A DNA stretch of 64,000 nt from Chiridota heheva (Eukaryota > Echinodermata > Holothuroidea > Apodida > Chiridotidae): contig JAIGNY010001829.1 in the NCBI GenBank assembly GCA_020152595.1, forward strand, positions 953,501 to 1,017,500, in the 5' to 3' direction. A program made the position numbers and the translations under genes. The notes beneath the pieces were generated by a model. The model did not search any database and was not told the DNA's origin. It saw only the letters and a program-made list of their open reading frames with translations. Numbering within the stretch: position 1 is the first letter of the stretch; every line of letters begins with the position of its first letter. This document shows positions 1-64,000 of the stretch, piece after piece.

Positions 1-638
1 CTCACCATGACAACAATATTATGCCTGAAATTAACAACATTAATAAATGACGAACATAACAAAAGGATCTAAAACTGTGAAGGCTGATCTCACTTTTTAA
101 ACATTGTTCTGTCTCACAAGTCACAGTCACAGATGGATCCTATTTGCACAGCAAATAACATTAACAGTGCCAACGATTAGTTTTGATTGGAAACAGAATA
201 GGCTACTTGTTCACGACGACAAAGTCATTCAATTTCTCAGGAAGACTCTCATATAATACAGTTCTTCTTTGGCCACCTTTTGGCTTTATTACTAAAGTAG
301 TATTAGCCTGTTGATAATAGATAAATCGCGTGTTGAAATATGAAATTCAGCGAACTAATTTGTCACGCAAATTCACATGTCATTATAATGGGACAACCTG
401 CAATAGAGAGTATCTTGATAAAATTAGGTATTATTAATTTATTTATATTTCTCTAAGATATATTATAGCAATAATTTACACATTAAGTGATATTTTTGAT
501 ATATCTTTAAAATCATTATTAATTATAAATATATTTTAATAAATTTTGATAAAAAAACTTTTTATTTCTGCGTGAGTTAATTCAAGTCTGCTCAAGATGT
601 AATCTCTTTCCTCAACTTGTACTTTTCACTATTTTTTC
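1..638. other. CWF19L2 upstream flank
   Basis: AT-rich sequence without coding potential that I can support. The promoter and any 5' UTR exon of CWF19L2 should lie here, but I see no recognisable core element. Confidence 0.3.
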
Positions 639-743
639 ATGAAAACTGCGATAATGTCGTCCTACGTCAAATTTCAAAGCGAGAGAATAATCAAAGAAAG
701 AAGAGACAAGAAGCGAGAGGCGCAGAAAGAGATATTGGAAAAG
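639..743 (+). CDS. CWF19L2: CWF19L2 exon 1 (start codon)
   Basis: Two in-frame ATGs are available, at 639 and 654. The second begins [11 protein letters not shown], which resembles the short polar N-terminus of the family. The exon ends ...EILEK, followed by GTGACT at 744 (phase 0). Its Lys/Arg/Glu-rich character continues directly into exon 2. I infer 654 as the likelier start. No TATA box or other clear core promoter was recognised upstream. Confidence 0.75.
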
Positions 744-3700
744 GTGACTTAAGCCTAATTTTGACTAGCATCTTAATCAATAATCTAGAGCTTTCCTTGC
801 TGTCGCTAATGTAATACAATACAAAGTGTAGTATAATGGTTTGCGCGAATAAAAGCCACAGCAAGTCTAACGTTAGGCATAATTCAAGTAGGCCTAGGCT
901 AGTAACTTGCCTAGGCCTAGTACAGTTACTACAGCTTCAACAGCTTACCTCCCAAAATTCGCTGATTTTAGTTCTAAGCAATTGCCATTTGGAAAATAAA
1001 AGACTTGCTGAAGCAAAAGTCAATGGGATTTATTATACTGTAGCGTCGCCGAGTCTTTGTGGCGTTCTCGAAATACATATTCAATCAACAAATACAGAAA
1101 ATACTATAACACAGCAATATTGGGATTAAGTAGAATACACTTTGAGCTACATGATTGACTGATCTGAGACTTTCTCTCTCTCTGAATCTCAATCCAATTC
1201 TGCCCTATTTACAGCTACTTGTAAGTTGTATACATTTATTTATCATTAAAGCACAGTATGATAATACAGTAATTAATATGATTAATGGGACAAATAAGTT
1301 CTATTATCATGTCCAACCCACAAACCCAGACCAGGCCCAGACAGGCAGAATAATGTCTATTCCTAATTACTTTTTGTGGTCATGCATGTTGCACACTAAT
1401 ACCAAAAATGTGTTAAGTACCAGGCTGGATGGTTTAAATAGAATGTGTCAGGGGGACAAAAGGTTATTCCAAGTCATTAACTATTTAAAAGGGTCAATTT
1501 GAGTCTAATGTGAGTAATGCAACCACATTACAATATGTATGGTGCTCCATATCTGATATTAAAAACAGGCAACAAATCTTACCTCATTATTCATATCATG
1601 TGGTGGTTCATCATAGCAGATATGAAATATCAGTGAACCCCAACAGACATGAAAATCCACAGACTTAAAATTGTCTTCTACAATTTCACATGGAGATGGA
1701 AATTTACATAATTTTCTCGAAAACCTTTCGAAAAGTGAATAGTTGTTGCTCAGGTGGGGGACTGAGAGGAGCTTAAGCCTACCCCCCCCCAATAATTTTA
1801 AGAGAAGATATGTTATTACGTTACATGACCTATTTACATGTAACCCCCCAATATTGTTATCACATGTCACCTGACCTCATTACACCCTCCCCCCACCAAT
1901 ATTTTGAACCCTCTGCAGCCTGTGTGCATCTTCATACCCTAATTAGAATATGAACATTTGTAATACTTAATCGAATTACACACTTAAGCAAAGTCAATGG
2001 GCTTCAATTTTAAGCCTTCAACGTGCGCTTCCAAAATACGTGTCTATTTTGGTCCCTGCCTTTGTAACATTATGCACTTGTCAATTGTGTGACTCACTCC
2101 TACACCCTCGGACAAGGTGAGTCATTGCACCAAAGTGGGTGAACAAAACATCTACATTGACGCACCCCTCAGTCACTTAGGTGACTGACAATTTTTTCTG
2201 AAATGACTTACCCCAAGTCAATCACCTCTGTACAAAGTCAATGGGTCTGAAGTAAATTGACCCACCCCGAGTCACTCTGGTGACTGACAATTTGGTACAA
2301 TGATGCACATATGAGTCATTATTTCATATGTCATTGACTCACCTTTGACTGACATTGTCAGAAGTGAGTCATACAACTGACAAGTACATTAGTTGAAGTG
2401 CTATCATCCAGTGCAAAAATAATCAGTTTCTTTTACTAAAATTTCACTTTTTTGTACTGTTTGTAAAAAAAAGTCTGGAAATCCACCAAAACATAAAACA
2501 TAAGTTGAATTAAGTTTCTTATGTTTATGTCTGTATCTCTACATTGGGAAAAACTTATGGGAGTTCAGTGTAAATTTTCATGTTCTCTTTTATCACTACT
2601 GAAAGAGAGGTTATGTATTGGCAATCGTGTCCACTACCTACAGTACCTATCTAGTGGATGTTATTAATTAAATGATTGAATAATTTTATTAAATAGCCTG
2701 AAAAAAGCTTTTGGTGAGTATTCTATCAAATTGGATTCAAGTCAAATGCTTATGTACATGTAGCATGCCGAGAATGGTGCTCACTTAGTATTGGCAACAA
2801 AACACAAACAGAGAGATTAAGGTGATAGCTGTATATTCACTCTTCTCACTAATAATAACTTGATAGAGAAACTGATAGCATGATGAAGACTACATGTCTG
2901 AATCAGAGAATAGTCCAAGTATCTTCTGCTCCTAAAGGTGGGAAAAATATAAAGACTATATGTCTGAATCGGAGTATAGTCAATGTATTTTCTGCTCTTA
3001 AAGGTGGGGTTAATAGGAAGATCATATGTCTGAATCGGAGTATAGTCAATGTACCTTCTGCTCCTAAAGGTTAATATGAAGACTATATGTCTGAATCGGA
3101 GTATAGTCAATGTATCTTCTGCTCTCAAAGAAATGGGTATATTTATAATGAAATCACTTCCTGTCGAAAATGATATCATCTATCTATGATGTAGTGAAAG
3201 TAAATTCCATGAAATGAGGATATACCCAACAGATAATTTATAATAGTAATTCACCATTATCCCTGTTATAACTATAAGCATCCCATGGGCAACTTGACCT
3301 GATGTTAGCCTCTTCCAAGAACCACAGTCAAATCACCTTATTCAGAGAATCTCCCCTAAGCCTTCTGAATGGTAGCAATTATCCCTATTTCAATATTAAC
3401 AATTGATGAACCGCCTTAAGAAGCCAAGCTGAGAGGTGGGTAATAAACAAGGTTACTAAAAGTTACTCAAGGATTACATTTCAGATAACTATGTGTTATA
3501 GAGAGCAAGGCAATAAATGTTCACACTGTCATGCCTTGATACAATGTAACAGGGGTAGGTGAAAGGTAAAGGCACAATATTGTCATGGGCATTGACCAAC
3601 ATCCTGGCAATAACAACATCATCATTGAGTGAATTATCTAAATTGCCTTCAATAACTCCTCACATAAATTACATATTTCCCCACCTTTAGTAGCCGAAGA

Positions 3701-6700
3701 TACTTGGACTATACTCCAAATTCAGACATATAGTCTTAATATTTCCCCCACCTTTAAGAGCAGAAGATACTTAGGTTATTCTCCAATTCAGAAATATAGT
3801 CTTAATGTTTCCCCATTTTTAAGAGCTGAAGATACTTAGACTATACTCCAAATCAGACATATAGTCTTCATATTTCCCTCCACCTTTAAAAGCAGAAGAT
3901 ACTTGGGTTTTTCTCTAATTTAGACATATAGTCTTTACATTTCCTCCACCTACTGTATAAGAGCAGAAGATACTTGGACTAGACTGCAGACAGGCTTTTA
4001 TAAGTGCCTTATGGTAACCTTCAATTTGAACTGTTTCTGCAACCAAAACATTACAAACTTGTGGCAAAGGCTAATTGCCTGACCCAATTGGAACATAACT
4101 CCACAAGCTTTACCTGACAATGATCCAATTCTATGCTAACAACAATGCTTGCATAAGAAATCTGTTTCTACCAAACACAATTGCATAATATTTGCCACCA
4201 CAAAATTGGATGCATGGTCTTGATACCACCAAGACAAATTTCAACGTCTTGACAACCTAAAATTTTGAGTGGATCACCATTAATTGATACAAAAGACCCA
4301 GAATAATGAAACAATTCTTGATTTGGAGGCATAATTTTCTCCCAAAATTTGCTATTCAATAATGTGACAGACGAACCAGTGTTAATTAAAATGTCAACAA
4401 ATTTATTTGTTACCAGACCTAGTACATACAATCCACTGTCCAATTCCACACTATTAATTATGTTTATTGGATTCTTAATGTTGTCCATATAATGGGTCTT
4501 CCCAGCAGTACAGGTCCATGGTGATGGCCTCCCTTGATTTCCCTGCTGGTTAGTTGAGCACTTTCCTGCCTTTCTTAAATTTAAAACACTGGGCCTTAAT
4601 ATGCCCTCTTTTCTTACAATAATAACATTTCACAGATGTGGAACTGTTTGCTTCTTTGCTTGATCCAGGTCCTTTTAGGGCCAGCAAAATGTCCTCCAAC
4701 AACTTTGGTATAAACAAGGTCACTAAAAGTTACTCAAGGATTACATTTCAGATAATAAGTATGTGTTATATACCAGACTTTGATTGCTCTATATTACAAT
4801 AAGTTGCTAATTTTGACAAATAACTTCTTCTTTCAGGCAAAAGAAAAATATGAAAGAGAAGAAAGAAAAAGAGAGAAAAGAAAACAGCGAGGGATGATGC
4901 CTGGATGTTGCCGTCTGTTTCAGATGCCATCATATCACAGGTAACTCAAGGGCTGCTACACTTTAAATTGAAACCATAGGGGTACTTTTTGTAGGCTGCA
5001 TAGGAAAACTTTGTAGTTTGTTTTGTTGTTCCTTCTTTGTTTGCCATTCTTTTCACCCCTAAAAGCTGGAAGATAAATTCCTTTGAAAACTTATTTCCTA
5101 GCAAAAGAAAAACATTTTTGGAAATTTCTTTGTATTGAGTACAATTTTTGAAGACTTCTAAGTGTGTTGAAAATTGTAGACGGAGTGAGTTTTTTTTTTT
5201 ACTAAGAAAATCCAAGTTAAAATCCAGTTATTCACATTTTATCGTGAGCCTTGAGCAAATTTAAATCTGGCGTAAAAATACTAAATATATATTAATTGTA
5301 ATTTAGTCATTCATTAATTAGAATTGGATTTACTTACATCACTTAACATACTAGAGGTTGCAAACAAACAGTTATTTTTAATTATAACATGACTATCAGA
5401 AAAGCATCAAATTTTCATGCCGAAAATGTTTTCTTTAGGCCTACCCGCACCCGACACCTGATTAAATCCTGAAAACTCGGGTATGACAATTACCAACCCT
5501 GACTTCCTGTTCAGTGTATTATGTTTCCACTCCAGACAATGATTGTTTATCTGCCATTCCCATGCACACCACAGCCAAGTAGCCCAAAGTTATTTGTGTG
5601 TATAAGATTACAGAAAGCCAGTGCTGAGTAATCACTCATTCTGTGTTAGGTGTCTTAGTGGGAGAATATTGTTTGCATACTGGTGATAAAAATAGCTGTG
5701 TATCGTATGCCTGAGGTGATATGTGAATTAACTGTGAATGATTGACGGACCATTTCTCCTAAGGAAAGATATTGCTTCATGTCATGTTTTGGCTGATATA
5801 GAAGAACTTTTTAAAAATTGTTTTTGCTGTGAATACATTTGGAAGCAGAGTTCAACAATTCATACATCTGTCCACCCGGAACAACCAAAATTCTTATCCG
5901 AGCAACCATGACATTTACTTGACCTCCCTGCAAGAACAAGCTACTTATATAAAGTTATTGCTTTTGGTTATACTGATGAAAACTATTATAAATACAATTA
6001 CATTATTTTTCACGCTAAATATTTTATTTTATTTTCACATGTAAATATACCAATACCATACCTACTCTTTATAGATTTAAAACAGCTATGAAGATGATGC
6101 TCGAGATGGAAAGAAACTTTTATGTTAAAAAAAGAAGTTATGATTATTTTTCATTGTTTAAAGATACATTTTTTGAAAGTAACAGTAATTCATAATTTCC
6201 CTTTTTTTTTTCTTCTATATTTTCTTTGAAATTGTTTACTTTGTAAAAACCTTCACTTTTTTTTTGTATATTTCTTGAGCTGTTGATTGTTATTGTTTTT
6301 GGAAGTTGAATAAATATGTTTAAAAAAAAAAAAAAAACTACTTTTCAGCAAAATTTGCATTGCATGTATACACAAAATTGGGAGCCTTATTTACTCTCAG
6401 GACAAATCACAAATTCCTATCTCTGCCCGGCTGGAAAGATGATTTATTTATTCATTTTTTATCTATACCCTGATTGGAAGAAAATTATCTTAGAATTGTT
6501 GGAAGTTTCACGACTAGGGATGAGTGATATCACTCCTAGTCTTACAGCAGTCACTTGTTCCCAAATCTAGTTAAAATTGAATATATTCTTAATGAAATAC
6601 TTACATTTTTTTTAATACTTTTTTTACTTATTAAAAAAATTTTAGTAAATTCTGCATTATTTACTGATGAAAAAATTCCCAATTTTTGTTTCATGTTTAT

Positions 6701-9700
6701 AATACAGTACTTAATTTGGATATTCTTGGAACATATTCAAAAGTGAAAGTCACTGATTTTGATTAGTATATCAGTAAAATATACAACACTGTTAACTCAT
6801 TGTTTGATGTCATCTCTAATGACAATGTTTAACCTTTGACCTTTAACCTTGGTGCTCCTTTGTTTCAAAGGATTCAAGGAAGAAACAAAAGAAGTCCAAG
6901 GAGAGAAAACTGAAAAAGAAGAAGAAGAAAAATAAGTCAGAGACAATAAAAGACATTCTTCAAGTGAAGATGAGGTGAGTAAGTGGGTAGAAATTGTGGC
7001 AAACATTTAGTTTGCTTGAGGGAAGTGAAAAATGAAGTTATTCTGACATCAAACCGCTTATCGCTTCTCTTGTTTGTGACTGCTGGCAAACAACCTGGAC
7101 CTCCCAAATGGATAACAAACTCCACAACATCCAGTCCACCATTCCTGCTAAACCCACTATTCACAATCTTTCTCGTAAAGACAAGGCTCACATTACCCAC
7201 CTCAGGATTGGCCACTCCCACCCCCTTAACGACTACCCCCACCACTCTGCAATGACTGACACTCCCCCTCACAGTCTATCATGTCCTCATTGTTTGCCCC
7301 CTGTGCAACCTCCCTAAAGCTTCCTTTACTCCTTACAATTCCATTTCCAAGCTCTTCCGCAAAAACTCCCTGGATAAAATTATCTCCTTTCCTCATCATA
7401 CCCCCTCTATAAATATAATTAATCTTCCTTTCCTATCTCTTTCCTCCCCCTACTTCCATACTTTTTACCTATTGCACTTCCTCTTATGATCATAGCTTCA
7501 TGTTTATTGACTTTCAACCTTTTCTCAGATAATTCCTAATACCTTTTTTCCTACCTCTGATATAATCTAACTTCTCGGGCACAATTTGACCCTTGCTGTC
7601 ATGGTGCCATTAAGCCTCACCAAACAACTATAATCTTGGACAAAACTTGTTGGAACACATGAAAATTAAAACTCATTGGAACACTTGAAAATTAAAACTC
7701 ATTGGAACACTTGAAAATTAAAACTCATTGGAACACTTGAAAATTAAAACTCATTGTAACACTTGAAAATTAAAACCTATTGGAACACTTGAAAATTAAA
7801 ACTCATTGGAACACTTGAAAATTAAAACTCATTGGAACACTTGAAAATTAAAACTCATTGGAACACTTGAAAATTAAAACTCATTGGAACACTTGAAAAT
7901 TTTCTCTGACCCTAAATCAGTTCTCACAGGCATCCTAAGCATGCTCTGGTCTAATCCCTTATCTTACAAATCTTAAACAAGATTTACCTTCTCTCTTCCT
8001 CTCGGAATTCTCCTGGATCCCTAAGCTACGTTGGTATCCCTGGGAATAAAAGGGCCGGCAGGGCAGCTAATAACGCCTTGTCCAACCATATTGCCTCTAT
8101 CCCTATTCTGCACTCTGCTTTATGCCTCAGCATTTCCAACTACTTTAAGATAACTTGGCAAAATTCCTGGAATCTTGAGACTAGTAACAAACTTCACTCC
8201 ATCAACCCCAAAGTGGGAGTCAACTCTCCCTTACACAGTCACTGCCATAGAGAAGATGTTGTCATGACCCGTATTCACCTTGTCCATTCCTTTCTCACCC
8301 ACTCCTACCTCTTATCACCCTCCCCAAACCTTTCTGCCTCACCTGCAATACTGAACTTTTGATCAATCATATCCTCTTATCTGCCCATTTACTCTAATTT
8401 CATATCTACTCTCTCCCCCGTCATCTCTATCTTAGATCTCTTTAAGAAAAATTCCTCCTTTGACATCATCACCTTTTTCCATAACAGCAACTTATTCCAC
8501 TTTCCCTTGATGTAATACTCACTCATCCCCCTTTATTTACCCATACTTTTCTCCTCTCCTTCTCTCTTCCCTCTCTGCTCCTCTATCAAATTTACATTTT
8601 TCTTCTTCCTCTCTTTATTCTAGCACCATAAATTTTAATACCCTCCTACATTTGACTCTGACTGTCGCAGTGTTGTTAAGCCTCAAACAAACAAACATTG
8701 TTTAGATTTCCAATTTTTATAGATTGCAATGGAGAGAGAGTCTTTGTTGTTTTTATTGTGCTTAAAGGATGAGTTCAGAGGTCAAGCAAGTTTATCTTAT
8801 ATGAAAGAGAACTTCAAAAGAAAGAATATGGTGAAGAAAACATTCAAAAATCTTATTCCGTTAAAGGATTAGTTCAGGGGTCAAGCAAGTCTATCTTATA
8901 TGAAAGAGGACTTTAATAGAAGCAAAATAGTAAAGAAATTACTTCAATACTTTACTCAATTAAGGAGATATTTAAGTTTAAAGTTTAGTTAAATCTTTGT
9001 CGAAATATTTTCTCAAGCTGTCTTCAGGTGGTAAATTTTAATTACTCTTACTAGATTCTGTTTTACTACTTTGCTGGCATATCCAACGGGTTTTCATGCC
9101 CCATAAGGACAAATGTGATAGAATACGTAAAGAATTTGAGGAAGCTGAGGTTAAAGCTAGTGTGACTTCAGTCGATTCTACAAGTATGATACATAGTTTT
9201 AAACTTAAATATTTCCTTAATGTAATAAGATTCTTCAATGCTTTCTTCACCATTTTGTTTCATTTGAAGTCCTCTTTCATATAAGGTGAGTTTTTTAGAC
9301 CACAGGAATAATCCTTTAAAGAAAGCTAGTAAGAGCCACTTTTGTATGGCTTTTATAGATATCCAATAAAGTGATGTAAATGGCTGTTTCTTTTTCTGTA
9401 GGACTCTGATGGTGAAGGAGAGTGGGTTGAAGCAGGTGGCAAAGAAGGTGTACCCTCACGATCCCCATCTCAGGATGAAGAACCGAAGCAAGATGGAGGA
9501 TTAGCTATCAAAGGCCCGCAATTACCTCCAGGTTTCTCCAAACCAGAGGAGGCAGAGCCAGAGAATCTACAGGTGATGATTTAGGTTGTGAAAATTCGTT
9601 TGCAATCATTGACATATTTTTGAATTATAGAACTTTGAAAGAACATAAGGGTGAAAGTCATAAATAGATATGAGGTTAAGAGGCATATACTGTAGCAAGT

Positions 9701-12700
9701 ATACAGTGCACTAAATTGAAATAGATTGTGTTTTCATGTTGATTTGATCTTAATTGCAGGCCTCCCGGTAAACCTTTAAAAACCTTGAAAACCTTTAAAA
9801 ACCTTTATTGACAAATTGAACCTTTATTTCTTTCAAAATAACCTTTAAAACCTTTAAAAACCTTTATTTTTAAAGTTAAGTGAGGTAAATGATTCGAATG
9901 CCAAGGTTTTAGCTTCATTGGTAATTATACACATCCATTTAATAGCATATCTGTTCTCAACACACATTTAAAAAGTAGCAGGACCAAAATAAAATTTCCA
10001 ACTTCACGTAAGTAATGGACTTTTAACGCCACCAACTGCCTTTTGCCCCAGAATATGCTCATTGTATGAAAATTTATTCCATGAGTTAACCTTTATAAAC
10101 CTTTTTATTTAAATCCCAAACCTTTATTTCAACTTTTCCAACCTTTAAAAAAATCTTTATTTTAAAAAAGAGTCACTGGGAGGCCTGTAATTGATATATT
10201 TTATATTTTGCATGATTCAGATAGAATCTTTGGAAAATAAAACTCATTTAATATTTAAATAGTGAGAATACAAAATATATTTGCAGGAAAGTGCCACTCG
10301 CTGATTTGTACAACATCACAAATGTCTAATACTCCATCAATCAATCAGCATTCTTGTAAAGCGTCAGTCTCTGCCATAATGATGCTCGGGGCATTTTGCA
10401 TTAAAACAATCAAACCAGGTAAATGGTATTAAAGAGTCAAGATAGACAAATGTCTTTGATTCTTAAAAGACTTAATAGTCTCAGCAGATCATACTTGTAA
10501 TGGATAACAATAGCAGAGGAGATGCGAAAACAAGCGGTCTCCCAAGCAAGTATTTGAAAAAGTTTGTGTAAGCAGTACTTGTTTACATGTTCAAAGATTC
10601 ATCCTGTTTAGAGAGTACAGTTCAACACTTTCAGATATGTATACTGTGGGTCACTCTTGTAGAGAGATTTAAACACCACAAACTCTAGTTTAAATATGTA
10701 ATTCTTTGTAAAATACTGAAATACCGTAAGGATATAAAGTCGACTGATAAAAAAAATGGTTAAAGGTTATAAAGATGGCTAATAGAAAGTAATGGTCATT
10801 TTAGAGGGATGATTGGATGTCCAGCCCCTTCTTGATTGCCACGTACTCCCAGATGGAGATCAAGAAGAAGAGAGAGGAAGAACGACAAAAGGAGAAAGAG
10901 AAGGACAGAAAGCTTCACTCTATTGAAAATGTGAGTAGTTAATGATTTTGTGGAAAGTTTAAAGGTGATCATGTCTGCCACTTCTACCATCAGAGCCCTC
11001 ACAATTCCAGTGATTGTGTGCATTAGATTAGATTTAAGATTGGTTTGATCTAACAATATACTCATAGGTTGATCCAATGGTGAGGCCCTGATTCACATCC
11101 CACCCCTCTTTTAGTGGAGAAATAGTCATATTTTCATCTTTTTTAATGCAAAAAATTAAGAGTTCGACTCTTGTGGGAAAAATTTAATGTGGATCCACCA
11201 CTTTGAAAAGTATGGATTAGTCCCTAAGACTCATGATCAGTGATTGTGCATGGTCCATTGCAGCACTAGCATATGGATTAGTCCCTAAGACTCATGATCA
11301 GCGAATGTGCATTTTCCATTGGAGCACAAGCATATGGATTAGTCCCTAAGGCTCATGATCAGTAAATGTGCATGGTCCATTGAGCACAAGCATATGGATT
11401 AGTCCCTAAGGCTCATGATCAGCGAATGTGCATGGTCCATTGCAGCACTAGCATATTGATTAGTCCCTAAGAAGCATGATCAGTAAATGTGCATGGTCCA
11501 TTGCAGCACTAGCATATGGATAAGTCCCTAAGACTCATGATCAGCGAATGTGCATGGTCCATTGGAGCACAAGCATATGGATTAGTCCCTAAGGCTCATG
11601 ATCAGCGAATGTGCATGGTCCATTGCAGCACTAGCATATTGATTAGTCCCTAAGAAGCATGATCACTGCATGGTCCATTGTAGCACTAGCATATGGATTA
11701 GTCCCTAAGAAGCATGATCAGTGAATGTACATGGTCCATTGTAGCACTAGCATATGGATTAGTCCCTAAGACACATGATCAGTGAATGTGCATGGTCCAT
11801 TGCAGCACTAGCATATGGATTAGTCCCTAAGACTCATGATCAGTGAATGTGCGTGGTCCATTGCAGCACTAGCATATGGATTAGTCCCTAAGACTCATGA
11901 TCAGCGAATGTGCATGGTCCATTGCAGCATTAGCATATGGATTAGTCCCTAAGACTCATGATCAGTGAATGTGCATGGTCCATTGGAGCACTAGCATATG
12001 GATTAGTCCCTAAGAAGCATGATCAGTGAATGTGCATGGTCCATTGCAGCACTAGCATATGGATTAGTCCCTAAGACGCATGATCAGTGAATGTGCGTGG
12101 TCCTTTGCAGCACTAGCATATGGATTAGTCCCTAAGACTCATGATCAGTAAATGTGCGTGGTCCTTTGCAGCACTAGCATATGGATTAGTCCCTAAGACT
12201 CATGATCAGTGAATGTGCATGGTCCTTTGCAGCACTAGCATATGGATTAGTCTCTAAGACTCATGATCAGTAAATGTGCATGGTGCATTGCAGCACTAGC
12301 ATATGGATTAGTCCCTAAGACTCATGATCAGTGAATGTGCATGGTCTATTGCAGCACTAGCATATGGATTAGTCCCTAAGACTCATGATCAGTGAATGTG
12401 CATGGTCCATTGCAGCACTAGCATATGGATTAGTCCCTAAGACTCATGATCAGTGAATGTGCATGGTCCATTGCAGCACTAGCATATGGATTAGTCCCTA
12501 AGACTCATGATCAGTGAATGTGCATGGTCCATTGCAGCACTAGCATATGGATTAGTCCCTAAGACTCATGATCAGCGAATGTGCATGGTCCATTGCAGCA
12601 CTAGCATATGGATTAGTCCCTAAGACTCATGATCAGTGAATGTGCATGGTCCATTGCAGCACTAGCATATGGATAAGTCCCTAAGACTCATGATCAGTGA

Positions 12701-15700
12701 ATGTGCATGGTCCATTGGAGCACAAGCATATGGATTAGTCCCTAAGAAGCATGATCAGTGAATGTGCATGATCCATTGCAGCACTAGCATATGGATTAGT
12801 CCCTAAGACTCATGATCAGTGAATGTGCATGGTCCATTGCAGCACTAGCATATGGATTAGTCCCTAAGACTCATGATCAGTGAATGTGCATGGTCCATTG
12901 CAGCACTATCATATGGATTAGTCCCTGAGACTCATGATCAGCAAATATGCATGGTCCATTGCAGCACTAGCATATGGATAAGTCCCTAAGACTCATGATC
13001 AGTGAATGTGCATGGTCCATTGCAGCACTAGCATATGGATTAGTCCCTAAGACTCATGATCAGTGAATGTGCATGGTCCATTGCAGCACTAGCATATGGA
13101 TTAGTCCCTTAGGCTCATGATCAGTGAATGTGCATGGTCCATTGCAGCACTAGCATATGGATTAGTCCTAAGACTCATGATCAGCGAATGTGCATGGTCC
13201 ATTGCAGCACTAGCATATGGATTAGTCCCTAAGAAGCATGATCAGTGAATGTGCATGGTCCATTGCAGCACTAGCATATGGATTAGTCCCTAAGAAGCAT
13301 GATCAGTGAATGTGCATGGTCCATTGCAGCACTAGCATATGGATAAGTCCCTAAGACTCATGATCAGTGAATGTGCATGGTCCATTGCAGCATTAGCATA
13401 TGGATTAGTCCCTAAGACTCATGATCAGTGAATGTGCATGGTCCATTGCAGCACTAGCATATGGATTAGTCCCTAAGACTCATGATCAGCGAATGTGCAT
13501 GGTGCATTGCAGCACTAGCATATGGATTAGTCCCTGAGACTCATGATCAGTGAATGTGCATGGTCCATTGGAGCACTAGCATATGGATTAGTCCCTGAGA
13601 CTCATGATCAGTAAATGTGCATAGTCCATTGCAGCACTAGCATATGGATTAGTCCCTAAGACTCATGATCAGTGAATGTGCATGGTCCATTGCAGCACTA
13701 ACATATGGATTAGTCCTAAGACTCATGATCAGCAAATATGCATGGTCCATTGCAGCACTAGCATATGGATTAGTCCCTAAGACTCATGATCAGCGAATGT
13801 GCATGGTCCATTGGAGCACAAGCATATGGATAAGTCCCTAAGAAGCATGATCAGTGAATATGCATGGTCCATTGTAGCACTAGCATATGGATTAGTCCCT
13901 AAGACTCATGATGAGCGAATGTGCATGGTCCATTGCAGCACTAGCATATTGATTAGTCCCTAAGAAGCATGATCAGTGAATGTGCATGGTCCATTGCAGC
14001 ACTAGCATATGAATTAGTCCCTAAGACGCATGATCAGCGAATGTGCATGGTCCATTGGAGCACAAGCATATGGATTAGTCCCTAAGAAGCATGATCAGTT
14101 AATGTGCATGGTCCATTGCAGCACTAGCATATGGATAAGTCCCTAAGACTCATGATCAGTGAATGTGCATGGTCCATTGCAGCACTAGCATATGGATAAG
14201 TCCCTGAGACTCATGATCAGTAAATGTGCATGGTCCATTGCAGCACTAGCATATGGATAAGTCCCTAAGACTCATGATCAGTGAATGTGCATGGTCCATT
14301 GCAGCACTAGCATATGGATAAGTCCCTAAGACTCATGATCAGTGAATGTGCATGGTCCATTGCAGCACTAGCATATGGATTAGTCCCTAAGACTCATGAT
14401 CAGTGAATGTGAATGGTCCATTGCAGCACTAGCGTATGGATTAGTCCCTAAGACTCATGATCAGTGAATGTGCATGGTCCATTGCAGCACTAGCATATGG
14501 ATTAGTCCCTAAGACTCATGATCAGTGAATGTGAATGGTCCATTGCAGCACTAGCATATGGATTAGTCCCTAAGACTCATGATCAGTGAATGTGCATGGT
14601 CCATTGCAGCACTAGCATATGGATTAGTCCCTACGACTCATGATCAGTGAATGTGCATGGTCTATTGCAGCACAAGCATATGGATTAGTCCCTAAGGCTC
14701 ATGATCAGCGAATGTGCATGGTCCATTGCAGCACTAGCATATTGATTAGTCCCTAAGAAGCATGATCAGTGAATGTGCATGGTCCATTGTAGCACTAGCA
14801 TATGGATTAGTCCCTAAGAAGCATGATCAGTGAATGTACATGGTCCATTGTAGCACTAGCATATGGATTAGTCCCTAAGACACATGATCAGTGAATGTGC
14901 ATGGTCCATTGCAGCACTAGCATATGGATTAGTCCCTAAGACTCATGATCAGTGAATGTGCGTGGTCCATTGCAGCACTAGCATATGGATTAGTCCCTAA
15001 GACTCATGATCAGCGAATGTGCATGGTCCATTGCAGCATTAGCATATGGATTAGTCCCTAAGACTCATGATCAGTGAATGTGCATGGTCCATTGGAGCAC
15101 TAGCATATGGATTAGTCCCTAAGAAGCATGATCAGTGAATGTGCATGGTCCATTGCAGCACTAGCATATGGATTAGTCCCTAAGACGCATGATCAGTGAA
15201 TGTGCGTGGTCCTTTGCAGCACTAGCATATGGATTAGTCCCTAAGACTCATGATCAGTAAATGTGCGTGGTCCTTTGCAGCACTAGCATATGGATTAGTC
15301 CCTAAGACTCATGATCAGTGAATGTGCATGGTCCTTTGCAGCACTAGCATATGGATTAGTCTCTAAGACTCATGATCAGTAAATGTGCATGGTGCATTGC
15401 AGCACTAGCATATGGATTAGTCCCTAAGACTCATGATCAGTGAATGTGCATGGTCTATTGCAGCACTAGCATATGGATTAGTCCCTAATACTCATGATCA
15501 GTGAATGTGCATGGTCCATTGCAGCACTAGCATATGGATTAGTCCCTAAGACTCATGATCAGTGAATGTGCATGGTGCATTGCAGCACTAGCATATGGAT
15601 TAGTCCCTAAGACTCATGATCAGCGAATGTGCATGGTCCATTGCAGCACTAGCATATGTATTAGTCCCTAAGACTCATGATCAGCGAATGTGCATGGTCC

Positions 15701-18700
15701 ATTGCAGCACTAGCATATGGATTAGTCCCTAAGACTCATGATCAGTGAATGTGCATGGTCCATTGCAGCACTAGCATATGGATAAGTCCCTAAGACTCAT
15801 GATCAGCGAATGTGCATGGTCCATTGGAGCACAAGCATATGGATTAGTCCCTAAGAAGCATGATCAGTGAATGTGCATGATCCATTGCAGCACTAGCATA
15901 TGGATTAGTCCCTAAGACTCATGATCAGTGAATGTGCATGGTCCATTGCAGCACTAGCATATGGATTAGTCCCTAAGACTCATGATCAGCGAATGTGCAT
16001 GGTCCATTGCAGCACTATCATATGGATTAGTCCCTGAGACTCATGATCAGCAAATATGCATGGTCCATTGCAGCACTAGCATATGGATAAGTCCCTAAGA
16101 CTCATGATCAGTGAATGTGCATGGTCCATTGCAGCACTAGCATATGGATTAGTCCCTAAGACTCATGATCAGTGAATGTGCATGGTCCATTGCAGCACTA
16201 GCATATGGATTAGTCCCTTAGGCTCATGATCAGTGAATGTGCATGGTCCATTGCAGCACTAGCATATGGATTAGTCCCTAAGACTCATGATCAGCGAATG
16301 TGCATGGTCCATTGCAGCACTAGCATATGGATTAGTCCCTAAGAAGCATGATCAGTGAATGTGCATGGTCCATTGCAGCACTAGCATATGGATTAGTCCC
16401 TAAGAAGCATGATCAGTGAATGTGCATGGTCCATTGCAGCACTAGCATATGGATAAGTCCCTAAGACTCATGATCAGTGAATGTGCATGGTCCATTGCAG
16501 CATTAGCATATGGATTAGTCCCTAAGACTCATGATCAGTGAATGTGCATGGTCCATTGCAGCACTAGCATATGGATTAGTCCCTAAGACTCATGATCAGC
16601 GAATGTGCATGGTGCATTGCAGCACTAGCATATGGATTAGTCCCTGAGACTCATGATCAGTGAATGTGCATGGTCCATTGGAGCACTAGCATATGGATTA
16701 GTCCCTGAGACTCATGATCAGTAAATGTGCATAGTCCATTGCAGCACTAGCATATGGATTAGTCCCTAAGACTCATGATCAGTGAATGTGCATGGTCCAT
16801 TGCAGCACTAACATATGGATTAGTCCCTAAGACTCATGATCAGCAAATATGCATGGTCCATTGCAGCACTAGCATATGGATTAGTCCCTAAGACTCATGA
16901 TCAGCGAATGTGCATGGTCCATTGGAGCACAAGCATATGGATAAGTCCCTAAGAAGCATGATCAGTGAATATGCATGGTCCATTGTAGCACTAGCATATG
17001 GATTAGTCCCTAAGACTCATGATGAGCGAATGTGCATGGTCCATTGCAGCACTAGCATATTGATTAGTCCCTAAGAAGCATGATCAGTGAATGTGCATGG
17101 TCCATTGCAGCACTAGCATATGAATTAGTCCCTAAGACGCATGATCAGCGAATGTGCATGGTCCATTGGAGCACAAGCATATGGATTAGTCCCTAAGAAG
17201 CATGATCAGTTAATGTGCATGGTCCATTGCAGCACTAGCATATGGATAAGTCCCTAAGACTCATGATCAGTGAATGTGCATGGTCCATTGCAGCACTAGC
17301 ATATGGATAAGTCCCTGAGACTCATGATCAGTAAATGTGCATGGTCCATTGCAGCACTAGCATATGGATAAGTCCTAAGACTCATGATCAGTGAATGTGC
17401 ATGGTCCATTGCAGCACTAGCATATGGATAAGTCCCTAAGACTCATGATCAGTGAATGTGCATGGTCCATTGCAGCACTAGCATATGGATTAGTCCCTAA
17501 GACTCATGATCAGTGAATGTGAATGGTCCATTGCAGCACTAGCGTATGGATTAGTCCCTAAGACTCATGATCAGTGAATGTGCATGGTCCATTGCAGCAC
17601 TAGCATATGGATTAGTCCCTAAGACTCATGATCAGTGAATGTGAATGGTCCATTGCAGCACTAGCATATGGATTAGTCCCTAAGACTCATGATCAGTGAA
17701 TGTGCATGGTCCATTGCAGCACTAGCATATGGATTAGTCCCTACGACTCATGATCAGTGAATGTGCATGGTCTATTGCAGCACTAGCATATGGATTAGTC
17801 CCTAAGACTCATGATCAGTGCATGGTCCATTGCAGCACTAGCATATGGATTAGTCCCTAAGACTCATGATCAGTGATTGTGCATGGTCCATTGCAGCACT
17901 AGCATATGGATTAGTCCCTAAGACTCATGATCAGCGAATGTGCATAGTCCATTGCAGCACTAGCATATGGATTAGTCCCTAAGACGCATGATCAGCGAAT
18001 GTGCATGGTCCATTGCAGCACTAGCATATGGATTAGTCTCTAAGACGCATGATCAGCGAATGTGCATGGTCCATTGCAGCACTAGCATATGTATTAGTCC
18101 CTAAGACTCATGATCAGCGAATGTGCATGGTCCATTGCAGCACTAGCATATGTATTAGTCTCTAAGACTCATGATCAGTAAATGTGCATGGTCCTTTGCA
18201 GCACTAGCATATGGATTAGTCCCTAAGACACATGATCAGTGAATGTGCATGGTCCATTGCAGCACTAGCATATGTATTAGTCCCTAAGACTCATGATCAG
18301 TAAATGTGCATGGTCCATTGCAGCACTAGCATATGGATTAGTCCCTAAGACTCATGATCAGTAAATGTGCATGGTCCATTGCAGCACTAGCATATGGATT
18401 AGTCCCTAAGACTCATGATCAGTGAATGTGCATGGTCCTTTGCAGCACTAGCATATGGATTAGTCCCTAAGACTCATGATCAGTGAATGTGCATGGTCCA
18501 TTGCAGCACTAGCATATGGATTAGTCCCTAAGACGCATGATCAGTGAATGTGCGTGGTCCTTTGCAGCACTAGCATATGGATTAGTCCCCAAGACTCATG
18601 ATCAGTGAATGTACATGGTCCATTGCAGCACTAGCATATGGATTAGTCCCTGAGACTCATGATCAGCAAATATGCATGGTGCATTGCAGCACTAGCATAT

Positions 18701-21700
18701 GCATTAGTCCCTAAGACTCATGATCAGCGAATGTGCATGGTCCATTGCAGCACTAGCATATGGATTAGTCCCTAAGACTCATGATCAGTGAATGTGCGTG
18801 GTCCATTGCAGCACTAGCATATGGATTAGTCCCTAAGACGCATGATCAGCGAATGTGCATGGTCCATTGCAGCACTAGCATATGGATTAGTCCCTAAGAC
18901 TCATGATCAGTAAATGTGCATGGTCCATTGCAGCACTAGCATATGGATTAGTCCCTAAGACTCATGATCAGTAAATGTGCATGGTCCATTGCAGCACTAT
19001 CATATGGATTAGTCCCTGAGACTCATGATCAGCAAATATGCATGGTCCATTGCAGCACTAGCATATGGATTAGTCCCTAAGACTCATGATCAGTAAATGT
19101 GCATGGTCCATTGCAGCACTAGCATATGGATTAGTCCCTAAGACTCATGATCAGCAAATATGCATGGTCCATTGCAGCACTAGCATATGGATTAGTCCCT
19201 AAGACTCATGATCAGCGAATGTGCATGGTCCATTGCAGCACTAGCATATGGATTAGTCCCTAAGACTCATGATCAGCGAATGTGCATGGTCCTTTGCAGC
19301 ACTAGCATATGCATTAGTCCCTAAGACTCATGATCAGCGAATGTGCATGGTCCATTGCAGCACTAGCATATGGATTAGTCCCTAAGACTCATGATCAGTG
19401 AATGTGCATGGTCCATTGCAGCACTAGCATATGGATTAGTCCCTAAGACTCATGATCAGCGAATGTGCATGGTCCATTGCAGCACTAGCATATGGATTAG
19501 TCCCTAAGACTCATGATCAGCAAATATGCATGGTCCATTGCAGCACTAGCATATGGATTAGTCCCTAAGACTCATGATCAGCGAATGTGCATGGTCCATT
19601 ACAGCACTAGCATATGGATTAGTCCCTAAGACTCATGATCAGTGAATGTGCATGGTGCATTGCAGCACTAGCATATGCATTAGTCCCTAAGACTCATGAT
19701 CAGTGAATGTGCATGGTCCATTGCAGCACTAGCATATGTATTAGTCCCTAAGACTCATGATCAGTGAATATGCATGGTCCATTGCAGCACTAGCATATGG
19801 ATTAGTCCCTAAGACTCATGATCAATGAATGTGCATGGTCCATTGCAGCACTAGCATATGGATTAGTCCCTAAGACTCATGATCAGTGAATATGCATGGT
19901 CCATTGCAGCACTAGCATATGGATTAGTCCCTAAGACTCATGATCAGCGAATGTGCATGGTCCATTGCAGCACTAGCATATGCATTAGTCCCTAAGACTC
20001 ATGATCAGCGAATGTGCATGGTCCATTGCAGCACTAGCATATGGATTAGTCCCTAAGACTCATGATCAGTGAATGTGCATGGTCCATTGCAGCACTAGCA
20101 TATGGATTAGTCCCTAAGACTCATGATCAGTGAATGTGCATGGTCCATTGCATCACTAGCTTATGGATTAGTCCCTAAGACTCATGATCAGTGAATGTGC
20201 ATGGTCCATTGCAGCACTAGCATATGGATTAGTCCCTAAGACTCATGATCAGCAAATATGCATGGTCCATTGCAGCACTAGCATATGGATTAGTCCTAAG
20301 ACTCATGATCAGCGAATGTGCATGGTCCATTACAGCACTAGCATATGGATTAGTCCCTAAGACTCATGATCAGTGAATGTGCATGGTGCATTGCAGCACT
20401 AGCATATGCATTAGTCCCTAAGACTCATGATCAGTGAATGTGCATGGTCCATTGCAGCACTAGCATATGGATTAGTCCCTAAGACTCATGATCAGTGAAT
20501 ATGCATGGTCCATTGCAGCACTAGCATATGGATTAGTCCCTAAGACTCATGATCAATGAATGTGCATGGTCCATTGCAGCACTAGCATATGGATTAGTCC
20601 CTAAGACTCATGATCAGTGAATATGCATGGTCCATTGCAGCACTAGCATATGGATTTGTCCCTTAGACTCGTGATCAGCGAATGTGCATGGTCCATTGCA
20701 GCACTAGCATATGCATTAGTCCCTAAGACTCATGATCAGTGAATGGGCATGGCCCATTGCAGCACTAGCATATGTATTAGTCCCTAAGACTCATGATCAG
20801 TGAATATGCATGGTCCATTGCAGCACTAGCATATGGATTAGTCCCTGAGACTCATGATCAGCAAATATGCATGGTCCATTGCAGCACTAGCATATGGATT
20901 AGTCCCTAAGACTCATGATCAGTGAATGTGCATGGTGCATTGCAGCACTAGCATATGCATTAGTCCCTAAGACTCATGATCAGCGAATGTGCATGGTCCA
21001 TTGCAGCACTAGCATATGTATTAGTCCCTGAGACTCATGATCAGTGAATGTGAATGGTCCATTGCAGCACTAGCATATGAATTAGTCCCTAAGACTCATG
21101 ATCAGTGAATGTGCATGGTCCATTGCAGCACTAGCATATGGATTAGTCCCTAAGACGCATGATCAGTGAATGTGCATGGTCCATTGCAGCACTAGCATAT
21201 GGATTAGTCCCTAAGACTCATGATCAATGAATGTGCATGGTCCATTGCAGCACTAGCATATGGATTAGTCCCTAAGACTCATGATCAATGAATGTGCATG
21301 GTCCATTGCAGCACTAGCATATGGATTAGTCCCTAAGACTCATGAGCAGGGAATGTGCTTGGTCCATTGCAGCACTAGCATATGGATTAGTCCCTGAGAC
21401 TCATGATCAGTGAATGTGCATGGTCCGTTGCAGCACTAGCATATGGATTAGTCTCTAAGACGCATGATCAGTGAATGTGCATGGTCCATTGCAGCACTAG
21501 CATATGGATTAGTCCCTAAGACTCATGATCAGTGAATGTGCATGGGCCATTGCAGCACTAGCATGTGGATTAGTCCCTAAGGCTCATGATCAGTGAATGT
21601 GCATGGTCCATTGCAGCACTAGCATATGGATTAGTCCCTAAGACCTATGATCAGTGAATGTGCATGGTCCATTGCAGCACTAGCATGTGGATTAGTCCCT

Positions 21701-24700
21701 AAGACTCATGATCAGTGAATGTGCATGATCCATTGCAGTACTAGCATATGAATTAGTCCCTAAGACTCATGATCAGTGAATGTGCATGGTCCATTGCAGC
21801 ACTAGCATTTTTTTTAATTGAAATTAAATTTATCCTTTGAGGTTATTTTGATGGGTGTTTTCCTATGCTAGATTGGTGCTTTGCAAACAGAATTCATATT
21901 AATCAAGATTTGTTTACTTTCTTGATAACAGCAAGGCCAGTCAATAAAAGAGCTGAATCCATTCTGGAAAAATGGAGGAACAGGCCTCCCAGAGGAGGAC
22001 CCAAACAAAGATGACACTTCTGGGCCCAAACTGTCAGTGGCCTGGCTGAGAAGATCATATCAAAGAGCTGTAGAGCAGGCCAAAGAGCAAGGCAAATCAT
22101 TGGAAGAAATTGCTGCGGAGCGGTGGGGGGTAAGTTCAGGCATTACAGGCTTCAATGGCTTGAAACGTTACCAGTATCTCTGATACATATTTAGTGACCT
22201 GAGGTCATACATTTTGTTCCAGCATAATTAGTGATTTGCTTGTCAGTGTTCATTTAAATATTTTGCGCAATTAGAAACTTTGAATTGTAGTGTATATATT
22301 TCTCCAGGTTATGAAAATAAGCTGGCATTAAAGGATTAGTGAGGTCACCTTAAAGGATTAGTTTAGTGGTTGTGCAAATTCATCTTATATTAAAGAGGCT
22401 TCAAAGGAAACAGAATGTTGAAGAAAGCATTCAAAAGTCGTGTTCCATTAAGGAGATATTTAAGTTGAAAATTTGGCATTTTTTATGTAAAACGATTGAA
22501 AACAGACTAGTTGTGATGTCATAGCCTCAGATTCTCAAAGTTTTTATGTATTTTATCATATTTTGTCCTGAGATTTTGTGGCTTAACAACCATTAGATTT
22601 GTCAGGAAAGTAGTAAAACAATCTTGTAAGGTAATCCTAATTTACACCTGAAGAAATTTTGAGGAAAAATCATTCAAATAAAAAAAAAGCTGAATACATT
22701 TTCTGTAAAATATATTAACAATTGTTAAGAATGTGAGGATGAGAGTACCAACCTTCCATAGTAGACTTATCACACCAGTTATTTCTACACAGATGAGCTT
22801 TAAACTTGAATATCTTTTAAGGTAGTAAGACTTTCGAATGCTTTCTTCACCATTTTGTTTCCTTTAAAGTCCTCTTTCATATAAGATATTCTTGCTTGAC
22901 TGCTGATCCTTTAAAACATTGTTTATTATAACCCCAACCCCAACAAAAATTATACTGTCTTCAATGATTTCATCAATTTGTGTTCATTGCTGATGTTATA
23001 ATGTTTAAAAGTGTACAGAAAATCTTACATTTTCTTGCTGTCCTTCAATGTTTTTGAGTTAGTTGTTTTTACATGAAATTATTGGGAGGGAGCTATACAC
23101 ATATTCATACTCAACAGATTCATGACAAAAATTGCACAAACAAAGATACTTCTATTCATCTTTTGATTATATAAATCATTAAAAGGAATTTAATTGAAAA
23201 AGAATTAAGCCATTAGAGTTCATATTATTTTCTAGAAAAAGTTGAAAATAAATTATTTTAACAACCTTTTAGTAATCCCTCTTTTTTAAGCTAAAATCTG
23301 GTCTATATTCTCTTTTCAAGTCATTGGAAAATATGCAACAGAAGCTTGCAGTGGCAGAAAAGCAAGCAAGGCTGGAGAATGAATCAAGACGAGATAAACA
23401 AGGCTGGAGGAAGCCATATCAGGGAAGAATCTATGATAAACACAGGATCATGAGGATAGATATATGCAAACTAGTAGATCAGGTGATAGGTCACCTGACA
23501 GAAGTAGGAGATCACCTGACAGAAGTAGGAGATCACCTGACAGAACAAGAAGATCACCTGACAAAAGTAGTAGATCACCTGACAAAAGCAGGAGATCACC
23601 TGACAAAAGCAGGAGATCACCTGACAAAAGCAGGAGATCACCTGACAAAAGCAGGAGATCACCTGACAGAGGTTCTAGATCTCCTAAAAGAGGGAAGGAT
23701 AGATGTTCTCCTGAGAGAGACAGGGAAAGGAAAGAAGAAAGGATGAAGATAGATATAGAGACAGGACAGTTGATACATACAGAGGAGAAAAAGGTTGGGT
23801 AGGAGCAGAGAGAGATCGAACTAATTTTGATGATAGGCCCAAGTCAAAATTTCGGAAGCCATGTGAAGACGACGAGGATGATACAAGATCAAAGAGATCT
23901 ATTTTTAAGGAATCTTTAGGGATGTTGAAAGGACAGTTTAGGAAACCTGGAGAAGAGAGAATGTCAGCAGGAGGAGGTGGGTCTAGTAGCGGAGGAGGAT
24001 CAAAGGGAGGGGGATGGAGGAAGCCAGGTTTCAAGAAACCTCAAGAGGAGGATGAAAATGCTAAGGAAGAAGCAATTAAGAAGATACCTGAGACATCAGG
24101 AAGGAGGGAGAGGAAGTCTTCGTCATCTTCGTCTTCATCTTCAAGGAGTGCTAGTCCTGAAAGGATGCCCTATCATCTGTGGAGGAACCCCCATCCGCCT
24201 CTGCTAGCGATGAGGATGATAGCGAGGATGAAGAAGAGGTGAAGATTTTAACTGAAGAGGAGATAAACCAACTGGGCGCTAAACTTATCAAAGCTGAAAT
24301 GTTCGGAAATGCAGTAAGTTTTTTTTAAGCTTGGGGTGGTTTTATTTGAGAGCATTTTGTATTTTATGTAGAATTCTTAATAATATTTTTTTTATTATGT
24401 ATCTGTGATAGCCATGAGCAGTATTTGCTCACTGAAAGTGGGGGGGGGGGAGGGGGAAAAGTCACAAACGAAAATTTGTAAAATAAAATCACACTAAGAT
24501 ACAAAACATCACCATACAAAATTAATAAAAAAGGAAAAGTGGGGGAAATTCCACCCCCCACCCCCCACCTCCACCCTTGAACCATCCAAATCCTGCTTAA
24601 GGTGATAGCTATATAAATTGATATGGAAACTCCCTGTCCAAGGTCTGACTATATAAGTGTCTTATAAATAGAAACTTTTGAGGATAATCATGAAATTTAC

Positions 24701-27700
24701 AGTCAAATTCATCACTCGGTTCTCACATTAATAGAATTATTACAGAGATCTGTTTCAGATTAGACAAAAGATGATTATTATGCAGGAACCATTAGTCGTC
24801 TTAATGTTCATGAAGAAATTTAAGTCGGAAATATCTAGTGCCTTGTGTATGCATGTAAATTTCAAAGATCAAATTTGACCTTAATCCTGGTTAATTGGCG
24901 AGTATGAAATGATTTGAGCACATCAGAAAGTTTTTAAGCTGAACTGCATCAGACTTTCTTGTCTTTCTGCTAAATGCTTTTGATCTCTTACAGCAATTAG
25001 CAAGTGAGTTAAAAGCCAGACTGGAATCCGCCAGGAAAGCTGCAGCTAACCAACCCAAGAAAATGGCCGCTGGCTCTGCAGGGGGTAAGAAGAAGAAGAA
25101 GCAACCAGAGGCAGATTCGTCTGATGAGGACGTGCTTTTGACCAGGACCAATCGGATGGGACAGAGTTTCCCGGTGCTTGGTGGTGAGGAAGAGGTGCAT
25201 CATGGGCAGAAGAAGAGAAGGAGAAAGGGGGTAGGTTAAAGGAGTATGCCTGTAGTCAAACGTGGGCAATTACTTTATATGATGGAGGACAGTGAAAGAC
25301 ACAAACTAGTGAAGAAGAAAAACAAAACATATTGATCATATCTTATAGTTATTCAAATTTAAAGTTCTGAGAAAATTGTGTAAAAATGGATAACAGGCTA
25401 AGTTTAACATCACACCATTGCTTTTCCCAAAATCTAATGAACTGTATGGTCATTGGCCAGTATATATATATATTTATATATATCTATATATCTCTATATA
25501 TATATATATATATATATCTATATATATATATATATATATATACTGTATATATATATATATATATATATTTGATATAAATATAAATTATTGTTTACATCAA
25601 CAGATGGGAAAAACATTTTCATATGATTAATGTATGTGGTTTGACATTGAATTGGCCGTATAGGAGCCAGCTATCAGACATATGACAATCATTGTTGACA
25701 TTAGTGTCATGGCTGTCCAATAAGTACTAGTGTACTGACCTTAAATTATTTACTGTTTTATTTGTATCCATGTAACAGGTTGAGACTCATAGCAAGGAAG
25801 GTCACCGGCAGCGGTATTTTGCAGATGATGACAACATGGACCTTAAGACAATGGTGCAACGAGAGAAGATGGGCCTCGCAGAAGACCAAACCAAAATGTT
25901 TGCAAAAGCATCGGCGAAGGTGAGTCAAGGATATCAGTTTGATGAAATTATACATGAAGTAGGGAAGTGTGGTAGCCCAGTAGTAAAGCTTTCCCATACT
26001 CAAAAGGTACTGGGTTCACCTTCGGGTACCACATTGTGTCCCTGAGCAAGACACTTAATTTCTGATTACGTCAGTGTTCACATTTAGGTGAGCAATTGCG
26101 GAATACCTGCACATATTATTAAATTCCTCCTCAAAAATAATTATAGAGGGGGAAAAAAATGGCCAAAAAAAAGTCAAATTTGGCATTTTCCAGCCAAATT
26201 TGGCTTCTTTTTTGGGGGGTTGTATTGTTTGTTTTTTTGGCATCTTTTTTTTTTTTTTAAAGAATTCCCCTCTTTTAACCCCCCCCCCTTCAAATATTAC
26301 ACAAGGGGGTAATCCCCTCCAACTTTAGAACTCTATGGATTGTGACATTTGACTCAGCTGTGAAATGAGTGCCAGCTTGCTGTGGAATTGGCCTGAGATG
26401 GATTGGTGTTCTCTCAGAGGCAGTCAAGTACCAGGGACATTGCACTGTCCTATGTGAACCTTCATTGGTTTGGGGGGAGATTTAACATTTTTTAATGCAT
26501 GATATACCTATGTATTGATTGATTGACTGACCTGATTGAATTTTGGAGATTTTCTTGAATACATGGTCAGTAGTTAGGCTATCAGGTAGAAATATAACCT
26601 CCAAGGCAGAAAATAAAAATATAAAAAAATAAAATAATCAATTTGTGCTCAATTAAAGGAAAAATTGGTCCAAAATTGCTGATTGATTTTTGTTCTCTCT
26701 TTGTGGTTCAAAATCTAAAATGGCAAAAGTGATTTGAAAAACTATTTAATATCTTTGCCCCTTGCTGGAAAACTTGAGCTATGTCACTGTGACCTGGTAT
26801 CTAACTATTGGGAAATCAAATATTTACATTCAATTTTCCAGAGATGTAAAAGTTCCTACCTGTTTTTTGTGTGTGTTTTTTTTCTGTTTTTTTTTTCTGC
26901 AAAAACTCTTGGGAGTATTTCTCAAAATTACAAAGAACTGGACTTCATTGTTTATTGGAAGTAGTTGCAACAGTTAGGTCAAAAATCATGAAGCTGAAAA
27001 ACCCTTTGAAGGTATACGGTTTAAAGACTGCAACCTTTTGAAGGGGTGTAAGCAAGTAGGTTTTGAGTATTTGCCATACCTCTAATCAAACCCTAGCAGT
27101 AAAAGATTTTCCCATCATTTTCGGTGAACGAGAATGAGAAAGAATTTGAGAGAATTACATAATAACCGTTGAGCTGTCCACCCTGTCATATGATACATCA
27201 GAAATTTACAGTAGCATAAATCAGGAATTGATTCAACTTGCAGGGCTCCTGTAAACCTTTAAAAACCTTTAAAACCTTTAAAAACCTTTATTGACAAATT
27301 GAACCTTTATTCCTTTCAAAATAACCTTTAAAACCTTTAAAAACCTTTATTTTCAAAGTTAAGTAAGGTAAATGATTCTGCCAAGGTTTTAGCTTCAGTA
27401 AGTATACACATCCATTTAATAGCATATATGTTCTCAACACACATTTAAAAATTAGCAGGACCAAAATAAAATTTTTCGTAAGTAATGGACTTTTGGCGCC
27501 ACCAACTGCCTTTTGCCCCAGAATATGCTCATTGTATAAAAATTTATTCCATGAGTTAACCTTTATAAACCTTTTTATTTAAATCCAAAACCTTTAAAAA
27601 CCTTTATTTCAACTTTTCCAACCTTTAAAAAACCTTTATTTAAAAAAAGAGTCACTGGGAGGCCTGAACTTGATCTGCCATTACTCAGGAACTAGTACTA

Positions 27701-30700
27701 TGTTCAGAATTCAAAAACTGATCTGCTCGGATTTTAATGCTCTTTCAACCAATAGAGAAGTAGCTGTGTCCATGGACCTTCATAGTTGATCTTCTTTTTT
27801 CTTTCCAGGCAATGAAATCTTTAAATGCTGACTATGATCTTGACGACATGTTCGTGTCATCCACAAACAAAGTCTCGGAGAAAGAGGAAGCCAAGCGAGA
27901 CCGGGAACGTGCAATTCACGAGCATCAGAGGCTGGAGGCTGCCCTCTCTAAATGTCCGTTCTGCTTGGACAGCCCCGAAATGCAGAAACATCTCATTGTT
28001 GCATTGGGCATCAAGGTAATACAAGTTATGGATATTTTTCAGAGAAAATAAAAAAAAGAATTGATTTTTTTTAAATTTGTTTCTTTGAGGTGTATAATGT
28101 ATACCCTCCCTACTTCCCCCCGAAATTTTTTTTTTTTATAAATGATCTAGTAAAGAAAAGGTCAGTTTAAACATTTGAGATATATTGTTATTAGATGCGG
28201 TTTAATAAAATGTCAGTTGATTACTTGACTGCCACCAGTCATTTTCATGACATGTGTTTATTTGATTCCTGTTAAAATCCTCAGACCTATCTTTGTGTTC
28301 CACGGCATCAGTCCCTGACAGAGGGCCATTGTCTGATTATCCCGGTGCAGCACACGCTGTCCAGCACGGCAGTGGATGAAGATGTCTGGAGTGAGCTGCA
28401 GGTGAGCTAATAGATCAAGCAATTTCATTCTATCAATCATTGTCATTGACAAAGCACCGAATTGAAGAAAAGCTTGCTCTTAACCCTTACGCGGACATGG
28501 CAAGACTGATTAGACATGCACTTTTCAAACAATTATTTTGCTTCTTCAAATAGTCCCACAGTAGTGATCCTGGTATTATTAAAAGAGCTCGATTAAGAGC
28601 TCAATAAAATTATAATTTTTATCAGGGTTATATTGAGAATTTTTGAGAAAACTCGCTTGGAAAACAGTAGAAAGAAACATTTTGAAAAATTACGTCAAAT
28701 TTCAAATTTCAAAAACTTTCTTGTCGTACTTCCAGACCTTGCTTTTGCCTCAAAAACCCGTGAGAAATTGTTAAAGACATCAATGCATCCAATTCCAGTC
28801 AAATTTTGACTGCCTCTATCATCGTTATCATTTTTTGGCAAAATGTGTGCAAATTTTCATGATTTTTAGCCTTTTTGAGACCATTTTTGAAGAAAAAATT
28901 GTAGCTTCTGATCATAATACAACTTCCCAATCCAGAATATACCGTTGGAATCGTAATTTGCCATATTTTTAATTGAAAACACAAAGAGCAACTATTCCCT
29001 CTTTATCCACACCGAATATAAGTTTTAAAACAAATCCACAACGTACTCATAGGCAATATGGTGTAGCGATGTTCATGCGGCCACTTCACGTGGAGTGACC
29101 TGGGTTTAAAAACCGGATCGGACACTCGGCTTTGTTTTAACCGGAGTAATTACAGCAGTGTTTTTTTTTTCTTCATTGTTTTTGCATATTTTGCTTTGAG
29201 AAAAAAAAAAAAAATAGAAAGGAAAGGAAAGGAAATTTCACAAACAATCTAAATATGAAAAAAAAAATCCTCTATTTTCATTTTTCACAAGGAAATAATA
29301 CAAGCTTAAAAAGTGGTCAATTTTGACCTAATTTTACCTGTAATTTGCAAATATATGTTGATATTTTCTTTATTTTGAATCTTTTATTGAAAAGTTTAAT
29401 GTCTTAGCATTCATATAAACCAAACTTGTAGTGATAGAAAATGAAAGGAAAGTTGTGAAAATTAATTTTAAAAAAAAAGGTTCCGAAAAATCACAATCAC
29501 ATTTTGAACCGTGTGTGGCACGAAGGGTTAAAGGTGTATGGACAGGAAGAGATTTTATATTTACCAACAAAAGCTTTTAAAGTCTGAACAGGCAAGTCTT
29601 TAAATTATGTCAAAAGTACTTGTAGTCTCTGAGTTATGGCCAATTAAAGTTTAAAGAACTTTTATTGTATGAAAAAGTTTTGATGTCTGAAAAGAGAAGA
29701 CAACTCAAAATCATAATCATAATTATAAGGAAAATCATAGTTTCTCTTGATGTGATGTCACAAAACTTGAAGTCAACAAAGGCAATATATATTGTTGACT
29801 GCCATTCAGCCACCTGTTCTAGAATGTTGCGCAGGATGAAAATTTGCACGGTGGTACTCCTTCCTCTTCTAAATCAAGCCTGTTCATCTCTCATCTTACT
29901 GTCAAAACCGTTATTGCATACAGTAGTATTGCCTTTCTTAGCTATTTTTGTTATCAGTCCTTGCTTCCATGATTTTGGTGTAACTTCCTTTTCCCATACA
30001 ATTTCTGAACAGCTCTTCAAGCCATAATACTGATGTGCATATATCAGCTTTTAACAACTCAGCAGTTATATTATCCTTGCCTGCAGCTTTGTTATTCTTT
30101 AGCTTCATCAATGCTCCTTTTATTTCACTTCTTGTAATATAAGTGGTACTGATTTTGTCTATTTCAAGGTCACATGTTATGTTAGGAAGTGGAAAAACAG
30201 GATCTGGTCTATTCAGTATCTCCTCGAAATGCTCTTTCCACCTCTCTCTTTTTTTCTTTTTCATCCGTTGATACATTCCCATCCTTGTCTCTTATAGCAC
30301 TCCCAACCTTGGTCCCTTCATTGCAAATTGTTTTGGTTATCTTGTAAAGCTCTCTCATTCTGCCATTACTAGATGCTTCCTCTGCAGGTGTAGCATGGTT
30401 GTCAATCCACTTTCTTTTATCTCTCCTTAAGCTTTTCTTCACATCTTTGACTTGAATATCTCCTTAACGGAATAAGAGTTTTGAACGCTTTTTTTACCAT
30501 TTTGTTGGTTACTTGCGTTAGCAAAGGAACCTATGTATTCAACTTGGCGTGTGTGTCTGTGACACTTGCTTAGGTACGCTCTAACTCAAGATAGGAAAAT
30601 CGGTATGGAGTCACATTTGGTAGGTAGGTCCGCCATATTGTAAAGATGTGCCCTATTGTTTTTGGTGCCCGTAGGGGTCACCTGGGGTCAGATATCGGCC

Positions 30701-33700
30701 AAAAATGGAAAAACTTTTAGTGACAATAACTCTTAGTGCCAAGATTCTGTACATTTAATATTTTGGGACAAGTTGTGTATGGAGTAGGGGAAAATTTTCA
30801 TACAAAACGGCCATGTGATTGAAGGTCAAGGTCAGGGTCAAAAACAATTTTTTGTCAAAGTGCATGGAAAAACTTTTAGTGACAATAACTCTTAGTGCCA
30901 AGATTCTGTACATTTGATATTTTGGGACAAGTTGTGTATGGAGTAGGGGAAAATTTTCATACAAAACGGCCATGTGATTGAAGGTCAAGGTCAGGGTCAA
31001 AAACAATTTTTTGTCAAAGTGCATGGAAAAACTTTTAGTGACAATAACTATTAGTGCCAAGATTCTGTACATTTGATATTTTGGGACAAGTTGTGTATGG
31101 AGTAGGGGAATATTTTCATACAAAACGGCCATGTGATTGAAAGTCAAGGTCAGGGTCAAAAACAATTTTTTGTCAAAGTGCATAATATTGAATTTGGACT
31201 TGGACATTGGACTATGGACATTGGACTCGAATTTGACAATGATGATAACCCTTAGTGCCAAGATTCTGTACATTTGATATTTGAGACAAGTTGTGTATAG
31301 AGTAGGGGAATATTTTTTAACAAAACGGTCATGTGATTGAAGGTCAAGGTCAGGCTTAAAAACAATGATAAAATAATGAAAATAAGCTTGACGCCAAATA
31401 GTTATTGATTTGAAGAACAAATGATATAAATCATTTTTATGATTTACTTGAATTAAGTTTACTTGTTTTCCATTAAACACAGTTTTTGATAAGAATACAT
31501 GGAATGGTATAAATAGAAGTCCAGAGTCCATGCCATGATACCCTAAGAGCTGTTGAAAGACTAGTGTGGTTTTACATCAGCAAGGCCAGGAACTATCATT
31601 CTATTTTGCTATTACGTAATACACTTTTATAACATTGACCTCGCTCTGTCTCATTGTGAAGTTACATTTAAAGTGTTATGGATATCTTTTGTGAGGTGGT
31701 ATGAATGATGCATTCCAGTGGGTTGTATTATTGGTTTATATATATTCTTAAGAATAGAATATCTGTCTAGCAGACCCCATCAGTGTGATATAGTAAAAAT
31801 ACAAATTCCTGAAGTGTGATTAAATCTTGAATGCCACTGACATACTACAATCCAGGGTTCAATACTAAATGCACAAAGTATAAAGACCAATGAGCCTAAA
31901 AGCTATTTCAGTTTTGATGGCTGCTTATCATCTTTTATGTAAAAAAAACAGACACCTGAGAAATTTATAATTCACCCCACCTGTTGCATTAAAAGACAAG
32001 TCATAAAGATGTCAACAGAAAATCATTGGTCCATGCTGCTGACCTGTTTTGTTTTCTTTGCCACCTGTATTTGTTTAGCTTAGAAAGGGAATTTACTGTG
32101 TGTTGTCTACCTCCATGTGTCTACAGACATTTTCTCCATGCAATAAAATGTAGAAGGTCACTTATGAGGCAAATACTAGCCATGGAGATACACTATTTAA
32201 TCAACCAAAGATATGTGTAATGAACACATCCCTGAATCAACCAATTACACTGCACCTTGTTTAAAACCAAGACTGTTAGAACACCAATCACGTTATCCAC
32301 AAGTTTTACTCTTTTGCATATTAAAAATTGGCCAGTTAGTCGGGTATATACGGGTGGTTAATGTGCACCCCCCCCAGGACTCTTCCAAACCAACTTTTTT
32401 AGCTTCTTTTTATGGTCCTAAAACACATTTAAGATGTTAACAAAAGAAAAATCTCGGCACTCTGGCGATATTCAAGATGGCGTCCAAATTGCGTCCAATA
32501 TGGCGTCCAAAATGGTAAAATTCTATAAAAAGTCATATATTGGCCATAAATAATAATTTTTATTGAAAGGAAACCTCAAAATATTGTTCTAGAAGCTTTT
32601 TGGAGCACTTGCAACCATATTCATATTTTTTGCCATGTTCCTTATCCAATATGGCGGCCAAGATGGCGTCCAAAATGGCGTGAAAATGGTAAAATTAAAA
32701 AAAATCAAAAAGTTATTGACCATAAACAATAATTATCATTGAAAAGAAACCTCAAAATATTATTCTAGAAGGTGTTGTGAACACTTGCAACCATATTTAT
32801 ATTTTTGCATAACTTTGCCATGTTCAAAATCCAATATGGCGGCCAGTATGGCATCCAAAATGGCCGCCAAGTATATCAAAAAAGAAAATCATGAAAAAAA
32901 TTGCTTACATATGGACATTTTATATAGCTAATGTCCACCGCTTATCTGTTCATAAGAGTTACTAGTTTCTTCTACAATGTTCATATTTCATACATTTGAA
33001 ATAACCTGTGTTTATAATGAATCAGTCACTGTCAGAATCAGAGTCTAGGCTGGAATAATCTGATTCATCTGGAACACCATCTTCCTCAGGATATTCTTCA
33101 TCAGATGAATCCTCCTCAGTGTCATCAGCCAATATATCTAGAAGACATGACGGCAAGATAGGTCCCTCTGACCACACTGGCTCAATGTATCCATCACAAA
33201 GAGCCCATCCATGTGCTGTAGGAGGCGGGATTTCAAGTATGGGTATGTGTGCCCGTTTCCATTGAGCTACCCTGTAATTTGCGCGTTTGATGTGTGGGAT
33301 CAGCGACTGTCTACAAGGTGGCATCCTGGACAAATCTACTTTGGATGACTTGATGGTCTCTCCTTCGCCAACCATCTTCTTCAACATTGCACATCGAACT
33401 TGATTGGCATGCTTAAGTCTAGGAAAGCCATATAGAGCACACACAAACTCATCCAGCTCATCAACTAGACTCTCCTCAACTTCCCAGCTATTGCCCAATT
33501 TCACGAAAGAGTCTTGGTAGCGTGGCCTCTTTTCAAGTGTCTTCAGAGGAATTTTCTTCCCCTTTCCTTTAAAAGCGCAGTTGCAATCTTCACCAGTAAG
33601 CAGTAAATGCCGAGAAGTGCCTCACAGTATGTGGGTCCCAAGTCTTTTGCTATGTCACCGATGTCAAGGAGTCTCGGTTAACTCCACTGCCAGTGTCAAA

Positions 33701-36700
33701 CAGAACAGTCAGTGGACGCAATTTCTCTGCATAGTACAACAATATGAAGAAGATATCGCTATCTGGGCTGTGTACAACTGCCTGTTTGTAACCATGTTCC
33801 TTGGCATAAAACAAATACAGAATCACTGTTTCCTCTTGGTTAGATCTAAGCCCTGGGATTTCATGTTGTTGCACAGATGCACCGTCGGTAGATGTAAGCA
33901 AGAACGGAACACCTTCAACCACAAGTATAACTTTCCTTCCTACTAAACGTCGTGCTGCTTCTGGACTACTCCAAGAGCGAAGCATGAGCTGACACAACTG
34001 CTTTTTGTTTTCGTCATTCTGCAGAAAGACCTTGAAATTGGCTGGCTTTCTGGTGTTGATGCCTTCCAAGAGGATTTTCTCACTGCAGCCACGGCGAAAC
34101 CTCCTGACTTTTGATGGACTCTTCCAGATACATGTCAGTTGAGAAGATTACATCTGGCTTATGGCTTATTTGGTCAAGCAGCTTGAAAGAAATTTGCTTG
34201 AAGGTTGGAGGCAGATCCTTCAATGTATGGAAATGGGCATTCCCATCTTCAATGAAGAGTGTTTCTCCAGCATTTCTGGACGGTAAGGAAGCTTGAGGCA
34301 CGTCGCTTGTGAGGAAGTGGACTGCTGCTGCTTTGTTGGTTTTTGCCATGAAGCCATCGGGAGTACCTAGAGCATGAGGTACTGGTGTAATGCAGTAATT
34401 CATCAGTTCATCAATGCTTACAGGTTGAGAGAGCATCTGTGACTTCACAAGAATTTGAAAGGCTATATTCCCCTGCTCTTGATATTTCAAAGCATTTCCT
34501 TGAGCAGATGTTAGCTTAACTTTCTTGTTCAACTTTTGCATGGTCTTCAGCTTTAACTTCTTCAAAGGGTTAAAGAATTCCTTTAATCCTTCGTCGTCAT
34601 CTTTTTCTTTAGCCTCTCCTCAACAAACTTCTCCTTCTCCAACCTGCCAGCTTCCTCAGCAGTTAGAACATCATGTTCTATCTCAGAAGGTATGGGATTG
34701 CCAGATAAAATCACATACAAGCGGTCTTTGTCTGCTATGTCGAATGGGTTGAGGAAGCCTTCTATGGCATCCATTACTCGTTGTACTGCAGCTTCACTCC
34801 TCTTGATTTCTGTCTGGAGTTGCTCACGGTGCTTGCCACACTTGGCGTTATCATTGTCAAGACACATGTCACACATCTCCAATGTGGCCTGGTAGTACTT
34901 ACTACGTTCTGATGTCGTCCGAATCCATCGCTGGTAAGCACCGTAGTTCTCTAAGATTCCAGTAAGACCAGCTCCACCAGCACCAGCATGGGACTTGGCA
35001 AACTTCATGAAGGTTTCCTCTATCGTCTTGTCTCACGGCACATAAGTTACCGGGTATTCTAGACCTGGCAACGGATATGGCTCCTTTCTCTAGTAATCGA
35101 GTAGCTCCTGGATGACTGACCTCAATGTTGGCGAGAAATGCATCAAACCAGGTGAGGTATCTAGAGTAATTGATTCCTCCAAAGCTAAAGAACAAGTCTG
35201 CCATGTCCGCCATGCACTTGTGGTACAATTTCAGATTGTTTGTCTTTACTGCATAGAGCAGCATGAAGATACGGTGTGCATGATCCAAAAAGATATCCAG
35301 AACTTGGCGGTCTTTCCTAGTTCTCCATTTAGGACTCGCTCTTGGAACACCGTGTAGTCATTCAGATACTGCTGAATTGTAGGATCTTGAAGAACAGCAT
35401 TAAAGTTCTCAGCATTACAGAGTGTTATCAAGGCATCCAGAGCATCTGCATTTGTGGGGCCATGAGCAGTTTCATCCCTCTGGGCGATATAAGCTGAAAG
35501 AAGTAGTCGTTCTAAGGCTTCACTTACTACTTTCAGACACCACATGGACTTGCTATACGCTTTGCCATTTAGAACTCCTTTCAGGCAGCCAGAGGTTGTG
35601 AGATTTGCTTCTTTAATGAGCTCAGAGTAGCCAACCAGCCATCTTATGTCCAAGCATATTCAAGTAGTTCATGATGGTATGGAAGGTTCCAATGAGGACG
35701 ATGTGGTTCTTGTAAGCTGCAGGGTTGTCCCATATGATAGGCATGGCTTTCATGATTACACCAAGGTCAAATGTAGTTATTGTGTAACGCTGTCCAACTT
35801 CCTCAGTAGCCTTCTCGCATTGACGCAACAGTTCTTTCACAACATTGTACTCTGTGATAGGCTCGGTAATGGACGGATAAAAGTCAATGGTGGTAAGTTC
35901 ACTTGGGGCATCCAATGGCAGAAATGAACCCACACAGTGCTGGTATCTGCTGCTTGTTAGTACTACTTGCTTTTCGACAGAAAGCCCAGATGAAGTACAC
36001 TGTTAAAGCTCTCTCTAACAAAGCCAAATTTTCTTCTGGCTGCTGGACATTCTGTAGGTCTATGTTAGGACCTTTTCTCTTTGCAATATGAAAAGGTGGC
36101 AATGGAGCAGGTGTGTCTAGCTTGAGAGAGTGCTCTTTAGTTCTGGGAATTGAGACTTGTGTGTGTACTGGGTCTTCAGGCTTCTTGGCTTCCTGTAGCA
36201 TAATCCCAGCTGCAGTATTGATAGCAGGTCTGCTGTGTATGCCAGTAAGGAGTTGGTTGAAGTTGTCCCACTCAGAATGGAAAAGAACATTATGCGGCGA
36301 TTTCACAATCTGTGCTGTCAGTAGTGAAGAACGTTGTTCCAGAGCAACTGCAAGCGCAGTCTCCAACTCCACAGAAAAGAGGTAACTCTTGCAATGGCCT
36401 AATCTGCTCAGGAGGGTAAGCAACTGTCTACTTCGGTAGAGGTGGCGCAATGTCATGCAGAGAAGGATGTGCTTGGGAAGAAGCCATTCTCCATTTGAGA
36501 CAGCCCTGCAAAGATCTTGTCCAATGGAGAACACTAGCTGCTCTGCCTGTCTTGAGGAGCTTTTGGATTGACCAGATATGACCAGGCTGAGGAAGCGTTT
36601 CAAATTTGGTGGTATTACTCCATCCTTTACTTCCAATTCACTTGGTGGAGGAGGCCACGTGAGCTCCTTGGTCTCTTTGAATGCACAGTATGATGCCTCG

Positions 36701-39700
36701 TAGCAGCAGTGCAACATCTTTCATGGCATCCTTTGAGGCAAGTTGATAGGTTTGAGTAATTGCTTCTTCGACAGAGATGCTGGAGTTGTAGACAAGATAA
36801 AAGGGCCAGCCCTTACCCTCTGGGTCAGCTTTGTGAATGCAAGTTTGGGGCCAGGTTAGAATGGTTTTCTAGCTTGCGTTTAAGTTTTTCTGCCGGTAGT
36901 TTGGATTTAACGTTGTAGTGTTGTTGCTAACTCAGTCTAAAATTTTCGGAATAGGACTCTGCAAAAACGGTCTGCGATACCGACTTGGGATTTAAAAGGG
37001 TAAATTGGATTCATGCAGACCAAATTGATGCATACAAAACAATTTTCCCATCGCCATCTATGATTTAGAAAATAGTAACAATACAAACATGGTTGGTAAG
37101 AGTTCCCAATGGCCCTAAAATAATATTCTGTACTTTCTTTTAATTATGGACAATATATGACTTTTAAATTAGAATTTTGTCATTTTGGCGGCCATTTTGG
37201 ACACCATATTGGCCGCCATATTGGATTTGGAATATGGCAAAGTTATGCAAAAATATAAATATGGTTGCAAGTGTTCCCAACAGCTCCTATAATAATATTT
37301 TGAGGTTTCTTTTTAAAGATAATTATTGCTTATGGCCAATATATGACTTTTTAGAGAATTGTCCCATTTTTGGCGCCATTTTGGACGCCATCTTGAATAT
37401 CTCCAGAGTGCCGGATTTTTTTTTTTGTTAACATCGTGAATGTATTTTAGGACTATAAAAAGAAGCTAAAAAAGTTGGTTTGGAAGAGTCCTGGGGGGGG
37501 TGCAAATTAACCCCCCGTATGTACCCGTCTAAGTGGTGGTTAAGTGAAGAGTATCACAAGTTTTGCTCATTTGCATATTAACAATTGGCCAATCATAGAA
37601 TTAGGGTTGGTTAACTGAAGAGGATGTCAGTTGGAAGTGGGAGTTGCACCAGTGTAATTGTCTTGCCATTCCGCTTCATATTGACTTTGACCTCTGGTGA
37701 CCTCTAATGTTAACATTTTTTTTTTTTGGTATTTCGATAATTTTGACCCCATTTTCGGATTTCAAAAGTACCTTCCGATCAAAAAAGGCAATTGGTAGAT
37801 TCCTGTACGACCTTCATGTGCGGAGTTATCGGAGGTCAAAATTTCTTAAGTCTAGTTAGGATGGTTGTACGGACTTGCCTTTTTGTTTTTGGAATCAGAG
37901 TGTCAAGTTACATTTGACTCGAGGTCAAAAGGTCAATAGTTAAATCTGTAAAATTATGCTTATTTTGGGAGAAAAATGGCTATAATAACAAGTTAGTAAT
38001 TTTTTGGTATGTGATAGACCTTGATGAGCTGCAAAGAATGAGCCATTTTCCCACTTAAATAGCATGCCTGGTTCTGGAGTTACGGATGACCTCCATCTGC
38101 CCCAAAATTTCATTCTGTAGCAAGGAACCATGGTGCCCTTGGGCTCTTGTTTCTTTTGAAGTCCCCTTTCATGTAAGATAGACTTGCGTGACCCCTGAAC
38201 TAATTCTTTAAAACTTGTTTGGAACTATTGATCCAAAGCATGAACATAAAACTATTAATCATCATGAACATACCACTAATCACCATGAACATACCACTAA
38301 TCACCATGAACATACCACTAATCACCATGAACATACCACTAATCACCATGAACATAAAACCACTAATCATCATGAACATAAAACCACTAATCATCATGAA
38401 CATAAAACCACTAATCATCATGAACATAAAACCACTAATCACCATGAACATAAAACCACTAATCATCATGAACATAAAACCACTAATCACCATGAACATA
38501 AAACCACTAATCATCATGAACATAAAACCACTAATCATCATGAACATACCACTAATCATCATGAACATAAAACCACTAATCATCATGAACATAAAACCAC
38601 TAATCATCATGAACATAAAACCACTAATCATCATGAACATAAAACCACTAATCATCATGAACATAAAACCACTAATCATCATGAACATAAAACCACTAAT
38701 CATCATGAACATAATACCACTAATCATCATGAACATACCACTAATCACCATGAACATAAAACCACTAATCATCATGAACATAATACCATTAATCATCATG
38801 AACATAATACCACTAATCATCATGAACATAATACCACTAATCATCATGAACATAAAACCATTAATCATCATGAACATAAAACCACTAATCACCATGAACA
38901 TAAAACCACTAATCATCATGAACATAAAACCACTAATTATCATGAACATAAAACCACTAATCATCATGAATATAAAACCACTAATCATCATGAACATAAA
39001 ACCACTAATTATCATGAACATAACACCACTAATTATCATGAACATAACACCACTAATCACCATGAACATAAAACCACTAATTATCATGAACATAAAACCA
39101 CTAATCATCATGAACATAAAACCACTAATCACCATGAACATAAAACCACTAATCACCATGAACATAAAACCACTAATCATCATGAACATACCACTAATCA
39201 TCATGAATATAAAACCACTAATCATCATGAACATAAAACCACTAATTATCATGAACATAAAACCACTAATTATCATGAACATAAAACCACTAATCATCAT
39301 GAACATAACACCACTAATCACCATGAACATAAAACCACTAATCACCATGAACATAACACCACTAATCATCATGAACATAAAACCACTAATCACCATGAAC
39401 ATAAAACCACTAATCATCATGAACATACCACTAATCATCATGAACATAATACCACTAATCACCATGAACATAAAACCACTAATCGTCATGAACATAAAAC
39501 CACTAATCATCATGAACATATCACTAATCACCATGAACATAAAACCACTAATCACCATGAACATAAAACCACTAATCATCATGAACATAAAACCACTAAT
39601 CATCATGAACATAAAACCACTAATCATCATGAACATAATACCACTAATCATCATGAACATACCACTAATCACCATGAACATAAAACCACTAATCATCATG

Positions 39701-42700
39701 AACATAATACCATTAATCATCATGAACATAATACCACTAATCATCATGAACATAATACCACTAATCATCATGAACATAAAACCACTAATCATCATGAACA
39801 TAAAACCACTAATCATCATGAACATAACACCACTAATCACCATGAACATAAAACCACTAATCATCATGAACATAAAACCACTAATCATCATGAACATAAA
39901 ACCACTAATCATCATGAATATAAAACCACTAATCATCATGAACATAAAACCACTAATTATCATGAACATAACACCACTAATTATCATGAACATAACACCA
40001 CTAATCACCATGAACATAAAACCACTACTTATCATGAACATAAAACCACTAATCATCATGAACATAAAACCACTAATCACCATGAACATAAAACCACTAA
40101 TCATCATGAACATAAAACCACTAATCACCATGAACATAAAACCACTAATCATCATGAACATACCACTAATCATCATGAATATAAAACCACTAATCATCAT
40201 GAACATAAAACCACTAATTATCATGAACATAAAACCACTAATTATCATGAACATAAAACCACTAATCATCATGAACATAAAACCACTAATCACCATGAAC
40301 ATAAAACCACTAATCACCATGAACATAACACCACTAATCATCATGAACATAAAACCACTAATCACCATGAACATAAAACCACTAATCATCATGAACATAC
40401 CACTAATCATCATGAACATAATACCACTAATCACCATGAACATAAAACCACTAATCGTCATGAACATAAAACCACTAATCATAATGAACATATCACTAAT
40501 CACCATGAACATAAAACCACTAATCACCATGAACATAAAACCACTAATCACCATGAACATAAAACCACTAATCATCATAAACATAAAACCACTAATCACC
40601 ATGAACATAAAACCACTAATCATTATAAACATAAAACCACTAATCATCATGAACATACCACTAATCATCATGAACATAAAACCACTTTTCTACTTGCAGG
40701 CATGAGATGTAATGTCCATCAGATCTACTTGAAAAGTTTAGTGGTCAAGTTCATCTTATATGAAAGAGGAATTTTAAAGAAACAAAATAGTGAAGAAATT
40801 ATTTCAATATCTTATTCCATTACGGAGATATTCAATTTTTAAAGTTGTCTCTCATTAGTGTAAAAATGGCTGATGTGGACTGTGTACTGCAGAAGGTTGG
40901 CACCCTCCTCCTCACTTTAAATGATTGTTAATATACTTTTAATAAGTAAAATGCATTTAAATTTCTTACAAACTGAATTTGTTTCCATCAAGCTTTCTTC
41001 AAGTGATAAATTGAAATTACCTTACTAGATTCAGTTTCACTACTTTCCTGACATATCCAATGGTTTTAGAGGCACAAAATCTGAGGAGAAGATATGATAA
41101 AATACATATAAAGACTTTGAGGAATCTGAGGATGTAACATCACAACTAGTCTGATTTCAGTTGTTTCTATACGAGATGGACAGAACTTAAAACTTGAATA
41201 TCTCCTAAATCGAGTAAGATTTTCTGATGTTTTCTTTTCCATTTTGTTTCTTTCTAATTTCTCTCTCATATAAGATGGAACTTGCTTGACCACCTTTAAG
41301 TGATTTTTAGGGTCGAAAGTTTCACTCACTTTCGTTATTACAGATTTTTCGCAAGGGGTTGACCAAGATGTTTGAGAGGCGTGGCCTGGATGCGGTGTTT
41401 ATGGAGTTTGCGTCGCACCCTCGCAAGCAGCGTCACATGGGTCTTGAATGTGTCCCCATGCCCAAAGAAATAGGGGACATGGCACCAATATATTTCAAGG
41501 TTTGTAAGGTATATCAATATGTAATGCATAAGGTATATACTGACTGGTTAGTACCAGCTGGAAGGCTATGTAAAGCTGCAGGATGCAGAGGGGGTAAAGG
41601 GAAAACTCCCCACTAATGATAGGATTTCACCTTCCCTGTAACATGTTTTCTCTTAAATTAGGAGGTAAAAACTGGTAAATTATTTTTTTAAACTTAGTAA
41701 AATTGAAGGAAAATCTGGTATAATTTGGCCAAATTTCATGCATGTTAAGGAAATTTCCCAAATTGAGAAGAAGAAAAAAAAGAATGATATTCTGATTAGC
41801 AGCAATGTTTGTTGGAAACTTAATGCACCAGAGGAATTTCTTCTGCTTGTAACCAGGAAATGTTTGGGGTTCATGCCCCCCTGAGCGGTGACCCTTCCAT
41901 GTTTGAAATTCGTGCCCCCATGAGAGGTGACTCTTCCTACACCCTTGAGGACATGGGTTTTATCCTCAGTCCAGTCATCCAAAAAATTAAGAGCACCCTC
42001 TCACTTGGTACACTCACTCACTTTGGGATTGTTGCAGGGTAATGGTACAGCCTTTACAGGGTATCATAACCTTTTTAAAGAAATCTGGAGTGGGAGGGCA
42101 AAACATATAGAAGGGATATATGATCTCCACAGTGTCATATTCAATGGGAGGTTAGGGGAAAACTTCCCCCTCTCCTTCTTGCTGAAATTCCATAAGTAAA
42201 ATGCAAGTAGCAGAATATACCAATCTAGTATACATTTTCAAAAAATAATAATGAATTTATAAAGGTTAAATATCGGCCAAATAATTTAGTGATGAATTTG
42301 CTCCTTGTGAATTTTACATTTTGGGAAATTTTTAGGCAATTTTCTTCAATTTCCTTCATTTTTGGGAAATTTTTCAGGCAATTTTATTCAATTTTCGGGA
42401 CATTTTCTGCAATTTTCAGGAAACTTTCCTTCTTTTCAGGAATGTGTATTCGATTTCCGGGACATTTTCCTCAATTTTGGGGAAATTTTGTTCGATTTTC
42501 TGGACATTTTTTTTAATTTACGGGAAATTTCCTTCATTTTCGGGAAATTTCTCATATTATTACTAAAATTTGCTATGAATTACTTCATTTGTACAATTGT
42601 ATTGTTAATGAGGAAGTACAATTCCTCCAGGGCCAGTTTTCTCCATTTCCCCACCATTCCTGCGCCTCTGGGTACAGCCCTTTTCCTACAATTACTGTTT

Positions 42701-43529
42701 GCCCTCCTTAAATTTATTATTTACTATCTTGATATATTAATTTTATTGGGATATTTTCCCAAGGTCAAAATACTCACCACTGGGGGGGAAATCAAAAGAA
42801 ATGGGGGGAATTTGCCCCCCCCCCCCTCTCCGGTTAATATGTTAAAAATGGCTATGTGGGGTATTGCTTGCAGCTTTGAGTGTTGTCATTTTTCATTGCA
42901 AAAGTGCTTGTTTTAATTAACATACTAGGATGTGTTCTTTTGCCTGTTCAATGCAATCTGATGTATGGAAGAAATTATTTTGTAGATTTGAAGATATACC
43001 GCAGCTGTCATACTTGTATGGAGAGAAAGCAGTTTTTGCATTTATATAAGAAAATAAATATTTTCTTACTGTTTTGAACCTAATAAAATGTGGTGGGTCA
43101 GAAATGCTTCAAATAATAGGGTATTTGCGTATAGGATAATGATAACACTTGCTCTTAAAATTTGACCAATGGGCATCCTTTCTTTTCTCTTAGAAAGCAA
43201 TTCAAGAGTCAGATACAGAATGGTCACAAAACAAAAAGGTCATTGACACCAGAAACAAAGGGATTCGCTCATCCATCCCTAAGGGCTTCCCTTATTTCAG
43301 CGTTGATTTTGGTTTAGACGGTGGATTTGCCCATGTCATCGAAGACGAACAATTATTCCCTTATTATTTTGGGAAAGAGATCATTGGGGGAATGTTGGAC
43401 CTGGAGCCACGGCTTTGGAGGAAGCCTCAGAAAGAGAACTTTGACCTTCAACGAAAGAAAGTAATGGATTTTGCCGAGTGGTGGAAGCCTTTTGATTGGA
43501 CGCTACAAATAGACAGATCGACGTCATGA
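639..43529 (+). CDS. CWF19L2: CWF19L2 (CWF19-like protein 2), 13 coding exons
   Basis: Spliceosome-associated protein of the Cwf19/CwfJ family. Family knowledge places it in the nucleus, in late or intron-lariat spliceosomes, where the yeast relative Drn1 works with the debranching enzyme Dbr1. I joined 13 exons by GT-AG sites with consistent phase (all junctions phase 0 once single-base gaps are allowed): 639-743, 4837-4940, 6871-6974, 9402-9572, 10805-10930, 21932-22129, 23321-24313, 24994-25230, 25779-25919, 27809-28015, 28285-28401, 41344-41499 and 43194-43529. The product is about 994 residues from the ATG at 654 (five more from 639), similar to or slightly longer than vertebrate orthologues. 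The N-terminal half is charged and low-complexity with an RS repeat; the C-terminal third holds the HIT-like CwfJ_C_1 and the CwfJ_C_2 domains. Five one-base gaps (about 4893, 6951, 23446, 23742, 24164) break the frame in exons 2, 3 and 7. Exons 4-6 and 8-13 are clean. Confidence 0.93.
744..2816. other. CWF19L2 intron 1, 5' part
   Basis: No coding signal. Around 890-920 there are palindromic CCTAGGCCTAGG-type words on either side of a short loop. Between about 1985 and 2350 several short words recur (CAAAGTCAATGGG at about 1989 and 2236; GGTGACTGACAATTT at about 2180 and 2280), suggesting an old degenerate repeat. C-rich runs at about 1780-1895. Confidence 0.4.
2885..3990. mobile_element. Foldback-like element: inverted arms of 66-bp subrepeats
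   Basis: Left arm (about 2885-3130): four tandem copies of a roughly 66-bp unit marked by TGTCTGAATCGGAG at 2895, 2961, 3027 and 3089. Right arm (about 3680-3990): the same unit in reverse complement, marked by CAGACATATAGTCTT near 3724, 3790, 3856 and 3923. The arms are separated by about 550 bases without an ORF. Inverted arms built of tandem subrepeats are the hallmark of foldback transposons, but I could not identify target duplications. Confidence 0.65.
3441..3500 (+). repeat. 60-bp direct repeat, copy 1
   Basis: The segment with AAGTTACTCAAGGATTACAT recurs almost unchanged at 4709-4772. Copy 1 lies in the loop of the foldback-like element; copy 2 lies past the gag-protease relic. The pair may mark a local duplication created when the intervening elements arrived. 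Confidence 0.7.
4168..4665 (-). pseudogene. Ty3/gypsy-like gag zinc knuckle and protease relic
   Basis: Read on the minus strand, about 4645-4560 encodes a CCHC zinc knuckle (C-x2-C-x4-H-x4-[15 protein letters not shown]), typical of Gag nucleocapsid. After a stop, 4488-4168 encodes a retropepsin-like segment with [15 protein letters not shown], where the catalytic D-T/S-G triad has Asn instead of Asp. No reverse transcriptase, integrase or LTR was found nearby. It is therefore a truncated, inactive fragment within intron 1; the superfamily is inferred from the knuckle-protease order. Confidence 0.7.
4709..4772 (+). repeat. 60-bp direct repeat, copy 2
   Basis: Near-identical partner of 3441-3500, with a few inserted bases (AATAAGTATG against AACTATG). 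It brackets the segment that contains the right foldback arm and the gypsy-like relic. Confidence 0.7.
4837..4940 (+). CDS. CWF19L2: CWF19L2 exon 2 (contains a frame break)
   Basis: Acceptor TTTCAG at 4831-4836, donor GTAACT at 4941. Phase 0 reads [19 protein letters not shown]. After about 4893 the conserved reading [16 protein letters not shown] lies in the next frame, as if one G were missing from the GGG run. The AWMLP motif is a family hallmark. The exon is 104 bp, so one extra base would make it a whole number of codons and keep phase 0 into exon 3. Confidence 0.85.
4941..6870. other. CWF19L2 intron 2
   Basis: About 1.9 kb, AT-rich with poly-T and poly-A runs (for example 6203-6215 and 6318-6337). 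Short ORFs here show no family resemblance. I see no recognised element. Confidence 0.5.
6871..6974 (+). CDS. CWF19L2: CWF19L2 exon 3 (contains a frame break)
   Basis: Acceptor ending TTTCAAAG at 6870, donor GTGAGT at 6975. It encodes a poly-lysine stretch ([15 protein letters not shown]), then RHSSSEDE in the next frame from about 6951. That second frame joins exon 4 ([11 protein letters not shown]) in phase. Like exon 2 the exon is 104 bp, one base short of a codon multiple; the gap sits beside an AAAA run. Confidence 0.78.
7090..7632 (+). pseudogene. LINE 3' end (Jockey/I-like C-terminal region), copy 1
   Basis: Translations across shifting frames give [18 protein letters not shown] followed by a Cys/His-rich SCPHC, the post-RNase H region of Jockey/I-type LINE ORF2. 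A 3' UTR then ends GGTGCCATTAAGCCTCACCAAACAA. The same tail, in other copies, occurs at 8625-8695, 47432-47560 (-) and 61935-62000 (-). 5'-truncated and frame-broken. Confidence 0.65.
7650..7900 (+). repeat. 26-bp minisatellite, about 9.6 copies
   Basis: Unit TGGAACACTTGAAAATTAAAACTCAT, nearly perfect across the array. It sits exactly between a LINE 3' end and a second LINE fragment that starts inside the RNase H domain. Confidence 0.95.
7903..8697 (+). pseudogene. LINE RNase H to 3' end, copy 2
   Basis: Degenerate reading [11 protein letters not shown] (the RNase H D-S-x-S/A box region), then [20 protein letters not shown] (the H-x-G-I-x-GNE-AD motif of LINE RNase H, with E and D lost), then [10 protein letters not shown] and [10 protein letters not shown]. 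It then shifts into a Cys/His tail ([15 protein letters not shown]). The 3' end near 8690 is GTTGTTAAGCCTCAAACAAACAAAC. Frame-broken, plus strand. Confidence 0.7.
8764..8870 (+). mobile_element. MITE family A, left-end fragment
   Basis: Starts AAAGGATGAGTTCAGAGGTCA and carries CTTATATGAAAGAGAACTTC and CTTATTCCGTTAA, the left third of the family seen complete at 8871-9319 and 62743-63057. It is truncated by, or tandem to, the next copy. Confidence 0.7.
8871..9319. mobile_element. MITE family A, full copy
   Basis: Inverted-repeat element: left end TTAAAGGATTAGTTCAG...CTTATATGAAAGAGGAC, right end GTCCTCTTTCATATAAG...AATCCTTTAA. The arms extend over 100 bases or more, so the whole element can fold back. 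No ORF of its own. Lies in intron 3. Confidence 0.8.
9402..9572 (+). CDS. CWF19L2: CWF19L2 exon 4
   Basis: 57 codons, phase 0 at both ends (acceptor TTCTGTAG, donor GTGATG). It begins [11 protein letters not shown], matching the acidic DEWVEA motif that follows the lysine-rich block in family members. The rest is polar, Ser/Pro/Glu-rich and probably disordered. No frame break. Confidence 0.88.
9757..10187. mobile_element. MITE family B, copy 1 (TSD TAATTG)
   Basis: Terminal inverted repeats CAGGCCTCCC / GGGAGGCCTG, interior dominated by AACCTTTAAA words. Flanked by TAATTG at 9751-9756 and 10188-10193, a perfect 6-bp target duplication. 431 bp, non-coding. A second copy in the same orientation is at 27241-27666. 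Confidence 0.88.
10805..10930 (+). CDS. CWF19L2: CWF19L2 exon 5
   Basis: 42 codons, acceptor TTTTAG at 10804, donor GTGAGT at 10931. It reads [10 protein letters not shown]..., the family's R-D-x-W-M motif, followed by a Lys/Glu-rich helix-like stretch. It sits immediately upstream of the satellite-filled intron 5. Confidence 0.87.
11211..21808 (+). repeat. 61-bp satellite array, about 174 copies
   Basis: The unit is 61 bp and contains CATATGGATTAGTCCCTAAG and ACTCATGATCAGTGAATG. The array fills nearly all of intron 5 of CWF19L2. Unit variants are distinguishable (CTAAGAAGC, CTAAGACGC, CTAAGGCTC, CATATTGATT, ATGAGCGAAT). Since 61 is not a multiple of three, no long ORF persists. It ends abruptly at 21808 in a T-run. 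Beyond the array, intron 5 contains only short unremarkable flanks. Confidence 0.98.
11560..17770 (+). repeat. Higher-order duplication inside the satellite (2 x about 3.11 kb)
   Basis: The rare unit variants recur in the same order at a fixed offset of 3111 bases, exactly 51 units. For example, ATGAGCGAAT occurs at 13911 and 17022, and a GTACATGGTCCATTGTAG variant near 11727 recurs near 14838. The CTACGACTCA unit repeats at 14631 and 17741 (offset 3110 after a one-base loss). The blocks are about 11560-14665 and 14666-17770, nearly identical, so the duplication is recent. Confidence 0.9.
21932..22129 (+). CDS. CWF19L2: CWF19L2 exon 6
   Basis: 66 codons between the acceptor at 21931 and donor GTAAGT at 22130. 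It contains [17 protein letters not shown], the very conserved ELNPxWK-GGTGLP motif of CWF19L2, and [11 protein letters not shown]. This is one of the two strongest identity signatures outside the C-terminal domains. No frame break. Confidence 0.93.
22331..22917. mobile_element. MITE family A, copy in intron 6
   Basis: Left end AAAGGATTAGTGAGG...AAAGGATTAGTTTAGTGG with CATCTTATATTAAAGAGG. The right arm GTCCTCTTTCATATAAGATA...CTTGCTTGAC ends GATCCTTTAA. The middle carries TAGTTGTGATGTCATAGCCTC, shared with other copies. The left end appears doubled. Confidence 0.75.
22918..23320. other. CWF19L2 intron 6, 3' part
   Basis: AT-rich, no coding or repeat signal recognised before the exon 7 acceptor. 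Confidence 0.5.
23321..24313 (+). CDS. CWF19L2: CWF19L2 exon 7, RS-repeat exon with three frame breaks
   Basis: Acceptor TTTTCAAG at 23320, donor GTAAGT at 24314. It opens [15 protein letters not shown]...GWRKPY in phase 0. From about 23446 the coding frame moves to one carrying an [14 protein letters not shown] repeat (21-bp units, about 23464-23675). From about 23742 it moves again (DEDRYRDR, then [13 protein letters not shown] and a serine run). From about 24164 a fourth stretch reads [10 protein letters not shown], acidic residues, then [14 protein letters not shown]. Each change is a one-base loss, so the three together restore phase 0. The alternative HLTKAGD reading of the repeat is open but has no family resemblance. 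Confidence 0.82.
23464..23675 (+). repeat. CWF19L2: Coding 21-bp repeat (RS-type heptapeptide)
   Basis: About nine to ten tandem 21-bp units (AGATCACCTGACAAAAGCAGG) inside exon 7. In the frame I favour they encode R-S-P-D-K/R-S-R, giving an SR-type low-complexity segment suited to a splicing factor. The length is a codon multiple, so copy-number change would not shift the frame. Confidence 0.9.
24314..24993. other. CWF19L2 intron 7
   Basis: Contains G-run and C-run stretches (24440-24455, 24553-24580). A TTAAGGTGATAGCT word near 24598 also occurs near 2818, where the foldback-like region begins. No gene seen. Confidence 0.45.
24994..25230 (+). CDS. CWF19L2: CWF19L2 exon 8
   Basis: 79 codons, acceptor TCTTACAG at 24993, donor GTAGGT at 25231. 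Begins [17 protein letters not shown], directly continuing the [14 protein letters not shown] helix of exon 7. It carries a KKKKK stretch, an acidic SSDED, the [11 protein letters not shown] motif of the family and a basic KKRRRK tail. No frame break. Confidence 0.9.
25461..25572. repeat. (TA)n microsatellite
   Basis: About 110 bases of TA dinucleotides with occasional TTTA/TCTA interruptions, in intron 8. Open reading frames through it are artefacts. Confidence 0.97.
25779..25919 (+). CDS. CWF19L2: CWF19L2 exon 9
   Basis: 47 codons between acceptor GTAACAG (25778) and donor GTGAGT (25920). Reads ...[17 protein letters not shown] followed by REKMG...DQTKMFAK, the RYF-DDDN-L / EKMG motifs conserved just before the C-terminal domains. 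Clean frame. Confidence 0.92.
25963..26410 (+). mobile_element. tRNA-derived SINE, plus strand, interrupted
   Basis: tRNA-like head GTGTGGTAGCCCAGTAGTAAA (A box) with GGTACTGGGTTCACC (B box), then the family centre GTGTCCCTGAGCAAGACACTTA. The downstream family word CTCAGCTGTGAAATGAG appears at about 26353, after an intervening insertion of about 250 bases with poly-T/poly-C. Same family as the minus-strand copies at 48102-60452. Lies in intron 9 of CWF19L2. Confidence 0.65.
26411..27234. other. CWF19L2 intron 9, middle
   Basis: AT-rich, with a T-rich run at 26870-26895. No recognised element or coding signal. Confidence 0.45.
27241..27666. mobile_element. MITE family B, copy 2 (TSD AACTTG)
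   Basis: Same element as 9757-10187 with an eroded left tip (CAGGGCTCCTG) and right end GGGAGGCCTG. AACTTG at 27235-27240 and 27667-27672 is a perfect 6-bp target duplication with a sequence different from copy 1. That confirms two independent insertions and fixes the element borders. Confidence 0.88.
27809..28015 (+). CDS. CWF19L2: CWF19L2 exon 10, start of CwfJ_C_1
   Basis: 69 codons, acceptor TTTCCAG at 27808, donor GTAATA at 28016. Contains YDLDDMFVS and then [19 protein letters not shown], the C-x2-C and KHLIVA motifs that open the HIT-like CwfJ_C_1 domain. Clean frame. Confidence 0.94.
28285..28401 (+). CDS. CWF19L2: CWF19L2 exon 11, CwfJ_C_1 core
   Basis: 39 codons, acceptor CCTCAG at 28284, donor GTGAGC at 28402. 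Reads [20 protein letters not shown] then VQH, the HIT-like core with the conserved L-T-x-GHCLI-P-QH pattern, and ends DEDVWSELQ. Confidence 0.94.
28490..29531. mobile_element. Candidate non-autonomous TTAA element (piggyBac/Kolobok-like)
   Basis: Bounded by TTAA at 28490-28493 and 29528-29531. Internal ends are CCCTTACGCGGACATGG and, at the right on the complement, CCCTTCGTGCCACACACGG. The inverted match is short and imperfect (about nine of the first 13 bases), so this is tentative. No transposase ORF; contains a tRNA-like segment at about 29058. Confidence 0.4.
29058..29135 (+). repeat. tRNA-like segment (SINE head or tRNA pseudogene)
   Basis: ATATGGTGTAGCGATG resembles an A box and CCTGGGTTTAAAAACC a B box, about 45 bases apart, with CCACTTCACGTGG as a possible anticodon arm between them. 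The acceptor stem is not convincing, so it is not called as a functional tRNA. Confidence 0.35.
29770..30445 (-). pseudogene. RTE-type LINE reverse transcriptase, N-terminal part
   Basis: Minus-strand frames read [36 protein letters not shown] and then [17 protein letters not shown] and IAFVDF, the standard order before and into the first RT motifs (N-K-A-A-G-x-D-x-I; F-x-D-F). At least three frames are needed, and it stops at about 29770, before the YADD box. It complements the RT region of the LINE at 44104-45440, which carries later motifs; they may be fragments of one family. Confidence 0.8.
30446..30506. mobile_element. MITE family A, piece left of nested insertion
   Basis: CTTGAATATCTCCTTAACGG...TTTTACCATTTTGTT is the right-half start of family A. 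The element resumes at 38147 after the insertion. TTGTT occurs at the end here (30502-30506) and at the start there (38147-38151). Confidence 0.8.
30707..31365. repeat. 159-bp tandem repeat, about 4 copies
   Basis: Units begin GGAAAAACTTTTAGTGACAATAAC at 30707, 30866 and 31025; the fourth is diverged. Because 159 is a codon multiple, a 258-codon minus-strand reading frame stays open; it has no family resemblance and I treat it as an artefact. Confidence 0.92.
31366..32336. other. Interior of the 7.64-kb insertion, left of the transposon
   Basis: No coding signal. The last 45 bases before the transposon (about 32292-32336) are nearly repeated in direct orientation at 37552-37593, just right of the transposon. 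Confidence 0.45.
32337..32885 (+). repeat. Left terminal inverted repeat with two subrepeats
   Basis: Terminal part to about 32520 (GGACTCTTCCAAACCAACTT, GTTAACA, GGCGATATTCAAGATGGCG), then two subrepeats of about 180 bp. Each has a TCATATATTGGCCATAAATA-like start, AACCTCAAAATATT, GCAACCATATT and AATATGGCGGCC. The right TIR has the same order in reverse. Confidence 0.85.
33022..36900 (-). pseudogene. Broken transposase with XPG/PIN-like nuclease region
   Basis: About 1,200 residues spread over at least nine overlapping minus-strand frames, reading downwards. They run: LENHSNLAP...PFYLVYN and [11 protein letters not shown] (about 36900-36717); [15 protein letters not shown] and IGQDLCRAV (to 35899); [18 protein letters not shown] (35933-35622); [59 protein letters not shown]-type; then [32 protein letters not shown] and [20 protein letters not shown], an XPG/FEN-like acidic pattern; then [21 protein letters not shown] and [21 protein letters not shown]. 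This architecture is a widespread invertebrate ORF family. It has several frame breaks, so it is inactive as written. Confidence 0.78.
37040..37531 (-). repeat. Right terminal inverted repeat with two subrepeats
   Basis: Reverse complement of the left TIR, including the GGACTCTTCCAAACCAAC end block, the GTTAACA tract and two copies of the subrepeat with GCAACCATATTTATATTTTT and AATATGGCGGCC. Visible mismatches are spread along the arms, so the element is not brand new. Confidence 0.85.
37535..38146. other. Interior of the 7.64-kb insertion, right of the transposon
   Basis: Begins with a near-copy (37552-37593) of the sequence left of the transposon, then non-coding text with TTGACTTTGACCTCTGGTGACC and AGGTCAAAAGGTCAATAG words. 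Ends GGTGCCCTTGGGCTC at 38146. Confidence 0.45.
38147..38212. mobile_element. MITE family A, piece right of nested insertion
   Basis: TTGTTTCTTTTGAAGTCCCCTTTCATGTAAGATAG... ending GAACTAATTCTTTA, the family A right end. It completes the fragment at 30446-30506. Confidence 0.8.
38239..40686. repeat. 24/21-bp minisatellite, about 100 copies
   Basis: Units ACCACTAATCATCATGAACATAAA (24 bp) mixed with 21-bp forms lacking AAA. Both lengths are codon multiples, so three frames (two plus, one minus) stay open for more than 820 codons each, including a TTNHHEHK repeat. No start context, splice signal or family supports translation. Lies in intron 11 of CWF19L2. A higher-order repeat of about 0.92-0.97 kb is visible: a CATTAATCAT-containing block at about 38780 recurs near 39710, and a CATGAATATAAAACC block at about 39203 recurs near 40175. 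Confidence 0.97.
40722..41312. mobile_element. MITE family A, copy in intron 11
   Basis: Left part TTTAGTGGTCAAGTTCATCTTATATGAAAGAGG, centre CATCACAACTAGTCTGATTTC, right part CATTTTGTTTCTTTCTAATTTC then CTCATATAAGATGGAACTTGCTTGACC. Diverged but full-length. Confidence 0.75.
41344..41499 (+). CDS. CWF19L2: CWF19L2 exon 12, CwfJ_C_1 to CwfJ_C_2
   Basis: 52 codons after a 12.9-kb intron; acceptor TTACAG at 41343, donor GTTTGT at 41500. Reads [19 protein letters not shown], then [20 protein letters not shown], matching the domain boundary of the family. An in-frame read-through past 41499 exists but is not family-like. Confidence 0.94.
41617..43193. other. CWF19L2 intron 12
   Basis: Contains T-rich degenerate iterations of a TTTCGGGACATTTTCTGCAA-type phrase at about 42300-42560 and G/C homopolymer runs near 42783-42830. 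No gene recognised. Confidence 0.5.
43194..43529 (+). CDS. CWF19L2: CWF19L2 exon 13, CwfJ_C_2 and stop
   Basis: 111 codons plus TGA (43527-43529); acceptor CTCTTAG at 43193. Holds most of CwfJ_C_2: [39 protein letters not shown], and the C-terminal [11 protein letters not shown]. Only a short tail follows, as in orthologues. Clean frame. Confidence 0.95.
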
Positions 43530-44081
43530 ATATTCCATTAAATGATTGCCTAAAATTATTGACCATTTTTGATGACCTCCAAAATCCTTCAGGACAAACA
43601 TGGTCAACAATGTTTACTGATGTTCGCAAGGCCTAAGCTGCCAGGCTAGGTCTGTGTTTCAAGTTTCCATGGTTCTGTAGAAGAAGTCGACTGTGGCAGA
43701 AATTTTCAATATTGGGGAGGGGAGGTTACACCTTGCAATAATTCCATTGTTTTCATCTTAACATTTTTGTTGTAATTTTTCTGGAACGTTGGTCTGGATT
43801 TTTTTTTTTTTTTGTGGGGGGGGGGAGCATGGCCTTTGGTCCCCTGTTTTTGGTAATACTGGGTGAAGACTTACTATGAATCCACTTTCAACAGTGCTAA
43901 TACTCAAATTAAACAATTAAATAGACTGGGACTTGTGGGATAAAGTATTCAAGCACACAATGCAGGATGTGTGCTTTGTCCTGTTTGTGTGTTTAATATA
44001 AGGTTCTCTTCAGTTTCTTTTAAATCAATCACTCTCGGAACCGCCCAGTTGATTTCTAGTTAATCCTTTTTCTGAAACAAT
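43530..44081 (+). other. CWF19L2 3' UTR and downstream flank
   Basis: No further coding signal follows the stop. Two ATTAAA variants of the poly(A) signal lie at 43908-43913 and 43916-43921, about 380 bases after the stop, so the transcript may end near 43930-43950. This is only a plausible guess. A T-run/G-run at about 43800-43830 is low complexity. Confidence 0.3.
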
Positions 44082-44103
44082 TTCTCTCTCTCTCTCTCTC
44101 TTT
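44082..44103. repeat. (TC)n run at LINE 3' end
   Basis: CTCTCTCTCTCT run directly next to the end of the minus-strand LINE. Read on the LINE strand it is an (AG)n 3' tail, of the simple-repeat kind that RTE-type LINEs often carry. Confidence 0.75.
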
Positions 44104-45440
44104 AGGTGCAGAGTCTGGAACAGACATCGGCAATCATGGCCCTCCAGTCATTTCTGTTTAGAGCTCAATGCATAATTTTCTTGTTACTTAGGCTGTTGTT
44201 GGTTGCCCAGTTGTTTAGGCTTTGGACATATTTAATTCGCTGCCTTCCTCTACTTCTTTTGCCCTCAATTTTCCCACATACTGCAAGCTGTTCCTACCCA
44301 CCCTCCCAATAAACATGCCTGAAAAATTCCATCTGTCTCCTTCTGATGGCATTGGGTAGGGACCTGTCCATGCCTGAAGCTATCAAGATGGACATCATCA
44401 TTTGTTTTCCTTTCTGTCCAAAATATTTTCAACATTCTCCTAATGAACCACATTTCCATAGCTTCTAATCTTTTCTTGATGTCACTGGTAATTGTCCAGC
44501 ATTCACAGCCATAGAGAAGAGTAGACCATGCATATGCCTTCAAGACACAGGCTTTCATGTCCATTTCAATATTTCTATTCTTCAGAATTATCTGATTTAT
44601 TTTTGTAAACATGTCTTTGGCAATTGCAATGCGTTTTCTAACTTCGTTAATGCACCAACTATCTGATGTTAGTGTGTAGCCCAAGTACATAAACTGTTGT
44701 ACTTGTTTAATTATTTCTCCTTGGCTTTGTATACTACATAATACATTTATGGCTTTTTTTTAAACCACCATACATTCTGTTTTCTTTACATTTAGAGACA
44801 GCCCTCTCTTGTCACTTTCCTCTACAACTTTATCCAGAAGAGACTGCAGTTTTTCTTCTGACTCTGCTATAAGTACCATGTCATCTGCATAGCGTAGGTT
44901 ATTCATATTATAGCCTCCAACTTTCAGCCTCTCAAGACTGTCGATGTTACAAAGTATTGTTTCACTGTAAATGTTGAAAAGATCTGGTGACAAAACACAC
45001 CCCTGCCTGACTCCTCTTCGGATTACCTTAAATTCACTGTTATCTCCTTCAAGTCTTATTGCTGCTTCCTGGTCCTAGTATAGGTTTCTTATGACTCTTA
45101 GGTCTTTTCTGTCAATGTTTAAATTACTGAGTATTTCAAAGAGATCTTCATGTTTGACTTTGTCAAAGGCTTTGGAGTAATCAATGAAACATAAATATAA
45201 ATCTTTCTGTACTTCTATGCACCTTTCCATGATCATTGATAGTGTAAATATTGCATTCCTAGTGCCTTTGTCTACAACAAAACCAAATTGTGTTTCTGAG
45301 ATTTCTGGCCGGATACTATTTCTCATCCTGGACATTAGAACACGAAGCAAGACCTTGGTGATATGGCTCATCAAGCTAATGGTCCTGTGTAGTTTGCATT
45401 CTGTTGCACCTGGTTTCTTGGATAAGGTTATGAAGATAGA
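44104..45440 (-). pseudogene. RTE-type LINE ORF2, RT to C-terminus (decayed)
   Basis: Minus-strand order: ISLMSHITKVLLRVLMSRM, FGFVVDKGTRNAIF, LCFIDYSKAFDKV, then RQGCVLSPDLFNIYSE, NLRYADDMVLIAE (catalytic YADD), MYLGYTLTSD, LYGCECWTIT, RLEAMEMWFIRRMLKI, KIEGKRSRGRQRIKYV and RNDWRAMIADVCSRL. This covers the RT palm, thumb and C-terminal tail. A TAG (complement of 45075-45077) replaces an expected Trp, and several frameshifts follow, so it is inactive. 5'-truncated; ends in (AG)n. Lies between the two host genes. Confidence 0.9.
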
Positions 45441-46170
45441 TTTCCAAAGATGTAAAATAAATTCCAGCGATAGAAACAATTCCAGCGGTGTGAAATAAAT
45501 TGTAAATTTCAAGCAAAGGAATATTTACATTGGCAAAATGATTGAATAGATAATTTTGTACTAACAATGAAACAAACAAATATTTTTAGTGGGTTTAGTT
45601 TTGATTAATTCAGCATATTCACGTTTGTAAGATTGTTGTATGTCTTAAAACTATTCATTTTAAGTTGAGTCAAGGGAAGTACTATGGGTCCTGTAAGCTG
45701 GGTTTGTATCTTCTATCCATGCTGACCATTGCCTGATTGAAAACATTAATAAGAGCATTCATGAATACACATTTAATGAAACATTAATTAGCCATAAATT
45801 CAAAACTTCATTTTTTTTATTCAAAACTTAATGCTCTTTTTTAAAGTGTTTAACCTCAAATTATAAGGTGAAAAAGAATGTCAAACACAGGTTTTGCCGA
45901 TATTCAAGCTCTGCATGCACCATGTGTTTGCATTGCTGATGTCCAAGACATATCTTTGCATTGCATATATCCAAGACAATCTTTGCATATGTCCGAGACA
46001 GTACGGCCTGCAATCTTGTACAAACTGTTGGAGCACTCGGAAGAGTTTTACTCACATTATTCATGTCATTAACTGCAACATCTAAACCATGAATTGAAAT
46101 TGTATATTCCCCACTAAACTATTTAGTGTTAGATTGAATAACAAGTTTAGAAATTGTCTCAACAAAGGTC
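45441..46170. other. Intergenic stretch left of 27-bp array
   Basis: No gene. About 45917-45998 holds three short, degenerate iterations of a TTTGCATATGTCCAAGACA phrase. Confidence 0.45.
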
Positions 46171-46176
46171 AACATA

Positions 46177-46493
46177 GAGTGGGAAGTGGGCGGTAGGAGC
46201 GTAGATTGGGGGAGTGGGCGGTAGGAGTGTAGATTGGGGGAGTGGGCGGTAGGAGCGTAGATTGGGGAGTGGGCGGCAGGAGTGTAGATTAGGGGAGTGG
46301 GCGGTAGGAGTGTAGATTGGGGGAGTGGGCGGCAGGAGTGTAGATTGGGGGAGTGGGCGGCAGGAGTGTAGATTGGGGGAGTGGGCGGTAGGAGTGTAGA
46401 TTGGGGGAGTGGGCGGTAGGAGTGTAGATTGGGGGAGTGGGCGGTAGGAGTGTAGATTGGGGGAGTGGGCGGTAGGAGTGTAGATTGGGAGAG
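46177..46493. repeat. 27-bp minisatellite, about 12 copies
   Basis: Unit GGAGTGGGCGGTAGGAGTGTAGATTGG with minor C/T and A/G variants. G-rich on the plus strand; 27 is a codon multiple, so a Pro/Ser/Leu-rich minus-strand frame is open but unsupported. Confidence 0.96.
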
Positions 46494-47431
46494 TACTTTT
46501 AATCAGTTCAAGCACAGTCACTTTAGATGAAATAGTTATTGAAGTTTATTTTTAGAAAGCACACAGGAAGTTTATTTGTGATTTTCACAGATACTGCAGC
46601 AGATGTGTTGACTGTCATGGTCCCAGTGAGTTTTATCCTGGATTGCAGCTGTAGGAAAAAGGAGGAAAGTGGCCTCTAATACCATGAAATTAAAGGAATA
46701 TTTTCATGAATTTTTCTTTTCATACACTGTATATATAATAATAGAGGACAATAAAAAAAAAAAAACGTTAATGAGTTATTAAATTTCAAAGATTTCACCA
46801 GTGTTGAAAAGTTACCTCGTGTAAAGTATGATGTTATATGTGCACATCCAAAACAACGTTCATATATTTTTTTTTTAAATTAATTGTCTCTTTCTAAATT
46901 ATTGGAAACAATTTTTTCTTAATTATTGAGATTTGAGTATAACATGCACTTTACAAAAACACTTGCACTCTAAATTTTAAACAAATATAGCACTATAATA
47001 CTGCACTTTTCAACACACTGGTAAAATCTTTGAAATACAGTAACTTGTAAATGGAATAAGATATCAACATGGTTTTTTAGGTCCCACCACTTAAGAAAAA
47101 AAAAAGAAACATCGACACCTCGATGTTCATGTAAAGAGATGGAGACTGTACAAACTGATTCACTATTTGAGTGTATATTTAAACTTCATTCCTCATATAT
47201 GAGTTCATAACTTATAACTCATTTTACAGTATCACAGGCCTAACCTACTGCTGACGTATGCTACCAACAGGTCACTGATAGCATCTAGCCTAGACGGAGT
47301 GCAACATGAAATGATGATGTTTCAATCAAATCCTTTTGATTTCGTGGGTGAAAAGAAGAATGTAAATTCTAACTTGGTAGAATAAATACAGACGGTGTAT
47401 TTTTTAACACTGTCATGAACAATTCAATGGT
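46494..47431. other. Intergenic, no gene seen
   Basis: AT-rich with several A-runs (46745-46765, 47095-47108). No coding or repeat family recognised. Confidence 0.4.
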
Positions 47432-47560
47432 TCGGTTTGGTTTGTCGATGTTTAACGGCACTGTGACAGTCAGAGTCAAATGTGCCAAGAGGGTGTTAAA
47501 AATTGAAGGTGCAAGAGTCAGGACAGAGATGGTTGGGGAGGGAGGGGGATAGAAAGGAGA
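47432..47560 (-). mobile_element. LINE 3' tail fragment
   Basis: On the minus strand it matches the end of the LINE copy at 8625-8697: CACCTTCAATTTTTAACACC..., CATTTGACTCTGACTGTCACAG, then TTAAACATCGACAAACC. Only the 3' UTR remains. Confidence 0.65.
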
Positions 47561-47848
47561 GAAAAACAATTTAATGTTTTACTTTTGCATATTCTGTAAG
47601 TCTTAAAAAGGCATCAAACTGAATCAATGGAATTGTCTGTCATAAATATCAAAAGTACCTCAATTTTGGCACAAACGAAGGGCTTACAAATTATGACACG
47701 GATGTAATTATAATAGATAATACCAGATTCCTAGCTAAATAGATTGGAATTTTTTTAAACTGTTGATAATCATGTTGCCGAATCATATCTTGTTGTAGAG
47801 CTTACCCAATTTCTTTTCATATATTCTCTTCAACAGTTTTTTTTTTAA

Positions 47849-48150
47849 ATTACCGGCAAAAGCCTTCACATCAATCAGTAAAACGAATCAAATTAAACCT
47901 ATCTTTATTAGTGAAACGAATCAAATTAAACCTATTTTCATTTAATAGCTAAATCCATCTGAGCCACTAGGCTTATACAGTGCTTATTTTTTTATTTTAA
48001 ATTACCGGCAAAAGCCTTCACATCAATCAGTAAAACGAATCAAATTAAACCTATCTTTATTAGTGAAACGAATCAAATTAAACCTATTTTCATTTAATAG
48101 CTAAATCCATCTGAGCCACTAGGCTTATAGGGCCGGTGCTTATCACCGGT
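47849..48150. repeat. 151-bp tandem duplication including a SINE edge
   Basis: AAATTACCGGCAAAAGCCTT...GAGCCACTAGGCTTATA occurs at about 47849-47980 and again at about 48000-48130. Within each, GTAAAACGAATCAAATTAAACC is itself doubled. Copy 2 continues into the full SINE; copy 1 has only its edge, so the duplication came after the SINE insertion. Confidence 0.85.
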
Positions 48151-48372
48151 TTCCATGGCGCAAGCAGATGAGAGTACATGACTCCCCCTGGATGGGATGC
48201 CAGTCCATGCAGATGAACTCCCCAGCATTGCTGGTACTCATTTTACAGCTGAGTGGACTGAAGCAAGTAGAGTAAAGTGTCTTGCTCAAGGACACAATAC
48301 AGCACTCACATCGGGAATCGAACCGGGTACCTTTTGAATAAAAGCCTGGCTCCCTAACCACTGAACCCTTAT
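48102..48372 (-). mobile_element. tRNA-derived SINE, copy 1 of minus-strand set
   Basis: On the minus strand: TTCAGTGGTTAGGGAGCC (A-box-like), CCCGGTTCGATTCCCG (B box), then GTGTCCTTGAGCAAGACACT, CTCAGCTGTAAAATGAGTACC, and a 3' end CTCAGATGGATTT. This is the most complete copy and defines the family. Confidence 0.8.
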
Positions 48373-49840
48373 TTTCATTTAATAGCACACAGAAAATACT
48401 ACCTTAAGTTAAAATACAATCTAAATTGAACACAAAAATCTTGCATCTGCCACTTGTAGGAAAAGAAACGATCCAAATTCATACTTTTAAAATATCTAGT
48501 TGTCAAAATGTTCATGATATGCAAAGAGGAGGGGCTTAACTTTTCTAACTCCCTTCATTATTTCTTTGTGACTGTCTATATCCTTTTTCCACCTCTAAAA
48601 TAAAACACAGCAAAATATAATTTATATCGTTATGGATGTACAGGAAGTACATGTATGTGTGACAGTGTACTGATGAAAAAGTATCAATTTACAACAGGAA
48701 ATCAATTGTAGGGGAAATATCAATCAATTTAGCACATAAAAAACAAAACAGGTATTTTCAAAGGTATTACCCAGGTATTACAAATGCTAATTATCCAGAG
48801 CTAAAAAAAACATTCCTGTGGGAAGAACACTTAGTAATCATTAAAAAAAAATTTTTTTAAGATTTCTTAAAGTAAACAACAGTATATGTGGTAAATGTGT
48901 GCTCTAAAATCGTCCCCCATGTATTTGTAATCAATAGAGGGAAGTATATAAAGATGTATTCACCACATTAATATTACTACTGTCACGACTTTTCATGGGA
49001 AGATTTTTGACACCTTTATTCAGAACCGTGGGAAATTTTATAATTAATTCCAACTCTGGATGCCGTTTCGAAGCTTATTATTATACAAAAAGTTCTGGAC
49101 TTCCAGGTGACTGGTTCTTATAGCTTTGTTTCAACTCCTTACAGATAATAAAGCAAAGTAATTAAATACCTCATTAATTAAACGATAGCACTCGTGTGAT
49201 ATCTAGTTAACACACCAATGAATACTTTCTGCATAGCTGAAAAAAATATTTACAAATTCAATCTCAGAAGATTAAGAATACACTCCAAACAAAATATTTT
49301 CATTTAATGTTATACACAAGCATTCACACTATCAAATATACAATTAAAAAAAGTCTATCTAAGATTATTTTAAAGGTTTTTTTTTTTCCACCTTTACGAT
49401 AAATACAAGGCTTAAACCTGAAAGATTTCCGTCAATAATATAATTAGATACAATTTCCAGCAGTAAAGGCTACTGTGCATTAAACGCAGTGTGTCGAGCA
49501 AATTCTTAAAAATCAGACAGAAACAAAATATGAGGATATGTTTTGACTTTTAAACTGGGTTAACCCCACAAATTTCGAAACTTGTCAGTAAATTTTGAGA
49601 TTAATAAATCTATTGTCGGGTCAGCAAAAATACCAATTTTGATTATCAACTTTTTTACAGGGAGGCATTTTGATTTCAAATGGGATACTAAGTTGATGCA
49701 TCTGTAAATCTGATATTTTACACCTCCCAGTCAAATTGGTCCATAAATGTGCCTAATGATAGCCCACATGTGTTAAAAGAAACAAAGAGGAAGTTGGAAC
49801 TCATAGAAATTGGTGGTACTTCAGAGGGGCAGTCATCCTG
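48373..49840. other. Intergenic, no gene seen
   Basis: AT-rich, with several A- and T-runs. No ORF or element that I can support. Confidence 0.4.
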
Positions 49841-49844
49841 GAGT

Positions 49845-49978
49845 ACAGGTACCCCTGAGGGCACACCATCACGCCAGGTTCACTCCCTGCAGGGCTTGTA
49901 CTCATTTATACACAGTTAAGTAAACTGCAACAAATGGGGAAAAGCATCATGCTGAAGGACACAATGCACTGTTAATGC
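49845..49978 (-). mobile_element. tRNA-derived SINE, degenerate copy
   Basis: TACTCATTTATACACAGTTAAG and GCTGAAGGACACAATGCACTG on the plus strand match the centre of the SINE family with many changes. Neither tRNA head nor tail is clear. Confidence 0.45.
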
Positions 49979-50430
49979 TAGAATTTAAATGTATCTTATG
50001 AATATATGTCTAATAATCACCCATGGGTCTACTCTAACAAAATACTTTAGATATAAACATCATTTAACCAATGAAAATACACATTTGCAAATGCCAAGCA
50101 CAACATGATTGCCAAAACAGACAAACACTCATTTAAATTTCAGAAATCATTTTCAAGTCTTTAAGAGCCAAAAAGAATCACATTTTCTAAAGAAGAGAAT
50201 AGATTGATGGCTTGTCACAAAATGTCACGTCATCAAATTTCAAATTTGTCACATAAGTGTCTCAAATGTCACATCATTTTTGGCACTTTTGCACAGAATG
50301 TCACATCAGTTTTGCCTTTGTTACATTTGATTAGCATAGATTCACACATGACCAGTTTATCAGTGATACTCATAGAAAGGATCATTTGGTTATGTCTATC
50401 TGTTTCATGAAAATGGAATCGACCACATCA

Positions 50431-50641
50431 AATTACCAATGAGTGTGAGTGAATTCTAATACATCTGTTTATGTTCATTTTGTCACAAATGTTTAAAATG
50501 TCACAGATTTTTGAACAATGAAATTTTATCACAAAATGAATTACCAATGAGTGTGAGTGAATTTTAATACATCTGTTTATGTTCATTTTGTCACAAATTT
50601 TTAAATAGATTTTTGAACAATGAAATTTTGTCACAAAATGT
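50431..50641. repeat. 108-bp tandem duplication
   Basis: AATTACCAATGAGTGTGAGT... starts at 50431 and 50539; both copies run to a CACAAAATG end, the second slightly shortened. Flanking sequence is also rich in AATGTCACA words. Confidence 0.9.
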
Positions 50642-51070
50642 CACAGATGCTCCATTCTCTGCAAATGTAACCAAAACTAATCACCACAATTAACCATCAA
50701 AATCCCTCAAAAACACCCAAGGAGATCTGTTCACAGCATCAGTCAATTGATCTAACAGAACCTAATTGATCTCAAAAAGGGCAAATCTTGAGTCTTCTGA
50801 GTAGGAATAATATTACATAAATTTGCATAAATTATATCCAAGTTTGTCTTAAGGCATTTTATATCTTCTACCTGTAATAATTCTTGATACAGTTTAAGAA
50901 CATTAACTAGCTAGTGTATAATAACAAGAGCCTAAATGGAAATATTTAGAACTAGACAGTTTTTCTGGTGTATCAACAAAATAATTGAGGTCACTGCAGG
51001 CCTAGCTCACATGAACAAGATTATGCAACATTATTTGAGTTCTTGAAAGGCATGCAAATTAGAAGGCTGC

Positions 51071-51180
51071 TTAACCCTTACTCTACCAACACTTTTTTTT
51101 TAAACGCACCGGGGAGGCGGGGTCGAAAATGGGGCACCCAAAACGGCGATAATATTGCCACGCGGTAGAGTAAGGGTTAA
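51071..51180. mobile_element. 110-bp piggyBac-like MITE (TTAA target)
   Basis: TTAA then CCCTTACTCTACC at the left; GGTAGAGTAAGGG then TTAA at the right: perfect 13-bp inverted repeats flanked by TTAA, the piggyBac-type target. Only about 76 bases lie between the repeats, including GGGGAGGCGGGG. Non-coding. Confidence 0.8.
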
Positions 51181-51883
51181 AGCAGACTCCAGTCAATATT
51201 AAAAACAAGTTGCACAATTGACCTTAATTGACCTCTCTGAGTTAGTTGATTGACATCTTTTAAACCAATCACTGCACGAATTTGCTTAGCAACAAAATCT
51301 GTGTAACTAAGTAGTGGAAATGTTTTACGCTGTACTGGTACAATACAGCTAGCTAGTGGAGCGCGCATATGCAGTCAATGCAATATACTGCACAAAACAA
51401 ATTTCTGCACACAGACTGAGTGACAGACAATATGGTGACAAAACTTGCACCTACAGGCCGACTATGGGCTTTGTAATCCGATTCCCATTACCCAGAATGG
51501 TTACGGTTAGCAAACAACATTTTATTTATTTCTTTTGCTAAAAACTAAAGATCTGGAGAAGGCCCCATAGATGGATCAAAGCTTGTGGTAGGCTATATGA
51601 CTATCTAAATGTCAATGCACTGATCATGCATGATTGTTGATTTGAGGTTTGTTTGCCCCACCTAGTTACTGCGTAGCTATGGTGGGCATGGACTATTTCC
51701 TTACTCAGAGAGGTCAATTCTTCATTGTATCTTCAAAGTAGTGCAGACATAGTGGTTAACTAATACTGTAACCTACACACTGGACTAAATATGGTGTGTC
51801 ACATACAAAAGACTACTTTGGATACATGTTTTAAATTGATGGAGTTACTTGGCAGAAATGTGAGGGCATATTTTCTGGAGTCC

Positions 51884-52097
51884 CTCTAATCTGAGCTATT
51901 AGGCTCATTCCTGGTTTCCATGGCACAAGCGGATGGGAGCACAGATCCCCAGCAGTGCTGGTACTCATTTTGTAGCTGAGTGGACTGGAGCAAGTAGAGT
52001 AAAGTGTCTTGCTCAAGGACACAATGCAGCGCTCGTGGCGAAAATCGAACCTGGAACCTTCTGAATACGAGTATAACTCCTTGACCACTGCACCTAA
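51884..52097 (-). mobile_element. tRNA-derived SINE, copy 2 of minus-strand set
   Basis: Plus-strand landmarks CATGGCACAAGCGGATGAG-like, TACTCATTTTGTAGCTGAGTGG, GTGTCTTGCTCAAGGACAC and GAAAATCGAACC (B box complement). Lies just beyond the FBXO8 3' end. Confidence 0.75.
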
Positions 52098-52705
52098 TGA
52101 GTATTTAGTTCATATTCAACGACACCTGTGTTCAAAATGGAACCGCTATTTTCTATTTCAAAATTCCTATGAATTAGAATAAAATGACACCCCCTCTTTT
52201 CGACAGAGAACTCTAAATTAACTTATTCTTGAAAGGTCGCGATGGTATTAAACCAATATGAACACTGTGACATGTTTTTGTTGATAGCAACAATAAGGCT
52301 TTTAATAATCATTGTGTGTGCAACTGTTCTGAATCAACAATTTATTAAAAGATAGGAATTGTAGATAATTGCTCTTAAATTTGGGTAGTCATAGTCATAT
52401 CTCTGTTTCCAAAGATAAACTTTTAAATGTTCCAAGTTCAATGCACAAAATCAAGATATGTGTAAAAGAATGATAAAAACCATGGCTAAAGAGGTTTTCT
52501 TAATAAATTAATACAAGATCAATTTCAAAAACCAAGTAACACTGAAGTTAGCAGGGAGAAAAAACAAAAGAAAATTTAAAAATTCTGAGCGTTAATCTTA
52601 TTCTTAAAATCACTTTGAAAGAATGCTAGGGCACACTTTAGAAGCAAAAAATATCACCTGACAAAATGCCATCAGTTATTAAAGCTATACCATACTTAAA
52701 CGCTG
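52098..52705 (-). other. FBXO8 3' UTR candidate
   Basis: AT-rich, no coding signal. The complement of 52341-52346 is AATAAA, about 360 bases beyond the FBXO8 stop, a plausible poly(A) signal. The downstream edge is a SINE at 51884-52097. Confidence 0.3.
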
Positions 52706-52901
52706 TCACCATTTTTGTGGCGCGATGTGTCCAACAAGATATATATTGTCATAAAGGTCACCGGACAGGTCATCACTTGCCTCTGGGGTCGCATGTCGCA
52801 CGTTGCGAATGAACTCCCGCTTGGACATCTTGTTTTGACGTGTGGGCTGGTCAGATCAACAGACAGCAAGATGAGTGAATAACAGAGAATACAAATGCCA
52901 T
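52706..52901 (-). CDS. FBXO8: FBXO8 exon 5, Sec7-like C-terminus and stop (frame break)
   Basis: Acceptor TTTTGCAG, then ICILCYSLILLSVDLTSPHV in phase with exon 4. At the AAAA run (52833-52836 complement) one base appears missing; after it the conserved MSKREFIRNVRHA and DLYDNIYLVGHIAPQKW-stop read in the next frame. The stop is the complement of 52706-52708. The exon is 196 bp and would need 197 to fit the phases. Confidence 0.88.
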
Positions 52902-55900
52902 CTGCAAAAGCAAAAAGATTGATTGATTGATTGGCTGGTTTATTGATTGCGGTTACATTTCTAGAAGAACAGTCTTTTATTTAACTAAAAAACCTGTTTT
53001 CCGTAGTTTGTGATTATGGTCAATCAATGTTTAAATTTGAACTTTTTACGTAAATGTAAAAATTGTAAAACAGCCTATAAGGGTGTTTCAGCTGACATCA
53101 TGAGGTCACATGACTTTGTTTACATCGCCATTATGTAGGGCAAGAAACAGTCTTCTGCTGTACACTTAATTAGACCTAAATATGTTTGCATGTTGTTATA
53201 TAAGATTATTTTTGTAAGATAATTATGCTGGAATCTTGTTGTGCCCTTGGTTGCACTAATAGATGTGTGCCGAGGAATAAAAAGATGTTTTCTCGATTTC
53301 CATCTGATCCTGATCGATGTTGGAAGTGGGTTTCTGCTGTATGACGCGACAGCTTTCAACCTACGATTTGCAGCGAGAACTTTATATCAGGTATGTAGGC
53401 TTTGTCTGAGTTTAACGAACAATCAGATGGTGTTCACGTAAAAGTTACTCTTCGTATCCCCGATGAATATATAAAACTTAAGGAAAACATGAAGTAAAAT
53501 TGAAAGCGAACAAAAAAACAAACTGCAATCAGTAACGTCGCTGAACTGGTAGGCAGGTTAGCATGCAGTATGTTTGTTGTATGTGTGATGTGACTGAGCT
53601 GTGTGAAGATGCATGAAACGCAACGACGCTTGCCCTGCAAAATGACTTGAGTCATGTGATAAAATCCCTTTATAAAATTGAGGACACTTGTCATTGGTAA
53701 TGATGAGAATGTTAATCTCCAGCTGTTTCCTTTATTTGGCAAAGGGCTTAGATTAAATATTTCTTTCTTTCTCTTCAAAGCATTGTGGTAAGGAATTACA
53801 GGAACAATAGATTTACATACAATAATAGCATATATAGGTTACTTTATCACAGGCCGCAATTGTGTAGGCCTAACAATTCGAAAAACTGCTAAATGGTGAC
53901 ATTATTTGCAAATTATCATGGTTTTTAAAATATTACAAACAATCTATAATAGTGGTCAAACTGATGGGACAAAAATAAACAGAATTATGTGGCATTTACC
54001 CATACCTCCCTCCTTTCAACGGAGTGAACCAAGCAACAGAGCTGGGAAAGATTGATTTTCTACTTTGATTAAGAGAAGCAGGGATTTTGTCCCACCTGCT
54101 GTTTTTTTAAATATATTTTTTTAAATGCAAGTTGAACAATAGCACAATGAGGTAAGATTAGGTCAAACACAAGTATAGGCAACAAGACACTAGGATATGT
54201 CCTCATGGGCCAATCAATGATTCACAGCAGCTTAGGGATGGAATGAAAATAATCTTCTGCTATGGTGCTGAGAGTAGATGATGATGTACCCGGGCCTTGA
54301 ATGACTCGGGCCCCTTTGTCTTGAATCTCTCCAACAACACAAGTCTGGGAGACTGTTCCAAGCTCGGACTGCAGTGTGGATCAAACTCCTGCCAGTAGAA
54401 TAGTTTCTTGAGAAGGATTAGTGAGTGCACTAGTTGGAATAGACAGACTGGAGTGAATTCTTTCGTCTAATTTGAAATGGCTGAGGAAGCATCACTCTCA
54501 GGCCTTGATTGGTTGATTTTGGCCTTGATTGTTGCAACAGACTGGATGTCTCTGTGGTAGAACCGTCTCCTTCCAGCTTGAAGTCCCTGGATTGAATCTG
54601 GGTCGGGTTATACCAAAAACTGTACAAATGTCAGCTGCTACTTCCTCGTCTGGCGATCAAAATTTAGATGACAGAGCAGGGTGAGGATTTCATGTCGTAG
54701 ATAATTTGCTGCGCTGTTATACTTGCACCTAGGCATTGCCCTCTCCAGTATAGTCCCTAGGTTTTGGTATGGGATGAAGATTGATTGTTTAAGCACTATG
54801 GCGCTTTGGTGACTAGTGCAACATAATGTTGGGAATTCGGTCTCTCATTCATCACCATTGGCCTAGTGGTTCGTTGACGCACACCTTAAAAGATCATTGG
54901 ATGGTGGTGAGATGTGTTGAGTTGTGGATTCAGCTTAACATGTCTCCATGCTGCAGCAGTCAGATCTGGCACAGTTAATCCACTCCCATCTTCTTAAACT
55001 GTCAATCTATCTCACAAGGGGATGATCGGTAGATCTGCTGGCACCTGAGGGGATTCCACACATCAGGGGGAAGGCCTTTTCTGACACAGTGCTCATGCCA
55101 ACTAGCTTGCTGCTCTAGGATAGTGGCTGATGAGAAAAGCCATCTGTCTCATATCGTTAATGAAAGTTGTTTATTGGAGATCCTGTCTGCTCATATTAGT
55201 CCAAGTAGGCATCACCAGATGGTTCTGCTAAGTACATCAAGGGCTACTTGGTCATTGTTTTTCAGTCCCCATGTGGATGCTTCATATGCTATAGGAATTA
55301 CTATAAATAATTATTATTTTGCTTGTCAGCTATTGATGTAAACCTTACCTCTCGTGAGACCACAGTTTGGATTGCACGCAATGAATCTTTCAGCAAACTT
55401 CTCGAGAAGGCCCTGCAAGCCTCGCCCATGCTGCACCGGGGATTGAATGTTGGAGAAGAAACTCCTCAGAGCATTCGGCAGCATCTTGTTGGCATAGCTT
55501 TCAAGTTTTATTACTTCGTCTAAGACGTCATGCCTGAGAACGAAAGAAAATAATATCCTCACTTTATTCTTTGAAGAAACAGAACGGTTAGGAGTTAGAG
55601 TACAACGTATGAAATAATTTCTACAAATAACAATTTATTTGATTGATTTGTTGATTGATTTTAGGCACATGAAGTATTATCAATTCTAAACAGGGTTGAA
55701 CTGGCCTATAGGTCCAGCAGACACCATCTGAAGCGCTGCTAGACCAGTGGCGGCGAAAGGAAAAGATATTGGGGGAGGGGGGGCCACTGAACAGGCGTAA
55801 ATCCATTAAAGAAATTTGTAAGTGCTTGCTTTTTGGCGTGGGAACTGGGGGCACACTTAAGGGCCCCTGGTGGGGTCTAGGGACAAAGCCCCGGTAGGGG

Positions 55901-58900
55901 TCCAGGGAGAAAAGCCCCGGAAGCTCTCGGAAAATTGACATTTGAAGGGCAAAAGGTATGTCACAATGCATAGGAAGAAAGTATATTGTACAAGTCAAAA
56001 TTCATGTCAAAGAGAGATATAATATACAATATACAAAAAACAAAACCATGAAAATGCATAAGTGAAAATATAAGGTTTTATTGTTCACGTTTCTGTACAT
56101 GTACACAGGTCTATGGTCACTCTTTGAAAAATATGTGTAGTTGTGCAAATTTTGTCAAACTTTTAAAATGAACCTGTTTTATATCCCGCACCCTTCCCCC
56201 CTCTCTCTGTCTGTGTGTTAGTTCATGTATTAAATACAATATCGCACTCAAAGTGTTAATTTTCAAAGAAAGATTATTTTAATTCTAAATACTTTAAGCA
56301 CTAAAGGACACCCTTTTCTGAGAAAGTGCTCGGTTTAAATCAAAATTTGCACTTGAAATCTATTGTTGGACTACCAGAGGCAAAGGAAAAAAACCTGATG
56401 TAGAACGTCAGGTTCCATTTAAATTTTTCCAAGGTGCAGGAATGAAGTGCTATTTTATACAAAAAAACGAGCCCCTTCGCAAAGTCCTGGCTAAGGGCCT
56501 GCATAAAAAAGATCTATTTGGACTCGTAATATTCTCCAAAAGTCTGCTGTTTAATGTAGGCTATTTAAAAACAAAATTTTACTGCCAAATTAACAGAATG
56601 AAATGGGTAGCTTTTAATTTATAAAGAACAGTTAGAGGTCATACAATTATGATTTTATCAATGTTTTATGATGCAAGTGAGCAAGCTAACTTTCCAAAAT
56701 GTTAGAAAATAAATATATTCGCTTTCAGGTATAGGCCAATAGTCAATAGTACCAACATCCAATAAAGCTCGCTGATAATGTGTTAGAATCAGGCCAGGGA
56801 CGTGAGTTGTCATTGATCAGACATAATGCAAGTAATTATGACCATATGACTGGACATTTTCCATTCTAGTCAGGGGGGTCCACTACAGAAAATGTGTTAC
56901 AAAAACTAAAGTTTATGTTTTGTGTAATTGAAGATTGTAATTGTGGACTGCCATGAATATGAAAATTACAAATGATTATTGGGGAATCCTGCCCCCCCCC
57001 CCTTCCCCCTCCTCCCTTCCTCCTTATTGAAATGAATTTATAGGGGATCCGGGCCCCCAATAATGTCTGTAGTTGTCTGTATAATGTCTGTAGTTAAACA
57101 CAATTGATTGATTTATCTTATCTTCTACTTCTTGACATGCATGTAGTTACAATATATCCAAGAGAAACAATGAATATGTAATGTGCAGACCCTAACAAGC
57201 ATAAAAAGCTGTTTTAAAGATGGTTCCCTGTATGATGGTTTATGGAACATAATCTTAATATATATATGGATTTAAATAGACATGTGGATATATCACAGAA
57301 ATTAGTATAAGCAATATGGAAAAAACAATAATACGGTTTAAGCTTACAAAAACAGGATCCAGGAATTTCCGAAAGGGAAGGGAGGGTGGCACGGACATCA
57401 CTTCTGACCAACTTTTGTTCTATTGTGCATGAGGTTTGATACTCTTTGTGCAAAACTCGCAAAGACGTTATTCTTCTCACACTCTAGCTCTAGACTTTTA
57501 GATATCAACCATAATTTCAATTAGAATGAGAACTTTAAGCAAAAAGACTTAAGTGTGCATGGTATATGTGTTCTGAAAGGGGGCACGTGCCCCGCGCTAA
57601 GGATGTGACCGTTTTCCGATTATCGTGTACACAATCGAAAACATTGTTTACCGTTTACAAATTTAATACATCGTTTACATGGAAAAATCACCAAGTACAG
57701 TTTCTCAACAATACTTTGCATTCAAAATCAATATTCATTCACACCACAGACAAGACTTTCAATTGATGATCTTACAATTCAAACCTAATGAACGATTAAC
57801 CAAGGATTTAATCCTTTCTAATGCGGGAGGTAAATTTGCACGAATCTTTCACTTTAATTCGCCAAATTTAGAGCTACTTGATGTAGGCTTAGGCCCAGTT
57901 TACAATACAGAGGCTTAGGGGGCCTAAATCCGAATAAGGTTAACACCCGTTTTACAAGCTGTTAAATGGACCCAGATATACACAGAAAAAAATGCATTGA
58001 TTGTTATTTTCACCACAATTAAACGCAAAGATTACCTGATGAGTCAAATAAATTGCGCAAAAAGGAAAAAAGATTGCGAAACAAACCAACAAAAATGTTT
58101 TGAAGTTGCTGAGATTTCAAAGATGGTTAGTAAACATCAGCGCCATTTTGCCAAGAGGGTTGCATAAAATAAAGTGCAGTTGGGAATGACACTGGGTTGG
58201 AATATTTTTTATACAGTAAGTTGGTGGTGCACTTTTAAATCCTGTATGACACAGTGATATGAAATGTGTTGCAAACAACAAAATACTTGCAAGACACTGC
58301 AATTTACTTGCTAATATTTCATTTCTGCATCATTTTAAAGTGCGTTAAAATCATGGATCATTCATTTTGCCAACTTTTTTTCAGCCTTACTGGTAATTTG
58401 AAGACTTAATATAGCCCCCTACTCCAGTTTTGTGACATTCCTTACTTACAAGGCTGGAAACCGCCGCGATGGCAATGTGTTTTTTTTTGTAGGGATAAAA
58501 CCAGTTTCGCGAAAATTTCTGGAATTTTCAGCGGTGATTGCATTTTTGCCGATCGTGTACACAATCCAAATGGGCCGTTTATCATTTACTAAATTAAATA
58601 AAAATGTACATCCCTACTCCACGCACACACTTCTGGATCCGCGCCTGAAAAAGTTAACAGAATTACCGATACGCAAAAGGGATCATTTTCTGCATGATCA
58701 GGCAATCTCATCCAAGGTTTATGCCAGCTCATGCAGAAACAATCCAATATGTTGAATAAAGTCACTCACCGTTTAGTCAGAAACTCCCTGACCTGCCACC
58801 GGTCCAGTCGATTGGTTGAATGAATAAACTGTGCAAGAGCTAGGGGAGTATCCATAATGATGTTATCCCTTACAAGGTGTCGAATGCCCTGCCAAAATAA

Positions 58901-61900
58901 TTGCATAAATGGAGACATTTTTTCTTTATGTCGTACACAGCCAGGAAGAAATAATTTCTCACACACTATAATTTTTTTTTAAATCCATCCGAACGAACCA
59001 TTAGGCCCATAGGGACGGTGCTTATCCCTGATTGGCTAAAGCGGATGAGAGCACATGGGTTACTTCCCCAACAATGCTAGAACTCATTTTATAGCTGAGT
59101 GGACTTGAGCAAGTAAAGTGTCTTGCTCAAGGACGCAATGCAGCGCTCACAGTGACAAAATGACTGTCGCAGTGATATAACTGATCTCTAATTTACTCTT
59201 CATCTACCATCATTTCTATCCTATAACCTAACCTAATCCAAACCAACAGATTTAAAAAAGAAATAATCATGATCTTAATTTCCATGCTTTGCCATCAGAC
59301 ATTGTATTCTAAACTGTTTTAAATCTAAGCTTACTAACAATGATATTGCTAACAAAATTTACTTTTGTTACACTCGGTTGGCGTTCGTGTCCTCTAAAAG
59401 GATTTTTGCCGATTTAACCATTTAAATTCAGATCATTCCTTAATGACCTCCTGTGGTGTAGTGGTTAGTGCTTTGTCCTTTCACCCACACATCCCGGGTT
59501 CGTATCCCGGTGGGTCTGCAACCTGTGAGTTCACAACTGGTTATCAAAGGCCGTTACCGTCTTGATATAATGTCCAGCACTGGGTGCTTTCGGGACTTTA
59601 AACCTTGTTATGCTGTGATACGCTTTAATGATTTTAACCACTGAACTACATTGGTCACGATGTCAAATGCAAAACAGGGACAAAATGTCAGTCAAATATC
59701 ACTGCAGACTTTAACTCATACAAAGCTTTTCTTCAGTTGAAATTCCTGACATTTGTATTAATTTATTTACTTTTCTTTCGGTAACAAGAAAATGTTTAAT
59801 ATGCTGTTTCTTAAATGAATGTAAGGCATACTTTTGCTGTGCAGTTTTATTTTAGATCTATGCAAACATGCATAAGCTAAATCCATCCGAGCCATTAGGT
59901 TTATAGAGCCGAGCTTTAACCCCGGTTTCAATAGCGCAAGTGGATGAGAGTACATGACTCCCCTTGGACTAGGCACCAATCCATCACAGATTAACTCCCA
60001 AATTACTAATTAAAATGCCACCTGCTTCACAATGTATGAAAAATAAAGAGGAAAAATGTTATAAATAAAATTGAGAAAAATGTGGCTGATGAGTTCAGTT
60101 CAGATGGTCAAGCAAGTTCATCTTATAAGAGAGAGGTCCTTCAAGAAATATTCCCATGGAACTTCATTTTAATATGAATAAAAGAAACAGATTGGTGCAA
60201 AAACTATAAGAGTTAAATCCATCCGAGCCGTTAGGCTCGTTGAGCCAGTGCTTATCCCGGGTTTCCATGGTGCAAGTGGATGAGAGTACATTACTGCCCC
60301 TGGATTAACTCCCCAGGCTGGTACTCATTTTACAGCTGAGTGGATTTAAGCAAATAGAGCAGAGTGTCTTGCTTAAGGACACAATGCAGCGCTCACGACG
60401 GGAATCAAACCCAGAACCTTTCGAGAATGACTCCATAACCACAGCATCTATGCAAACATGTATGCTTACAGTATACTTTATTACTTTCAGAATTAAAATA
60501 TAAGGAAGCATCTGTTGTTTTTGCTAGCTCAAACTTGAAAATGTTATCAATGATGATTATTTCCTTGTCATAAGCTCGCAGTTGATCCCTGATGACCGCT
60601 CAAAATAATGTAAACACAGCAGGAAAACAGGAAGTCATATTTTGCAAATGCGTTTTCTTTCCTTTTTAAAGGAAAACCTACATGTACATGAAACAATTGC
60701 TACATTTATTGCCTCTAAAATGAAAGTCATTAGTTCCGCAGAACTTTTACATATAATGATGAGACTTCTCTTGTTTAATTATATAAAGCGCTTGTCAGGC
60801 TACACCTGGAATAACTCTGCAGTGCCTTAGCTTTGCTGTTTTAAAGGGGGGCTTGCCCACCCTTCCATTGCTCCATTGGCCTGCCCAACCCTTTCCCCAT
60901 TTTGGTTCCCCTGTGCCTCATCAGAACAAAATGGTTTTTTAAAATGTAATTTTAAGAAATATTTTAAAAACCTAATAATCTTAATTAAAAATGAAATACA
61001 GAACACAGAATGAGAGCATAATAAGAAATTGTCCTGTTTGGCTAATGAATGGTCCTTATGAGTCAGAATACTTTCATTCTGAGGAATGATTATAGCTAAA
61101 ATCCCAGAGCTTCACCAGGGGCTTTAGCCTCAAGGGACCCTTGGACCCCATGCAGAAAAGGCACAGTACTTTATTGACGTGCCCTTACAAATCTAGCACC
61201 CTGCCCCTTTTTAAATCAAGCTGGGGTCTGCTCTGTGTGGTCATCATTTAAAAAGAATCACATAGATATCATTGAGAATATGCAAAGGAGAGCCACAAAA
61301 TTGGTTTAATCATTGAGACACTGCCCTTATCATGATAGATGGGCTAGATTAAATCTTCCAACCCTGACGTATAGAAGAGCAAGGGGTGCGGTGCAGTGGT
61401 GTAGCTAAACTTTTTGTGCGGGGGAGGGGGAGGGGGGTGAAAAACCATCAAAAATCTGAATCCAAGCTAACCCCCCAAATTATTTGGGGGAAAATGTCGC
61501 ATATTTTGAAGAAAACTGAATATTTTCAGGAAAAAAAGATATTTTGAGGATTTTTTTTATGATCAAAAACATTGTTTACCACTTACAAAATAAATGCATC
61601 GCTTACACAGAAAAATGGCACCCAGAAAGTGCCTTTATCAGTTTCCCAACAATTCTTTGCACACACGCAACTTTTAATGAGAACGATCTTACAATAAAAC
61701 TTAACAAACGATCAACAAAGGATTTAACCTTTTTAATGCAGGAGTTAAATTCGCACAAATTTTTTATTTTGATTAGCTGAAGTTAGAGCTACAGGATGTA
61801 GAGGCTTAGGCCCGATTAGCAATGCTACAATACTATTCTTAGGCATAAATCTGAATCAGGCTACACACAGACAAAAAAGCATTGATTTTATTTCAGTATG

Positions 61901-63426
61901 TGATCGTGTACACAATAAATGATATCGTTTATCGTTTGTTTGTTTGATGAGGGCTTAACGGCACCACGACAATGAAGGTCAAATTGTGCCTGAGAGGTCA
62001 GATCATTCTAGAGGTAGGAAGGAAAAGAAACAGGGGGAGAATGAAAGAAATTCAAGAACAAAAGGTCAGAAAGCTGTGATCGAGAGGGGAGGTGCATAAT
62101 GAAACAAAAACAAAGTAGAGGGGGTGGAAGAGGATAATTAAATATTGTTGTAGAGGGAGGCATGATGAAGGAAGGAGATAATTTTATGCGGAGGATATTT
62201 CTGGAAGAACTCAGCAATTGAGTTGTGGGGAGCGAGGGAAACTCTGGGAAGGTTGTACAGGGGGCAAGCAAGGAGAACGTGATGAATTGTGAGGGTGCAA
62301 TGGCAATTGTTGCAGAGGGGTTGGGGGAGCAAATAAGGAGGTGGGTGAGTGAGGTGGGTGTGACCAATTCTAAGACGGGTAATACGAACGTTGTCGGTAC
62401 GAGAGAGGTTGTTGATGGTAGATTAAACGAAAATGCACATGTCCATAGACCTTTTCAGCTCAAATCTTTTGTGGTCTTTTGCATGCCTTTCTCTTAAAGA
62501 TTCTTGCCCCCTTTTGAATGTAATCTTTATGCATGAAAAAAAAAAATGGCAACCACTTACCAATTCTGCATCTGTATTAAATGTTAATGTATGCTCATCA
62601 AGTTGCATGTACAACTTCCGAAATGAAAAATTTGCTTCATCTTTTCTATCATAGGCTGAGATGCAGCCCCACGTAGCTCGACATAACCTGTACAAAAATG
62701 ATAATTAGATGAAACAAATAACTTGTTTCTTCTTTTATTAAAGGATTAGTTCAGCGTTAAACAAGTCAATCTTATATGAAAGAGGACTTCAAAAGAAACA
62801 AAATGGTGAAGAAAGCATTCAAAAATCTTATTCTGTTAACAAGATATTTTAAGTTTAAAGTTTGGTATCATTTGTGTAGAAACGACTGAAATCAGACTAG
62901 TTGTGACATCACAGCCTCAAATTCCATAAAGTTTGTATGTATTAGATATCTTCTTAACGGAATAAGATTTTTGAATGCTTTCTTCACTGTTTTTTTGTTT
63001 CTTTTGAAGTCCTCTTTCATATAAGATAGATTTGCTTGACCCCTGTACTAATCCTTTAGTGCACAGTGCAAATTAAGGGTGTTTCAATCATTGCAGAAAA
63101 CAAAATAAGATGTTCATGAACAACATCAACTCTACAATAGGTTCATACATAAATCCATGAGCAACAGTCAAACACACAGTGTAGAATTAAACTCACCCTT
63201 GCCATAATAGATCATCATTAGCGAGCTCCCTCCAGAAATCATTGACACACATTGCCAGACATAGTTCCGTTGCATTGAGGTTTGCTAAAATCATCACCCC
63301 CAGCTCAGGGGGAAGTTCCTGAATGTCAGGAAATTTCTGCTTTGGATCCAGGAAGCTGGGAAATCTCCTCAGAGGTCTGATGGATAGAGAGTGCTCAGAC
63401 TTTAACCTCTTCATTGCTTGACCCAT
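52706..63426 (-). CDS. FBXO8: FBXO8 (F-box only protein 8), 5 coding exons
   Basis: F-box plus Sec7-like protein. Family knowledge: an SCF ubiquitin-ligase adaptor (F-box binds SKP1), with the Sec7-like part linked to ARF6 regulation. Exons in transcript order: 63426-63197, 62687-62561, 58888-58770, 55533-55349, 52901-52706, all with GT-AG sites and matching phases. The product is about 285 residues, somewhat shorter than the roughly 319 of vertebrates, mainly at the N-terminus, which still begins MGQ. The F-box is in exons 1-2 and the Sec7-like domain in exons 3-5. The Sec7 motif reads MLPNALRSFF, so the catalytic glutamate of true ARF exchange factors (within LPGEAQ) is absent, as in known FBXO8. 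One base appears missing at about 52833-52836. Introns carry a THAP exon, SINEs and MITEs. Confidence 0.92.
53225..53390 (+). pseudogene. THAP-domain exon with in-frame TGA
   Basis: Plus-strand reading MLESCCALGCTNRCVPRNKK, then MFSRFPSDPDRCWKWVSAV, TGA at 53342-53344, then RDSFQPTICSENF and a GTATGT donor at 53391. It fits the THAP zinc finger (C-x-C, FxxFP, W, AV-xR-xxF-P, C-S-x-H/N-F), with the last ligand His replaced by Asn and one nonsense codon where a single residue is expected. It is antisense within FBXO8 intron 4. It may be the first exon of a P-element or Kolobok-like transposase, or a decayed host THAP gene. No further exons recognised. Confidence 0.75.
53391..55348. other. FBXO8 intron 4, remainder
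   Basis: No coding signal that I can support. Contains a possible SINE head near 54540-54610 (see separate entry). Confidence 0.4.
54545..54700 (+). repeat. tRNA-like SINE candidate
   Basis: TCTCTGTGGTAGAACCGTCTCC followed by CCCTGGATTGAATCTGGG resembles A and B boxes at tRNA spacing. The following non-tRNA body has no other copy in the window, so this is only a candidate. Confidence 0.3.
55349..55533 (-). CDS. FBXO8: FBXO8 exon 4, Sec7-like core
   Basis: Acceptor TTCTCAG, donor GTAAGG. Reads HDVLDEVIKLE, then MLPNALRSFF, then KFAERFIACNP, the central Sec7 helices. The LPNAL segment replaces LPGEAQ, so no catalytic Glu finger. Ends phase 1. Confidence 0.93.
55534..57600. other. FBXO8 intron 3, part
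   Basis: At 55735-55920 there is a degenerate mobile-element-like stretch (AGACCAGTGGCGGCGAAAGG, then a doubled AAAGCCCCGG...GGGGTCCAGGGA phrase). G/C homopolymers occur near 55770 and 56990-57020. No gene. Confidence 0.4.
57612..58000 (+). repeat. Dispersed repeat C, copy 1
   Basis: AAACATTGTTTACCGTTTACAAA..., AACGATTAACCAAGGATTTAA, TGTAGGCTTAGGCCC recur in the same order at 61565-61895. Preceded by ATTATCGTGTACACAATCG. No coding frame is shared by both copies. Confidence 0.8.
58545..58655 (+). repeat. Dispersed repeat C, partial related piece
   Basis: GATCGTGTACACAATCC followed by GCCGTTTATCATTTACTAAAT resembles the start of repeat C copies, then diverges. Confidence 0.45.
58770..58888 (-). 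CDS. FBXO8: FBXO8 exon 3, start of Sec7-like domain
   Basis: Acceptor TTTTGGCAG then GIRHLVRDNIIMDTPLALAQ, FIHSTNRLD and VREFLTKR; donor GTGAGT. Matches the first helices of the FBXO8 Sec7-like domain (G-I-x-D-x-P-x-x-IA-FI pattern). Ends phase 2. Confidence 0.9.
58981..59160 (-). mobile_element. tRNA-derived SINE, copy 3 of minus-strand set
   Basis: AAATCCATCCGAACGAACC at its 3' edge, then TTATAGCTGAGTGGACTTGAG and GTGTCTTGCTCAAGGACGC. The tRNA head is cut off at about 59160. Confidence 0.75.
59446..59520 (+). repeat. tRNA-Glu-like segment (SINE head or tRNA pseudogene)
   Basis: GTGTAGTGGTTAGTGC (A box) and CCCGGGTTCGTATCCCGG (a full T-arm with B box), with CCTTTCACCC between them like a Glu anticodon arm (TTC). 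The 5' and 3' acceptor strands do not pair, so a functional tRNA is unlikely. The downstream body to about 59640 may be the SINE tail. Confidence 0.5.
59876..60000 (-). mobile_element. tRNA-derived SINE, copy 4 (3' part only)
   Basis: TAAATCCATCCGAGCCATTAG, ATAGCGCAAGTGGATGAGAG, ACATGACTCCCCTTGGA; ends within the middle of the family consensus. Confidence 0.75.
60090..60172 (+). mobile_element. MITE family A, left fragment
   Basis: GATGAGTTCAGTTCAGATGG then CAAGCAAGTTCATCTTATAAG and GAGGTCCTTCAAGAAA; only the left arm is present. Confidence 0.55.
60212..60452 (-). mobile_element. tRNA-derived SINE, copy 5 of minus-strand set
   Basis: AAATCCATCCGAGCCGTTAG, CATGGTGCAAGTGGATGAG, TTACAGCTGAGTGGATTTAAG, GTGTCTTGCTTAAGGACAC and GGGAATCAAACCC (B box complement). 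Near full length. Confidence 0.75.
60453..61557. other. FBXO8 intron 2, part
   Basis: No gene. At 61390-61470 is a short GCAGTGGTGTAGCTAAAC plus G-run phrase resembling that at 55740, probably from an old DNA element. Confidence 0.4.
61565..61895 (+). repeat. Dispersed repeat C, copy 2
   Basis: Same order of words as 57612-58000, with scattered substitutions and indels; ends ACACAGACAAAAAAGCATTGATT in both. Plus orientation in both. Confidence 0.8.
61935..62425 (-). pseudogene. LINE 3' end (Jockey/I-like), minus-strand copy
   Basis: Minus-strand readings RITRLRIGHT-like and then LPQPLCNNCHCTLTIHHVLL, the Cys/His post-RNase H motif, followed by NLPRVSLAPHNSI. The 3' end is TTAAGCCCTCATCAAACAAAC. 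Related to 7090-7632. Frame-broken and 5'-truncated. Confidence 0.7.
62561..62687 (-). CDS. FBXO8: FBXO8 exon 2
   Basis: Acceptor CAG (complement 62688-62690), donor GTAAGT (62555-62560). With the split Gly it reads GLCRATWGCISAYD..., then NFSFRKLYMQLDEHTLTFN, a diagnostic FBXO8 stretch linking the F-box to the Sec7-like part. Ends phase 0. Confidence 0.93.
62743..63057. mobile_element. MITE family A, compact copy (about 315 bp)
   Basis: Best-preserved ends: TAAAGGATTAGTTCAGCG...CTTATATGAAAGAGGACTTC on the left and GAAGTCCTCTTTCATATAAG...GTACTAATCCTTTA on the right, with TAGTTGTGACATCACAGCC in the centre. Shorter than other copies because the loop is reduced. Confidence 0.85.
63197..63426 (-). 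CDS. FBXO8: FBXO8 exon 1, F-box
   Basis: Starts MGQAMKRLK and carries the F-box LPPELGVMILANLNATELCL...ANDDLLWQ. Ends with two bases of a Gly codon before donor GTGAGT (complement of 63191-63196). The MGQ start matches the vertebrate N-terminus. A few residues (NDFWRE) are inserted near the F-box end relative to the pattern I expect. Confidence 0.93.
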
Positions 63427-64000
63427 TCTTCATTTTCTGAAGGGTTGTGTCCGACCAGCTTCAAAATTCCTTCTCACTCAAACTTTCTATCAATAAAAGC
63501 AAAATACAAAAAGACAACTAGTGCTAAAATTCTTACATATAACTTGAATGCAGCTGGGTATTCTCAAGGTCAGGAATTTGGGTATCAATGAGGAAACAAT
63601 CAAGCTGCAGAAAAACAAACTTACACTTGTGTAACATAGATTTTAGCTTATTTTGACACATTTTTCAATGAAAAATTGGTAGAGAGTTCTTTTTTGTTTG
63701 CTACTTGAGAAAAAAAAAGAGTAAGTTCTCAAAATCTTAATTTTTTTTGACATTTATCTGGAATTTACCACAAGAAATGTGAAGTGTCCTATCACAAGGG
63801 GAATACAAACCTAGCTTTAGTGCATTTTCCTAGGAATGAATTGTTTGCATGGTGAAAACTGTGCACTTGAGCTCATAATGCTGATTTTAAACTTTTATGC
63901 CAAATCTTTAGTGAGTATTAAATGCTGAATACTTTTTCTGTTTATTGGTTCACAATTGATGAGACAAATTTCATTTTTTCACCAGATTTTGCGTGTGCAG
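63427..64000. other. FBXO8 upstream flank
   Basis: Region 5' of the FBXO8 start on the minus strand. It should hold the promoter or a 5' UTR intron, but no element is recognisable and no coding signal is seen. Confidence 0.35.

Follow-up and report, generated by a model that had tools for sequence, protein, structure and literature searches.

The window, the whole stretch of 64,000 nucleotides of Chiridota heheva DNA that was analysed, contains a 5195-bp element at positions 32337 to 37531, one copy of a group of related elements referred to below as the 5.2-kb subgroup. The element is bordered on both sides by the triplet AGT (32334 to 32336 on the left, 37532 to 37534 on the right), which the comparison of flanks identifies as a target-site duplication. 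Each end is formed by a terminal inverted repeat region, the left one on the plus strand (32337 to 32870) and the right one on the minus strand (37140 to 37531). The inverted repeats are imperfect and start with TAGnCGGGTAnATACGGG; the arms at 32332 to 32498 and 37370 to 37536 are 167 nt long and 89% complementary, and shorter inverted arms extend inward for about 530 nt on the left and about 390 nt on the right. In the end alignment the two ends of the element read TAGTCGGGTATATACGGG and TAGACGGGTACATACGGG, the termini being TAG...CTA. Motifs of 12 bp of the type ATGGCGTCCAAA, present as internal repeats of the left region, are clustered within the terminal repeats and could be binding sites for a protein. 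The minus strand of the element holds the remains of one long protein-coding frame (33025 to 36868), which in this copy is broken by frameshifts and split into overlapping pieces.

Tandem arrays and possible pieces of another type of mobile element are found in the same window. A 10.6-kb array of a 61-bp unit (11211 to 21808) comprises 174 copies with 94% matches, and an array of a 24-bp unit (38239 to 40686) comprises 104 copies and is read through on the minus strand as a repetitive open frame of 829 aa. Pieces resembling a LINE reverse transcriptase, with FIDYSKAFD and similar motifs recognised by eye in the translations, lie on the minus strand at 45078 to 45524, 44268 to 44759 and 29941 to 30291.

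Copies of the element and the duplication of the target site

At the DNA level, the element had at least 103 matches in the host genome, which comprises 1.1 Gb in 3744 contigs. The best 28 of 186 candidates were scored, and these copies share 97%–100% identity with the window element over the longest match. The window element belongs to a cut-and-paste transposon family that has multiplied recently. The ends were analysed in this sample, consisting of the window copy and 27 others with their flanks, and both ends could be placed in 24 of the 28; the count of duplications leaves out L012, L019 and L023, whose right tip is unlike the element, and L026, which runs into a stretch of N. All 24 copies are flanked by identical 3-bp sequences. 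Flush repeats of 2 bp or 4 bp were seen in none of them, and those of 6 bp and 9 bp in one copy each, the single 9-bp match (L021) being located in a TAT microsatellite. Between different copies, the flanks matched in 9.4% of pairs.

When the 24 joined flanks were compared with the sequence set of this analysis, two of them (L017 and L020) aligned through the junction. The repeat entered by L017 has an unoccupied relative in the window itself (53073 to 53334), which was used as the empty site; the alignment spans 264 columns at 88%, and the relative has a single TAT at the junction where L017 has TAC. For L020, adjacent units of the tandem array in which it lies provide the empty site, again with a single TAT. 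Because all 24 copies and the two related empty sites agree, we consider the boundaries of the family and the 3-bp duplication to be settled. The initial annotation had proposed a DNA transposon with ends at 32337 and 37531, long terminal inverted repeats and a 3-bp AGT duplication, and had suggested the alignment of many copies as a way to check the ends and the duplication length. The copies and empty sites bear out the ends, the 167-nt arms confirm the long inverted repeats, and the AGT found on both sides agrees with the 3-bp duplications of all 24 copies.

The duplicated triplets are TAT in seven copies, ATA in three, TAC and AAG in two each, and ten further triplets in one copy each. A palindromic target preference, first suggested by the base counts, was rejected, as the pairing around the centre of the duplication (4, 5, 8, 8, 1, 9, 5 and 5 matches of 24, with 4.7–7.3 expected) did not rise above the flank controls. 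Transposons of the PIF/Harbinger and CACTA/EnSpm superfamilies also make 3-bp duplications, in agreement with the length observed here, and the family might belong to one of these groups and merely carry a nuclease-like domain. Nevertheless, PIF/Harbinger elements insert into TWA and have two ORFs, whereas the triplets are free in this family, with TWA in 2 of 24 copies (one TTA and one TAA), and the ends are TAG...CTA rather than CACTA. Moreover, Pfam contains transposase models of the Harbinger and hAT types, and neither type was matched by the protein pieces searched. We regard membership in either of the two superfamilies as quite improbable.

The coding frame and the subgroups

Relatives of the window copy retain longer parts of the coding frame. 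The stop-to-stop open frames reach 964 aa in L017, 903 aa in L020 and 1187 aa in L036, the last being the longest found, and each of the three ends in a frameshifted tail upstream of the nuclease-like motifs described below. In L057, pieces of 778 and 415 aa lie in one frame with a stop between them, and part of the N-terminal region is missing. A wider copy search, in which the best 47 of 1534 candidates were scored, was also carried out. In total 34 copies were read, namely the 28 described above, L036 and L053–L057. The search for an intact relative, proposed in the initial annotation, gave a negative outcome: a single uninterrupted frame for the entire protein is present in none of these 34 copies, some of which were read incompletely. 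An apparent open frame of 2641 aa (C426) was rejected, as it represents a copy with a broken coding frame beside a stretch open in all six frames, which we take to be a run of N.

The lack of an uninterrupted frame in the copies read would be expected if the repeats were fossils and the whole family were dead, a possibility compatible with the explanation that we favour below. Against it, the copies differ by about 1%, open frames of 903–1187 aa exist, and the copies read are a small part of the 1534 candidates. The coding region of the 19 copies in the 5.2-kb group contains 215 gap cells, of which 92 recur in more than one copy and 123 are confined to a single one; these figures count cells rather than events and may include some assembly errors. 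Many of the gaps therefore post-date insertion or stem from the assembly, which also speaks against a dead family. The extinction of the whole family appears unlikely. The pN/pS ratio between ORF pieces, which is in line with the transposon reading, was 0.61–0.67, calculated from pairs that are not independent.

Two subgroups can be distinguished by a 9-bp gap that deletes Asp-Ser-Arg from the sequence EETDSR. The gap is found in 19 of the 28 copies, including the window copy, and the nine bases are present in the other nine. Among the six further copies, which are not a random sample, the nine bases are present in L036, L056, L057 and L053 (Asp-Ser-Gln) and absent from L054 and L055, so that over the 34 copies 21 lack the nine bases and 13 have them. 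The coding anchor lies 210–221 bp from the inner repeat in all 19 copies of the 5.2-kb group, 567 bp from it in L027, L030, L031 and L036, and 820 bp from it in L028; L029 has 555 bp of different make-up at this position, and the anchor search did not detect the coding anchor in L032–L035. The 567- and 820-bp segments encode a zinc-finger-like stretch, CIFC...YHPKCRKHY, which is present in L027, L028, L030, L031 and L036 and absent from L029 and the window copy; the 5.2-kb subgroup is without this coding segment. The variation of the N-terminal coding-end segment in length and content among L027–L031 and L036 (555, 567 or 820 bp) gives the impression that internal deletions arose independently several times.

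Over the region corresponding to 33022 to 35660 of the window, copies of the 5.2-kb group differ from one another by 0.72% on average (171 pairs) and the nine remaining copies by 1.33% (36 pairs); comparisons across the two sets give a mean of 1.36% (171 pairs). The simplest reading is that the 5.2-kb subgroup is young, amplified and internally deleted, and is moved by the proteins of fuller copies, the nine bases presumably having been lost in this group rather than gained in the others. The window copy is non-autonomous, being frameshifted and devoid of parts present in its relatives. Because it is frameshifted and lacks both the zinc-finger segment and Asp-Ser-Arg, it was probably moved in trans.

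Candidate nuclease and transposase motifs in the protein

The C-terminal part of the coding frame contains, on the minus strand, HSPDSDIFF (33746 to 33772), a candidate acidic DxD motif of a FEN/XPG/PIN-like domain, and the acidic motif QEETVIL (33818 to 33838), which reads QEETDSRVIL in L028 and other copies. On the same strand, a 15-residue motif (33553 to 33597) seems to resemble the Gly-Asp helix-turn-helix of FEN/XPG nucleases. In a sequence search of the PDB, a 165-aa window piece with HSPDSDIFF had the 5'-3' exonuclease 9l56 in second place (E 0.14), outranked by an unrelated hypothetical protein (E 0.12). With a longer piece from L028, 9l56 was ranked first at a weak E of 0.45, and the alignment placed EETD, SPDSD and TGKD in register with the acidic motifs of the nuclease. 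The 1187-aa frame, which ends before the nuclease motifs, had no match in the PDB comparison. A profile built from six phage flap nucleases aligned the acidic motifs with a score of 20.9, in comparison to 13.1–16.1 for four other parts of the protein; the score did not exceed the best of 60 shuffles, the top two of which reached 22.1 and 20.8. The single-sequence AlphaFold model of window positions 33650 to 34147 had a pLDDT of 43, too low for use. Given the E values of 0.14 and 0.45 and a profile score within the range of the best shuffles, the similarity is weak and non-significant and the FEN/XPG-like nature of the C-terminal part is only plausible. The XPG-like reading of HSPDSDIFF in the initial annotation may be retained at this level: the motif register with 9l56 favours it, and the E values and the shuffles, which were not clearly beaten, weigh against it.

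Three further minus-strand motifs are candidates for the catalytic residues of an RNase-H-like (DDE) transposase core: EWDNFN (36256 to 36273) for the first Asp, TFDLG (35760 to 35774) for the second Asp and KTIEET (35012 to 35029) for the Glu. This assignment was made by resemblance to a large family of "uncharacterized" proteins of marine invertebrates, whose motifs we take to be DN(V/F)(D/N), GxFHxxM, an IEQT-like and a TGCD-like sequence. In Pfam, NCBIfam and PHROGs no profile scored above the cut-off for the protein pieces searched; these pieces matched neither the XPG model of Pfam nor any helicase profile, and the sub-threshold Pfam matches (Not3, E 0.0089; QVR, 0.024; OTT_1508_deam, 0.05; DUF2681, 0.16; HS1_rep, 0.21) are in no way coherent. 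Two protein scans of viral contigs found no relatives, and two motif patterns had no match there. A third pattern matched 10 viral stretches; the nine peptides listed, from 9 of these 10 loci, are all without the flanking motifs and were attributed to chance. One motif pattern had no match in a collection of genome contigs, nor did the 1187-aa frame in the phage records searched.

That the FEN/PIN-like domain, and not the DDE core, cuts DNA in transposition, or that it is at least indispensable for transposition, seems to us highly improbable. If it were true, the successful 5.2-kb subgroup, whose domain is devoid of Asp-Ser-Arg, would parasitise the fuller elements as a large group mobilised in trans. 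The two subgroups, one having the acidic Asp-Ser-Arg and one lacking it, form a ready-made contrast that could show whether movement depends on the nuclease-like domain.

Relation to Academ and other transposon superfamilies

The AcademX protein has a Cys-rich zinc finger. AcademX and the Academ superfamily were reportedly treated by Kapitonov and Jurka in 2010 and by Kojima in 2020, and the papers of Kojima (2020) and of Yuan and Wessler (2011) are two of the defining ones. AcademX is described by duplications of 3 or 4 bp and an encoded nuclease, and AcademH by duplications of 9 or 10 bp and an encoded helicase (PMC10045372); the 100 curated Academ elements of bivalves have a mean length of 5565 bp (PMC10294476). 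The assignment to Academ in the initial annotation fits the published description of AcademX in the 3-bp duplication and probably in the nuclease-like motifs, with description, rather than Academ sequences, being the object of the comparison. The failure of Pfam, PHROGs and NCBIfam to recognise the pieces searched would also suit a distinct superfamily with a FEN/PIN-like C-terminal domain, whose sole links with Academ would be the nuclease and the length of the duplication. Such a separate origin is rather unlikely: the combination of a 3-bp duplication, a nuclease and a length of about 5.5 kb is the one described for AcademX and for bivalve Academ elements, and Pfam may simply be without an Academ model. 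The family, which has been active recently, most likely represents the AcademX branch of Academ, with a zinc-finger/DDE/FEN-like protein, a reading to which we assign a probability of about 0.75.

According to the AcademX reading, full members would encode one long minus-strand protein with a zinc-finger-like part at its N terminus, an RNase-H-like (DDE) core in the middle and a FEN/XPG-like nuclease at its C terminus. After binding to the long inverted repeats, this protein would excise the element and insert it by a 3-bp staggered cut, often at TAT or ATA, giving rise to the 3-bp duplication. The window copy would be mobilised by the protein supplied from better copies. What is new is the transposon family with its exact ends, the Academ superfamily being already known. 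A protein unrecognised by the profile libraries searched can now be assigned to a transposon whose many young copies have exactly placed ends and a duplication of 3 bp.

Among the known systems, PIF/Harbinger resembles the family in its 3-bp duplication and differs from it in having a TWA target and two ORFs, as opposed to free triplets and one ORF. AcademH shares with it the superfamily name, its described duplication of 9–10 bp and helicase contrasting with 3 bp and no helicase profile in the pieces searched. The description of AcademX allows duplications of 3 or 4 bp, whereas here only those of 3 bp occur (24 of 24 copies, with 4 bp in none). The likeness to AcademX lies in the 3-bp duplication and probably in the nuclease-like domain, and the window element also has terminal inverted repeats. 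Its length of 5195 bp is close to the mean of 5565 bp given for bivalve Academ elements (PMC10294476).
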